Part shown: positions 1 to 64,000 of the stretch, piece by piece
Numbering within the stretch: position 1 is the stretch's first letter
Layout: every line of letters begins with the position of its first letter
NCBI GenBank assembly: GCA_013407085.1
Contig: JACCGJ010023559.1
Span: 186,001 to 250,000 of the forward strand
DNA: 64,000 bases
Direction: 5' to 3'
From: Atriophallophorus winterbourni
Lineage: Eukaryota > Platyhelminthes > Trematoda > Plagiorchiida > Microphallidae
The notes under the pieces: generated by a model
The model's database searches: none
What the model was told of the DNA's origin: nothing
The model's input: only the letters and a program-made list of their open reading frames with translations
Program-made: the position numbers and the translations under genes

Positions 1-99
1 TTTCAACTTTTGCGTGACACGTGTTTGAGCAGTTGCGACACGTGACGGATTAGACCTTACCACTAACCACTTTCTCGCAGACGACACAGTTCGCGAACA

Positions 100-197
100 G
101 TAGATTGTTTTAAACAAACTCATTTACATGCATTTCCATCACACACCTCACGACCGGTTTAGTTCTGTTTGCGCTCATCAGGTAAGGTAGATTGTTT
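100..197 (-). mobile_element. Hammerhead-bearing mini-insert (family B), copy 1
   Basis: A 76-bp segment (111-186) is flanked by a perfect 11-bp direct repeat, GTAGATTGTTT, at 100-110 and 187-197, which looks like a target-site duplication. Read on the minus strand it contains a hammerhead core and then a tail (GTGTGTGATGGAAATGCATG) that recurs after the copy near 30381. No coding potential. I infer a non-autonomous element mobilised in trans by an RT, similar in concept to schistosome SM-alpha repeats. Confidence 0.6.
145..190 (-). ncRNA. Hammerhead ribozyme remnant (family B)
   Basis: On the minus strand the catalytic box CTGATGA (181-175) is intact. It is followed by a weak stem II GCGC-AAACA-GAAC, then TAAA in place of GAAA, then CCGGTC and GTGAG. 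CTTAC before the core can pair with GTGAG after it (stem I, with one G-U). The GAAA-to-TAAA change should abolish cleavage, so this is a decayed copy. Confidence 0.55.
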
Positions 198-639
198 CAT
201 TTTAACGGGGTCAACCACAGTACACCCTAAGCGGTAAGAAAATCGATACGGCTGGGGTTGGTTGATGTGGTATTGTGTAGGTTTGGCATGAAGTGACGAG
301 GCCTAAGTATATTTTGTCACCAGAATTAGCCGCGAGTTGTCAGTCCCCCTTTGGTAATTTTTTGTATGAAATTGACTGCACTTTGTGTGTTACTACTCCA
401 AGTAGTTCCTTTCAGTGTTAAACACCAATGGGTAAATCTGACAGCAGAAACATAGAAGCGAAATCAATGAACGAACGAAAAGTACAAAATCCACTATTGC
501 TGTACACAAAGAACGACAAGTCGTAGATAGATAATTCTTGAATGAGTAGATCCGTCGTGGCAAACTTTCAGATATATATCCAAAAATCATACTGATCGGA
601 TCAAAATTATTAAAGCTATATCCAAAATTATTGGAGCTC

Positions 640-865
640 AAAAAATTCAAACCGCGCGCCAGGCCACTGTCCAAACGACAAGTACAACTACTACTTATTC
701 ATGTTCCCTGTCCTGACTATCACTCTTGGTCTGGCGAAGCTTCTGTGTCAGAAGTAAAACGTTACCCAAAAACTACTCTAACCGATTGCACTCAAATTTC
801 TTTGCATTATGAATACACTATCGGTCCCAAACATATTCCTGATCACAGTAGATGGTTTCGTTGAC
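640..865 (+). mobile_element. Penelope-like element terminal fragment with decayed hammerhead
   Basis: This matches the terminal region of the other PLE copies in the window: CTTGGT-CTGGCGA-AGCTTCTG-TGT-CAGAAGT-AAAA-CGTTACCC at 726-767, then a segment ending near ATCGGTCCCAAACATATTC that recurs (inverted) around 7700-7730 and 13975-14000. No RT coding sequence is attached, so it is a solo terminus. Both catalytic boxes are mutated (CTGGCGA, TAAAAC), so the ribozyme should be inactive. Confidence 0.6.
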
Positions 866-2477
866 TATTTCTACAACTTCAGCTCATAAAATTTATATAA
901 CTTAGCCAAAATAAGCACCTTAAATCTTGTTTAAATTTTACTGAATCTGGTATCGTGCATCAAAGTAATCGACGCAAACCTCAATTCCTCGGTAGAAACA
1001 CACATCACATCGCAATAAGTTATAATTTACTCAATGCTTAAATGGTATTGAATAGCAAAACATGATCAATGTCCGAAATTCAAGCCCGGGTTGGTAAGGT
1101 GTTGGCTTAACAGCCAAAATAGTAAACGACTAAAGCTTCTCTGAACATTTTTGAAAATTTCATTCTCACATTAAAGCCGGTTTCGCTACCAAGAAAAATT
1201 CAATGGAACAAACTATACGCAAACCTAATATTTGATCGGATATTTAGTCCCAAAGCCCAAACATGTATCGCTAATCTTTATTTACTTTAAGAAGTATAAA
1301 AGCAGTAAGGTCTCGCGCATGGATTTGCCTATGTCCTGCAATGAGACGAATCCAGTATAACACTCTTCAATTATTTATCTAAAATTAGAAGAAACTCCTA
1401 CAAATTACGACATGCACATGTGATTAATCGATAGTGTAAAAACGAATAAATGATCTAGATTAATTTGTACTGAATAATACATGCAACACCATTTGAATTA
1501 TATTTACGCTTTAACCGTGTTATCAATGATCGGAACGGAAGAATTCAGCTTGGTGACATTTGAGTCAAGGTGACTTGATGTTTTGCTGTTTCAGGAATTT
1601 TCAAAACTCAAGTGGGTCATCCCAGTTGAATATTATCATAGACATGTATGATTTTAAGAACAAATTACGGTCACTTTGGTGGTAGTTGCTGTTGAAAGGT
1701 TTCAAATTCCAGGACCCGAGCACTAGTGTGGAGTACGGCCGAATCCGTTAAAAGTATAATCGCTCAACTGCTTTATAGCTGCGAGATCAAGGCTTCTAAA
1801 ACGGCGTAACCAATGCAATTACAAATCGAGTTACCTACCTACCAACGTCAAGAATTTCGGAAGATAGACGAATCGACGATACGCTGAAACAAATCTGAAT
1901 CGCCTGTGGTAACTAATTTCCAAAAGTTTGTTGTATCGCAGTTCGCCACTGCAAACAAGTGCTGAAGTACTATGGTCAATAAATGAAAAATAACTTCGAC
2001 AGCCTAGCAACATGTTCTGTGTTTAAAAGGACGTCAATTTACAGCTTTCTGCTGAAGAAATAGAGAATGTACCTGGAGAGGCGCCCTTTGTTGCCTGATC
2101 AATATACACTATGTTATCAATAATGTTTCCTATCTTGAAAATCTAATAAGGTTAATGTATTTTAGTGAAAGATACTCAATTTCGGGTATGTCAAGTACAA
2201 ATATCATCCCAATAATCTCTCTGCTTTACTTTAATTCACGGTGCAAAATTGATGAAATGATTTCCTCAAAAGTGTTAGCTTTTTTGAACTAGCCATTTAC
2301 AGAGCGATCTCAGTAAACAGTCTTGTGGAGCTATATGGGAAGTATTCTGAACCTATTAGGATTTTACTTGAAATCACAAATCCAGCATTTATTCCTCCTC
2401 CTTACTCCTTAGGGTTTTCGAGGGTGATTTCCATATACACTTGAACGGTTACCCTCTTAGAAAAAAATATGTGATAA
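866..2477. other. No gene recognised
   Basis: AT-rich sequence with only short unsupported open frames. I see no domain, splice-consistent exon or RT motif here. Confidence 0.5.
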
Positions 2478-2850
2478 ACTCACTCACTCACTCACTCAGT
2501 CCTCTTCGTGCCGGGTGGCACATGAGGCGAAGACAACCCCACGCCAGTGGTTCCGGTCTGCCGATGCTTCCGTTGCCGTCTGCACCGTGAATCCTTGTAC
2601 ATGTAGTTCGCGTTCCAACGTTCTGCGCCAAGTTTCCTTGGGCCGTCCCCTTTTTCGTTTACCTTGCGGACGCAAGTGAATGGCTACCTTCGTATGCGAA
2701 CTGGGATCCATCCTGCAGACATGACCGAACCATCTCCACCGTCGTCTTTTGACTACGGTAGATACCACCTCCAGACCAGTTTTTCTCAGGAGCTCTTCAT
2801 TCGAAATGGTGTGTGGCCAAAAAATCCGTAGAATCCATTTCAAGCACTAC
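2478..2850 (-). mobile_element. LINE 3' end (RTE-like), 5'-truncated
   Basis: The minus-strand frame 2843-2496 encodes 115 aa with the C-terminal landmarks of a LINE ORF2: RRRWRWFGHVCRMD, then KRKRGRPKETWRRTLEREL, ending near WRGVVFASCATRHEED. It has lost the RT palm and the endonuclease. Immediately 3' (2478-2499) lies a (TGAG)n simple repeat in element orientation, the kind of microsatellite tail many non-LTR elements carry. A classic 5'-truncated insertion; RTE clade is my best guess. Confidence 0.75.
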
Positions 2851-3979
2851 ACAATAATTCCTTATTTTCGTTGTTGATTTGGTCTTCCATACTTACAACA
2901 AAATCTTGTTTGAGCTAGTTGTTTCATCACTCCATGTGGAATCAATTTATAATTTTGTTGTTAACAATTTGGTTCATTCGAAGTTTGTTTAGGTTTTGAC
3001 TCCTCATTGCAGCAGAAGTCCGAGTCAATTCTCACGGATGCGAAGAATTTCCTCGCGATATTGAAACAATAAAAAACGCGGTCCGCCAACTAATTCGCGA
3101 ATATTCTTCATCCTTATGGAGAAGGTCGTTGATGAAATCGAAAGCTCTCAAGAACACAAACTTCCTAGAATTGGACAAAACAAAATTCGATTTTAAGCTT
3201 GATGAACTTCGTTGTGTTGACTTAAGCGACCGCTGTATCGAGGAGGTACACAGAATGGAAGCGTTTTTGCGGGTAAGTGAATTTGAAATTCATTTTTAGG
3301 AGAAAACAACTCCCGAAATAACTGTAACAGTCTGGAATGTGATGGAAAATGTTCGTGACCGATCGGCGAATCATAATCATGGGTTCCCAAAGATACATAA
3401 GGTGGGCGTCCCCCTGCGACCTATCGTGGATGGTATTGGATCTCCAACAAAGGAATTAGCAAAGCATCGCGCTCATTTGTTGAAACCGCTAGTCGGGAAC
3501 AGGGATTCTTCATTAAGAAGTCTTGATTTCGTTCGTCGCTTTAGTATAATAACGCTCGACTAGGATGAGATGATGGTTAGCTTCGATGTAAGCGCCTTGT
3601 TCTCGAAGGTGGACACCACGAGCGCTCTAGAATTAGAAAAAATGCACTTAATTCAGACGCGACATTGACGGATAGTACAAACTTGAGTGTACAACAAATC
3701 GTCAACGGTAATGCGATTTGTCTAAATATGAGCCACTTCTTGTTCAATGGACAGTTATAAAAGCTAAAGGAAGGCTTAGCAAATATATACACTGAGCATT
3801 TTGAAGAGTTAGCTCTGAAAAAATAAACTCTTCGGACAAAGATAAGATGGTGTTATGTCGATGATACACTGGTCATCATAAAACGCAAAAGATTGGAAGC
3901 AGGATAGTAAAATAAGCACTACGGTCTATCATAAGCCAAACAGATACGGTCTGCGGTACTCACAAACGCACCCCCAAAG

Positions 3980-4108
3980 AGTATTTAATTCAAGGCTCAC
4001 TGAACCTGATCTTACTGTTTCCACCCGATGACGGCAAACAGCCAGAAACCGGTAGTGGTGTGTAATGGATGGAGATGTGATCACCACAATACATTAGTAT
4101 TTAATTCA
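3980..4108 (+). mobile_element. Hammerhead-bearing mini-insert (family B) inside a PLE
   Basis: A 103-bp insert (3993-4095) is bounded by a perfect 13-bp direct repeat, AGTATTTAATTCA, at 3980-3992 and 4096-4108. Removing it and one repeat restores continuity of the host PLE frame (..QRVFNS-VAKS.., matching KRVFQSIAKS in the minus copy). The boundaries are therefore clear and the insertion is younger than the PLE. The insert is noncoding and centred on a hammerhead motif. Confidence 0.72.
4019..4060 (+). ncRNA. Hammerhead ribozyme motif (family B), near-intact
   Basis: Order on the plus strand: stem I strand CCAC (4021-4024); CCGATGA (4025-4031; consensus CTGATGA, one change); stem II GGC-AAACA-GCC (4033-4043); GAAA (4045-4048); CCGGT; A54 as the H17 position; then GTGG (4055-4058), which pairs exactly with CCAC. 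The UA before the predicted cut gives GUA, a valid NUH triplet. The U4-to-C change in the core should reduce activity. Confidence 0.62.
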
Positions 4109-5025
4109 GTTGCGAAATAGCTGTTGTACAAAGTCGAAAGCTTGTGCAGCGATGCCACCGATAAAAAGCAAGCCCATCACCAAGTTAGTCGTCGGCTTGC
4201 TTATCATGGTTACCCTAAGAGCCTAATTAAACGACAATTGAAACGTGTAAATTACCCAGCACCCAAAACGGAAAAAAGTTCGGCTTGCAACAGTTTCTAT
4301 ACTTTACGTTAAGGAATCGTCAGATGGGCTAAGTCGAATCTTAGATAATGCAGGCACACGAGTAACGTATAAAAGGGGTAGAACGCTCTATCCTCATTAA
4401 CGCATCTCAAGGATAAAACACCTTCAGGCTGCGCAACGAATTGCGTATATAAAATCAACTGTAAGGGTTGCTCGGGAGTATATATCGGACAAACATCCAG
4501 AGAACTCAGTACTAGGATAAGTGAACACAAAAATCGAATCCGTAAGCAGCCACGTAATTCCAGTGAATGTCAATCACTGATAAAATAATCCAGCACTAGC
4601 TGAACACGTGCTGGACACAGGTTACAGCATTGATCTTCATAACGTAGAAGTGATAAGGTGGGGAATAAAACAAACAAAACAAACAAGATAACAAAGGTTG
4701 GTAAAAATGCAGTCAATAAGGTGGATGGCGCTGATATCTCCACAATCTGGCTTCCGGTTCTGCAGCGGATAAACATTAACGTGCGTGACCCCTAGTGTGC
4801 GCACCGAGTACTGAATCGAGCTAATCGGTCAGCAGATGTCATTCACACCTGCCAAGACCCAAACAATTGAGGTACGCAGGGGTGGTGGCCCGTCAGTTGA
4901 TATTGATCGCGCCCGTCTATCTTACCGAACGCAGAACCCACCATGGGCTGTGCAGTTCTGAAACAGTTTAGGATTGGTAAGGTGAACGAAATTTAAGCTT
5001 GCTCTCTGTTCGTACTGTCACCGTT

Positions 5026-5068
5026 GATCTGACGAAGCTCCTGAGTCAGAAGCGAAACGTTACCATTA
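5026..5068 (+). ncRNA. Hammerhead ribozyme (family A), PLE 3' region
   Basis: CTGACGA at 5029-5035 and GAAA at 5054-5057 are both canonical. Stem II GCTCCTG/CAGAAGC has an internal mismatch. The predicted cut is after GTT (5059-5061), before ACC. Stem I is weak here (TTGAT against ACCAT). It sits at the 3' end of the degenerate + PLE and meets the tail of the next PLE copy. Confidence 0.6.
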
Positions 5069-5141
5069 AACTATTTGAATATTTTCGAGACCGATCGGGA
5101 GTCCATAATCATGAAAATAGAGTTTGCAATGAATCGGTTAT

Positions 5142-5424
5142 AGTAAGTTTTTGGTAACGTTTCGCTTCTGAACACAGAAGCTTCGTCAGACCAAGGGTGT
5201 CGGTACGAACAGTGTTCAGGTATAAATGGCATTCTCTTGACCAATCCTGAGTTCACTAAGCTACACAGGGGAGATCAAGATAGTTGATCACACCTCCTAA
5301 TTGCTGTGTTCATCCCTAATTGTTTATTAATTGTTCAGGTCAGCGGATGCCGACACACTGCTTACGTAATCATGTGCGTATTAGGTGTGATGTTCGTTAA
5401 TCCTAATCCGCTGCAAAACCGAAC
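5142..5424. repeat. Left arm of 283-bp PLE inverted repeat
   Basis: The sequence is nearly the exact reverse complement of 6603-6885 (equal length, 283 bp; I see one mismatch near 5198/6829). It contains the 3' UTR of the minus-strand PLE and a minus-strand hammerhead at 5151-5194. Penelope elements are known to have LTR-like repeats in direct or inverted orientation. Confidence 0.85.
5151..5194 (-). ncRNA. Hammerhead ribozyme (family A), near-canonical
   Basis: Minus strand, in order: TTGGT (5194-5190), CTGACGA (5189-5183), stem II GCTTCTG-TGTT-CAGAAGC, GAAA, C, GTT (5158-5156), then ACCAA (5155-5151), which pairs with TTGGT over 5 bp. Both catalytic boxes match the hammerhead consensus and the triplet GUU fits NUH. 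Stem III is only the self-complementary ACGU, so a dimer is likely needed for activity. PLE-encoded hammerheads of this type are established. Confidence 0.8.
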
Positions 5425-6721
5425 CCCCGATTGTTGAGATATTCGCCCCATCCACCTTGTTCAACGCATTCGCCCCAGCCTTTGTTATTTCAACAGCCTC
5501 GACGTGAAGACTTTCCCTATAAGATTTCACAAACCGTCTTATCACTTTCACGTTATCAAGATCTACGCTGTGTCCAGTGTCTAGCACGTGTTCAGCTAGG
5601 GCCGAATCCCGAATCAGTGATTGATATTCACTGGGATTGCGGGGTCGCTTTCCCACTCGTTTCCTGTGTTCGTTCAACCTAGTGCAGAGTTCTCTAGACG
5701 TTTTCCCAATGTAAACACCCGCGCAACCCTTGCAGTTGATTTGGTAGATGCAGTTCGTCGCACAACCTAAAGGAGTCTTATCTTTGAGATGCATTAATAC
5801 GGAGCGGAGAGTTCTACCTGCCTTATATGTTACTCTAATACCTGCGCTATTCAAGACTTGACTTATTCCTTCGGAGGCGCTTTTGACATACGGTAGAGAT
5901 ACCGTAGCTCGCCAAACCTTTCCCGTCTTCGGTTGCGGATATTTAACTCGGTTCAATTGGCGTTTAATTAAGCTCTTGGGGTACCCATGATTTGCAAGTC
6001 GGCGACTGACTTCTTCATGAGCTCGTCTCTTATCTGCTTCATCGCTGCAGAGGCGGTCAACCTTGTAGAATAGCGATTTTGCTATGGACTGGAATACCCT
6101 TTTAGGGTGCGCAGATGTGAATCTCAAAATGGCATCCGTGTCGATAGGCTTACGGTATACCGTTGTTCTTATCTTGCCGTTGTCTTTTTGCGCGAGACAG
6201 TCCAAGAACGGAAGTGTCCCTTCCGTAGACTCGGTTTCCTTTGTGACCTGGATTTTTGGATTCAGACGATTGAGATAACTATGAAATGCTTCTAGTCTGT
6301 TTCGCTTTATGATGACGAATGTATCGTCGACATAGCGCCACCATATTTTTGGTTTTAACGCTTCGTTTCTCAAAGCTATCTCTTCGAAGTGCTCCATGTA
6401 CATATTCGCTAGCACTGGAGAAATGGGTGAGCCCATCGCTAAACCATCGTTTTGCTTGTATAGCTGTCCATTAAATAAGAAGTGTTTCATATTTAGACAA
6501 ATTGCTACACCGTTGATGATTTGTTGTACACTCAAGTTGGTACGATCCTTCAGGGTCATATCGGAGTTGAGTGATTTCCTCACTAATTCTAACGCGCTTG
6601 TAGTTCGGTTTTGCAGCGGATTAGGATTAACGAACATCACACCTAATACGCACATGATTACGTAAGCAGTGTGTCGGCATCCGCTGACCTGAACAATTAA
6701 TAAACAATTAGGGATGAACAC
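5381..6721 (-). CDS. Penelope-like element RT-GIY-YIG endonuclease fragment, 446-aa ORF
   Basis: Uninterrupted frame of 446 aa. Residues 1 to about 40 are encoded by the inverted repeat (6603-6721) and are not true PLE protein. From about residue 41 the frame holds the second half of a PLE reverse transcriptase: NDGLAMGSPISPVLANMYME, then WRYVDDTFVI with the catalytic YVDD pair of Asp, then LPFLDCLAQK. Next come the thumb/linker (HGYPKSLIKRQLNRVKYP) and the C-terminal GIY-YIG nuclease of PLEs (CAGVYIGKTSRELCTRLNEH), with downstream EH/ALAEHVLDTGH motifs. The N-terminal RT palm/fingers are missing, so it is 5'-truncated and not autonomous, although no stop interrupts it. The best-preserved PLE in the window. 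Confidence 0.85.
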   Translation of the reverse strand: MFIPNCLLIVQVSGCRHTAYVIMCVLGVMFVNPNPLQNRTTSALELVRKSLNSDMTLKDRTNLSVQQIINGVAICLNMKHFLFNGQLYKQNDGLAMGSPISPVLANMYMEHFEEIALRNEALKPKIWWRYVDDTFVIIKRNRLEAFHSYLNRLNPKIQVTKETESTEGTLPFLDCLAQKDNGKIRTTVYRKPIDTDAILRFTSAHPKRVFQSIAKSLFYKVDRLCSDEADKRRAHEEVSRRLANHGYPKSLIKRQLNRVKYPQPKTGKVWRATVSLPYVKSASEGISQVLNSAGIRVTYKAGRTLRSVLMHLKDKTPLGCATNCIYQINCKGCAGVYIGKTSRELCTRLNEHRKRVGKRPRNPSEYQSLIRDSALAEHVLDTGHSVDLDNVKVIRRFVKSYRESLHVEAVEITKAGANALNKVDGANISTIGGSVLQRIRINEHHT

Positions 6722-6885
6722 AGCAATTAGGAGGTGTGATCAACTATCTTGATCTCCCCTGTGTAGCTTAGTGAACTCAGGATTGGTCAAGAGAATGCCA
6801 TTTATACCTGAACACTGTTCGTACCGAAACCCTTGGTCTGACGAAGCTTCTGTGTTCAGAAGCGAAACGTTACCAAAAACTTACT
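6603..6885. repeat. Right arm of 283-bp PLE inverted repeat
   Basis: Reverse-complement partner of 5142-5424. It is fused directly to the truncated 5' end of the RT frame and so supplies an artificial start. It carries the plus-strand hammerhead at 6833-6876. Confidence 0.85.
6833..6876 (+). ncRNA. Hammerhead ribozyme (family A), canonical core
   Basis: TTGGT (6833-6837), CTGACGA (6838-6844), stem II GCTTCTG (6846-6852) with CAGAAGC (6857-6863) and loop TGTT, GAAA (6864-6867), C, GTT (6869-6871), then ACCAA (6872-6876) pairing with TTGGT. All conserved core positions are intact and the predicted cut is between 6871 and 6872. The ACGT of the minimal stem III is palindromic. Confidence 0.82.
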
Positions 6886-6959
6886 GTTACCAATAAACTG
6901 TTCTCACCGATTCATTACTAACTTTTTTTGTAAGCGTTTGGATTTGAATAACAGATATT

Positions 6960-7690
6960 TAAGGTCATCTACCAAAGAAACTTGGATAAGTTTAGTTTGT
7001 TTTTATTTTGTAGTGCAAAAGATCTAATAATATAAACAAACTTGAATTCTGACCTAAATAACATATAAGATTTTCTCTGCAAACCCATTTGAAACACATA
7101 AACAGCGTGCAAATCTAAATGCAAAGATACACATTGGCATGAACAAAATATTCTTATGTGAACGCATTCCCATTACTAGCATATTAAACTTTCTCTTTTT
7201 AAGTGTAAACAAGAACACTCAAAAATGTTATTTAAACTAAAAATTCCCTCTATTTTGAATAAAACACATAATTAGACCAACGAATATCATTTCCGGTATT
7301 TCATATCAAGCTCTACAATACACACAAGAAAATGGAAGAATGAATCTGATCAATATCAGACCTTGAACAATAACAAAAATCAATATCACATGTTATTGCT
7401 CAAACTGATTTGATTGATATCCACGTTGGCCAAGGCTGTGAGATCACGAACTAATAGTTTCTGGACGCACAAGTTTGGTAGAAAGATTTTGAGTTGTTCT
7501 AAAAATGTTCCCGCCTAGTTTTCGTCTTCCTCATGCTGGTGTGACCTAGTTCAATTCCTTCTACGAAATCCCATTCAGTGAGAATTGGGTAAGGTTCCAA
7601 TCCAACTTAATTCTATTACAATTACTATCAAATCACGTAATTTTTCATTTTAAATTACAGACTACGTACAAATAAATAAAGTAAAGTAAA
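6960..7690. other. No gene recognised
   Basis: AT-rich intergenic or upstream-intron sequence. No coding or repeat signal that I can support. Confidence 0.4.
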
Positions 7691-7699
7691 TAATCGATT

Positions 7700-7850
7700 A
7701 TAATATGTTTGGGACCGATCGTGTATTCATAATGCAAAGAGATTTGAGTGCAATCGGTTAGAGTAGTTCTATGTCAGAAGTGAAACGTTACCCAAAAACT
7801 ACTCTAACCGATTGCACTCAAATTTCTTTGCATTAATAAAGTAGATAAAT
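7700..7850. repeat. PLE terminal palindrome with half a hammerhead
   Basis: 38-bp arms at 7731-7768 and 7797-7834 are inverted copies with one mismatch. The 28-bp spacer holds only the 3' half of the family A ribozyme (GTCAGAAG-TGAAAC-GTTACCC). The arms match the post-ribozyme tail of PLE copies (CTAACCGATTGCACTCAAAT). It looks like a head-to-head joint of two PLE termini with no coding sequence between. Confidence 0.7.
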
Positions 7851-7928
7851 TTATGAATAAACTTTATTTTACCACATGAATCGCGATTACCAGCTACTCT
7901 GTTGTTTCCTATATTTGATTTTTCGCAG

Positions 7929-8198
7929 TTCGTGCAGTTGGAGGTGTACAAAGGTTGCCGTGTCTCGGCACATCCTCGTCGTCATAATACCGAACTGCTG
8001 GTAATGTTACAAAGAGGAGCGGATGAGAAAACGCGTCAACATTTTATCAACTGGTCGAATTGGATTCACATTGGTGGCATTGGTTTTCGTGCTTATCTGC
8101 AACTCGTTCGTGGACACATTCACGATCGGGTAGAGCGTGAAAAATATGTACAAAGCGCGCAATCTCCGCAAAATGGGAAAACAGAAAGATTTGGAATG
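7929..8198 (+). CDS. SPAG17: SPAG17-like exon a (first in window), 90 codons
   Basis: Acceptor TTTCGCAG at 7921-7928 and donor GTAAAT at 8199; phase 0 at both ends. It encodes a Trp/Gly-rich block (NWSNWIHIGGIGFRAYLQLV). Its link to the next exon rests on phase, strand and spacing; it is the exon whose membership I am least sure of. Confidence 0.6.
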
Positions 8199-11100
8199 GT
8201 AAATGCTATATTAGTACATAAACATGTAAATTTTCGTGTAGCTATACAAGCAAGATTAAATAATGTAACCAAGGGTACTGAAAGATGTTAATATTTGCAA
8301 GTAATTTACATATGTGTTTTCATAAATTAGCTAGAAGTCCTGTTGTCTCAGACATGATGGCGCAAAGAAGTTTCACGCAACAAATAATTGCTGTTTTGAT
8401 TTGCAAACAACCGGGAACCGGTTGTGGTGTATAAATGCAGTGGATTCATAACAGACCATTAGTTTCATAAATTGTAATTACATTGCATGGATTTGTTCTT
8501 CAGTTTGGAAATTATGCTGACAAAAGCACCAGCATTGAATCCCCCGTTTTCATTTCTGTGCCTTGACTTATTAAAAATCGAATTTTATTTCAATGCACTT
8601 TTTGACTCACCTACCTTCTACTTGCTTACCGTCTTCATGTGGCGACAGTTAAATCAACTCCAATTAGCCTTAAAACCGTGAAAAACCGGCAACGTTTAAC
8701 GAGAATTAGTACAACTAACTTCGATATTCGAGTACAGAGTCAAGTTTAAGTGTTCAAGATTATAAAGCTTATAAATATCCAACATATTACATTGTTCACA
8801 AAATATCACTTCACAGTCTCAGTCAAAGCGTGGTTCTTGGCTATGGTACTGCTCGGCTACTGGTTCGTGGATTCATACTACATAACAAGAGCTTCAAACT
8901 TATGTTGTGGCTCTTGTGATGGTAGAATGGATCGTATCCGTATTTCTAAACCCTATACTTTTCGCTCAGGGTCAAATTTATTACTACAAGTGATAGAGTG
9001 GATTTTCGGATCCCGAATTAATTCGAGTTTAACGCTAAATCCTATGGTGTTTTGCACCCATTTCTTCATTCCACGTTAATTGTTTGGTCTTGAGTCTATT
9101 CCTGTCTGGGTGTGAACGTAAGCATTGTTAAATAAAGAGGCTTGTTCACAAAATTGTTGAGAATCAAACACACGGACGGTGATTATAATCAGCTACTGCC
9201 AGATTAATTGCCATGGTTTGAAAAATATAATAATGCAGTGGATTTTACTTGAAAGGACATTTTTAGACACGTACCATATGTCATAAACACACGAAGTTAA
9301 ATATTATGAGATGTATAAATTATGATATCTAAATCCATCATTCTCAATATTTCCGAACACATCTTTCGAATTGATATTTACTACACTGTGTAACGATCCG
9401 TTGATTATAATAATGATAACTGATCTGCTGGTAGTTGATAGCCATAAATTGCTTGACGTATTCCCATGCATAATCAGGAATCATTTATATTTTACAATGA
9501 AACTTCTATTCTCAAATATGACCAATTTATTGCATCATATGTATGCATCCCGCTCATCACGGTGTATATTTAAGGCAGCTTTGACAGCTGAACAAATCAA
9601 CATTATACTGCTGAGCACACGTGGCCAAGGTGGGTTGTTTAAACGTCATGGAACAGTCGACAGTTCCCTACTCCACGAGATTTAACGAATCGCATCTCAT
9701 CAAAATAGTCATCTGTCTCGATTAGAATAAAAACTGTCTGCTCGGTGTTCCACCCTGAGCCGAGTGTTATTAGCATTTTTTCACTGATAAAGTGAGATTT
9801 TACGATTGAACCATGTTATATCACGTATAAGAGAAAACGCATTTTGAAACTGATTGTGTATAATAATGAACTAACTGGGTTGAACATGATATTCAAAGTT
9901 CATCTCATTTCATCATTTTTCGGAAACAGGATAACGATTTTGCTTTAAATAATCAACGAAGCACTTCGAAAACATTGAATCAAAACGTAGACCGTGTGGA
10001 GATTTCAAAAAATGAATCACAGCGGGCCAACGTATCCGAAACTGAAGGCGTATTCATCCTCCCAGGATCTCTGAAGGCAGAAAAGCTCATGAGTGTAAGG
10101 AATTCCAGTAAAATTGCTGTGTTATAGAATGAATGTTTCACTAGGGCATTGACACCGCATTAATGTAGTAATCACTGTCGAAAACGAGAATTACCCGGTA
10201 AATTGCATGATTACTTATAGTGACTTGGTGTAGTAAATGAGAGGTCAACACGTTTCGGACAGAACGTTTATTACGTCAATTATTAATCATACGCCTCTTT
10301 ATTTATATAAGAACCGTTTGCCCACATCACGCGGCGCTCACACCTGCTGCGGGTTATCGGCCGACTTCTGTTTCATTATTCATTAATGATGCAAACATCT
10401 CAGGTCATCACTTCCTGGGTGGCAATTGGTCAACATCACCACTTTTCGGGTCATCATGTGATTTTTGGCCATTCGGTTCGCTTCTTGCTCTTTTCGCACC
10501 CGGGCGGGGGATTCGACTGACCTTGACGAGATGATAATGTGCGCCGACTATTACGCGCTCCGTTCCCTTCATTAGAATATACTTTACTTTTTTCATGGAT
10601 AGTAATAAAAGTAAGGTATTACATATAATTTAATACGTTCTTCTACATTAGTTTCATAAAACAACGTAACGAGTCAAAGATAGTATTTGACGCTAGTTGC
10701 AAAAATAGTATGTAATATCACTGAGTTGTAATGAATAAACTATTATTGACGAGTACAATGATACACAAGTAAATGTTTTAAATAAAATGGTGGCGGGTGT
10801 CTGTCATCGTCAAAGGGCGAATATTATACGCTACAAAACGAATTATTTGATTACAATAATATCGTTTTTTTCTTTAAACTGTTCCATTGTGTTGAGCATG
10901 AACTTGAACTAAAAACGTAATCCATAAAATGATATAATGTGTTCCTATAGATTTTGTCCGTTATTGAAGTCGAGAAATGTGATTATCTAGTGTGGTCTGA
11001 TAAGTTTGATTCAAATCGATTGCCTCCTTTAACTTAACTCCACAGGAATCCGCTGCTGCTGTGCAGTCAGAGGACAAAAGCACCGAAAATTCCCGTTCAA

Positions 11101-14100
11101 CGAAGGAAAAAGTGAAACTCAAAAAAGCGAAAAAGAAAACAAGCGAAAGTACGGAAGAAATTCATTCACCAGAAACACCAATGAAACCAGCCAAATCCGT
11201 CAAGTTGTCTCTAGAAGGTTCAGGGGATACGCATAAGGCTGAATTATCTGGTGTAGGTTAAGTTAATAGAATAATCCCTGGAAGTAACTAAATATTTAAC
11301 GATTTACATGTTATACGGTTCTATAGTGCGTTGTTTGAAAATCGGAATAATTTTATACGATTTCTCAATTCAGTGTTCCGAAAAGCAGATATGATCCGCA
11401 AACTAACACAAATTGCATCGCTGGAAAAACATGATGAAATACATCGATCAAGAAACGTCGCAACTTCAAGCGAGCAATGTAAATCCATTGTTAAAACAAT
11501 CCCTATAACCCGGCAAGAATAGCTAATACTCAAAAAATCAAACTATTTATATGGTTGCTCATCTATTGGAATTGTGATTGTTTCTTAGTAATGTACACGT
11601 TAGGCTCATATTTCGAACCGATAACTAAGCGAACTTTAATAAAAACCAATTCATCATTTAAAACTCAATACAGTAAATTATTGTCACAGTGATGTTAGTC
11701 TTCGGTAAAATAATCAAGTGACCTCGAATTTAAAGGAAGTCTGACACTGCTGACAATTTGCCTGACTTTATTTTCACAGTGTAACATATTTATGACAGGG
11801 ACAAACACGAGTCTATTTACACCAACATTGTAAAATTATTTTTTATCAAGTGAGAAACTTTCCATTAAAAATGAATACTCTTGATCTCTTTATATATATA
11901 TATATCGAAGGAGAAAGAGAGATTTGCCTTATTATGTCCCTTACTAAGTATAATTTTTATACGATCAACGAGAATACATTTTTCAAAAGAACTCCAATGC
12001 GCAGTGAGCTAACTCAAAATGCGCACAATAACTCTCAATCAATATTTAGGATTATCCTACCACTTGGATGTGAAAGTGTTACTTGATTGAATAAATGTAA
12101 GTCGTAGCAGTCCACGTTACTTGTTCGGGACAATGGCCAACGGGCCATTCAGCTTAGTAGTCAACCAATCGTTTTTGAGAAGCAACGTCGACATAGCTTT
12201 GCACCATCGATATCATATAGTTTGAAAGCAGCTAATTTCTTGTCAAAATCAATCCAAATTCGCGAATTCGCTCTTCAAACTCGTCTGGAAAGAACATCAC
12301 GATCAAGATTCACCTGCAATTGACAAGTTATACTGAACGAAAGGATGCTACGGAACTAGCATGTGTTTTATATTAGTTTCATCAATTATTTTATCATCCC
12401 AGTCCAGACCGATGAAAGAGTCGAAAGACAACTATATGTAATCTAATGTGTCGCGCACATCTCAGCACTTACACACCACAACCATTTTTCAATATTCAAA
12501 ATTCTGGTAGTTTGCCGTCAGTGAGCTTTGTAACAGCGGAAAATTAGTAAACAAAGTGAGACTTTGAACCAACTGTTTTATAGGGTTCGTACAACGAATC
12601 ACGCTGTTCAAACACCGAACCACAAAGTAATTCCTCGCCAAGCACTCAACAACTATATGTGTTTTCATTGTTTTGCTTTTGCAGTCCTGATAGCGTATTT
12701 TAAATTACTATTTTCATCAAAAACGTACGAAAGACCATAATTTCAATCAATTGATTATATGAATTTGTGGATTTTCATTTAGTTTCATGGCTATGACCTA
12801 ATGTCACTTTTGCCGCATTGGACTGGTCAGACCACGTTCACATTCACAAATGATGGGGCCGTTATTAAAACCCTCAAGTCAATCAGGGCCAGTGGTAAGT
12901 CAATCAATCAAAACGCGAGAAATCTTTCACATATATATGTCCAACTATTCACCATCAGCTATAAGTGAGAGTAAAACTTTTAAGTACAGGAAAAATGAAC
13001 TGTGCCAGCACTTGCTATTTGGTATGGAATATTGGTTGAACCAAGTAACAACGGAAAAGATGAATATTTATAGAAAATCGAATCTCGAGACTAATGTTAT
13101 GTATGACGCGCAATACTAATCATGGTATTTAAAAGCAGATTCGTATCGTAAATACTATTTATGCGTTGAAATGCTTAAAGCCGAACACTATTTTTATTTT
13201 GTACAAACCATATACGTATATTGGGCGTAAAATTTCAAGTTGTTTATGTCCACCAGGTTAAAGCATAAATATTCGGTGCATACTTGGTGAAAAATGTGGT
13301 TTTGTATCACTGATTGATGATCCATGGTGTACAAAAGTGTAATTAAAAAGTGAAGTCATTTCATGCTTTGAAAAGCATAGAAACAAAGGAGGCTTGTTGT
13401 TGCACACCTTTCTCCGCGATTGTAATCGACCACTGTTTTCGTAATATTTATCTCAAAACGGCAAGTGTTGAATCAATGAGGCCCCAGAACATTGATCATT
13501 CGAAAAATTGTATTCGTGTAAATGTAGAGATATCGATAGTGTCCTGAAATTATTCATAAATGAATCATCTAAGTCAAAGCATCATGAACAATATTTAATC
13601 TAAACGCAACATAAAATCCGTTGTCTGGTTTTTCGTGAAATTTAGCGTTCATTTCACTGGAATTTGGTCTATTAAATATCGTGGGACAAGTTTAATCGTG
13701 TGCTGTACATTCGAATCCTTCCCTATAATCGGATCAATCCAACTGATTTACAGGCAAAGCACAACTGCGTGTTATATAATTTCATGTAATCTATTGAAGA
13801 TTATTTCAAACATTCGACGGGGTTGTTAGGCATAGTCATTCAAAGAAAATAATATGAGTTAATTAGATATCATATGAAAATATTCTGAAGCATTTATTCA
13901 CACTTTTTCCAGTAAAAATCATTTATTCGTGAATTGCGTTGAAATATAAATTTTAACGGATTTTCCATCGGAATATGTTCGGGACCGATCGTACATTCAT
14001 AATGCATAAAAGTTTGAGCGCAATAAGTTAGACAGGTATTGGGTAACGTTTCACTTCTGACACAGAAGCTTCGTTAGACCAAGGGTGATGGTCAGGACAT

Positions 14101-17100
14101 GGAACATGACTAAGTATCAATCAACCCACCACCACTTATTTGACCTTACCGCTAAACAGCCTATAGTACGCCTACAGTGTGTCACATCTCGTGGGAATGA
14201 CCGGGATCAGTGGTCGATTTGTCTACTACGGTGTGTACATCAATCTAATACAAGTGAACACGGTCAATGTCGGTTGATACTGTGGATCACATCCGTAAAA
14301 GTACATAACTAATTGAACTTGGCTTAAACAATTTTTAAAGAAAAACAAAAATTCAATTAACTAGTAGGTATAAGAGGAACATTAGCTATTTAAGTTTGAA
14401 TTAGTTCTGAGTGCCAGATTGTAGAGATTTCTGCCCCATCCAACTTATCGACCTGCCTTGGCAATTTCGACCCCCTCCGCAAGGGGTTCCAAGGTTGTCA
14501 AAGCCGGGGCGGTTTTGGGGATAAGCTCCCAATTCCAAAAATGCTCCAATGGCACGCGTCTCATATAGCCTCTGACAACCAAGTCCAGCTCCTGGCCTGC
14601 ACGCGTGGTCCTGTGTGACCCGGCGGAACTGCTTCTACTGACAGGAGAAAGGGCGGAGGCGACTGACTGGCGCCTCAAAACCAGCATGCTTCGGGCAGGT
14701 GGAGCTCGTTAGTCCATGAAGGCGTCCTACCTATGGGAAGGAAAACCCTTATCTCAAACCTCCACTGCCTTGTGGCTACATCCATTCATGGAAAAGGCTT
14801 CAGGAGTCAACCTCGAGGAAAAATCCGGAGCCGGAGTCCCGTTAGGCAGTCCGAAGTTTTTTTTTTACAACTTCGCCCTGCCAACTTCTGCGACGGCATC
14901 GTTGTCCAAACGTATCAGCCTAGCTGTTCCTTTGGTTCCGATGGTGCCGTGGAGAGGGAGCACTTGCTGCATGGGCAACAGCTAGTTATCCACTTTGAAC
15001 TGCCCTGGCGTACATCACAACGCACCAATGGAGAGGACACTCCATTCCGCTCCTGCGGATAATAACACGGGAAGCAGCAGATACCGGTTAAAAGCTATGG
15101 CTCGATTGGCGTAGAGCTCAGCGCCTGGGGCTGCTTTCGACGGTGGGAGAGACTTTCAGGTCTCATTGGACGGCTACCGCCCGCCTCAATCTGGGCAGCC
15201 CCCAGCCAATATGGTGCCGTCTCGCCACGGTCTGCTATCCTCATTGGGTGCATGGGGATTAGGAATCAACCGACAAGCAGACTGTTATTTCCGCACCAGC
15301 GAAACCAACTACAAAAAAACAAATGTCATTTCTGAAACTGGGAACCTGGAACGTCCGGTCCATGCTTCCTGGATTTCATGACGACGTCTCGAATATCAGA
15401 GGCGTAAGAAAATCTGCTGTGATTAACAATGAGTTAAAGAGACTAAATGTCCGCATTTAGGTGTTCGTAATGCGGTTTAATGCCGCGTCTTAACACTTTT
15501 ACATTGCCTAGATCAACGCTATGGCCTGTATCTAAAACGTGTTCCGCCAAGGCAGAATGACCAATAAGGGATTCATATGATCTCGCATCCAAGGGCCCTC
15601 TCTGGACACGCTTTTGGTGTTCTTCGATTCTAGTATAAAGTTTCCTGGAAGTATGTAAACACCCGAACAATCATTACATTTGATTCTGTAGATGCTGTTC
15701 GTAAAGCTAGATGAATGTGTCCTATACTTGAGGTGCATCAGAACCGAATGGATAGTTTTCCCTTTCTTATAAGTTACGCCTGGTTCGAGATGCTACTTAT
15801 CGCTTCAGATGCATCTCTTATATACGGTTTATAAACTGTATCTCGCCCATTTCCCCCCGATTTTTCAGACGGTTATTTTACCCTTTTCAATTGGCTTTTT
15901 ACATAACGTTTTGTGTAACCGTGGTCTATGAGCCTACATGGTGCGCCTGTGTTCGCTCACTTTCATCGCTGCACAGGTGTTTATCTTATGAAAAATGGAA
16001 CAAGCTATGAAACTGAAGACCTGACTTGGATGAACTTACTTTACTTTACTTTCGTGCGACTATCTCCTCTTGGAGGATGAGTCGGCTTCATTGACGTCAC
16101 GGATTGCAGCCACCCACGCTCGGCGGTTAGAAGCGAGATCCGCACAGATTGTAAGCCAGGTCCGGTCCCACGTGCGCCATCCGTAAACCGATCGTAGACC
16201 AAGCAGCTCCACATCCGATCTCACGGTGGCGAGCCAAGTCTTCACTTGTCCTCCGCTACGACAACGCCATTCTGCGCAGGGTGTCGGTGATAGTGTCACC
16301 CTGGTTAGTTCAGCGTCCGAGCGTCTCAGGATGTGGCCGAACCATCTCAGTCGGTGTTGTCGCAATATCGAACTCAGGCGAGGGATATCAAAACAACGGT
16401 GGCGAACCTCATCATTCGTTACTCGCTCATCCCATCGAACATTGAGGATGCGTCGGAGACACCAGTGGTAGAAAACCTCTAGTTTCCGCATATCCTCCAC
16501 CCGCACAGGCCACGTCTCGCATTCATAAGTGAGAAATGGGCGAATCGCCGCTCTGTAAACGCGGAGCTTTGTACGTCGACTGATTTCTCTACGGCTAAAT
16601 AGAACCCAACGTAGTCGCGAAAACGCCGTGTGCGCAGCTTGTACTTGGATGAACGGCATTCATCCTGACCTTTCTATTTTCACTTTAATGATATCTGACA
16701 TCGCGGCTTGCTAACAATTTAAAATACACGCAAGCTAATTTATCGAAAATAATTCGACGGAAATTTGTTGCAATTCGTTGTCCTAATTTCAATAGTTCGT
16801 ATAAATAATTCGAGAACGAATAGTTGAATGAACATTTGAGCATCCGTATAATCGATAACTAATTTTATTAAAGTTGTTAGCAAATTAGCTTTTGTGGTCT
16901 GATTGAAAAAGTAATTTTATAACAAGTGAACGACATGTTACATATAGTCTATTTTTACCCCAATTACGAGAAAATATTCCATTTTCAAGGTCAAACGTCG
17001 CTCAGAATCAATTTGATCAAAGACGGTCACGTTTTCACTGTTCATCGTGTGACAGGGATGAATTATGCTGATCCCAGTATTGCAGATAATTTTGGTCAGG

Positions 17101-20100
17101 TTAGTCAATTTGATGCAAGTAAGGCACCATAGATTATAAATTTAATAGATTGTAACATTTTATCTACATCCAGTTTGCAATTTTCAAACCTCATGTCACG
17201 CGCTGTGTTAGTCCAGCAGTAGCATCAAAGTTCTAAGTTTGTAGCCTTGTTTAACTGATAGACTCGTAAGAAATTCGTAATACGAAGCACGTGAGACATT
17301 TTACAAAATTACTCTCTGGTACACGGATTAAACTCATTAGGCGAATAATTTCTGATAATTTTAATTTAATTGAAGTTACAACTCAAATTAGTTTTAATGG
17401 ATATCCTCAAAACGGGAAATGTTTTTCTTTCAATGGTTCAGGACGTGCATCTTGACGTTAACATAAAATAAGCATCAGTCAACAATGATGGTAATGAATT
17501 CAAAGTATATTTTACTTGTTTGCATTCAGAACGATATGGAATTAATACATTTGTTTCTCTCTAGCTTGAGGCCAATTCCTCTGAAGAAACCACAACACCA
17601 CGAGGAACATACACTTCGCTAACAGCGAATTTCACTGATGGGATCGTGCTAAATGTGACCAAACCCTGTAATCAGGTTTGTTAAATGCAAATTATGTCTA
17701 TGCTTACCAACGATCCTACCGATCTGAATCTGAGCAAATCTTTTGGCGGCTGTCCACCATCTGGCAAAATGTTTTGGAAGAGTGCTTTCAATTGATTTAT
17801 TAAGAAACTCAACTGAAACTATACAGAATTTACCCATTGTACGTAATACTAGATTGTTTAACGCATTCAAATACTACGAGCTAACTAGCAAGCGTTTAAT
17901 GCACTCAACGCATCTCTCAGCCATTCTTATCAATATACTACAAATTGTAAACAAGTTTATCCTGATTATCTGTCCTTATGCTTTCTTCGTACTTACCACA
18001 CAACTTTCTTATGGGGTTGTTCAATCAACATGGCTCCAAAGAATGTTTTACCTTTAATCAACGTCAAGTGAAATAGGTGCTTGAGAATAATATACGGAAG
18101 ACATTGACTTCAGGCAGTGCTAATACATCACCAGCAAATAATATAATGAGAATCAAGTGAATCTGTACACATTTGCGATCCACCGTTCATAGGTCAACGA
18201 GGATGTCACAATCGAGTTTAAACTAAGTTTTATTGAAGGTGCAATGAATGCTTATAAAATTCCATTTAATTGATAAAGCACAATAGTGGTTTGAAGCCGG
18301 ATTGGTATTTTTTTCCAATAGTTGTGGGCTACTCTGGAAACTTCGCTGACTTCATAATTGTAGTTGATTGTTAATACAACAAAATCGACCGTGTGATGAT
18401 GGTTTTTTTCGATTGAAGATTTTACGCTGAATTTAATGGGAAGATTTGCAGGCTCATTTCAAGCATTTGCAATATTTAAATTCGCAACCCATCTTACAAT
18501 GGCATGCACATCCTCGGTGATATGTGTATTTCGTTCATCATCAACACAGGTAATTTAGCGTTCACAAATTCTAATTACAACCTAAAGGTACATTTTGTGG
18601 TGTTTAAGAGTCTATATATGCTTATTCGTAATTGCCTTCAACACACGAACGAAATTCCCATTAACTAGTTTCACTAGGCAATTATTCACTTGTTAATTTA
18701 TCAGTATAAGCTCATTCATATCTACTTTGGATGGATTGATTATATTGTAGGCCAATGTACAATGCGCTTCATCGAAAACTAATCAGCAATCTACTTTTCA
18801 CTCCAGATATCTGAAAATGAGCACGTTAAAGAGAATCACACCTCGATCGTTTCGTTATCCACTCCCAGTGGAGTAAGAATGAAAATTAAACAACTCAGTC
18901 GTCATGAAGGTGAGACTCGTTATCACTTACAACTCGATTAAGATGTGACACATTTTGTGACCGCGCGTAGGCAAAAGTGGTGTTCACATTAAGAATAGTA
19001 TTGCAGAGCATTATTCATGCCATAATCACTGTCACCCTATCCAGCGACGTGTTCCATTCCGTAATAATGCCAGCCTGATCGATGAGAATTTTGTAAAACG
19101 AAATCATGCTTTTAAACGATAATTGGATGCCCCACGACCAGCTTCGCGCTGTTTGCACTCATCCTGTACGATCAGGATCGCATGCCACGAAATGCTACTT
19201 TTGTTTCACGTATCAATCTAATGTGTGCGAATAGCATGAGTTCGGTGACAGTTGCATGCGTTAGATGGATGACATTTCAAGTGTCACTTAATCTACCCCC
19301 TTCCTCCACTAGGTTTGTTAGTGGAGAGTGGAGAGTGTTAGTGTTGAAATGGGCATTTAAATTATGCCTTCCTACTGATTAAATTTCGTGTAAAATTTTA
19401 TTTTTAAATTGACCCAATATTATTTGCCAATTAATTAAGTTATGGAGATGGAAATAAAAAAAATGTTTTTGTAGGGTAAGTACTGAACCAATATTATGAA
19501 ATCAATATGCACATTCCTTAACAGTTAGGTGGAATAGCTAATTTTAGTTCCTTTAACCGAAAGGGTTATGGTTCCACCAAAAGTCGTGCATAAATATCCT
19601 ATGAAGCACGATAACTATAGATATATTTTCACACACAGAATCTCTATTTTTGTGCATCTGAATACACCCATCAAATCATTCGTCAGCAATTATTTTTCTT
19701 TAAACAGGCTTATATCCAGCAGAACTGGCGCTGCCCGTTCTTCGTTCATTTTGGCTACAACCCGAGAGTCTTTTGTATATACACACGAGAATGGAATTTT
19801 CTAAGCCACAAAATATAACGCTGTTTGAATTGTTCTTTCAACGTAACGAAACTGAATCACAAACAACTGAGATGCTAAGGTACGTAACAACAGAAGGAGT
19901 TGTTATCAGGATCTTAAAACATATTGGAGAATACTCTAATTCTGGCTCTGGAGTAGAGGTAAGTATTCATTTGGATCGGAAATATACCAGATATACTAAT
20001 ACTTAAACCTCTACTAACGACTAAACGTATACTTTCCAAAACATTTTATGACAGATTCTCTACCCGAATGGCGACCGAATGGAATATAACACTTTCGAAT

Positions 20101-23100
20101 GGAATGTACTTTATAACCAAGAAACACCAAAATATATCAGCGAAATTTATCATCAAGCTTCTGGTGAACTGCAGGAAAGCGGAGGCTCAACAAACTATCA
20201 AACGGACACCTCGTTATTAAATACCCAACAACTCACAGAATCGCATATTGAAAGTAAGTGCATGTAAACGTGTTATATCGGTCTAATCTGTTGCAAACTC
20301 TTATTCATGATACAAACTTTTCTCATTGGATTTTACTCAATTAAGATGGGTGTAATTTAAATTTGATTTTTTTCCATACAATAATCGTTTGGATGCAAAT
20401 ATCATTATTTCTTTCATCATGTACCTTCTTCATGGTATACTTGTTGGCACATCGTCTGTAAAGACTTGTGTAATAATAATAATAATAATAATTAGTAAAG
20501 TAATTTGAACAAAGTTGACAAGCTATGCCATGATAACATATATTTGGTTGTTCAACTTGTCGCACTTTGCTAAATATTATCGGATCTTATTCAGTTAAAT
20601 AAGCTAAATCTCGAATAAAATTATAATTTGTCATTAAATTAAACTTGTTATGATGCTTAATCCGGAATTATTTTTGAAATATCAGTCCAACCGGAAAGAG
20701 AAGGAAGCTCCAAATCAACTTACCGGGATCAGGACAACACCGAATGGTCATCATATAATACTGATCATATCACGTGGCTTGTCACTGCTGCTTCTGGCGA
20801 GCGATACTGGCTGAGGGAGACATCAGGTCAGTTGGAAGGCACTTCTGAAGAACCAGCAATTTTCTCAGTTCAGATTGCCAAGTCAAACTCGAAACTTGAT
20901 TGTTTCGAGGCATTCGATCCGATGACGGGACAACTATTGATTCGACGTCCAAATGATGGTCTCATTCTGGTGATCCCGGATCAGAAGTGCCCGTCTAGAA
21001 CGATTGTACAACATCCAGACGGAACAAGGCAGACACAATTTCATTCGGATGAAGTAAGCTCATCAGTTGATTGTATTGAACTGAAGGCGAAAACAAACTG
21101 TAATCTATCTATGCATCACAAATAGAACAGTAGCTTTAAATACTGTATTTACTTTGAGAATAGCTCTTCTGCATGCCTCACGACTTTCGCTTGAATGCGT
21201 TTATATGAGCGATAAACTTTCCTAGAATTCAATCTTGCCTATATCTAAGGTGATCAAAAGTTATGAAAAGATTCTTGTTGGTTGCTCTGATTCGATTTAC
21301 AGCTTATATAGTTCCTCTCATCCTCAAAAAATTATTTTATTTGCGAAAACATCGTAGCTCACCTTATCGCAATTCTTTCAAAAAGGTTCGAATAAAGAAA
21401 ATGTTCAATCAAAATTGCATTATTTCATTTCATCTACTATATAACACTTACATTCTAGAATCAGAGTTTCATATAGTCATCGTCTAGTTCTAGAATACCA
21501 GTGAAAATTTTACGTGGAAGTCCAAAACAAACAAAACATCACGGTAATTTTAAAATGCTGCATAATCAAACGACCTCTATTCTCTGTTACAGAAACTTAA
21601 TATGGGAGATTTGTACGTTACTTCCGAGCATCCGCCCTTAAATCGCAACAACGTACACATGCTGCGAGTCGAATGCCCTGGTTTCCCAAACATGGCAATT
21701 GATAGAAGCACCGGGCAATCTACTATCAGCCTAGCGGGCACTGGACTTCGTTTTTCAACGCTAAGCGCGGATTCCAATGGTGTCTACATTCTTCGGGTTA
21801 GTAAACACTCACACACACACACATATATATATATATTTAAATGTCTTGATACAGAAAAGTATGCTATGGCCTGCAAGGAATTTTATTAATATTTAAAACC
21901 GATGGGCCTGGGGCAACTGCGATGAACAAGGTGGATGGGGCGGATATCTCAACAAACTGACGTTCGGTTCTTCAGGGGATAAGTATTAACCTACATAACC
22001 TTTTAAGGTGCACATGATTTACATAAGCAGTGGTTCAGCGGACGCTGTTCACACATGCATACAAGATAAACAATTAAGGGTTTAACGCATCATAATATCA
22101 CTTGTCTTGATCTCGTCTGTCTATTCTAGGAAACCTAGGTTTGGTCAAGAAAATGCAATTTAAAGCCACACCCTGTTCGTACTGACATCCTTGCTCAGAC
22201 GCAGACACTTTGTCACAAGCGAAACGTTGAAAAACTAGGGTCTGTTTTATGGAAGGTTTGACTGGCCAATACACTTGGTTTGGTTAATAATCTGCGTCAT
22301 AATGGAAGCTTTTCCTAAAGTTGTTCTCGAATATCTTCGAATATATGTATACTCACTGAGTCTTAACATATTTTAATCAAATAAAAACAATTCTAGTTTC
22401 ATTATAGTGGCAGACTAGCAAACAATTTGTCAGATGCTTTCAAATGATAATGTAAGAAACAATTCAAAATTAGTCAACATATTTTTCAAAAAATGAATTT
22501 GATTCATTATTTGAACATATAATTTGGCATGATCGAGCTACTGAGGATTAAATGGGTGGTTAACAGTGCAAGTCTTTCACTAGTCTTTGAGATTACTATA
22601 GACAACCATGAATGGCATTGAGTTAGAATCTGTTTGACGATATTAATTTTCTAATATTTCTTCTAGCTTCGTATTGCTGAACTTGTAGATGTATAACATT
22701 TCAAACCTGTTCTTTGTTTATATAACCACATTTACGAAATCAAAACGATGCCAAATGAAAATCCCATTTGATACAGAATTGATTAAAAAAATAATACTCA
22801 ACAATGATCCAGTTTTATTCGAATATGTATTGCCTATTTGCCTCACATTCTGTGTGTGCAAATAACTTGTCGACAACATCATGCGATACGACGCAGTAAA
22901 TACATGGTTTGCGTCTTAATTTTATCTGAAGCACTGTTCTGGTGGTTCAATAAACATATGGCCAAATGGAACCGTGGTATACAATGCGATGCCTCAACCC
23001 AATGAACTGTCACGGCCAACCTTCCAGCTCCGGTATGATCCGGCCTTCATTTTACTTTCAACGACCGATGCCACACAAACAACCTACACGGTTGATAGTG

Positions 23101-26100
23101 ATGGAAATAATAATGTATACAAACATGGTAAGCCTCACAATTATTCTTGGGAATATTTGTTAACGTACGAGTGATTCTATTAATTGAAAGTTGCAATGGG
23201 ATAAATTTGAGCAAACTTATCTCTGTTACTGTGATTTTTAACTCATTTCAAATGATAATATCAAACAAGTGGTTGATGCTGCCTAAACATAAATTTGGCT
23301 CAATTTCGAGTTTCTTATTGATTTTTCAATGCTAAATTAATTAAAAATAATGTCCATTTATTATTAATGAAATTGCATTGCCATGGATTCTCAACCCATT
23401 CAACCATTGACGATAAAAAATAACTGTCCTTGTTCACCATCGACGTGAAGTCAATTTGATGATCATGCTCAATTATTAATGTTATATATACAGGAAATAG
23501 AATTTATCTCAACATTTAGATTTATTTGTGCCAATTTATCAGTTCTAAATTAAAAATTAAATTAAAATTGTCCACCATTTTTTATCAACACTTCTACCAC
23601 TTAATGATTACTGCAAGTCCGGCCCCATTTTATTCTCGACGCATAACGCAACCGACGTAATAGAAATTAGAGGTGTATATTTTGAACAAGCAATGTCGAT
23701 GTCAATGTCAATGTCAATTCAATTCAATTCAATTTTAATGATCTTAAAAAATATCGCAATACAAACAACCTCGGAATAATATGTGAACTACGAATAATAT
23801 AACAAGCAAAAATGGGATTTGGTTGCTTACTGAGCAGTTCAAGAATCAGGTAAAAATCCAAATGGCGGATTTTGTTTTCGATTGGTTGGATGACAAATAT
23901 AGATGCATGGGGTCAAGATGTCTCGTTTTTGTCTATGTATCAAGACTTCTTTTGAACATTTGTTGATTTGGTGAATTTACAATATAAGGAACATATAAGA
24001 TTTTTGATGATATGTTAAACATCGATCTGTTTCGGGGTTTGATGAAAATTCCCTTTTGTTGCTTGCTCATAAGAGTAATAAATACTGTGCCACACAAAAC
24101 AGTGCAATTTTTCAATCGGATCACGACATAGAATAAGATGACAGATTTGATCTACGAATTTGTGGCATTCAAATATCCGATTAAATTAATTTGATTTTCA
24201 TAACCGTCGCGTTGTTATCTATCTAATATCCGCCCGAGCTCATCAACAAGGTAAGTTGAGATGATTTTCAATGATCCTGAATTCAGTGCTTATGGATCGA
24301 TAAATTTGAAGCATCAATGCTACCGTCAAACTGAAATATCAAAGCCAATAAAAAAGGCATTCTACAGTGATTCCATCTAACGTTCCACTACAAATGCGTT
24401 AAATTCAATATATTCAATGTATGACTGACACCACTGTGCCCATTGTTTTCCTTTAGCGTGTGAAAGATACTGATATAAAGAACAATAGTTAACGAAATCC
24501 TTCGTAATGTTGCTTTGATCTTTCCGTATAGTTATTCGTGTGGTAAAGTTTCGTCAATTTCGAAATCGTTCATTAATGATCTTCCATATTTCTCATTGAT
24601 TTTTAATAAACTGACTATTTTTACTACGACGTCTCACGCTACAAACAATCTGATCGTGTTGATCCAACATGATAAGTGCACACAGCACGAAACCAGTAGT
24701 TGTCTAAACAAGATGGCAAACAGTGCATGTGGGGATTTTTAGCTTCAATATAACCATTTCTCAATCAACTGAATTTTAATCACTATTCGTTTTCTTAATA
24801 ACAAGGTGTACAGTTATAACGGCAATAAACGTGGGTTCCACCAGTTACAGCTACTTGAAACCTGAATATAATTAACAATAAATGTTGCTAAACTGCACAA
24901 TTATTAAGGAAGTTATATATTTTAATGCATTTTAGAAAATCTGGATAACAGTGCAACGTGTAATCATCAAAACGCCAGTGTTGATGATCGTTATCCACTG
25001 CTGTTTTACAACAAACTTGGCTGCACTGAATTTCGCCAGCTTAAATCTGTTGATTGCGTGAAAGAAATGCTTTTTAACTCTGCAAACGTTAATGAGCATG
25101 CTACAAATCTCAAGTTTCTTTCAATGACTCAAATATGGAATTCAAACAAGAAGGAATTTGTAGAAATATCGGATATATTCAATGATACCGAAACGGTGAG
25201 TTATAATATTGCACAGAAAATATATAGGTAAATAATTTTTAACCATATATACATATATATATATGATAGATAAACTTTTACTCAGAGCAAAAGCTTTCGT
25301 GTAGCCTGCTGTGCTCTTCGAGAATCGACTAATGTTCCTGATGATTAAACGATCACTAAAGGCTGTAATCTTATGCATTATGCTGCATCTTATGTATTTA
25401 TGCATTTTACCTACGCACGCGAAGAGATGGCAAGCTTTTCAACCTTAACTGGTTGAGAGCACAAACCAAGGCACGAAATGTGCTAATCCGTGACCAGCTG
25501 TTTGCCGACGATCTATCCATTATTACTCACACTCAAGAGCAGTCGCTAATGGACTGTTTTTCGTCGGCATGCAAAGACTTTGGGCTAACAATCAGTATGA
25601 GCAAGGCCAAAGTCCTCGGTCAAAGGAACTGTTCCGCCTCCCATCATCACTGTTGGAAACTGTTATCTTGAATCAGTACATCATTTCACATATCTTGGTC
25701 CAACCATTGCGGATAACCGCTCGCTAGACAAGGAGATAGATAAACGGATTGGCAGAGCAGCTGTCTTTCTGTCCCGATTGAACTGTTGTATTTAGGGTAA
25801 CCGCAAACGGACTGTAAAGACAAAGATGATGGTATACAGCGCGTGCATACTAAATTCTTTACTGTACGGCAGTGAAACCGGGACCACCCAATAAAGACAC
25901 GAACGGAAGCTGAATGCTTTCCATCTACGAAGCATCCGTCGTATCTTGAACATATCATGGATGAACGGAGTGACTAATGCTGAAGTGCTTTCAAAAGCTG
26001 GTCTACAGAGCATGTTCACCCTATTGCGACAGCGCCGCCTGCGGTGTTTGGTCATGTCTACAAAATGGAAAATGGTCGTATTCCGAAGGATTTACTCTAT

Positions 26101-29100
26101 GGTGAGTTGCAATTAGGAAGTCAACCATTGGGCAGACCTCACTTGCGGTACAAAGATGTTTGATCTTGGCATTGACTCGGCCAGCTGGGGAGAACTTGCT
26201 CTTGACCGCTCACATTGGAGGAATTGTGTAAAGCGTCGTCTGCAAGCTGGGGAGGAGGAGATCACGCCGCCGGCGTGCAACTGATGCAATACAACCGAGT
26301 TTTATCTATCGTTGCCAGCGCTGCGGCAGAGATTGTTCCTCCCGAATCGGACTGTTTAGTCGTTCCAAAAGCTGTAGAACATGAACATTCATGCGATTGT
26401 GATGTACATTCATGGTCGACATCGACCGAAGGAGGCCAACAACAAGTCTTGGGCAAACTGCTAGATAATTGTCTGATATATACATGAATAACTCTAACAG
26501 AAAAGTTTGGCAACAATATTTTTATGTATTTCGGTGTGAACGTTCAACTGGTTTCTGCAATGGTCAAGTCTAGGATTAGGACCGCTAAGAACGTAATATA
26601 TTTTACGTTTCCTGCTTGCCTAACAAAACTCTGTTCTAATTTAAAGGAGCCGGATGTTGCAAGCTGATTAAATTTATAAGCCAAAGTGTGATATTTATGG
26701 GTGTTTTCATTCTAAACAAGGTGTAAACATGTAAGCTGCTGTTGGGTCAGGCGGTACGACCAGTTTGTTCAATCCTATCTAACCATATGGTTGGATTAAA
26801 CCCATGGTGTCGAAAAATCCGTACGTGCTAACATTGTGCTCACAAATGGTAATGCATGCAAATATGGATTCGGTTTTCCATTCTAGTTTTAAGGATTCAC
26901 TTCGTTTTAATAGCAGTACATTGCGTTGCCCGCACGCACATTGATGGCGTCTCGATTCCTCCCTTAGGTGAACGATTCCAACGATAATCGTGTTCACTCA
27001 CGAATCGCACAAAATAAGAGAGAACCCGATTGGTCACAGGCGTTTATTACGCACAAGACAAATAGCAAAATACATTTTTATCTCATATACACGAATCAAG
27101 CAACACGATATTGTCCTGAAGCGTTTGTTTCGGTTGTCACTTAGATCTGATTTTCAACGGATTTCGTGCCAACCGGGTCGCTTCAAGCCCTCACCACATA
27201 GGGCTCGTTTGACCGTCAAATTGCGATTGACGTTCTTAATCTTCTTATAGTTTCGAGGATGTCGTCGCTTGAAGTGTTCGAATGAAATCCTTCCGAAACC
27301 CGGATTATTACGTGTTCACAATTGCGGTCGTCGGGCCTTTCGGCGTTTCCTGCTCTTGTCTTGTGCCGGTGGATGATATTCTGCATAGAGTTCGAAAGCT
27401 CGTGATTATCAATAATCCAGACTATGTATCGCAAAGTTGTGTTTAGAATTATCATATGTAAATTAGTGGCAAATTAGTAATCGTCATGGGTTGGACATGT
27501 TAGCTCGGATGAGAAGGACAACAACTACCGAGCACATTGTTTATAATCTACCCTCAATAACATTGCTCAACTTCGACTCATTTTGAATTCGCAGTCTTTT
27601 ATGATTTTCAAAATTAGACCGAAAACTCCTCTCCCAGTATTTTATTACTAAATTTGTTTAGTAACAACATCAAGACAGCTGTTTGAATAAGTTGCAAAAT
27701 TGTTTCGATGTTGTGCATATGATGATGCTATAATCAATTGGAAACTAATTGAATATCGTTACAATTCCCTAATGGCGTTACCATTATATTAGGTTTATAA
27801 TGCTCGGATGAAATATCAGGATGTGTATCTTTTTGTAGGGAAAAGAAATCATCCATATGACTCCTAAAAGAAGCGTAGAGACTCCTTGGGTGTATTGCCA
27901 AAAATGCATTGTTCCCAGAGGACTTCGTTTCTTGCAATCGCAAAATTGCCGTCATTTGCAGTCCGAACATAATCGCGTTATTGGCAACGGATTAGAAATC
28001 ACTTGGCCGAAACTGGACTTTCTTTTAGATGATGAAGATACAGATCTCGTACCCGATCAACCGAGCTCAGATATGCAAAACGAATATCCATGTTTCGAAT
28101 TCAGGTGTTTTATCCAACACCCAAAGATGGATAAAGATAAACGTTCTGGGTAAGACGTTTCATAGACCGCTTCATTTCTAATTCATGAGCTCGCAAGAAG
28201 TAAATGAGCTTTGTGTATAACCGGTATAATTTTGCATTTAATCACAGACGATAATGGAAACAATTTCAAAACAAAACTAAACGAGCTCTACAATTATGAA
28301 TTATTTAAAATGAAACATTGTTGAAGACCGTTATGTTCCATTAAATTCATTTGAGCTCTTCTATATCACTTGTTTTAAGGATCACGATCCACAGTTGTTA
28401 TGCGTGCTTTCTGAAATTCGGTTTCGGGATGGTGGAGTAGTGGCCCAAAAAAGAAAAAGCAATTTAATAAGTTTTTCTTATTTATTTCCTTCATGAGCTG
28501 CTTAAATCGAATTATTATTCCAAACGTTTTATAGTCTGCCTGTTACAGGTGTATTTAAATTACGCTGAAGGGCAATGCATTTAATCAGGGTAATTGTGTG
28601 TTCGCTATTATTTCCATCGTATTCAAAAATGGGTTCTACAAAAGTACAAGGTTTATTGAATAATTCTTGAATCAAGCAGAATTTTTCCGAAGGATTCTAT
28701 GTTAAAACAACCACTCCAATTGCTTATTGGCTTCGAATGATAAATAACAGGGGTGTCATTCTAGACTTGCGCTACAATCAAGCACGTCATCTGAATGATG
28801 AAATCAAAAACCCTTTACTTTATTCTGATTTAATCTATTTGCCTCCAAATCAGCACACCGGGATTCATATATTGAAAATCGACCACGGTATTGCAAGCAA
28901 GCATTCGTTACACATACCAAGGTGCAAGAAAAAGCAGCTCTTGAAATGAGCAAAAATCTCAAATAACGCGTGCGAAGAAAGTTCACTCACATGAATTTCT
29001 CTTTAAAATGGATTTTATGGTTTTTAGGTGACAGGTAGTCAGGCACGAAGAAACATTAGGCGCTCACAAAACCGCTTGGTTTACTATGCCAGCAAAATTC

Positions 29101-32100
29101 TGGTGGAACTGCTCACCATACTGTATTGGCATGTATTGTTTATACATGTGTATCACTGTTTGCGGAGCTTACTAATACTCGTTGTCTTTGCTGTAGAAAT
29201 ATTTGAAGTAAGCTAAAAGTTAAATGCCAAGTTTGTGCCGAGCAAAGTCGGAGATTATATGCTTAGTAAGTGTAAATACATCAACTTTTATAGAGCGACA
29301 AAGGCTTCAAGTTTTTCCGGTAACAAGGCAAAATTATTCGTGTATCAAATCAAATCAACTTTAGTCTCAGACACTTTAAACTACGCCAGGTCGGAGAGCC
29401 ATTACATTACAACAGCTCAACATCTGAGGAACTTTCCGGTTCTATGTGCAAAATTAAAGTTGATACAAATAAGCAATGTGGCCACAAACAACCAAGATCA
29501 CGATTACATTCGTTCTACAACCGAAGAGTCAAGGATCGAGGAGTTCGTTTCAGACGAGTGAACTAAAAACTGTGAACTTACATTGAACTAGTAAAACAAT
29601 CTTATACTTTCAAGTTAAGGTTTGCAATGTCACTGTGACCAAAAAGTCATACATGGTTGTGCCCTTTTGATACACCAAGGTTAAGCCGTTCCGAGTAAAC
29701 AGATTGTTTCTCTGAATCAGCAGGCATTCACTCGTTTCGAATATAATGATTTTCGAATGAATTTTTCGTCACATCGTCGAAAACTTTGTTCCGCATTTGG
29801 ACTGTTACTTGAGTAATAATAAACTATATAATCCTATGGGCGAATGTGGATAGTTTATGAAACTACTGAATGCTTACTTTCATACTCGTGTTTACACGAT
29901 TAGTTGCATGCGCAATCTCGTTCGCCGAACATTGACTTTAATACTCATTAATTTTCGCAAGGTTATATGATGCGCTACGTGATCACACCACAAATCTGCT
30001 CAATTGCATAATGTGTGATACATTTGGGAAGTGTGAAACATCTCTCGAGGAAGAAAATTTATCCAAAATACGGAATAGAATGTTCAATATGAATATCCCT
30101 ATCGAAGCAACTGTTACCGAACATAAAAATGAAGTTTTTATCGAAGAAACCATTTCTGAAGGAAGTGAGTCGCTATTTCCGAGTGTGATATAATAAATTC
30201 CGGTCAATTTTTATTATATTTCAACAAAGCGTTACCTATTGCGAATATGTTATGCAATAGGTAATGAAATTTCCTTTGATGTATATATCTTCCAGTGAAA
30301 TAATTATTCAGATACGCGGGTTGAAATGATGTTATTTGTTTATAGAAGCTCATTTGCATGCATCGCCATCACACGCACACACACCACGACCGCTCGTTCT
30401 GTTTGCACTTATCAAGTAGGGACAGTACGATCAGGATCCGCATGCGATTGAAACAGATGTTCATTGTTATTATTCAAGGTAATTTGAGGTTTTTGATGGT
30501 CTAAAAAGCAACACGTAACAATAACCATCAAATGGTAAAAATTGAAATGTAAGTGTATGAAACAAGATGAGGAATTACACTAAGCAGTATATAAGTGTCC
30601 GGAAACCAATAATTCAATATAGGTTCGTCTAATTTCGTTTTAAAATCAGGGAAGCTAGGGGAGTGACCAACGGTAAAAGGTAGACTATTCCTAGTAAAAC
30701 ATACACGGATAGAATAAAAATAATTTATACAGTTCAGGTGGGAATGGGGTACCACCGGTACATATTCATGGATCTGATAATTTCTCGTATCCCTTCGCGT
30801 GAACAAATCCTGTAAGGGATGGCTTAAGTTATTGAATTTTTTATAAAGTAAGATAAATTCAGTTGAGCTATCCTTTCATTATAAGGCTTATTTCGGATGC
30901 TGAGAACTAGTTTTGTTGAGCGGTGGTAGATTCGCTGCATAAGTTCAACATCCTTCTCGAGCCACGGAGACCATAACTGCACACCGTATTCCATGACTGG
31001 TCTCAAGTATGTATTCATGATCCTTGGGAATATCTTGGGCGAAAATTTCCCGAATACCCGTTTGAGTAGATTGAGGACACGTATGGCTATTTTAAAGGCA
31101 GTGTTAGTTTGAAGTGAGCTTTTTAAATTGGAGCATATCCAGACACCCAAATCTTTTTCTGCACTACAATTTGCAAGGACATGTGAACATATATGGGATG
31201 TTAACTCTACTAGATTCCCCACATTCATGAGCCTGCATTTGTTGAAGTTAAACAGCAGGTTGTCCTCCAACGACCAGCTGTGAAGCGTATCAAGATCTTT
31301 TTGTAATAGCAGCTAGTCTCCTGGATTAGGGATGCGACGTGATGACCTTATGTCGTCAGCAAATAACGAAATGTTTCATTGAACAATTTCCAGTACCTCA
31401 TTAACATAAACCAGAAAGTGGATCGGACCAAGGACTGAACCTCCGGGAAGCTCCGCTAGTTGCTGCGATTTTTTTGATAATGCATCGTCAACAAGTACCA
31501 GGGTAGTGCGATTCTTTTGGTAGTCATTTTACCAATTCAATAACTTTCCGGTGATACCAAGCCTTTCAAGCTTCTGCAGTAGTAGGCTATGTTTAACATG
31601 ATTAAATTCTTTGGAGATATCTAGGTAGCAAGCGTGTATTGCTTGCCCCTTATCTAACGCTTGTGTTCAATCATATAGCGTTATTAGTAAAATAGATAAG
31701 CAGGAATAATTCTCTTAAATTCTATGCTGTTTTCTCGAAAACAACTGATTATTTTCGAAATGTTTTATTAAATCTTCAACAATGAGGTTATCAAGTAATT
31801 TGGAAATCACAAGTGACAGTGTAACAGGTCGGTAATTAGAAGCATAAAAAGCGATTTCCACCATTATAAATAGAAGAAATTATTCCGCGTTTCCAATCTG
31901 TAGGAATCACTTCATTTGTAAGTGTTTGTTTGAAATGGTATGTGAGTGGTATGTATAGCAAATTCGCACATCGCTTCAAAGTTACCTATAATTAAAAATC
32001 TACAAGTGAATCTGAAAGTAACCATGCGAATTCTGTCGGGAATATAAGATCTTGTACAGACGGTGGGCGATATACTACTCCCAAAACACCGTCTTTGCCG

Positions 32101-35100
32101 TTGGCTAATCGCACTGAGCACCAGAGTGTATCCCCTAAAACGATGTTGGGATCCGTAAATTTAATGCACGGAAGGTCTTGGCTATAATACAAAGCTACTC
32201 CTCCTCCATCATGGCGAATAATTGACATCTCGGGTAATTCTAGTTTACTATTTGTTTGGTGCGTCTGTAGCCACGTTTCAGTTACCGGGATGATGTCTGG
32301 TGAACATTTCACAAAAGCTGCACGCAGTTCACCGATTTTGTTTCCAAGACATTGTGCGTTGGTGTAGAGGCAGTTCATATTAGTTTTTCTCAAGAATGAT
32401 GGAGTGTGGGAATGGAGGATAGCGGAGTGCAGAATATCTGTTAAGCTGACTCCTCCAGAGTCGGCATATGAAGGTTTTTTGCTTGCAAAGATGCCTGATC
32501 GTTTTATGGTTAAACTGTTTTAATACAATGTTCTATAGTGTCGGCTGCATTTGTTTCTGACACGTCAGCTTATACTGAGTACTCCGTTATTCCACTTGAT
32601 TTTGAATAAATTTACAGTGATTAAACATTCAAGATCTAAAATTTATTGCTTAAAAAGAAATTAACTTTGCAATAACCATAGAGTCGGCGAAGGCTGTCTT
32701 GCTAATGTCGCTCAACTGGTTCACGAAATTTCATTTAATGAATGCTCCAATCGAGGTTTAAATACCATATCCCAATTTGTTTGTGCTTAGGAATATAAGT
32801 TCCGTAATTCCCGTCTTTTATGATTTTATTTTTTCAATGTTTGTATAAGAGTTAAGCACCCGGTTCGTGCTGTCTCTGATGAAAATGATGTTGATGAGAG
32901 CATAGGAGGAAATCTTCGTATTGTACTGAACGAAATTTGTCGGTGAAGAAAATATAAATCTTTTTGGGTAATTTGCGAGCGGTAATGTGTGTCAAATGAA
33001 ATGCTGAATAAAATTTTGTTTTCGCTCAAACACCGCAATTTTGTTCAGATTCAACCACTTGGAGGAATTGCATTTTAGAATAATATGCATCTGTTTGATG
33101 GGATAAAATGTGACATTCAAGGGACAGATTGCATAACACCATTAATTTTAAAAGCATGTGATTATTAAATTATTGTTCAATAAATTTAAATATCATGGCC
33201 CATTAAACTGTAAACTCAAGTGTTTGGGTTGCATAAGAAATAAGCTCATGTGTCTCAAAAGACCATCAGGTGGCGTACTTTCATTTCAACCGAGCACAAT
33301 TCATTCATTCATTCCTAGTTCTTTCAGTCAAAAGGTTCATATCGATGTTCCTGAATCGTATATTTCATGAAGCAATGATATTTCCTCTTCTAGCTAACGA
33401 TGAAAATCAACCACCGAAAATTAACCCGTTAAGCAACCGTCACGTTACTCCTGCATACGTCGCCGCGATGAAAGCGTTACAGGAAGAACTGGAAGAAGCA
33501 GAAAGGAACCGTCGTATTTTACGTAATTCAATATTACCCAATTATTTCAAAACGAAACAAGGAATGAATTTTCTGCTTAAACAGGTTGATTGCATAGAAT
33601 ATCGATGAAAATAACTTACCATTTTTGTTTAATTTCTAGCGGATTTATTTATGTTTCAGATTCCTGACCCAAAGCTAATTGTACAACAGATTGCGAACTT
33701 TGAGGCGATCGAAGTGAATAAAACGGCAATGAACAACGAGGGTTAGTTTTACACAATGAAATTCAAATGGAAATATGTAGTGTTTCTCAATTGTTATAAG
33801 GATGATTCCTTGGTGTTACAAGCTTTAATAATTTGTGGTGACAAAAAGCACATAGATTCACAATTAATATAGCATCGTAAATATTCGTTCATGAAAAAGA
33901 AATAACACATTATCATGTAATGTCACGTCTAGTTCAACTGAATACTTATCATGAGATAATACGCAGGTGTCGTTAAATCTTTATGCAACAAATGCGTATC
34001 CTAATTGCAAATAAATGTTTCTACGCTGGGAGCAGTAACACTAGTTTCAGGGAGGGCATTCCAAGTGAAACAGGCCCGTGCAGAATTAAAAATATCGGCG
34101 ATTGCTAATACGGGAATGGAGAATTTGTAGTGTCGTGGAGTGGTTTTGTATGTTATGACTCACGCTATTCGAATGAATGTTTTAAAGGATGATGCGGGGT
34201 ATTTAATATTTTGTATGTTAGTATCGCATTACTCCGAATGCATTTCAGTGAGATCGCAATATATCGAGCGTCGTGATGAGAGTAGACGAAAGTCCAGTCA
34301 GCACGAATTTTCATATCATATTGTTTCATTTGTCATTTGAAGTTTTCCGAAAGGCGCAGCGAAACCGCCATAGTTCAAAATATTGAAGATGCACAATATT
34401 TGTGTGCGAGGAGTAAAATTTCAATTGTGTACATAGTAACATGTTGAAAATTGATAAAAAAGTGCAAAATCGAAAGTTGACCGAAAACAGAGAAAAAATG
34501 TTGAAAAATTAATGAAAAGAATTCGAATGAAATTCGAACATCGTCTCCATTATGCTCATACGAAACCCATTGAGTTGTATACTATACACAAAAATAATCG
34601 AATCCCATACATATTTTTATGTTTATTTATTCAGTAAAATCCTCAGTGAAAAATTTTGAACATATCGATCGATTACTACACAAGGAACACGATTGTGATG
34701 GAAATGAAAACGATGGTTTATTACATAATATCAGCAAACTTCGTCCGAGCAACGGATTCCCGGACACTTCAGAGCGGTTTCTTTATTACCAACCTTTAAA
34801 GCAAGAGGAAGGTGAGCTACCATTCATTAATTTAATTGAGAATTTTTACATTTACGAAATTGTTATCGTTGCATTTTATTCTTGTTCTTCTTTTTGTTTC
34901 CTCGATCTTTAGAATATTTTGCTTTTGATTAAAATATGCTGTTTTAGATGCATGTTTAATATGTAATTTAACACCAAATGCTTGTAATTTGTTGGGCGAC
35001 CCGTTTGTTCCGAAAATTAATATTTCTAGAGAAATTGTAGATAGATCCACTTGATTGTTATTCATACATTCAACAGTCAATTTCCTATTAATCATATGCA

Positions 35101-36360
35101 CGCTTGATATTTCCAGCTTCACACAAACGAGTCCCATGCGATGAAGTTGCATTGATGGCTCGTCGTCGATCCAGCACGTCTTTGACACGATCGGCTACGA
35201 AACCCAGTGAAATGAAGAGAATGTCAAAAATATTTGGAAAATCAGTCAGATTGGTGTATTCCAATGAGCACTATGCCCGGATTGAGGATCCAGTCAGAAG
35301 AAAGTTGTATTTCATCAGTTTAATTGGAGGCCCGGAACAGGGACAACGTGAATTGAAACGCATGCGCGGTTTACGTTTGCAACCAAATCATATAGAGTGT
35401 GGCCGTGTTCACGCCGGATCGATTTGTAGCAGTCACTTCCGGTTAGTCAATTGGGGTTTCGAAACTGCTTACTTCCGGATCAAGCCTCAGGTGGACACCG
35501 ATTCTATACAAGCGTCGTATAAACCTGAGCCCATTCCGCCAGGTAAGAATGGAAATCAGCATTGCTAAAATGAATACGACAGTTGATATGAGATCAGTTT
35601 TAAGAGACACTGTGCCCCATGAAATGGAAACCACTATGACTTGTAGTGAGTACACAGTGTATGATTAATTACTCTCTTTGACTAAGCTTTTGGTATAGAC
35701 AGACTGATAGTAGTACCATTCGTATGCATTAAAAATATGTGTGGTTTCTTGATTTTCGATGTTTGCACATAGTGTCCATCACCGAGCTAACACTGAAATC
35801 AACGTAAGGCCGTAATACATTAAAAGATTTGATATTTCTGTGTTTGAACAATAACTAGTGTAGAACAAGCCGTTGTTTGAAATTAAAATCAACTGGCTTG
35901 ACTACTTGACTCATTGATAGAAACTCTATTTGGCTCTCTATGAAAGCCCTAAATACTCATGTTCTAATAATGTTTAGCATGCGAATGTTCTGGTGGGCAT
36001 ATGGATAATGACTGGGAATCCAGATTTGAAAAATATTATAATAAAATGCGTCATCCGAGGAACGGAAAACGTCTTCTAGTGGTGCTACCTTCTGTAAAGT
36101 TGATCAGAGGTGTTCAATCGTGGTGTCCAAAATCAATAAAAGTACATTAATTTTGTAAGACGGTCGGCCTTCTCATACATGTTGCAAACGTGAAGCGATT
36201 TCGTAGATGAGATAACAGCATGGTGCATACAATATTCAAAAATTCATGAAAAAAATAATATTATGGTTTGCTCTGAACATATTATTTAATGCTGTTTTCT
36301 TGCTGTACTTTTTCATGTAACCCGGACACGTTTAACATACAAACATACCATAGCGTAATA

Positions 36361-36429
<69 letters not shown>

Positions 36430-36694
36430 AAACAAAACTCACACACATATAAATGCGATCCTTTCAGGTTTATCAAGATTAATTCAGCTCAAAATAAGAA
36501 TTCCAGATAAGGCTGACAATGAAAAGCCTTCATTGCCGCATCGCCGACGATCGATTGGATGGCAAGATCATGCTGAAGCGGAAGCCCTGAATGTACCAAA
36601 CCTCACTGCCAATTGTTCTTTCACTCGTTATCTTGAAATAATCACTGACACTCATATAATCAAGTTACCTATTACAGGGCGTTTGATTGAATAA
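7929..36694 (+). CDS. SPAG17: SPAG17/PF6-like central-pair protein, C-terminal 1390 residues (20 exons)
   Basis: Spliced CDS: join(7929-8198, 9930-10094, 11046-11252, 12783-12894, 16990-17099, 17565-17675, 18807-18909, 19708-19958, 20055-20253, 20686-21053, 21593-21796, 22932-23127, 24936-25195, 27839-28149, 29962-30164, 33394-33584, 33660-33741, 34635-34811, 35117-35542, 36468-36694). The total is 4173 nt, a multiple of three, and all 19 internal junctions keep phase with GT..AG borders. The product resembles SPAG17 (PF6 in Chlamydomonas), a scaffold of the C1a projection of the ciliary central pair needed for axonemal motility. Supporting features: a Lys-rich segment (exon 3); repeated beta-hairpin-like motifs with Pro-Asn/Asp-Gly turns (YPNGDRMEY, HPDGTRQTQF, WPNGTVVYN); a VECPGF motif (exon 11); and a C-terminal ASH-like segment ending YKPEPIPPG (exon 19). 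Human SPAG17 is about 2200 aa, so the N-terminal part lies upstream. Introns carry many retroelements. Family call from remembered motifs, not an alignment. Confidence 0.75.
8318..8473 (+). mobile_element. Hammerhead-bearing mini-insert (family B), intronic
   Basis: A 134-bp insert (8329-8462) is flanked by a perfect 11-bp direct repeat, TTTCATAAATT, at 8318-8328 and 8463-8473. It contains a decayed family B core at about 8391-8435 (TTGCAAACAACCGGGAACCGG then TTGTGGTGT). An ATGATGGCGCAAAG stretch further 5' (8354-8367) may be a remnant of a second core. Confidence 0.6.
9930..10094 (+). CDS. SPAG17: SPAG17-like exon b, 55 codons
   Basis: Acceptor GGAAACAG ends at 9929; donor GTAAGG starts at 10095. 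Phase 0/0. It encodes a polar, probably disordered segment ending FILPGSLKAEKLMS. Confidence 0.65.
11046..11252 (+). CDS. SPAG17: SPAG17-like exon c, Lys-rich segment, 69 codons
   Basis: Acceptor CTCCACAG ends at 11045; donor GTAGGT starts at 11253, chosen over nearby GTs because it keeps phase with the next exon. It encodes a strongly basic stretch (KEKVKLKKAKKKTSESTEE); SPAG17 proteins carry Lys-rich charged regions in the middle of the chain. Confidence 0.65.
12783..12894 (+). CDS. SPAG17: SPAG17-like exon d
   Basis: Acceptor TTTCATTTAG ends at 12782; donor GTAAGT at 12895. Phase 0 start, one base carried over. It encodes FHGYDLMSLLPHWTGQTTFT followed by TNDGAVIKTLK, a hairpin-like motif of the kind repeated through this protein. 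Confidence 0.72.
13975..14476 (-). mobile_element. PLE 3' terminal part (interrupted copy)
   Basis: On the minus strand it begins with the end of a PLE frame (VEIAKAGR, then a degenerate VGWGRNLYNL equivalent of NKVDGANISTI), continues through a 3' UTR and ends with a hammerhead and the shared terminal tail. It is continuous with the GIY-YIG piece at 15450-16020 once the LINE fragment between them is removed. Confidence 0.72.
14041..14085 (-). ncRNA. Hammerhead ribozyme remnant (family A)
   Basis: Minus strand: TTGGT, CTAACGA (14077-14071; one change from CTGACGA), stem II AGCTTCTG/CAGAAGT, GAAAC (14052-14048), GTT, ACCC. Stem I is reduced to 3 bp. The G5-to-A change should inactivate it. 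Confidence 0.65.
14476..15455 (+). mobile_element. 3'-truncated LINE: 5' UTR and start of the endonuclease ORF
   Basis: The insert 14482-15449 starts with the same 5' UTR as the long LINE at 47185-50768 (AAGGTTGTCA.., GAACTGCTTCTACTGACAGG). It ends just after the ORF2 start, KLGTWNVRSMLPGFHDDV and SAVINNELKRLNVRI, the N-terminus of an APE-type endonuclease. A 6-bp direct repeat TCCGCA (14476-14481, 15450-15455) flanks it. Having the 5' end but no 3' end is the reverse of ordinary LINE truncation. Confidence 0.68.
15450..16020 (-). mobile_element. PLE fragment: GIY-YIG endonuclease region
   Basis: Minus-strand frames 15738-15532 and 15670-15443 together encode the PLE nuclease: MHLKYRTHSSSFTNSIYRIK, CNDCSGVYI, then RKLYTRIEEHQKRVQRGPLD and ALAEHVLDTGHSVDLGNVKV. 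A frameshift separates the two near 15650. Upstream linker remnants reach about 16010. Inactive. Confidence 0.78.
16030..16675 (-). mobile_element. LINE 3' end with 199-aa RT C-terminal ORF
   Basis: Minus-strand frame 16659-16060 encodes the post-RT region of a LINE ORF2: KLRVYRAAIRPFLTYECETW, VFYHWCLRRILNVRWDERVT, RLRWFGHILRRSD, ending near EADSSSKRR. It has no RT catalytic box. The 3' end (16030-16046) is an (AAAGT)n tail in element orientation. A 5'-truncated insertion next to or within PLE debris in an intron. Confidence 0.8.
16990..17099 (+). CDS. SPAG17: SPAG17-like exon e
   Basis: Acceptor CATTTTCAAG ends at 16989; donor GTTAGT at 17100. A split Gly codon (G+GT) joins it to exon d. 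It encodes QTSLRINLIKDGHVFTVHRV, a beta-rich segment with a Lys-Asp-Gly turn. Confidence 0.75.
17565..17675 (+). CDS. SPAG17: SPAG17-like exon f, 37 codons
   Basis: Acceptor TTTCTCTCTAG ends at 17564; donor GTTTGT at 17676. Phase 0/0. It encodes YTSLTANFTDGIVLNVT, resembling a conserved S-x-T-A-x-F-x-[ND]-G-I segment I associate with SPAG17. Confidence 0.78.
18807..18909 (+). CDS. SPAG17: SPAG17-like exon g (short)
   Basis: Acceptor TTCACTCCAG ends at 18806; donor GTGAGA at 18910. It has no ATG-initiated frame long enough to stand out, but phase requires it: it ends with one base (G) that completes GGC with the next exon. It encodes SLSTPSGVRMKIKQLSRHE. Confidence 0.75.
19098..19193 (-). mobile_element. 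Hammerhead-bearing mini-insert (family B), decayed
   Basis: Minus strand: GCATGCGATCCTGATCGTAC, then AGGATGA-GTGC-AAACA-GCGC-GAAG-CTGGTC-GTGGGG. The flanks share ACGAAAT (19098-19104 and 19187-19193), giving an 82-bp insert. Both core boxes are mutated. Confidence 0.5.
19708..19958 (+). CDS. SPAG17: SPAG17-like exon h
   Basis: Acceptor TTTAAACAG ends at 19707; donor GTAAGT at 19959. It encodes LYPAELALPVLRSFWLQPES and later TEMLRYVTTEGVVIRILKH, a hairpin with a Thr-Glu-Gly turn feeding into the next exon. Confidence 0.78.
20055..20253 (+). CDS. SPAG17: SPAG17-like exon i
   Basis: Acceptor TTTTATGACAG ends at 20054; donor GTAAGT at 20254. It begins ILYPNGDRMEYNTFEW, a Pro-Asn-Gly hairpin that continues the VVIRIL strand of exon h. 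A polar tail follows. Confidence 0.78.
20405..20492 (+). mobile_element. LINE 3' UTR with (TAA)n tail, solo 3' end
   Basis: CATCATGTACCTTCTTCATG through CTTGTTGGCACATCGTCT matches the 3' end of the long LINE at 47185-50768 (its minus strand near 47190-47270). It finishes with (AATAAT)n at about 20472-20490. A severely 5'-truncated copy in an intron. Confidence 0.75.
20686..21053 (+). CDS. SPAG17: SPAG17-like exon j, 368 nt
   Basis: Acceptor AAATATCAG ends at 20685; donor GTAAGC at 21054. It encodes HITWLVTAASGERYWLRE, then FEAFDPMTGQLLIRRPNDG and IVQHPDGTRQTQFHSDE. These are the most SPAG17-like hairpins in the window (Asp-Pro-x-x-Gly, then His-Pro-Asp-Gly-Thr-Arg). Confidence 0.82.
21593..21796 (+). 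CDS. SPAG17: SPAG17-like exon k, 68 codons
   Basis: Acceptor CTCTGTTACAG ends at 21592; donor GTTAGT at 21797. Phase 0/0. It encodes MLRVECPGFPNMAI, matching the [VK]-x-[VI]-E-C-x-G-F motif I associate with SPAG17, followed by GLRFSTLSADSNGVYILR. Confidence 0.8.
21895..22240 (+). mobile_element. PLE 3' end fragment with decayed hammerhead
   Basis: It begins with MNKVDGADIST, the C-terminus of the PLE nuclease frame. A PLE-type 3' UTR follows (TGATTTACATAAGCAGTG, GGTTTGGTCAAGAAAATGC), then at 22191-22235 a degenerate ribozyme in which GCGAAACGTT survives and the CTGACGA box reads CAGACG. It lies in an intron. Confidence 0.7.
22932..23127 (+). CDS. SPAG17: SPAG17-like exon l
   Basis: Acceptor TTTATCTGAAG ends at 22931 (weak pyrimidine tract); donor GTAAGC at 23128. 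It encodes INIWPNGTVVYNAMPQ and AFILLSTTDATQTTYTVDSD. The G left over completes GAA with the next exon. Confidence 0.75.
23693..23920 (-). mobile_element. CR1-like 3' UTR fragment with pentamer tail
   Basis: Minus-strand 3' end matching the plus-strand copy that ends at 53455 (GAACTGCTCAGTAAGCAA, TTTTTGCTTGTTATATTATT). It finishes with ATTGA/ATTGAC repeats at about 23693-23737. Intronic, 5'-truncated, noncoding. Confidence 0.7.
24936..25195 (+). CDS. SPAG17: SPAG17-like exon m
   Basis: Acceptor AATGCATTTTAG ends at 24935; donor GTGAGT at 25196. It encodes DDRYPLLFYNKLGCTEFRQL and FLSMTQIWNSNKKEFVEISD. Phase 1 in, 0 out. Confidence 0.75.
25415..26450 (+). mobile_element. Degenerate LINE (RT C-terminal half and 3' UTR)
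   Basis: Plus strand with several frameshifts and stops. RDQLFADDLSIITHTQEQSL (RT box FADD) at about 25490 is followed by FTYLGPTIADNRSLDKEIDK, VTNAEVLSKAGLQSMFTLLR, a Lys-Met basic block and WGELALDRSHWRNCVKR. The 3' UTR at 26281-26450 is the sequence found as a short insert at 47982-48143. Same family as 45243-46490. Intronic. Confidence 0.75.
26451..27838. other. Intron sequence, no feature recognised
   Basis: Nothing beyond short unsupported frames. It holds no exon with the required phase that I can support. Confidence 0.4.
27839..28149 (+). CDS. SPAG17: SPAG17-like exon n, 311 nt
   Basis: Acceptor CTTTTTGTAG ends at 27838; donor GTAAGA at 28150. It encodes RSVETPWVYCQKCIVPRGLR and later CFEFRCFIQHPKMDKDKRSG. 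Two bases carry over and combine with the first base of the next exon. Confidence 0.75.
28150..29961. other. Intron, no supported feature
   Basis: It contains a 108-codon open frame (29235-29561) with no recognisable domain and no matching splice phase. I see no retroelement motif. Confidence 0.4.
29962..30164 (+). CDS. SPAG17: SPAG17-like exon o
   Basis: Acceptor ATTTTCGCAAG ends at 29961; donor GTGAGT at 30165. It encodes LYDALRDHTTNLLNCIMCDT and an acidic helical segment (SLEEENLSKIRNRM). Phase 2 in, 1 out. Confidence 0.7.
30321..30470 (-). mobile_element. Hammerhead-bearing mini-insert (family B), decayed
   Basis: Minus strand: GCATGCGGATCCTGATCGTA, CTTGATAA-GTGC-AAACA-GAAC-GAGC-GGTC-GTGGTG at about 30421-30381, then a GTGTGTGATGG-like tail shared with the copy at 111-186. 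The flanks are similar (TTGAAATGATGTT at 30321 and TTGAAACAGATGTT at 30448), a possible diverged target-site duplication. Confidence 0.5.
30500..32510 (-). mobile_element. CR1-like LINE with internal deletions
   Basis: Minus-strand element. Its 5' part (32393-31992) encodes an APE-type endonuclease: MNCLYTNAQCLGNKIGELRA, TETWLQTHQTN, IIRHDGGGVALYYSQDLP, GVVYRPPS. A decayed RT middle (31950-31270) keeps translated traces such as YLDISKEFNHVKHSLLLQKL. The 3' part (31270-30824) is the thumb/C-terminus: CSAEKDLGVWICSNLKSSLQ, FGKFSPKIFPRIMNTYLRPV, EYGVQLWSPWLEKDVELMQR. It ends with YFYSIRVCFTRNSLPF near 30700. Inactive; lies in an intron. Confidence 0.8.
32625..32720 (-). mobile_element. CR1-like 3' terminal fragment
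   Basis: TTGCTTAAAAAGAAATTAAC followed by TTTGCAATAACCATAGAG matches the 3' UTR of the CR1-like copies at 40345-40390 and 45065-45100. Only the last stretch of the element is recognisable. Confidence 0.5.
33394..33584 (+). CDS. SPAG17: SPAG17-like exon p
   Basis: Acceptor TTCCTCTTCTAG ends at 33393; donor GTTGAT at 33585 (non-optimal). It encodes RHVTPAYVAAMKALQEELEE and RRILRNSILPNYFKTKQG, a predicted coiled-coil-like helix. Confidence 0.75.
33660..33741 (+). CDS. SPAG17: SPAG17-like exon q, 82 nt
   Basis: Acceptor TTATGTTTCAG ends at 33659; donor GTTAGT at 33742. It encodes IPDPKLIVQQIANFEAIEVN. Separated from exon p by only 75 bp, far shorter than the other introns. Confidence 0.7.
33826..34345 (-). 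mobile_element. CR1-like 3' end fragment
   Basis: On the minus strand the frame NSARACFTWNALPETSV (about 34085-34030) is the conserved C-terminal motif of CR1-like ORF2. The 3' UTR at 33826-33920 matches the copy at 43060-43140 (AAAAGCACATAG). The upstream part (34180-34245) matches 57370-57440. Intronic. Confidence 0.7.
34635..34811 (+). CDS. SPAG17: SPAG17-like exon r
   Basis: Acceptor TTTATTTATTCAG ends at 34634; donor GTGAGC at 34812. It encodes VKNFEHIDRLLHKEHDCDGN and FPDTSERFLYYQPLKQEE. Phase 1 in, 1 out. Confidence 0.72.
35117..35542 (+). CDS. SPAG17: SPAG17-like exon s, C-terminal ASH-like domain
   Basis: Acceptor GATATTTCCAG ends at 35116; donor GTAAGA at 35543. It encodes RGLRLQPNHIECGRVHAGSI, VNWGFETAYFRIKPQ and SYKPEPIPPG: a beta-sandwich of the ASH/MSP type in which 'YKPGP(I/V)..G' ends the domain in SPAG17 proteins. 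The strongest single-exon support for the family call. Confidence 0.85.
36363..36426. repeat. (AT)n microsatellite in the last intron
   Basis: About 31 uninterrupted AT dinucleotides, ending some 40 bp before the terminal exon's acceptor. The run between branch-point region and acceptor could affect spliceosome recognition; length variation is expected. Confidence 0.95.
36468..36694 (+). CDS. SPAG17: SPAG17-like terminal exon
   Basis: Acceptor GATCCTTTCAG ends at 36467. A split Gly codon joins PPG to LSRLIQLKIRIPDKADN, continuing the ASH-like domain's next strand. It ends ..HIIKLPITGRLIE with TAA at 36692-36694. AATAAA (36690-36695) overlaps the stop codon and could be the poly(A) signal, which would leave almost no 3' UTR. 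Confidence 0.78.
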
Positions 36695-37379
36695 AAATCC
36701 AATTTCCATTCAACAATCACGCACGTTTCAAATTCAAATCAAAAACTTTTCACAAAATAATCGTAATTTTTGATGACAGTGTTTTATTCTATGAAAAATA
36801 TTAGCACGGTGCATGAGCGATCGCATAAGAAATCACATTGAATGGTCATTCTTTGTTCCATAGGAAATTTGTTAGAACATTTAAGAAGCAGCTTATATTG
36901 TTCTGAATAAGTAACTGTTGAGTGCGACTTTATAGTTCGTTATTTTCCCTCGCTGACAGCGTTTAACAGCGTTTAACGCTGTGGCATAATCCTCGTTAAT
37001 AGTCTTCTTTGACATGTTTCATAATATTTCAACAATGGCGAGATATATTCGATAAATTCAAAGCAAAAGATTATGTGTTAGGCACATGGAAAATCATCCC
37101 TGGAGCGCAAGATCAGTTTTATGCTAATTGCCATTTTTAATGTTCTGCACGCTGGTAAGTACGTCAATCGACGTGCACTTTGATTTACTGTCTTGCTTCA
37201 TGTCAGTGAGGAGGGACATTAGCGCGTCTTTACGAAGAAAAAAGTCTATAACTAAGAAATTTTCATGGTAGAAAAATTAAATGACTTAATAAAATCCACG
37301 GGGAGACGAGGTATATGAAGTAAAACAAATCATCTTCCGAGCGTTTCATTGTGTTATTAGAGACAGTCTCGTAGCACAG

Positions 37380-37870
37380 GGTTAGTTATGTATTCATCCA
37401 CATCCGAAGTTAAAATACAATCGACTCTCATAACTTGTGAATACGTTCCAAGTGAAACAAAATCTAACCGCTAAAACTTCCAGCGAATATCCAATCAAGG
37501 GTGAACGTGCCTGTAGTGAATATTCTATAACATAACACACGTATGTATTTAGTATCCAGGGTAAGTTTTCGTGCGTGAAAATCCTGAATATCTTTTTTAG
37601 CAGACGCAAGATACGGCATGCTTCATTATAAACTATGTGGCAAAGCCTTCAACAATTGAAGCTACACGAAAAGCAGACACAATGATCATTTCCTGTACTA
37701 GTCCTGACAGGATCTTGCCTGCCGAGCTGGTAAGTGTGGTGCAGGGATTTGCCGAGTTGCAGCATTTTACATTTTGAAGGATTAACGTGAAGCTCATTCG
37801 TCCGGGACCAACGGTATAAAGAGCGCATATTCCACATATTGCCATACAGTCGTCATTTGACTTAACGTGC
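37380..37870 (-). mobile_element. CR1-like fragment (decayed)
   Basis: Minus strand: NELHVNPSKCKMLQLGKSLH and HTYQLG (37830-37720) are the post-FADD region of CR1-like RT. MRLLKKIFRIFTHENLPWIL and NTYVCYVIEYSLQARSPL (37610-37490) are the thumb. Several frameshifts. Confidence 0.7.
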
Positions 37871-38984
37871 TTCCATACTTCAGCGAGAGCTACCGATTGA
37901 TAAACAACCGCATTGTCAAGTACACTGACTCATCACGCTCGCCAAAAATGACCTCAATGTCCCAAACAAAGAAGGATGCGCGCGATGTATGCCAAGTGTG
38001 CAACCGGGGGTTAGTCTGAGGTCTCACGCTGTTAAAAGTTTCGGCTTCAGGGATAATGTATAAACGAACAGTGATAAAGCTTTGACATAAAAAATGATAT
38101 ACATTAGAAAAACTTTGATTTCCCCGGCGTTTACTACGTGTGTGGTGCATGTCGAGGTAAAGCGCCTAGTGAGACAGCCACAAATAATTCCCCGAGGGCG
38201 AAGCTGGAATCTCGCATAGAGAGCTTATAGAAGTGTTCTCGGAAAATTCAGGAATCACACGATAAGAATACAAGTGTCTTGGCAACTCAACCGGGTAGAG
38301 AGGTAGCTTCGCGAAAATGAACAGAAATCTATGATGAAAACAAAGTCTGTAACTGCATGTTTTAATCGTTTATCCGGAAGTAATAATGATGGTCCTGATC
38401 TAAACTGCTTACCGTGGTCATCGTCTAATTAAATGGCAAAGTTTGATGCATGTTCTCCCCACTGTATAGTTGCAAGTTCAGAGAAACCCGAAAAACCCAA
38501 CATTAACGCTTATTCAAATAAGCCCGGCATCGCTCTCATTTAATCTGTAGAAATGTAATAGAGTCGAAAGCTACACTGTGCTCAGCGAGACAATCGTGGA
38601 AGCTCAGTGAATGAATGAAACTTTGTACGCAACTGTACTTGAAAACTATAGTACCTTCTTCGATAATATTTTTTATTCAGCATAAAAGCTCCTACACATT
38701 GGCCATACAAAGTGAAGAAGACATAGAAGAAGCCATTCAATAATCGTATTTGCTCGAAGCTTGTCACCGTTTTACTCTCCGAGTCCAAGCAGACACCTTG
38801 ATGGAAAAGAAAGAGTCAAGACACTTATCGGAACTAGTTTATTTTTGAATTTAATTATTTTTAGTGCCCCCGAGAGAATTGATGCATTATCATCTTCTGA
38901 ATCAAAGTAACATGGTTTGAACTAGTGTTTTTGCATTACCGATGTCATTGGATCTGGTACTTCAATTGTTGTATACGTATTTAA

Positions 38985-40316
38985 AAAACCTGGATCCGTT
39001 TACTAAGGGGCAATGTGTCCGTACATGAGTTTTGGATATGGCTAATATCGAATCTCAAAAGTTCAATCGAAGTGAGCTCCGAATTTGTCCTCAGAAACTC
39101 AATAAAAAAAATTGAATTTAAACTAAGAAGCCGAACTCGTAAGTGGTTAACGGTACGAAACGTTGCTTGGCGACACCATCGGCAAAATCCATCATCAGAG
39201 ACCTGGGAAACACTACGTTTACTGCGGAACAAAGTAAACAAATTTGTCATCTAAGACAAGTTGTGCTTCCAAGAAGTGATATCAAGCATGATGGAGCGAT
39301 AACCCCAAAATAATATATCGTATGGTTAACGTTCAATCTAAGGTGAAACCTAGAGTAGCGTCAGTGAACACATCAGCTGGATCAACAACAACAACTGCAG
39401 CAGAAACTGCTAATGGTTTAGCCACGTTTTATTCATCTGTATTCAACCCGATAGAACATACAATAAACATCCCAAATCAAACACGTTCAAACACGGTTGT
39501 CATTAGTGAAATATATGTCATTTCGAAACGCGCCCTTCAAGGTTTTTATTAATCTTAAAAACGGAAAGTCTCCTGGGGCCAACGGAATAACCCCGAAAAT
39601 ATTGAAGCAATTTGCGAGTTTGCTATACAAACCACTGACTTACTTGTTCAAGCAAACACTGGCAAGTAGAGTGATTACTACAGATTTGAAACGCGGAAAC
39701 AATGTTCCTATTTACAAAAGTGGAAATCGCCCCGGTGTTTCTAATTACCGACCCGTTACTCTGTTACCTGTGATTTCAAAATTACTTGAACGACTCATTG
39801 TTGACGATCTAATGAAACATTTTGAGAATAATCAGTTACTTTCGAGGAACCAGCATGGATTTAGACGTAATTATTCCTGTTTGTCTAATTTACTGGTAAC
39901 GCTAGATGATTGGACAAAATCAGTAGATAAAGGACAAGCAATACACCCGTGCTACTTAGATATATCAAAAAAATTCGATCGTGTTGAACATTCCCTACTA
40001 CAACAGAAGCTTGAAAGGCTTGTATCACTGGAAAGTTGCTGAATAAGCTAAATGACTACCTAACAAATCGCACTAACCAGGTACGTGTTGATAGTGCATT
40101 GTCCAAACCAATCACAGCAACTAGCGAAGTTCCCCAAGGTTCCGTCCTTGGTCCGATCCTCTTTTTGGTTTATGTCAATTAAGTACCGGAAATTGTTCGA
40201 TGTAACATTTCGTTATTTGCGGACGACATAAAGATATGGCGCAGAATTCGTAATCCAGAAGACTGTCTGCTATTACAAAAGGAACTTGATACGCTTCACA
40301 CCTGGTCGTTGAAGAA
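38985..40316 (+). mobile_element. CR1-like LINE, RT half, interrupted at 40316
   Basis: Plus strand. The linker RNVAWRHHRQNPSSETWETL (39160-39225) precedes an RT region: NGKSPGANGITPKILKQF, NYRPVTLLPVISKLLERLIV, QHGFRRNYSCLSNLLVTLDD and CYLDISKKFDRVEHSLLQQK (39500-40040, 181-aa frame). A frameshifted PQGSVLGPILF-LFADDIKIW region runs to 40316. There the frame stops in mid-element (TWSLKNK) where a minus-strand CR1 tail begins. Its own 3' end is not found. Confidence 0.8.
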
Positions 40317-42300
40317 CAAGATTCAAGATTCAAGATTCAAGATTTATGGTTAAAAAAGCAATTAACTTTACAATAACCACAGGGTGGAAATATAGGTACA
40401 AATGTATATATATATAAGTATAAATAAAATCAAAATCAATGGGACAATGATAGCTTATTAATAGTTTTGGGAAAAATACGGATTAGCTCTCATATAATCG
40501 TCAATTTTTGATTTGAATATAGATAAGCTGTTTGAGCTTACCGAATCGGAAGGTAGGGAATTCCAAGCAAAGCACACACGTACGGAATAAAAATACCTGC
40601 GGCAGTTCCGTTTGGAATGTGGTATTTCCAACTTGCAACCATGGCCACGACTGTTGCTGGAAGTTCGAAGGTGGAATAATATATCCAGGGGGTGGGAAAC
40701 AGTAGTTAGTATTTTGTATGCGAGGATGAGATCACCTCACATTCTCCTTTGTGCAAGTGTACTCATTTCCAGTTGTCTGAGTCGCCTGGCGAATGACATA
40801 TTTTCGAGACCAATGACAAGCTTAGAAGCTCTCCGGTATATGCGATCCAGGAGTAAGATGTCTTTTTGGAGCCATGGTGTCCAGGCTTGTGCGGCATAAT
40901 CTAGAACCGGGTGTATATATGTATTCATCATGAGAGGAAAACACCCCGGGGAAAAACGTCCAAATATCCGCCGTAACATGCCGAGCAGCCGAGACGCGCT
41001 TTTGTAAACGGTTTCGCATTGTAGACCATTTTTCAAACTGCCGCAAATCCAGACACCTAGGTCCTTTTCATTTTCACTGTACTACAGGTTAATGTCGCCG
41101 AGCTTGTATGTATAGGAAACCCCAAGGTCACGACCAATCTGAATCATCTTCGACTTTTGCATATTCAGTGACAGTTTATTTTCAGATGACCAGTTGAACA
41201 AAGTACTCAAATCGTTTTGCAGCAAGATATTATCGTCAACATTTCTGATTTGCCTCCATACTTTTACATCGTCAGCAAACAAAACCATCTTTCTATCACT
41301 TGGTAGTGGAATATCGTTCATATAGACTAGAAACAGTATTGGTCCAAGCACTGAGCCATGTTGAACTCCGCTAGTGACATCGATGTTCTTCGATAATAGG
41401 CCGTCCACACGAACTCGGATGTGTCTGTTGCTGAGGTAATCTCTTAAAAATCCGTATAGTCTTCCAACAACACCGTATTTCTCTAGCTTGTTCAAGAGTA
41501 AATTGTGATCAACTCTGTCGAACGCTTTAGAAATGTCCAGGTAGCACGCATGAATACAGCCCCCCGCATCTACAATCCCCGTCCAATCGTCTAAGCTTGT
41601 CAGCAAATTTGTTAGATAAGAGCGATTTCTGCGAAATCCATGTTGGGCAACTGCCAAAAGTTGATTCGTTTCCAGATGTCGCATGATTTCTGCGGTTATT
41701 ATTCGCTCAAAAACTTTTGATACCGAAGACATCAAGGTCACCTTCCAGTAATTTTTAACATCAGAACGGCAACCACCTTTGTAAATGGGTATTATTTGTC
41801 CCAGTTTCCAGACTTGTGGCACTACGCCAGCTTGGAGCAAATTTATTAAACATGCAAGATAGAGGTTCAGATACCTGCGCGTGACAGGTTTTGAGCAGCT
41901 TTGGAGTTATCTCGTCTGGTCCTGGAGATTTATTTACGTTTAATTTTCGTAAGTGCTGAGCTACCACCATCAGAGTAATCGATACTTCACTCAAGGTCGG
42001 TCGGTCGGTCAAGTCGAACGATTAGCTCCTGATCAGGCTTCATGGATTTCGGCGCAAAAACTCCGGCATAAAAGTCTGCTAACAGGTCAGTGGTCTGATT
42101 TATGCATTCTGTGAAACCGGATGAAGTTTTAAGGGCAAAGACTCCTGGTTTAATATTTGTTCTATCGTTTACAAGTCTATACAAGAGCTTCGGATTCTAG
42201 TGCATCTGAGAAATCAATTGCGATTGGAACGCTTGTTTATCATTTCGAATTAAGCTGATAACTTTGTTTCGCAGTCATGTAAATTGTGCCCAAGAATCAG
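40317..42300 (-). mobile_element. CR1-like LINE, 5'-truncated, well preserved
   Basis: Minus-strand element of about 2 kb. Frames 42184-41987 and 42012-41761 hold the upstream linker (NKSPGPDEITPKLLK). Frame 41840-41082 holds 252 aa of RT: NYWKVTLMSSVSKVFERI, QHGFRRNRSYLTNLL, HACYLDISKAFDRVDH, GVQHGSVLGPILFLVYMNDI, and MVLFADDVKVW with the catalytic Asp pair. Frame 41036-40737 is the thumb (FGRFSPGCFPLMMNTYIHPV). It ends in a 3' UTR and a (ATCTTGA)n tail at 40344-40317. Few frameshifts, so younger than its neighbours. Confidence 0.85.
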
Positions 42301-42668
42301 CTGTGTTGGAAGCCATTATGCCACACAATTCTCAACTGTGAATGGGTATTTTATTAGTTTATTACACTGATAGTCAACGTGCACATAGAAAATGGATAGA
42401 GCAATAGAATGTAAACTTTTAAACGAATATGGTACTAGATGTCTGAAAATCCCGCGGCCATCACATAACCATAACTCGCTCATTTGTTTCCCAGCAGTGG
42501 GAATTCCTTTAGAGTTTGACGCGGACCACATACGGTGCAATCCTCTTTCGCACAAGCAATAAATTATGATAAGCAACTGAAAATACATAAAAATATCATG
42601 AAAAATTTGCAATAATGAACAGGAGTGTTTTTGTTGAAATCGGAACGAGAATAAGAGGGAAAAATTCG

Positions 42669-42793
42669 TATTTCTATGCATCTCCTTAACAAGTCGTACA
42701 CATCACAACCGGTTTCGTGCTGTTTGCACTCATCACGTAGGGGCAGTGCGATCAGGATCCGGATGACTGGAAATTGAAGGATATGTATTCCTA
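42669..42793 (-). mobile_element. Hammerhead-bearing mini-insert (family B)
   Basis: Flanks GTATTTCTA (42669-42677) and GTATTCCTA (42785-42793) differ at one base and bracket a 107-bp insert. The minus strand reads CCGGATCCTGATCGCACTGC, CCCTAC, then the hammerhead core and GTGATGTG. The 5' block matches copies at 19,1xx and 30,4xx. Confidence 0.6.
42703..42745 (-). ncRNA. Hammerhead ribozyme motif (family B), near-intact
   Basis: Minus strand: GTGATGA (42737-42731; consensus CTGATGA), stem II GTGC-AAACA-GCAC (perfect 4 bp), GAAA, CCGGT, T, then GTGATG. Stem III is the palindrome ACCGGT. The single C3-to-G change breaks the conserved C3-G8 pair, so cleavage is doubtful. Confidence 0.62.
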
Positions 42794-43049
42794 ATTTTAA
42801 AGGAGCGTAGTCTCGCGAGCTATCGCCAGTCTGTCAAACAATATTTTGCGTTGTTGAATTAGCTAAATTGGAAAATTACTTGTTCTATACACAACTTGTT
42901 TCACCTGTGTATTTCACCGACTGACAGACAAAATTCGTATGGTAAAATGCTGTATTGTGATTCTTTTTTATAAATTTGTATTGGAACTGCAAAAAATTAA
43001 TTTTCCCGCGCGTAAGCATTTTTGTTTTGAGATAAACTTGAGCTTTCAA

Positions 43050-43210
43050 GAAAATTCAAGAATTTATGGTCACGAAAAGCACATAGCTTCACAATTACAA
43101 TAGCATAGTAAGTATTCGTTCAAGAAAAAAGGAATAGCGAATAATCGTTGAATGTCACGTGTAGTCCAGCTTAATATTTTGCACGATTATCGGTTACAAT
43201 CATTTTTCTT
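43050..43210 (-). mobile_element. CR1-like 3' UTR fragment
   Basis: AATTCAAGAATTTATGGTCA and AAAAGCACATAGCTTCACAA match the minus-strand 3' ends at 33826 and 40344. A severely truncated solo 3' end. Confidence 0.6.
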
Positions 43211-43219
43211 TATAGTTCT

Positions 43220-45020
43220 TTCTCCAATGAAAACTCAGAAATATATTCGGGCAAAAACCGTCATAAGGGCACCATTGTAACCGACTTGGAGCTTACTGTC
43301 AACTAAAACGGGTAAGTGTTCGCCGGGATCAGTGACTCCTCAACCGAACGGAAACGAGAAGGAACTCAGTAAAACCAGTTCTCAAAAGACCGACTCTAAT
43401 TATAAACACAAATCCGCGGGTATAAACCTTAGTGTTATATGTACCAACGATACTTCTGCCCCTATGGCTGATAAGAGGTGATTTCTGAGTCTTATTATTC
43501 TCCTTCTAGCAATCAAATTCATACGAAAGCAGACGCGTTCCATCACATGATATAATCGTCTGTGAATTGCTATATCTACAAAACGATATTATCAAAGTTC
43601 GGTTACTCATTTGGCTGAGACATATGCCTACTGGATTTTTCATTACCTTTAGTATTCATGACTAATTTATGACTTAGTCCGTTGCATTGTTCACAAAGAT
43701 AATTAGCATGAGGGTCAGTATTGGTGCTGCACTCTCGAATTCGATCGTTCATGATCATCACCCCGCTACTTTGAACGATAGCAATTTATAAATTTCCAAA
43801 GATTGCATAATATTTTCAAGAGAACCGGCGTTGTTGGAGTGCACAATTTGCGGTATATTGCAGTTTTCTGACGAAAAATGGTGAATTATTTTGAGAGAGT
43901 TACAATAGTGCGGCCTGATCAGATAGACTGTTGTGTATATTGGTCGATTTTATTCGATGATAGTGAGTGGTTTATCACTAGTTCTAACATTCTCATCATG
44001 AAGCTACTTGTATTTTGTTTAATAGGACCACATTGTTTTGTACCGTCTTCACACTTATCCCATTGCTATCAGAAATCCCAGAATGATGGCGAATTTTTCA
44101 TTGTTATAACACAAATTCTCTCATGCACCGTTTAGTGTCCATCCTACGCGAACTATCAGCATCTTCTGTTGCTTTTAAAATCAAACTCCTGCAGCTCTAA
44201 TCTCACCGATGCCAGCCAGTAAATCACATGGTTTCTGACCAATATGCAGGATATGCCTGTATCATGAATTCGCCATCAGGGACTACTTTATCAAAACTGC
44301 ACTGCTGACCACACAATCAACTGTGTTAAACTTATCATTGAAGCACGTGTAGTGAAGACTACATAGAATAACTAAACGAGGAATTTTAAATGATGTTTGC
44401 ATACCAAAATTTCCACCGGCCATCTCACTGAGTATCTGTGGCTCTATCAATATGCGAAACAAATGGCTGGGCCTTCAGGTATAGTCAATTGCGCATTCTC
44501 GTTGTTATTCCAAACCATAAATGTATTGAAAAATAATCATTAGAATTTTGTTACTAGTATGTGAAGTTCCCATCCTCAAATCTCGCTCATATGCTTCAAC
44601 TTTTGTGTCGTTTTGGTTGAATTATGTAAATTACGTCGCATTGCTGCAGATTTTTTGATTGAGAAAGCAAAAATGAACAGAACGTGCTGAATATTATCAT
44701 GTCTTGGCAAACGCTCCCTATGTTTTAACAATGTTTTCACTCGGGAAATAGCTGCTATAATTTAAATGAAATTTTAACGGAATTAACTTGTTTCTGAACG
44801 CTTGTCTCACCAATTGAAACAAATTTTATATCGCTTTGTAGGCAATTTGTTTTAAACACTCGATGTAGAAAATTGTGCTACTATTCAATTGTTCTACAAA
44901 ACACCCAAAAAATAATTCACTGACTCACTGAATCAAATACGTCAACCTTATTCGAGTGCTGAGTAGTTTACATATTATGTGCACTTATGGATAAACTATT
45001 CGCAGATATTTTTCCAATGG
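43220..45020. other. No gene recognised
   Basis: AT-rich. The 85-codon frame at 43878-44135 is unsupported. No RT, nuclease or splice-consistent coding signal. Confidence 0.45.
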
Positions 45021-45026
45021 TAGTGC

Positions 45027-45225
45027 CAGAACTCAGAACTCAGAACTCAGAAAATTTTATGGTAGAAAAAGCATTAAGCTTAACAATTACCATAGGATGA
45101 CAAGGAATATGGAGCATAAAATTATATATGTATATATAAAATGTTTCAAAAATCAATAGGGCATGGGTTACTCAACACCAAAAGCAGAGGTGGAAGTAAA
45201 GTAAAAACGGATTTAACAACTGACC
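45027..45225 (-). mobile_element. CR1-like 3' end with (TTCTGAG)n tail
   Basis: In element (minus) orientation the 3' UTR ends CCTATGGTAATTGTTAAGC then TTTTCTGAGTTCTGAGTTCT at 45062-45027. The same UTR and heptamer close the plus copy ending at 62692. Confidence 0.75.
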
Positions 45226-45242
45226 CAAAGGAATATGATCCC

Positions 45243-46490
45243 TTTGTTCTTTTGGAATGACTGAACAGTCCGATTCGGGAGGAACGATCTCTACAGCAGC
45301 GCTTGCATCGATGGTAGAACTCGGTTGTAGTGCGTCAGTTTCACGCCGGTGGCGTGATATGCGTTAAGAAGCCAAGAGCTGTATCTGCTCCTCCCCAGAC
45401 GACGCTTTACACAATGCCTCCAATGTGATCGGTAAAGAGCAAGTTTTTCCCAAATAGCCGGGTCAATGCCAAGAGCTTTCATATCTCTTTTGCATAAGTC
45501 TTTGTACCACAAGTACGGTCTGCCCAATGGTCGACTTCCTAATTGCAACTCATTATAGAGTAGATCTTCCGGAATACGACCATTTTCATTCTGTAGACAT
45601 GAGCAAGCCACCGCAGGCGGCGCTGTCGTAATTGGGTGAACATGTTCGGTAGACCAGATTTTGAAAGCACTTTAGCATTAGTCACTCTGCCATCAACAAT
45701 ATGTTCAAGATACGACAAATGCTTCGTAGATGGAAAGAATTTAGTTTCCGTTCTTGTCTTGCGTGGGTGATTCAGGTTTCACTGCCGTACAGTTAAGCAT
45801 TTAGTACGCACGCGCTGTATACCATTATCTTTGTCTTTACAGTTAACTTGCGGTTACCACAAACAAGAACTGAAACTTATAAAACCGACTGAGCCCTTCA
45901 TGCCAGAGTGGAACGAAATTATCGAGTTGTAGCAGTCTTGGGCGCAGCCTATCAGATAAAGCTGACGTAGTCAAGTGCCTTTGTTAAATCAATCAAAACA
46001 ACGTATAATTGCATACGCCGTTCCCGACACTTTTCTTGAAGTTGTCCGAGAGAGAAGATCATGTCAAGGGTTGATCTTCACCTGCGCAAGCTATCAGCTA
46101 AAACGTGTAGCCGGATCTGTAAGTCATTAGCAAACAATTTGCCTACAACATTCAGAAGGAAGTTCCCTCTGTAATTGTTGCAGTAGCCTCTATCCACCTT
46201 ATTCCTAAATAGCGTGATGAACTTTGTTTCTCGCATCTCCTGCCAGCACTAAACAAGCAAATGGTGAAGAGGTTGTGATAATGCTGCTCCACAGCATTTG
46301 ATGAGCTCAGGTGGAATTTCGTCGTCACTAGGGTCATACCCATTTGCTAAGCGGTCGATTGCCCTATTGAACTCATTAAGAATAGGGTAGAGTAGGCTCA
46401 AAACGAATATATGTATTTTGGGAAAAATTAAAAATTTGTCAATGATCCGTACACTGTCCTCTGAACCAGAGATCAAATTCTGTAGTTGGT
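45243..46490 (-). mobile_element. Degenerate LINE (same family as 25415-26450)
   Basis: Minus strand from 46476: PSDDEIPPELIKCCGAALSQ (RT start), VVLIDLTKALDYV (palm box A, decayed), VTNAKVLSKSGLPNMFTQLR, then frame 45611-45291 with NGRIPEDLLYNELQLGSRPL and WYKDLCKRDMKALGIDPAIW. Many stops, no intact catalytic FADD box found. 3' end near 45243. Confidence 0.75.
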
Positions 46491-46639
46491 GAATATGAAT
46501 ACGAAGCTACTGTCATAATTGATATTCGTGGCTTATTCTCCTTGAGATATTCGTCTCAGACATAGCGAATACAAGACCAGGCACAATACCAGTAATACCG
46601 CACATGATTAGATAAATAAGCAGTTATTCTGCGAATCGC

Positions 46640-47184
46640 TGTCGCAAAGTGTCATACCGACAGAATTGAAATCTGGTATAATCTCCCCGATTTTCAAAGG
46701 CGGTGCGCGTTCGGAGCCCGCGAATTACAGACCTGTTACCTTGTTGTCCTCCGTATCCAAGGTGCTCGAAAGGATCGTAGCAAACAAACTGAGCAAATAC
46801 CTTGAGGAAAATATTCTATTTTCGGGAGCGCAACACGATTTTAGAAGGGGATGCTCCTGCCTTTCTTACCTTCTCCTTACCCTTGACGACTGGACTCGAG
46901 CAGTAGATTTCGGTGATACCATCCATGTATGTCACCTTGATATGTCGAAAGCATTTGACCGTGTAAACCACAGTATTCTCTTGCAGAAGCTGGAACGTTG
47001 GGGTATCACTGGCAGACTATTAGCCTGGTTAGAAAATTACCTGACCGATCGGCTTGTTCAAGTCTCTGTGAACAGTGCTCTATCGAAGTCGGTAGCCGTG
47101 ACAAGTGGAGTGCCTCAGGGATCTTCCTCGGACCAATCCTCTTCGCGCTTTATGCCAATGACTTGCCGGCTCTCATCAAATGTA
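46640..47184 (+). mobile_element. CR1-like LINE, 5' part (interrupted by a nested LINE)
   Basis: Plus-strand RT frame from 46666: SGIISPIFKGGARSEPANYR, PVTLLSSVSKVLERIVANKL, SCLSYLLLTLDDWTRAVDF, HVCHLDMSKAFDRVNHSILL, VTSGVPQGS. A frameshift near 47118 leads into LGPILFALYANDLPALIKC. At 47184 it is cut by a LINE and resumes at 50769. Confidence 0.85.
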
Positions 47185-47639
47185 TTATTATATTATTATT
47201 ATCACACAAGTCTTTATAGACGATGTGCCAACAAGTGTACCATGAAAAAGGTACATGATGGAAGAAGAAAAAAAGAAATAAAATGGATTTTTGTCTGTCT
47301 GTGTACACATGCCGTTTTTGATCTTTTTTGTCTTTTTTGGAATACGGGAGGGGGAGGGTCACTGATAAACGGGAACACAAGCACGGCAGGATTCTCGCTA
47401 CTGGTTCCTTTCTTTTGCCATCACACTGAGTGTTATCAGCCAGATATCTTCACGGTCCTTCGGACCCACCCGGGTACGCGCGATGTTCCCGCGATGGCTA
47501 GTGGGGCTGTTAGACGCTTGAGGGTCTTCCGCCAGGTATTCCTTTGTCCGCCACGGCGACGTTTCCAATCAGGTCCAGCGAGAGCAAAAAGAGCTAGGCG
47601 AGGAAGGCGTTGCTCATCCATACGTAGAACGTGCCCCAG

Positions 47640-48755
47640 TCATCTCAGCTGGCACATGGATATATGATCGGAGAGTGGCACAGAGCGATCGCCGAGAACT
47701 GCCTTCCTGACGTCATCATTTTTGACTTCCTGTTGCCAGCTTAAACGAGCTATACTCCGCAGGCAGCGATGATCAAACGTCGATAATCGTTGACTATCGG
47801 CTTGTCGCAACGTCCTCGTCTCGCAGCCATACAGTAGAACTGCTCGTACGGTGGCCTGGTACACTCTGCCCTTCAAGCGTAATCCAACATCGCGTCGGCG
47901 CCACATATGCTGTAGCCCAGCGAAAGCACGGCGTGCTCTTGCAATCCGTGCTGTGATTTCAGCTTCGATATCGCCCCCAGTCTGATGCAATACAACAGAG
48001 TTCTGACTATCGTTGCAAGCGCTGCGGGAGAGATTGTTCCTCCCGAATCGGACTGTATAGTCATTCAAAAAGTTGCAAAGCATGAAATTCATGCGATGTG
48101 ATGTACATCCATGGTCGACATCGACCGACGGAGGCCAACAAAAATCGCCCCCAGTGGTGATGCAGCTCCCTAGGTAGGTGAATCTGTCAGTCACTTCCAG
48201 TTTATGGTCTTCGATCGTCAAATCAAGTGTTGGGTCTGTCCAATCCTGTAGGAACACTTTGCATTTTGACGGAAATAAATGTAATCCATACAGCGACAAC
48301 TGATCAACGAGTAGATCCAAAGCGCTTTGTATGGCGCAAGCATCCTCTCCGAGGAGAGCAATGTCGTCAGCATAGTCCAGATCCATAACTCGTCGACCGG
48401 GGAGCAGGTCGATCCCACAATTCGGTAGCTGGGCTGTTGCTGCCTGCATGACATCGTCAATCGCAAAGTTGAATAGGAATGGGGAGATCGGACATCCTTG
48501 ACGAACCCCGCTAGAAATGGTAAACTGTTTGGATAAATCACCATAGGCTTTGACTCTGCCGGTGGTGTGGCAGTACAGCTTTTCGAGCAGGATTACGTAC
48601 TTCGGTGGGACACCATGGCGAATGAGACAGTCCCAGAGAGCGGTTTTGTCAATGGAATCAAAGGCTGCTCGTATGTCGAGAAAGATGATAATTGTTGGAC
48701 GTGCGTATTGGTAACGTTGCTCCAAAATTTGGCGGAGCATGAAGATTTGTTCCAC
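47640..48755 (-). CDS. LINE reverse transcriptase, 371-aa frame with in-frame insertion
   Basis: RT core of the nested LINE: IIFLDIRAAFDSIDKTALWD (box A, catalytic Asp), SSGVRQGCPISPFLFNFAID (box B), VMDLDYADDIALLGEDA (YADD box C), DRFTYLGSCITTGG, then after an alien 58-residue stretch DIEAEITARIARARRAFAGL, VLLYGCETRTLRQADSQRLS and RCLRSIARLSWQQEVKNDDV. The alien stretch comes from a 162-bp insert plus a 12-bp duplication. All three RT catalytic aspartates are kept. It would not be expected to fold normally at the insertion. Confidence 0.82.
   Translation of the reverse strand: MEQIFMLRQILEQRYQYARPTIIIFLDIRAAFDSIDKTALWDCLIRHGVPPKYVILLEKLYCHTTGRVKAYGDLSKQFTISSGVRQGCPISPFLFNFAIDDVMQAATAQLPNCGIDLLPGRRVMDLDYADDIALLGEDACAIQSALDLLVDQLSLYGLHLFPSKCKVFLQDWTDPTLDLTIEDHKLEVTDRFTYLGSCITTGGDFCWPPSVDVDHGCTSHRMNFMLCNFLNDYTVRFGRNNLSRSACNDSQNSVVLHQTGGDIEAEITARIARARRAFAGLQHMWRRRDVGLRLKGRVYQATVRAVLLYGCETRTLRQADSQRLSTFDHRCLRSIARLSWQQEVKNDDVRKAVLGDRSVPLSDHISMCQLR
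47970..48155 (+). mobile_element. 162-bp LINE 3' end inserted in an RT gene, 12-bp TSD
   Basis: The insert 47982-48143 has a perfect 12-bp duplication ATCGCCCCCAGT at 47970-47981 and 48144-48155. It matches the 3' UTR of the LINE at 26281-26450 (CTGATGCAATACAAC, GAGATTGTTCCTCCCGAATC, GTCGACATCGACCGA) and ends in a short A-rich tail (CCAACAAAA). Opposite in orientation to the host RT. Confidence 0.85.
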
Positions 48756-48806
48756 ACACCCGCGTCCTCCTCTGGAACCAGCCTGTTCTCCTCGATACTC
48801 TGCTTC

Positions 48807-49301
48807 TCAGTAGCTGTTAAGCCTGATCAGGATGATTGATGCAAACAGTTTAGAAACCACCGGTATGAGACTGATACCCCTGTGATTACAGCACTCTTTC
48901 CTCGACACTTTCTTGAATACTTGGACGATGGCTGACGGTCCCCACGCGCTGGGTATGGTTTCCTCGTTCCAGATCTTTCCGAAGAGCACTGACAGCTCAC
49001 TGCACAAAACGTCGACACCTTCAACGAATAGTTCGGCTGGTAGCTCGTCTAAACCGAAGGCCTTGCGTCGCCTAAGCTTCATTATGTGTGAGAAAATTTC
49101 CCCCGGAGGTAAGGAACGCTGTTGGTCAATTAATTTGGCTGTAGCAGCAGATATCCAGTTGGAACCTGTTCGCGTGGATGTTCCGCAGCTTTCCAGGCCA
49201 GCATGATACATTGCGCTTTGGATTTGAGCCCAATGCTCTTCAATATTATCGGGATGGGGTCCGAGTGCATTAGATAGGGCCGTTAGATAGTTCTCTGCCA
49301 C
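48807..49301 (-). CDS. LINE ORF2 linker/RT N-part, 164-aa frame
   Basis: Part of the nested LINE. HIMKLRRRKAFGLDELPAEL (conserved K-A-x-G-x-D-x-[IL]-P-A-E) and VFKKVSRKECCNHRGISLIP (N-x-R-G-I-S-L) mark the RT fingers. A frameshift near 48800 separates it from the palm frame. Confidence 0.75.
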   Translation of the reverse strand: MAENYLTALSNALGPHPDNIEEHWAQIQSAMYHAGLESCGTSTRTGSNWISAATAKLIDQQRSLPPGEIFSHIMKLRRRKAFGLDELPAELFVEGVDVLCSELSVLFGKIWNEETIPSAWGPSAIVQVFKKVSRKECCNHRGISLIPVVSKLFASIILIRLNSY

Positions 49302-49763
49302 TGATCTATCTGATAGTTTAGGCGTATCCAGCCTCGTGATATTTTCTCACGCGATCCGCTGAAACGCATAGTTAAGTTTGCACAGACTAACGCGTGGTCT
49401 GATGATAGGCAGGTCGACCAATATCATCTGCAGTCTTGCACACTGGAACGCCATTGATAACTGATCGCAATGTGATCAATTTGTGTCCAGAGTCCTGTCA
49501 AGGGGATCTCTATGTTGCTGACCGTTGTTTGGAATGTCGGAAATTAACGCTGCTGAGAAATAGGCGGTGCTCAGCCCATAGACTCAACAGGCGTTCACCG
49601 TTGTCCGATCGGACGCAATCGAGACCATATGGACCACCGAGGTGTCGTTCACTTTGTAAGAGGCTGCCAACTCGGGCATTAAGTTCGCCAGCCAGGATGA
49701 GAATATCCGACTTTCGTGCTTTACGCAGTAATTCGTCTAGACTTCGGTAGAATTCGTCTTTCG

Positions 49764-50084
49764 CTAAATCAGCACTGCAGTCAGTGGGGGCGTAGGCTGC
49801 GATGACGAAAAGTGCACGAGTGTTCTGCCTGTGTTGACAGATTTTGCATCAGCCACGGAGTCGGACGGCGCACAAACGGCTATTGACAGGTAACCAGTCA
49901 AGGCTGTCTCGGCGCGTGAGCTCAGGGTAATACCAACTCCTGCAAGTCCCGCTTCCTGGGCCTCTTCATCACCAGATACACGCAAACGGAACTTGACGCC
50001 GGTATCATTCGGTGAGAATAGGTTTATCACATTACTAGAGTCGTGTAAGCGCGTTTCTGATAGGCAGCAAATGTCTACTCTCAT
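49764..50084 (-). CDS. LINE endonuclease fragment, 106-aa frame
   Basis: Part of the nested LINE. MRVDICCLSETRLHDSSNVI carries the catalytic-type SETR motif of APE-like LINE endonucleases; GLAGVGITLS follows. Frames upstream (50369-50115) supply FKLAAFNVRTLRQAG. Interrupted by stops on both sides. Confidence 0.72.
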   Translation of the reverse strand: MRVDICCLSETRLHDSSNVINLFSPNDTGVKFRLRVSGDEEAQEAGLAGVGITLSSRAETALTGYLSIAVCAPSDSVADAKSVNTGRTLVHFSSSQPTPPLTAVLI

Positions 50085-50768
50085 CGTTTCTAGTGTACAA
50101 GCTAATCCAGCCTGTTATCCTGCTTGTCTCAAGGTCCTGACGTTGAATGCAGCTAGCTTGAAGGGCATACGGGGTTTCAAGAAGTGAGCACTCTGACTTG
50201 GTTGTTCTGTGTTTGGCGAGCTTGAAAGAGCATCTTGACGAGATTCATTGCTTGTGTGTAATGAGGGGCGTGGGATATAAGGATCGCCATGTGATGTAAT
50301 GTAGCGAAGGTAATTTTGACAGCAAGTTGCGGTTGAAGTAGATTCCATGGTTCTTGTTGTAGGCGACATAATACCCGGTTGCCAAGGCCGAAGTAGGGGG
50401 TTAGCTTAGGGGTCCCCACCCGGAGCCTTTGATTCAAAAGTCTTCCCGCAAGGCAGCGGGGATTTTTCCTCAGGGTTCACTCCCGAAGCCTTTCCCGCAA
50501 TCGGGTATGCCGCAAGGCTGCGGAGGTTTGGAATCAGGGTTTTCCTTCCCTTAGATGGACTGTCCTCCCAGGCTAACGAGCTCCATCTGCCCGGAGCGAA
50601 CTGGTTTTGAGGCGCCAGTCACCCGCCTCCGCCCTTTCTCCTGTCAGTAGAAGCAGTTCCGCCACGTGCAGGCCAGTAGCTGGGCTTTGGTTGTCAGAGG
50701 CCTTATGGGAGCATTTTATAGACAGTGGGAGCTCATCCCCACTGCCACCCCGGCTGTGACAACCTTGG

Positions 50769-51400
50769 ATGTAAGATCGTACTGTTCGCGGACGATGAAA
50801 AAGTGTGGTCGAAGATAAGTAAGTCAGAAGACTGCGAACTTCTTCAGAAGGATCTGGACAACCTTCAGGTTTAGTCACTAAAAAATCGCCTATTTTTTTC
50901 AATTTCCAAAAGCGTCACATGTTAAACATTGGCAAATATGTGGAGTTCCAGTATTTTCTTGGAACACAGCCTCTCGTGGCCCATGGAACAAAAGGACATG
51001 GGTGCATTAATAAGCAACACCCTAGGGATGTCGAGCCACTGCAACTACGTCTATCGCAGAACATCACAGAAATTGTCACTCCTAAAGAGAATTTTCGGTA
51101 GGTTCTCAAAACAGACAATTCCCTGCATTATAAATACGTACATCAGACCCACGATGAAATATGCAGTTCAAGCATGGTCGCCATGGCTTAAAAAAGATGT
51201 TGCGACTTTGCAACGAATATATCATCGAGCTGCCAAACTTGTCACCGTACTCAGCCGGAAACCATATAATGAGCGAAACAAAACGCTAAATATATTTGAT
51301 TATCCACGTCGTCGTCTCCGATGGGATCTGATTCTGGATTACAATATTTTGAGTACCAAACATCACCCTCTACAATGCTCATTGAATCTACGGAGCTCGC
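50769..51400 (+). mobile_element. CR1-like LINE, 3' continuation of 46640-47184
   Basis: It resumes exactly where the upstream part stops: ..LIKC|KIVLFADDEKVW (FADD box), then frame 50929-51501 with FGRFSKQTIPCIINTYIRPT, MKYAVQAWSPWLKKDVATLQ, RIYHRAAKLVTVLSRKPYNE and LRWDLILDYNIL. At about 51401 it is itself cut by the tail of a minus-strand CR1. Confidence 0.82.
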
Positions 51401-51700
51401 ATAATCAAGAATCAAGAAGCAAGAATCAAGATTTTATGGTGGAAATAGCAATTGCTTTACATGTACCATTGGATGACAACTATTACAAAACTAAAATGTA
51501 ATCAAAAACACATTGTTGCATGTTTGTCTGGGTTCATATTGATTCAATACACAGGGCCGATTATGGGGTGTTGTTTGATATATGCATCTAGTTTTGCTTT
51601 AAAAACATCCAATGTTGTTGCATTCACAACGTCTTGCGGTAGTGCATTCAATAGAAAGCTTTTACTCTCAAGTCTTCTGCCCAAAACAGCAATTATCGCA
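51401..51700 (-). mobile_element. CR1-like 3' end, 5'-truncated
   Basis: Minus-strand frame 51729-51544 contains RLESKSFLLNALPQDVVNAT and FKAKLDAYIKQHPIIGPVY, the CR1 ORF2 C-terminus. A 3' UTR and a TTCTTGATTCTTGATT tail follow at 51440-51401. Confidence 0.75.
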
Positions 51701-53455
51701 TGAAGAATTATCAAACACAGTGGAACCACTAAGTGAACCGGTAATAGATCTATTCGTAGTGGACCGACACTTACGACGATTAAACACGAAGAAATCCCTC
51801 GGGGAGGACAACATTACCCCATCAATTCTTCATGTGTGTTTTAGAGAGCTTTCACATATCTTAGCTGCGGTTTTTATCCATAGTCTTCGCAAAGGTTGCG
51901 TACCTTCAACATGAAAAGCGGGTGTGATAACACTAATTTACAAGTTTGGCTGAAACGTTCTGACGCAGCAAATTACAGACCTGTAACGCTGCTATCCTGT
52001 ATTACAAAGATCATGGAGCGCATCATTAGGGAATGTATTGTGGGTCACCTTGAAGCAAGAGGTCTTTTGTCAGCAGCACAACACGGGTTTCCCAGGACCA
52101 GATCTTGTCTTTCGAATATACTGATCACACTAAACGACTGGACTATGTCGCTCGACCAAGGCTACACGGTTCACGCTTGTTATATTGATATGTGAAAGGA
52201 TTTTGACAAGGTCAATCACAGCATGCTTCTGCAAAAGCTAGCGCATTATGGAATAAGGGATAACCTACTATCGTGGTTAACAGATTATCTGACCGATCGG
52301 CATGTGCGAGTTCGCATTGACGATGTGCTATCGAAAAGTATCGATGCCACGAGCGGGATACCTTAAGGTTCAGTACTCGGGCATATCCTTTTTCCTGTTA
52401 TACATCAATGATATTACTAAAATATTGCGGTATAAATTAGTTCTTTTTGCTGACGACATTAAAATATGGAAGCAAATCCGATCTACTGAAGATTGTTGGA
52501 TGCTACAACAGGACTTGGATGCTCTGTATCACTGGTCCCTAGTAAATCAAATGCCGTTCAACTTACGTAAATGTAATATGTTACAGCTTGGCCGTAATTA
52601 CGACCACACATATCATCTAGGCCATGAAAACCTAACTTAAACCACCACTGAAAAGGATCTCAGGATTTGGATTACTAATAACCTGAAACCGAATATGCAT
52701 TGTCGAAATGTGTTTAATCAGGTATGTAGTATATTAGGAATCCTGAGAAGAATTTTCGGGCGGTTCACTCCCAAAACACTTCCCCGCATTATAAATACTT
52801 ACATTCATCGAACGATGGAGTACTTGATCCCAGCCTGGGCACCGTGGCTGAGCAAGACATCGATCTCTTGGAACGAATTTACCACCGATATACAAAGCTA
52901 GTTGATGGGATGCAGCACGTCCCATATCAAGAGCGAATGTCCGTACTAGGTTTGCCTGATTTTACACAGACGCGAATGAGGAGCGACGTTATTCTAACTT
53001 ACGAAATGCTGCGAATCGAAAACCACCCGCTCCGAGATCTAATAATAATAATACAAGAGCTCACACATTTACTCTAACTGTCCCTCACTCGAGACTCAAC
53101 TGCAGACGACATTTTGTTGCCGCGCGAGTTTGTTTTACTTGGAACAACCTGCCAAATTATGTTGTAAACTCACCAAATCAGCAAACTTTCAAGAGAAGTC
53201 TTGATGCCTTTTTGACCCTACACCCGTGCATCGAAGAAAACTATACATCCCAACACAATGCATCTACATTTGTTATCCTACCAATCGAAAACCATTTCTG
53301 CCCTTTGGATTTTTAATTGATTCTTGAACTGCTCAGTAAGCAAACTAATCCAATTTTTGCTTGTTATATTATTCGTTGTTGCCATATTATTCTGTGGTTT
53401 TTTGTAAAGCTATGCTTTTTGGACCATTAAAATTGAATTGAATTGAATTGAATAC
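51640..53455 (+). mobile_element. CR1-like LINE with pentamer tail (decayed)
   Basis: Plus strand. RLNTKKSLGEDNITPSILHV (51770-51830), frameshifted NYRPVTLLS region, QHGFPRTRSCLSNILITLND (52078-52137), KLVLFADDIKIWKQI (FADD box, about 52440), YHLGHENLT, CSILGILRRIFGRFTPKTLP and IINTYIHRTMEY. The 3' UTR ends in (GAATT)n at 53430-53454. Numerous stops. Confidence 0.8.
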
Positions 53456-54535
53456 GTAAATTATCGAACTTTAACTCAGGACTATTATTTGAAAATAAAA
53501 TGAATCGTATAAAATGTATAAGATATTCGTCGAAAATTCAACGTATAAAATAGTTATATGCCTGGTGATATGAACAGCCTTATTCATTTTAATGACTAAA
53601 CTGTAGTCGCGGGATCAAACGTGCCTAATATTTTCGATTCGCGTGGAATATTTGGTCATGAGCATATATTTCGTAATCCATGAGTTTCCTCGAAAACAAT
53701 TGTTTTGAAGCACGCTGTTCTACTTCAAACAGTTCACTTCTCTTAAAATCACTCAAGAAATCTGGATGCGTTGGTAATTAGCAAGAACATAACTGTTGCC
53801 TCTTTGAAAAGCGAAGATATGAATCTGATTTACTTTAAGTTATTGTGTTCACTGATCAACATTTAACAGTTCACACATCTTCACAAAGCTACGAATTACA
53901 GTGATTGAGCATGAAATATATTTGTTACAAAACCCATCTGTCTCTCTGATTTCGACACCATATGTTTTTGACAGATGACTCGTGAGAAAAATGGCGGATC
54001 TCAGTTGTTTCGGTGACAGCGTCCGCCAACAAATCGCTGTCTGTGAGGAAAAGCGACTTTGTTCAAGCTCTTTTTAATACGTGCTCACATCGACCTTTTT
54101 TATGATAATCTTTTACCGTACATTTAATGTAAAACTTCATGGATAATATCAAACAAGAACTTTCAAATCCTTAAATCTTTACTAGAAAATTTATGTCCAT
54201 TATATTGTGATTTGCTTTGACTTTTAGATGCGGAGTAAATTTGTTTGCTCGTAACACCGACCTTGTAGGTTGTTTGAAGAAAATCTTTGTTCAATAATCT
54301 TCGATATTCCAACCTCGAAACACATCAAACATAAAATAATAACAGAAAATCACATACAACATATTAAAGAGATAATTTTGAACAGAAATATTCCATAACA
54401 TGATTAATTTGGCATAGTTATCTAAACATGAATGCAAAAAAGCCCTTTGGTATAAGGATGAACTGAAAAGCAAAATGGTATGTTTGGACCCATTCTTTGA
54501 TGATTACTCTCGAGAATAATAATGATAAGTCGATC
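53456..54535. other. No gene recognised
   Basis: AT-rich, with only short unsupported frames. Confidence 0.45.
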
Positions 54536-54539
54536 AGAT

Positions 54540-55200
54540 GAAGAAAGTGCTTCATCTATGACATCATGTAAGATTTCGCATTAAACACGGCCAGGCAAGG
54601 ATAGTCCACCACATGTTGGGGTAGGGAATTCCAAAGAAATATAGCTCGTATGGCGAAAAAATGGCGCCGACATCAATGCAGAAACTTGGAACGTAAAGGG
54701 ACAAGGGTGTCCGCGTGTCACTTTTCCATCACATACATCAAGCAAGTGTTTTAGTGGATGTCCTTCGGTAGACACAATTCTATAAGTCAGAATAATATCG
54801 CGTCGTATCCTGCTTTGGGTAAAGTCGCATAGACCCAGACGTCGCAATCTTTCGGTGTACGGAACATTGCGAAGACCCATCACTAACTTTCTTGCTCCGT
54901 GCTAGATTTCATCAAAAAGAGCAATATCTTTTCGCAGCCAAGAAGCGCAGACTTCTACCGCGTACTCCATCGTAGGGCGAATGTAGACGTTCATTATCCT
55001 TGGTAATGTTACCAGCGAGAATATTCCAAATATTCTTCGAAAGATACCTAACAATCTGTTTGCCTGTCGATATACATTATGGCAGTACACCGTGCTCTTC
55101 AGGTTTCCACTAATCCATACTTCAAGATCTTTTTCCAACGAGCTCCATGTCAAGTTTACATCTCCCAATCGATATATCTAAGGAAGATTGTTGCTAAGGT
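54540..55200 (-). mobile_element. CR1-like 3' part
   Basis: Minus strand: LGDVNLTWSSLEKDLEVWIS (55170-55110), FRRIFGIFSLVTLPRIMNVY, IRPTMEYAVEVCASWLRKDI, then MMGLRNVPYTERLRRLGLCD and FTQSRIRRDIILTYRIVSTE (54883-54770). Two frames separated by one stop near 54900; 5'-truncated at about 55200. Confidence 0.8.
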
Positions 55201-55204
55201 GGAG

Positions 55205-57355
55205 CATCCTAATCCTAAATGTCATATCATGCAAGGCCGCCGATTTGACACGTTGTACAAATCCATTTGCAGTTTCTCACAATCATCTGCAGAACTGATT
55301 TTCGTCGTCCCGTGGATCCACCGTATCGATCGGTTATTTTAACGTTAGCTGTGCCAATCTGATTAAAAGGAGCCTTCAAGTGTAACTTTATTTTCCTTTT
55401 TTAATATTCATACTCTTATTCGTTTATGAAATCCCAGTGACCAAACTCAATATCGTTGAACCATTCAATATTTTTCAAAGTTGATTATCAAATAAGCTCC
55501 GTCTGAATATAAATAAGCAGAGGTTGATATAACAGTAATCGGCCAAATAGCGTGGCTTATATAACCTGGAAAAATTCAGCTTCTTTATAACTTTTCTATA
55601 GCTTTATTCCATTCATGCATTACAGCTATATTTAAGGAAAATCGTAAGGTGATCATTCGTCACTAGATATGCATTTCAAAACAAGTTATCAATTACTTTT
55701 TCAAGGGTCTTTAATCTGATTTTATGTGTCGTATGCAGACTCGCATTTGATTTAGAAAGAACTGAGGTTGATCATACTGCGTTATTAACAGTTGAAATAT
55801 GTGGAAGGTAAGCGGTCCAGCTTTGTGAAATATGTAGCTGAATCCCTTCTGTATTAAATTACATTTTATTCTGCATTGTTTTCTCAAATTGTTCTATTTG
55901 TAACAAGAGTTGAATTAAATATCGTTAAATGACATTTCGGTCTGACTGTGGATTGTTAAATTACACCTATTAGTTAGATCCACTGGGAGCCAATCTATCG
56001 AGTTTAAGCTGTTCAAAGCGCTTTCGAATGCAGTAACGATAGTTTGAGAGGTGATATTAATTAATTCGTTCAGGATAATTAATTTTAGCTTCAAAGTGTA
56101 TATATCATCAATGATTTGCCAGATATATGCAATTTTCTTCAGCAATGGTATTTTCGTAGCCATTAGTCCATTTTTTTTAGATAATTTAGTGAGTAGGTTA
56201 TTTATAGATTAAGGAGATCACAGATTCCTGGGTGCCGAATATCGGTGAAGTAAGTCGGTTTTTCATTACAATGAATGTTGAATGAAGGTTCATCACAATG
56301 CTTCTGTTTTTCACATCTCTAAGTGAAGGCAATATTTCCAGGTATCTCCTCCATACATATTCCTACCAATAAATATCGAATATTGGATGCTTAAAGTCGG
56401 CGATTGTCCATTCAATTTAGTTTCGCGCCGTTTCACCCACTCTTAATCAGTAATTATAGGTACCTATTGGAGAGCATCGCGAAATAATTCATAGTGGACA
56501 TTATTTTTATTGATATTTCTAATAAAACGAACTCTCAAATTCACGGTAAATGGCAATGCGTAATATTATAAATGTCTAATATATGTCTGCATCATATCAA
56601 CATCGATCCCACGAATAAATTCTGGAAACTAATGAGATGGAACCATCAAACATAGACAAATGATAATGTCGGTGTTTTCGTGAAACTTACAGAGTTTGCA
56701 TCTGGAGCACGTTTCAGTCATCAAATAAATTTTTGCTATACGGGAAGAAGAAAATTCACGGTTCAGCAACCATGTGGAAACAGTTTCTGTATCCATGATC
56801 ACATTCTGGGCTGTCGGCTTGCTGTTGCGTTAAACATTAATCGCATTATTATCACATCTTTATCATGCTGTTGCTTTTTGCAATTCCATAAAGCGTGATA
56901 AAGTAAATAAATTAAATATAAAGGCCATTCATCGAGTGTATTTGTGGCTTGCGAATCACCTGTTAAACTGTTCATACCAACTCACTAGAGAGCATTCAAT
57001 ACGAGCAGATGGGAATTCGACTGAAAACAGATTTCAAACTAGGATACTGACGAAACTCGCTATACTTAAGAATTGAATAAGGTCAATGAGGTAATGATAA
57101 AACAGCTTAATCAAACCACACATGACACAACTAGTCAATACATATGGGTCAACATCTTACTGTTGATTATACAGGCAGATTAGCAAGCACAGCGGTCATC
57201 CAACACACACGTGTGAATTTATGGGTATGGTGAATTAAGTCAGCTGATTGAAGGTCAAATCACGTTCCGATGGCACTCGATCTAACTCTAATCAAGTGCC
57301 TCCGTAGCCTTAACGAACCGCGAGGGTGTATACACTATAAGACTTTAGTCATTTC
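55205..57355. other. No gene recognised
   Basis: AT-rich intergenic sequence. Frames at 55915-56163 and 56680-56898 lack any recognisable domain or splice support. Confidence 0.45.
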
Positions 57356-57359
57356 AAGT

Positions 57360-57680
57360 GACCTGAGCGCTTGTGTTTTAAAGGATGATGTGAGCTATGT
57401 AATATTTTGTTTGTTAGTATCACATCACTTCGAAGGTATTCTTTGAAGTGTGATGGGGATGTTCAGTTTTTGAGATCGTTCATCGTACGTTAGTTTCTGC
57501 ACGATAGTATATTTTATCAATCAATAGTATATCCTTATAACGAAGTAGTCCAAATCTGAGATGCATGCTTCGTAGTTCGAAGACGGATATGGAAATCCCT
57601 CACAGCATCCCTAGAATATTGGAAGCATGCTCATAGATGACTCCACAATGTACCCTGTTCTTTAATCTGCCGCTTGTAAT
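57360..57680 (-). mobile_element. CR1-like fragment
   Basis: It shares TTAAAGGATGATG and TAATATTTTGT-TTGTTAGTATC with the CR1-like piece at 34180-34240. Minus-strand traces include RDFHIRLRTTKHASQIWTTS. Heavily decayed. Confidence 0.55.
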
Positions 57681-57684
57681 TATA

Positions 57685-58755
57685 CACCTAGCAAATGTAT
57701 TTTGAAGTTGAGGAAATCATTGGTGACAGCCTCAACAGGAGGAACCTGGAACGAAGCTTTCTAATTTTTCTTAGCCCGAGTCGATATCTCAAAAACAACC
57801 ACTAAATAAACATTTTCGAAAATACCACATTCGCTTCAGCGTTTTAACCATTTAACCATGCACGCATCCAAACAATTCTGACCATAGCGCAACTCAGAAA
57901 CTCGATATTCCATCAACAGAAACCATGCCTAGTCGATCCAATCACCCGTATTCTCGCAAGCGATTTGGTGACAAGTGCATCGGACGACAAACTAACCATT
58001 TTATGAAGTGCTACTGTGACTTTTCTAAGTGAAAATGCGGTTGTTTTCCCAATAATTCTGTCATAAATCGTGGGCTATTCACGATAATCTAAACTTTATT
58101 TTTGACACCAAACTAAAGCCAACAATTATAACATTGTCGATCAAGAGATCGTTCATCAAACACCGGAGAAGAAGGAGGACGTACCAGGTTGATTCAAAAA
58201 ATCGTGCTACTGAAAGCAAATCGGATGAAGTAGTGCTGAAATTGTTTCCGATGTAATGCCATTACCTTTCGCCAATGCGCTTAAAGTAATTATGAAGCAG
58301 TTGCGCGAAATAAGTGGGCGCCTTTCGCTTTTTATTTTCCATTAAAATATTAATCGCATTTAGGCTTTCATGAGGCTAGCATCACATATTTCAATTAGCT
58401 CTGTGACTACCAATAAAAATTTAAGATTATAGACTAGAAATCGATCTCTAATGAATAGTCCATTAATTTAATCCTGTCGTACATTTCATCCTAACTATAA
58501 ACTTAAACCCACACTAGAGGACCAAAAAGACAATGTTCTGGCCAATCAAACAATCCCAAATGTTAGCAAATGAAATTAGCTGCCTGAGATTGTGTACCCA
58601 GGCGGTTGTTCTGCATGTCGTTTAAACAAATAAATCGATTAAAAATGCTCTTGAGTATTCATTCGCCTCACACCTGTGGTATTGTGTTACAAGTAATATT
58701 CCCTCCGGACAAGTGGAAAAATTAACAATTCCAGTCGAGGAGAATCAATTGTTTA
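57685..58755. other. Upstream region of the DEG/ENaC gene
   Basis: No coding feature recognised. It should contain the channel gene's promoter, but I cannot point to a specific element. Confidence 0.4.
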
Positions 58756-58758
58756 AAA

Positions 58759-60540
58759 ATGTCTCGTAAACGCCTGTTGGTCGAACAGACGAGAAAGGAA
58801 GTAATGCATGCATTTTGTCGTTGGACCACAGTTCGTGGGGTATCACATATCCTCAGAGTGGAACATCCTGCGTTACGGGTAATATGGGTGGTGTTCGGAT
58901 TATTTTTGTTATTTTCCAACATCGGTCTCGTAATACTTTTGCTAAGTCATTATTACCGGTTCAACACCATTGAGCATATAAAAATACAGAGAGAAATTCC
59001 AGTTCCGTTTCCACATGTCACATTATGCAACGTGGATCCAGTCAACAGTGACAGAATTTATTGTTTGAAAAACATTAATTCCCCCGGTTGTGAATTCGCA
59101 AAGAACTACGTGGACATTCTGGAAAAGTATATTGTAGCGGAGAATTATTCCACGCAACTACAACATTCACCGCTACTGGGGAAATTAGAGGACCCGCATA
59201 TGGTTGCTATTTTCTATCAGATTGTCGGAATGGAGGCGGCCAGTGTAATCGGACATCAACTTGACGATTTCATCATCGGTGATTTCTGTGAATTAACCAC
59301 CAGGGAAAAAGGAGGAATTCGCTTGCGTCGAAAGTGTAAAGCTGCAGGTGTGGTCGCATTAAATTTTGTCAATTATCGACATTTCAATTGTTACACATTG
59401 ACTATCAAAGACCAGGAGAAAAGGAATAGAGCTATACGGCTCTCAATAATTATCTATTTAGACGAAGAAGAAGATCTTAACTGTCGCCCCCATTGCACAC
59501 ATGCATTCACTGAATGGGCAGGTGCAAAGTTGGTTGTGCATCCTGTGAACACGTTCCCGGATATCGAACAAATGGGCTTGAACCTGCTTCCTGGAGCTTC
59601 CAACCAAATTCTGGTAGATGAAATTCGTCAAATGGAAAAGAAAGATTTGATGAATGCGCCCTGCGAAAAGGATGTGAATAAATCTCTCGCCGTTGTGTAT
59701 TTTGATACCACCAGGAAACGTTTTATATCCAAGGAAATGCAATACACTGACGCATTGTGTATAAGCCTACTCTCTCAAGCCGCAACAGTGGAGAAGTGTC
59801 ACTGCTTGGATTTCCTAATGCCGATTCCGGGTAAGTACATTGCTCAGGTTACTCGCTTGCCTTTTTGCGGAAATTTGTCAAGTTCACAAGTACAAGGTCG
59901 ATTAGAATGTAATCAGAAGGTACGCATGGATAATGCAGGGAAATTTCGAAGACAATGCCTCATTCCCTGTGTCCAAATGCAGTACAATTATGAGCTCACA
60001 CAACTTAGGTGGCCACAGAAGCCACGTATCTTGCACTACTACAAACAACTGAAAGATCGTATTTATTACAATCGAAAGTTCAAAATTTATGAAAACATTG
60101 AAGCTACCGCTCTCTCAAATGCAACCAAAGCATTGGAAGAATTGCGACAGACGGATGTGTTTGAGAAGAACTTTTTACAAATTGACATAAATCGACCGAA
60201 TTATGACACTCTTGTTAAGTACACCGAAAATGAGGAATACACCTTACCCACTTTGATGAGCCAACTTGGTGGGATAAACAGCATCTTTCTCGGATTCACC
60301 TGCGTTACGGTTTTGGAATTGATTGAGTTACTATTCAGGCTAATCTGCGTAACTTTGACCACCTTCGGATCTACTGTGGATCGGGCACCAAAGTTACCGA
60401 CAGGGCTAGACGATGCGAAAATTTCAACTGATAACAAGAACGACGAGAATTCAAACTTAATGACCGATCGACCTAATAATCCGGAGGTTGAACAAATCGC
60501 ACAGACCATACTTCCAGTAAGTGAGGACATAAAATGCTGA
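58759..60540 (+). CDS. DEG/ENaC-family amiloride-sensitive sodium channel subunit, 593 aa
   Basis: Single uninterrupted exon. The family forms trimeric plasma-membrane Na+ channels gated by peptides, protons or force. Visible layout: cytosolic N-terminus with TTVRGVSHI (23-31), where the family's HG gating motif reads RG; TM1 about 41-66 (VIWVVFGLFLLFSNIGLVIL); post-TM1 motif FPHVTLCN (84-91); Cys-rich extracellular domain with possible N-glycosylation sites (NYST 129, NLSS 372); CLIPCVQMQYNYELTQLRWP (400-419), the family's C-x-P-C..Y motif; pre-TM2 LGGINSIF; TM2 about 504-530 with LGFTCVTVLELIELL, in which the G-x-S selectivity filter reads GFT; polar C-tail ending DIKC. Length is typical. 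The start at 58759 lies 22 residues before the RG motif, as expected. An alternative is a silent or accessory subunit. Confidence 0.9.
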   Translation: MSRKRLLVEQTRKEVMHAFCRWTTVRGVSHILRVEHPALRVIWVVFGLFLLFSNIGLVILLLSHYYRFNTIEHIKIQREIPVPFPHVTLCNVDPVNSDRIYCLKNINSPGCEFAKNYVDILEKYIVAENYSTQLQHSPLLGKLEDPHMVAIFYQIVGMEAASVIGHQLDDFIIGDFCELTTREKGGIRLRRKCKAAGVVALNFVNYRHFNCYTLTIKDQEKRNRAIRLSIIIYLDEEEDLNCRPHCTHAFTEWAGAKLVVHPVNTFPDIEQMGLNLLPGASNQILVDEIRQMEKKDLMNAPCEKDVNKSLAVVYFDTTRKRFISKEMQYTDALCISLLSQAATVEKCHCLDFLMPIPGKYIAQVTRLPFCGNLSSSQVQGRLECNQKVRMDNAGKFRRQCLIPCVQMQYNYELTQLRWPQKPRILHYYKQLKDRIYYNRKFKIYENIEATALSNATKALEELRQTDVFEKNFLQIDINRPNYDTLVKYTENEEYTLPTLMSQLGGINSIFLGFTCVTVLELIELLFRLICVTLTTFGSTVDRAPKLPTGLDDAKISTDNKNDENSNLMTDRPNNPEVEQIAQTILPVSEDIKC

Positions 60541-60813
60541 CTTTATTTTGAGACCACGATCATGAAAGATTGCTGTAAAAATCCCGATTTTCCTTTCAAA
60601 GTATTTGATATTTTTATGATTGATTGTACAGAGCTTCATATAATTAAATTTGTTAATGTATTCCACATTTACAATTGCAAATTTTTATTGACTGGGAAAA
60701 GTTTCATTGTAGCGTTTGAAAACTAATGAAAGAAGTGGCGAAGGGAACTTGAAACCACAGAAATGTAGCTAGTAACATAGTTTTGACAATCTGCCGGTTA
60801 GATCGTATAGAAT

Positions 60814-60819
60814 AATAAA
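60814..60819 (+). terminator. Putative poly(A) signal of the channel gene
   Basis: AATAAA, 274 bp after the stop codon, in an AT-rich stretch; the first canonical hexamer I noticed downstream. Confidence 0.4.
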
Positions 60820-61875
60820 ATTGTTGTTAAATGTTATACAATTAGGAGGGAAATTGGAAAATTTCAAAGAACTTCAATGCTTTATGTTAACTGCTATGGT
60901 TGAATTAACTCCGATGCCTCGCGTGTTTCGAAAGACTCACTCCACTCGTTTATAAACGATATCGTACAGTGGCTTGTTAACAAAATACAAGTCAATCTGC
61001 ACAACACACCAATCTGTATATACTTAACCATGATACAGTAGAAGTAGAAGTTATTTTTAGTCGTTTTTAGGAAGCTCGCGGCTACTGAACGCGCACTTAA
61101 TCACTAGTCTAAGCCAGTGAGAAAAGTTCGAAATAAACCATCGTTTTCCGCAATCATAGGATATATTTTCATTCACGATAGACTATATTTAATTCACTGA
61201 ACAGTAGTGAATGCAAATAGCATGTGATCAAATGAACATTTGAAAATTTAAATTTTCCATTTTCATGATAATGATAGTTTCGTGGAATAATTTTAGTGTT
61301 TTGCTATCCATTAAGTGCAAAGCAATAAACTGCATTGGTCATCATCTGAGCTAAAAGCGATTTTGTCGAAACAAATGGATTGTTTATAAATTTCTCGTGG
61401 CTCCGATGATATTGAGAATTTCGTGAACGCTAGTATTATCAACATTTTTATTTAATGCCGTTTTAAAAAACATGATGAAAGATCATTGATTCCCGAATTC
61501 TCTTTGAATTTGAACATACGAAACTGTAATGTGCATTTACGTCAAGATCATCTGAAGCGTAAAAATACCAATTCAATATTCTCTTTCGTCTCTTCATTCT
61601 GAGAATTGTATGCATATGTAAAAACTAAAATCTGAATTTAAGACTTTGGGCGTATATTGATTTTGCCCAGACAAAACATTTATACCGGAACATATATGCA
61701 GTCACAAACAGAAAACTTACTAACCCGTTGCCCATTATGGTAAGACAGGTACAAAAATTACAACTTTGTTGATCGCCTAAAATTTTGTGTTGATTAAATG
61801 TCACTTCGCTCATTATCTGTTGTAAAATGATTTTGGTAAATGAAACCTGTCTATAGTGGATTGGTACAAACGAAC
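60820..61875. other. No gene recognised
   Basis: AT-rich intergenic sequence with no supported feature. Confidence 0.45.
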
Positions 61876-61879
61876 AAAC

Positions 61880-62692
61880 CATTCTAGGATGGTTTAGTTT
61901 GATGAGGTTCGAGGATTGGACTAAGATACTAGACGAAGGTGAGGATGCACATGCTTGCAACGTCGATATTTCCACAGCTATCGATGCAGTCAACCATGAC
62001 ATTCTAATAAAAATGATCGAAAGCTAATGGAATAACGGTAATGTTGCTGAATTGGATAAAGGACTATCTTACTGATAGACACGTCCAAGTTCGCGTTGGC
62101 AACACCATCTCTAGAAGAATAGACTTCACAAGTGGAGTTTCGCAAGGCTCGGTGCTTGGGCCTCTTTAATTCTTGGTGTATATGAACGATATAGTAGAGG
62201 ATATTGGATGTAACTTGATACTGTTGGCCAATGATATTAAAATATGTAAACGTGTCGGGTCTGTTAATGACTGGATTGTATTACAACGTGATCTGTGCAC
62301 GTTGTTTCGTTGGTCCCTGACAAATGGGTTACCAATTAGCCATGCAAAATTTAACATGCTGCGGCTTCGAAAATGTCTGCGACACACGTATCAGCCTGGC
62401 ACCCAAGATCTCGTCTGGACCACCGCATAAAAAAATCTCGGTGTCTGGGTTTCGTTTAACCTTAAGCCTGGACATCATTGCCGGACAGTGTACAATAAAG
62501 CCTGCCGTATCTTAAGTCTTCTAAAAAGGACATTCAGGATTTTCACGCCCGAAACCGTAATCCATGCGCTGTGTGACTGATCCTATTGATTTCTGATAGT
62601 TTTTATATTTTTATACCCTATACATCATCATCCTATGGTTATTATTAAGCTTACTGCTTTTTTACCAGAAAACATTCTGAGTTCTGAGTAAA
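61880..62692 (+). mobile_element. CR1-like LINE fragment with own 3' tail (decayed)
   Basis: Plus strand: RFEDWTKILDEGEDAHACNV and DISTAIDAVNHDILI (61905-62010), GVSQGSVLG (62138-62165), VYMNDIVEDIGCNLILLAND (62175-62230; the FADD box reads LAND), then CR1 thumb traces. The 3' UTR with CCTATGGTTATTATTAAGC ends in TTCTGAGTTCTGAG near 62675-62690, the same heptamer as 45027. Confidence 0.75.
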
Positions 62693-62694
62693 GA

Positions 62695-63170
62695 TTTTTA
62701 ACGATCAAATTTTTGTTATTTATCCCACTATACACAGGTGTATGCAAATACCTATTATACATATTCACACATTTTTTCTATTCTAAATTCGAGTAATTAT
62801 TCATGCTAAATCGATACACACCTGAAAATATATGCGAACTCCAAAACCTAGCAGGGAATTACTTTTTCGGTCAATGGTAACTTATTTAACCTGTTTTGTG
62901 TCGATGCACTGTTCACTTTCAGTTTCAAATCGTTTACAAAATCTGCACGTTTATTCCCGGTGATTTAAAGACTAAAGATTAAAGTTGAAAATCCGCGAAT
63001 TACGTTAAAATGTGTATAAAAATGTTCGACGCCAAAGTAAATAGTGGGAATTTAAAAATGTACCAAGTATTTGGCGCCATTTTAACTTGCAGAGCACTAT
63101 TACATTGAATTTGTGAATGCATTTAACGCATAATTTGGGTGGTGCACCGTCTCACCATCCTTTAAAATCT
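62695..63170. other. Upstream of the right-edge gene; nothing recognised
   Basis: AT-rich, no open frame of note. Confidence 0.4.
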
Positions 63171-63171
63171 T

Positions 63172-63499
63172 ATGCACAATTTAACACAGGAACAAATGAC
63201 TGGAATTTTAGAATATGTTGTCCATTATTGCTTCGTACTACAAGTGCTGGATGAACGCAATGTCATGAGAAGCCTTAGCAGTCTCCAAGTTCTAAATCAA
63301 GGTAGATCGATGTCTAGCATTATCCAAAACACAAACAGTTATTCAGAAAATATATTGTCAGATGCCCTACACTGTCATTCACGACTTCGTTATTTCCCTA
63401 ATAATAGACTAGCCCCTAAAAAACATACGACCGATGCTTACCACCTCAACATGACTGAAATGGGCGTAGATCAGAAACTAATTTGTCTAATCGAGAAAA
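63172..63499 (+). CDS. Unrecognised gene, exon 1 candidate
   Basis: Open frame beginning at ATG 63172 (an in-frame stop lies just upstream), or after an acceptor-like TTAACACAG ending at 63189. Donor GTGAGT at 63500. It encodes about 109 residues (EYVVHYCFVLQVLDERNVMR, SLSSLQVLNQGRSMSSIIQN) with no domain I recognise; Ser/Asn/Gln-rich, no membrane segment. The clean donor and phase match to the next exon are the main support. Confidence 0.45.
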
Positions 63500-63793
63500 G
63501 TGAGTGACAGAGACTCCGTTCAACCATAATTAACACGTTTAGTAAGTGTCAGGTATTAATGTGTGAGAAAATTCTCTCCACGTTTCTTAAAAAGTCACGT
63601 TTGTCGTAATTCGAACCGAGACGCTAAAAACAGGTGATTACTACCACATAAACTGCAATTTAATTCTCCGGAATTTCGCGATAGATTCGTTTTAGGACGC
63701 GGTGACAATTTAGTAAATCTGTTTGTTCGCAAAAGTTGAAAATTATTTTGCTTCTATTTGTGATTGCGTCTGATGAATTATCCAAACCATTAG

Positions 63794-63913
63794 TCCCAGA
63801 TAAACGTTCGCTTTATCGTTCGAGATCGTTTTTTGGACAACTGCTATCGATCATTTCTCGATGCAGGGTCAATCACGTGCGCAACTTGTTTAAGCGAATC
63901 GAAACTGGTGGAT
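63794..63913 (+). CDS. Unrecognised gene, exon 2 candidate
   Basis: Acceptor ACCATTAG ends at 63793; donor GTAAGT at 63914. A split ATC codon (A+TC) joins it in frame to the previous exon. It encodes a basic segment (RSLYRSRSFFGQLLSIISRC, RVNHVRNLFKRIETGG). The gene continues beyond the window. Confidence 0.42.
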
Positions 63914-64000
63914 GTAAGTAAAGCGCAAAACGACTTATTTGTGTTCCGCTCTGGAGGATCTCAAACGTCCGACGCTCTAAAAATTTAGTTTCCTACCGCA

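Follow-up and report, generated by a model that had tools for sequence, protein, structure and literature searches.

A 103-bp insertion inside a decayed Penelope-like element (PLE) of the fluke Atriophallophorus winterbourni is a partial copy of a 240–246 bp tandem, retrozyme-like repeat that carries one minimal hammerhead per unit, and the sub-unit copies of this repeat were probably made at their DNA targets by the enzyme of a resident PLE.

The insertion, hereafter C1, was found in a window of 64,000 nucleotides (contig JACCGJ010023559.1, positions 186,001 to 250,000 of the forward strand), within which all coordinates are given. The original prediction, made from the letters of the window, had described an insert of ~100 bp with a perfect 13-bp target-site duplication (TSD), and this description holds: 103 bp at 3993–4095 are bracketed by AGTATTTAATTCA at 3980–3992 and 4096–4108 (13/13 match), and C1 is a retro-insertion with a 13-bp TSD. 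The TSD score is equalled by 0.7% of 5000 random window places in a control that takes the best local match in equal geometry and that we call loose. The 5' boundary of C1 can be placed anywhere within 4 nt, because the final TTCA of the TSD also fits the unit's own TTCAAGG. The predicted continuity of the PLE frame without the insert was likewise borne out: in tblastn with the PLE2 ORF, a single frame runs through the C1 site once the insert and one repeat (together 116 bp, no multiple of 3) are removed, and an insert-free PLE paralogue at 6175–5994 (− strand) aligns to both C1 flanks. The decayed PLE around C1 carries further stops and gaps, so that this host copy is dead anyway. The features of the insertion are as follows.

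3638–4780, + strand: decayed PLE ORF hosting C1 (tblastn of the PLE2 ORF)
3980–3992, + strand: 5' TSD of C1, AGTATTTAATTCA (sequence match)
3993–4095, + strand: C1, insertion of less than one unit of the retrozyme-like repeat, equivalent to native unit ~137–241 (as locus L001, 92% match to that 241-bp unit)
4021–4058, + strand: minimal type I hammerhead in C1, with stem I CCAC/GTGG, stem II GGC/GCC and loopless helix III CCGG
4054..4055, between the two bases, + strand: predicted hammerhead cut site, from the hammerhead fold, well within the insert
4082–4095, + strand: site A in C1, CACCACAATACATT, a recurrent 3' end of insertions and putative reverse-transcription start
4096–4108, + strand: 3' TSD of C1, AGTATTTAATTCA (sequence match)

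When the genome was searched (537,331,230 bases in 15,840 contigs, window included), the 30 loci best matching the insert often showed shared sequence continuing beyond the segment at either end. The native unit, taken from locus L026, measures 241 bp, with C1 corresponding to unit ~137–241 and the predicted cut falling after 200. Fifteen recognisable hammerheads occur in 4.5 kb of locus L095, spaced 242–246 bp apart except for two wider gaps of ~2 and ~3 units, and the unit spacing in L096 is 240–243 bp; solo pieces, dimers and arrays are all found. L095 lies at a contig end, and longer, satellite-like arrays are possible. Patterns tolerating up to 2 mismatches matched 8,770 genome places for the 5' half of the unit (4446+4324), 2,661 for the 3' half (1328+1333) and 923 for the unit-to-unit junction (471+452), as against 0 genome matches for each of the three patterns in a reversed-sequence control.

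These copies bear directly on the reading that the original prediction had put forward, a minimal stand-alone ribozyme element of ~100 bp whose ends are defined by RNA self-cleavage. A stand-alone 103-bp unit had been favoured on the window data, from the left end of C1 and two relatives, and both ends of the 105-bp form of the repeat do recur in independent TSD-flanked insertions; the genome copies overturned it, since in many of them the segment continues into the 240–246 bp tandem repeat, of which the 103 bp of C1 are therefore a partial copy. Self-cleavage as the source of the ends was also rejected. From the established hammerhead fold we take the cut to lie after 4054, 62 nt inward of the left end and 41 nt inward of the right end of C1, and among 53 genome copies (sampled as described below) a 5' end falls within 2 nt of the cut (unit 199–203) in one, L047, where an inverted piece precedes it. 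This reading is now very improbable. The original prediction had set against itself the picture of internal pieces of a longer ordinary repeat that lack TSDs and end at random; half of that picture applies, as the copies are pieces of a longer repeat, whereas TSDs are present and the ends are non-random.

Six copies had been claimed within the window, where we find C1 and seven weaker relatives, six of them by pairwise BLAST from C1 (E 4.8e-9 to 0.013) and one, C8, by profile alone; C7 is borderline in the profile search (E 0.058). Five of the eight copies went into the window profile, whose E-values are circular for them; the pairwise BLAST E-values are independent of it. Other window copies are members of an older sister subfamily, which has the upstream part of the unit in common (L051). 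Within the window, C1, C3 and C6 appear to have a common left end. Flank comparison yielded no TSD above chance for C2, C5, C7 or C8.

117–200, − strand: C4, relative truncated just ahead of stem I, with an 11/11 TSD (AAACAATCTAC; score reached or exceeded at 3.2% of random places) and a weak Rfam Hammerhead_1 match
8402–8449, + strand: C5, degenerate relative (BLAST, profile)
12440–12524, − strand: C7, internally rearranged degenerate relative (BLAST, profile)
19111–19190, − strand: C6, older sister subfamily relative with a 13/16 TSD (score reached or exceeded at 7.3% of random places)
24648–24702, + strand: C8, degenerate relative (profile only)
30345–30446, − strand: C3, older sister subfamily relative (BLAST, profile) with a long imperfect TSD (score reached or exceeded at 0.02% of random places)
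42680–42768, − strand: C2, older sister subfamily relative (BLAST, profile)

Elsewhere the window holds a perfect (AT)n microsatellite of 32.5 copies (36363–36427), a number of LINE-like reverse-transcriptase frames in both orientations (39467–53077, by eye; two match Pfam RVT_1) and, in one long open stretch, a DEG/ENaC channel of the FMRFamide-activated type with flatworm relatives (58726–60537), which has 70% identity to Paragonimus westermani and 55–67% to the other twelve of its thirteen best matches, mostly named flukes, and so places the window in a digenean fluke.

The hammerhead of C1 reads CCAC-CCGATGA-CGGC-AAACA-GCC-A-GAAA-CCGG-TA-GTGG and, with its helix III CCGG lacking a loop, is by its predicted fold of the minimal PLE type. 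Stem I pairs exactly (4/4) and a single core base departs from consensus, C for T at position 4, both as first described; in addition, the base pair 10.1/11.1 is C-A, and with these two departures the C1 copy is probably inactive. A descriptor that keeps the C1 spacing but leaves position 4 free, devised after C1 was seen, has one match in the window and 0 in 25 Markov controls. Rfam gives no match in the whole window at gathering thresholds, and even at E 10 the C1 hammerhead is absent from the list; at relaxed E a sister copy at 187–146 scores 20.7 bits (E 2.7), while the intact sister-subfamily relative in L051 reaches 27.8 bits against Hammerhead_1 (E 0.0027), under the gathering score of 34. 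Among 116 distinct units of the young subfamily the core is intact in 68, core and stems I, II and III together in 34 (the 10.1/11.1 pair excluded), and the standard 10.1/11.1 pair is present in 11; the 15 units of the sister subfamily have an intact core in 2 and the standard pair in 12. The C-A mispair of the young subfamily thus speaks against an efficient ribozyme as far as can be judged from sequence. Hammerheads with a weak helix III are described elsewhere as acting as dimers (PMC7761336, PMC7229834). The single-strand fold of the C1 insert is not better than that of shuffles (z 0.72), and the hairpin ahead of site A has z -0.63.

The ends of the repeat were examined in 57 loci, each with an exact match to the 3'-half pattern, among ~100 places listed and taken in listing order apart from one stretch; dropping the duplicates L046, L054, L073 and L082 left 53 copies. 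Their 3' ends fall at unit 236–12 (site A) in 41, at unit 112–121 (site B) in 6 and elsewhere in 6, the predominance of A being partly the effect of selection, as the 3'-half pattern itself terminates there. Of the 12 copies that extend beyond site A, 6 terminate at site B (p 5.9e-6). Site A lies 41 nt 3' of the hammerhead cut. In 28 further blocks within the loci, 13 end at A and 3 at B, with no significant enrichment of B (3/28, p 0.11); without two anchor blocks (L029, L035) and five repeated places, 9/21 end at A by eye. The 5' ends, for which the sample had been picked by 3'-half match only, are scattered, with a peak of 11/53 at unit 132–141 (TTCAAGG), ~65 nt before the cut (binomial 9.5e-6), although at least one of these eleven is a junction to an inverted piece (e.g., L045). 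A second 5'-end cluster lies at unit ~181–206 in L036–L092, near the 3' half of the hammerhead, where the folded ribozyme might strongly arrest reverse transcription.

Duplications of 7–17 bp flank repeat copies; in 22/57 loci (21/53 without duplicates) the TSD exceeds the 95% level obtained from swapped pairs. Among 21 copies picked because their 5' end coincides with TTCAAGG or lies within a few nt of it, 14 reach a TSD score of at least 7; three of the 21 gave no result in this scoring, and a separate TSD scan was positive for two of these. By eye, the element's own TC or TTC lies inside the duplication in 9 of the 14, an overlap that suggests formation of the 5' junction by microhomology annealing.

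Inverted copies also occur in the sample, in which 17 non-duplicate junctions place an inverted piece immediately ahead of a forward one. The inverted piece has its outer end at A in 9/17, at B in 2/17 and elsewhere in 6/17 (p 9.4e-10 for A and B jointly). By reading, end pairs of the A/B kind occur in seven inverted copies (L037, L038, L040, L053, L055, L066 and L092) and A/A pairs in L042, L068 and L083, while the remaining inverted copies have at least one end elsewhere; the TSDs of head-to-head copies were mostly judged by eye. One such insertion can be compared with a near-identical empty site: L033 (1447–1617) differs from L093 by a 163-bp insertion with an 11-bp TSD, composed of inverted unit 51–117 and forward unit 137–241, with flanks matching L093 at 99.6 and 100%. 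Over a wider stretch, L033 aligns to the window contig at 96.6–99.9%, so that it may be an allele or a recent duplicate. This presence/absence pair is evidence of recent retrozyme activity.

Inverted, TSD-flanked copies could also arise if the tandem unit were moved by a LINE, through twin priming, rather than by a PLE. LINE-like reverse-transcriptase frames are present in the window, TSDs of 7–17 bp suit LINEs as well, 5' truncation is common, and LINE insertions too show 5' inversions. However, twin priming by a LINE would not be expected on its own to fix the second start at one internal site, and in 11/17 junctions the inverted piece has its outer end at fixed A or B. An end motif in common with four PLE loci also points away from LINEs, in a comparison that took in PLE tails. 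A LINE as the mover therefore seems distinctly unlikely.

The PLE sequences resident beside C1 comprise an open frame and three hammerheads.

5029–5063, + strand: PLE-type hammerhead, CTGACGAAGC..GAAACGTTAC
5154–5189, − strand: PLE-type hammerhead
5381–6739, − strand: PLE2 open frame of 452 aa, RVT_1 29.4 versus a Pfam cut-off of 29.6, with a GIY-YIG-like stretch, GVYIGKTSREL (by eye)
6838–6873, + strand: PLE-type hammerhead

Pieces of pseudo-LTR (pLTR) and hammerheads in opposing orientations (5029+, 5154−, 6838+) lie at 5029–6873, with the PLE2 ORF enclosed in an inverted PLE arrangement. The PLE hammerhead occurs at 1,477 genome places (at most 1 mismatch), some as opposed pairs. PLE tails were compared in five loci taken for the purpose and in chance matches, with ends called by divergence, not by TSDs. 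Four PLE loci (L099, L101, L017 and L019, the last with L067 as its duplicate) diverge immediately after TACYTTGC, and a degraded PLE (L034) carries TACATTGC; tails without the motif are those of L102 (TACCTTTT) and of the window copy (TAGTTTA), while L098 and L100 diverge earlier. Site A reads TACATTG and site B AACTTTG. The native unit contains the form WACHTTG at three places, with last bases 44, 115 and 242 (window density 0.58 per kb); at the first of these no insertion end was seen. A short end motif common to the fluke repeat and most of the PLE tails compared is suggestive, the motif being short and derived post hoc from these same sites.

The unit itself shows no sequence similarity to the pLTR of the window PLE (best alignment E 1.3), and descent from that pLTR was rejected on this ground. 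The unit might still be the pLTR of another, autonomous PLE family, its solo and tandem copies being debris of that family and no retrozyme. The pLTR-like anatomy, including the minimal zero-loop hammerhead, would agree with this, as would the pLTRs of 181–218 bp reported for PLEs (PMC3846280). Against it stand array units that directly succeed one another at 242–246 bp spacing, and the search for PLE ORFs abutting the retrozyme block, which found none besides L001, L002 and L033, where the retrozyme insert sits inside a PLE; this is a weak test, as it covered 102 loci with one PLE query lacking the N-terminal part. The nearest other PLE ORF match lies ~150 bp from the retrozyme block (L094, by reading). 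We regard this alternative as unlikely.

Mobilisation by a PLE is the reading that we consider most likely, and it would account for the fixed ends and the inverted copies together. From the observed repeat, its arrays and copy number, its ends, TSDs and inverted copies, we infer the PLE enzyme, the role of A and B as reverse-transcription starts, the RNA 5' end and any ribozyme activity. Array transcripts of the unit would be bound by PLE protein and reverse transcribed at a DNA target by the resident PLE enzyme, so that C1 likely moved in trans, as had been proposed. Synthesis would begin at an internal position of the RNA, either site A (...CAATACATTG, 41 nt past the hammerhead cut) or site B (...AACTTTG), which lies ~120 nt away from A round the unit, and would proceed back across the uncleaved hammerhead. 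Its preferred stop would be at TTCAAGG, ~65 nt ahead of the cut and perhaps the 5' end of the RNA; other copies would be truncated or would run on for one or more extra units. Priming from both target strands would yield a head-to-head inverted copy. The 105-bp form would then be the stretch between the preferred 5' end and A, with longer copies gaining whole units, and it corresponds to the 'solo pLTR' of PLEs in that it equals the segment common to the two ends of a longer copy.

The template could also be circular, as in the published retrozyme model, in which monomers are cleaved, closed by ligation and then copied around. A periodicity of one unit and insertions of dimers suit circles as well as array transcripts, whereas the preferred TTCAAGG 5' end suggests a linear RNA end and the young-subfamily hammerhead is mispaired beside its core. 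Insertion from circular RNA is possible but doubtful; such a template can be combined with mobilisation by a PLE.

Metazoan retrozymes, platyhelminth carriers included, are already known. Non-LTR retrozymes of animals are described as non-coding tandem repeats of 150–450 bp whose units each carry a type I hammerhead and which occur as dimers to long arrays with TSDs >4 bp, and PLEs are regarded as a strong candidate helper from co-occurrence and common features (PMC7229834, Cervera and de la Pena 2020). The fluke repeat agrees in its type I hammerhead per unit (one per 242–246 bp in L095), its length of 240–246 bp, its dimers to multimers and its TSDs >4 bp. Unlike the mostly canonical hammerheads of metazoan retrozymes, its helix III CCGG is loopless, as in PLEs; a canonical hammerhead is not an absolute criterion, since amphibian retrozymes with a weak helix III are reported (PMC7229834). 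The fixed internal ends, solo sub-unit and head-to-head copies of the fluke repeat are absent from the retrozyme description in the accessible text of PMC7229834. Among schistosome repeats, the SM-alpha / W36.2 SINE-like W36.2_W001 is given as 335 bp (PMC8490949) and the SM-alpha hammerhead as fast (PMC6155905); the fluke repeat resembles SM-alpha / W36.2 as a dispersed repeat with a type I hammerhead, a likeness by description, not sequence.

As to insertion anatomy, the fluke copies appear comparable to PLEs, by analogy, in their direct and head-to-head inverted TSD-flanked copies and in their 3' ends at two fixed internal sites, A and B, the putative reverse-transcription starts. The work of Cervera and de la Pena in 2014 is reportedly among the sources for PLEs with pLTR, tail and minimal hammerhead. 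PLE insertions are described with direct and inverted pLTRs, 8–10 bp TSDs and an optional tail (PMC3846280), the tail lying between two reverse-transcription start sites, with a minimal hammerhead 5' of the start site, and solo pLTRs also occurring (PMC3846280, PMC11167929). Purified anole PLE protein is reported to reverse transcribe from two internal sites and to extend both strands, hammerhead cleavage being unneeded (PMC11167929). Unlike PLEs, the fluke unit has no ORF, being at 240–246 bp too short for a reverse-transcriptase ORF, its units abut in arrays, and its sequence is unrelated to the pLTR of the window PLE.

Within the literature searched, by titles and abstract openings with few subscription papers covered, no PLE-mobilised retrozyme in flukes was found; within that scope the PLE-like insertion anatomy of a retrozyme repeat is new, and it supports a PLE helper. 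More broadly, we see an even chance that animal retrozymes parasitise PLEs: their RNA would mimic the PLE tail through a WACHTTG start motif just 3' of a minimal hammerhead, PLE protein would prime both target strands at two fixed RNA sites, A/B head-to-head copies would record this double-strand priming, and the hammerhead would be a passenger without need to cut. The finding bears on which enzyme moves animal retrozymes, a question that the literature leaves open as far as the consulted text of PMC7229834 goes. With thousands of copies in one genome, the helper question becomes testable through sequence statistics, and it is also open to the existing in vitro assay for PLE protein.
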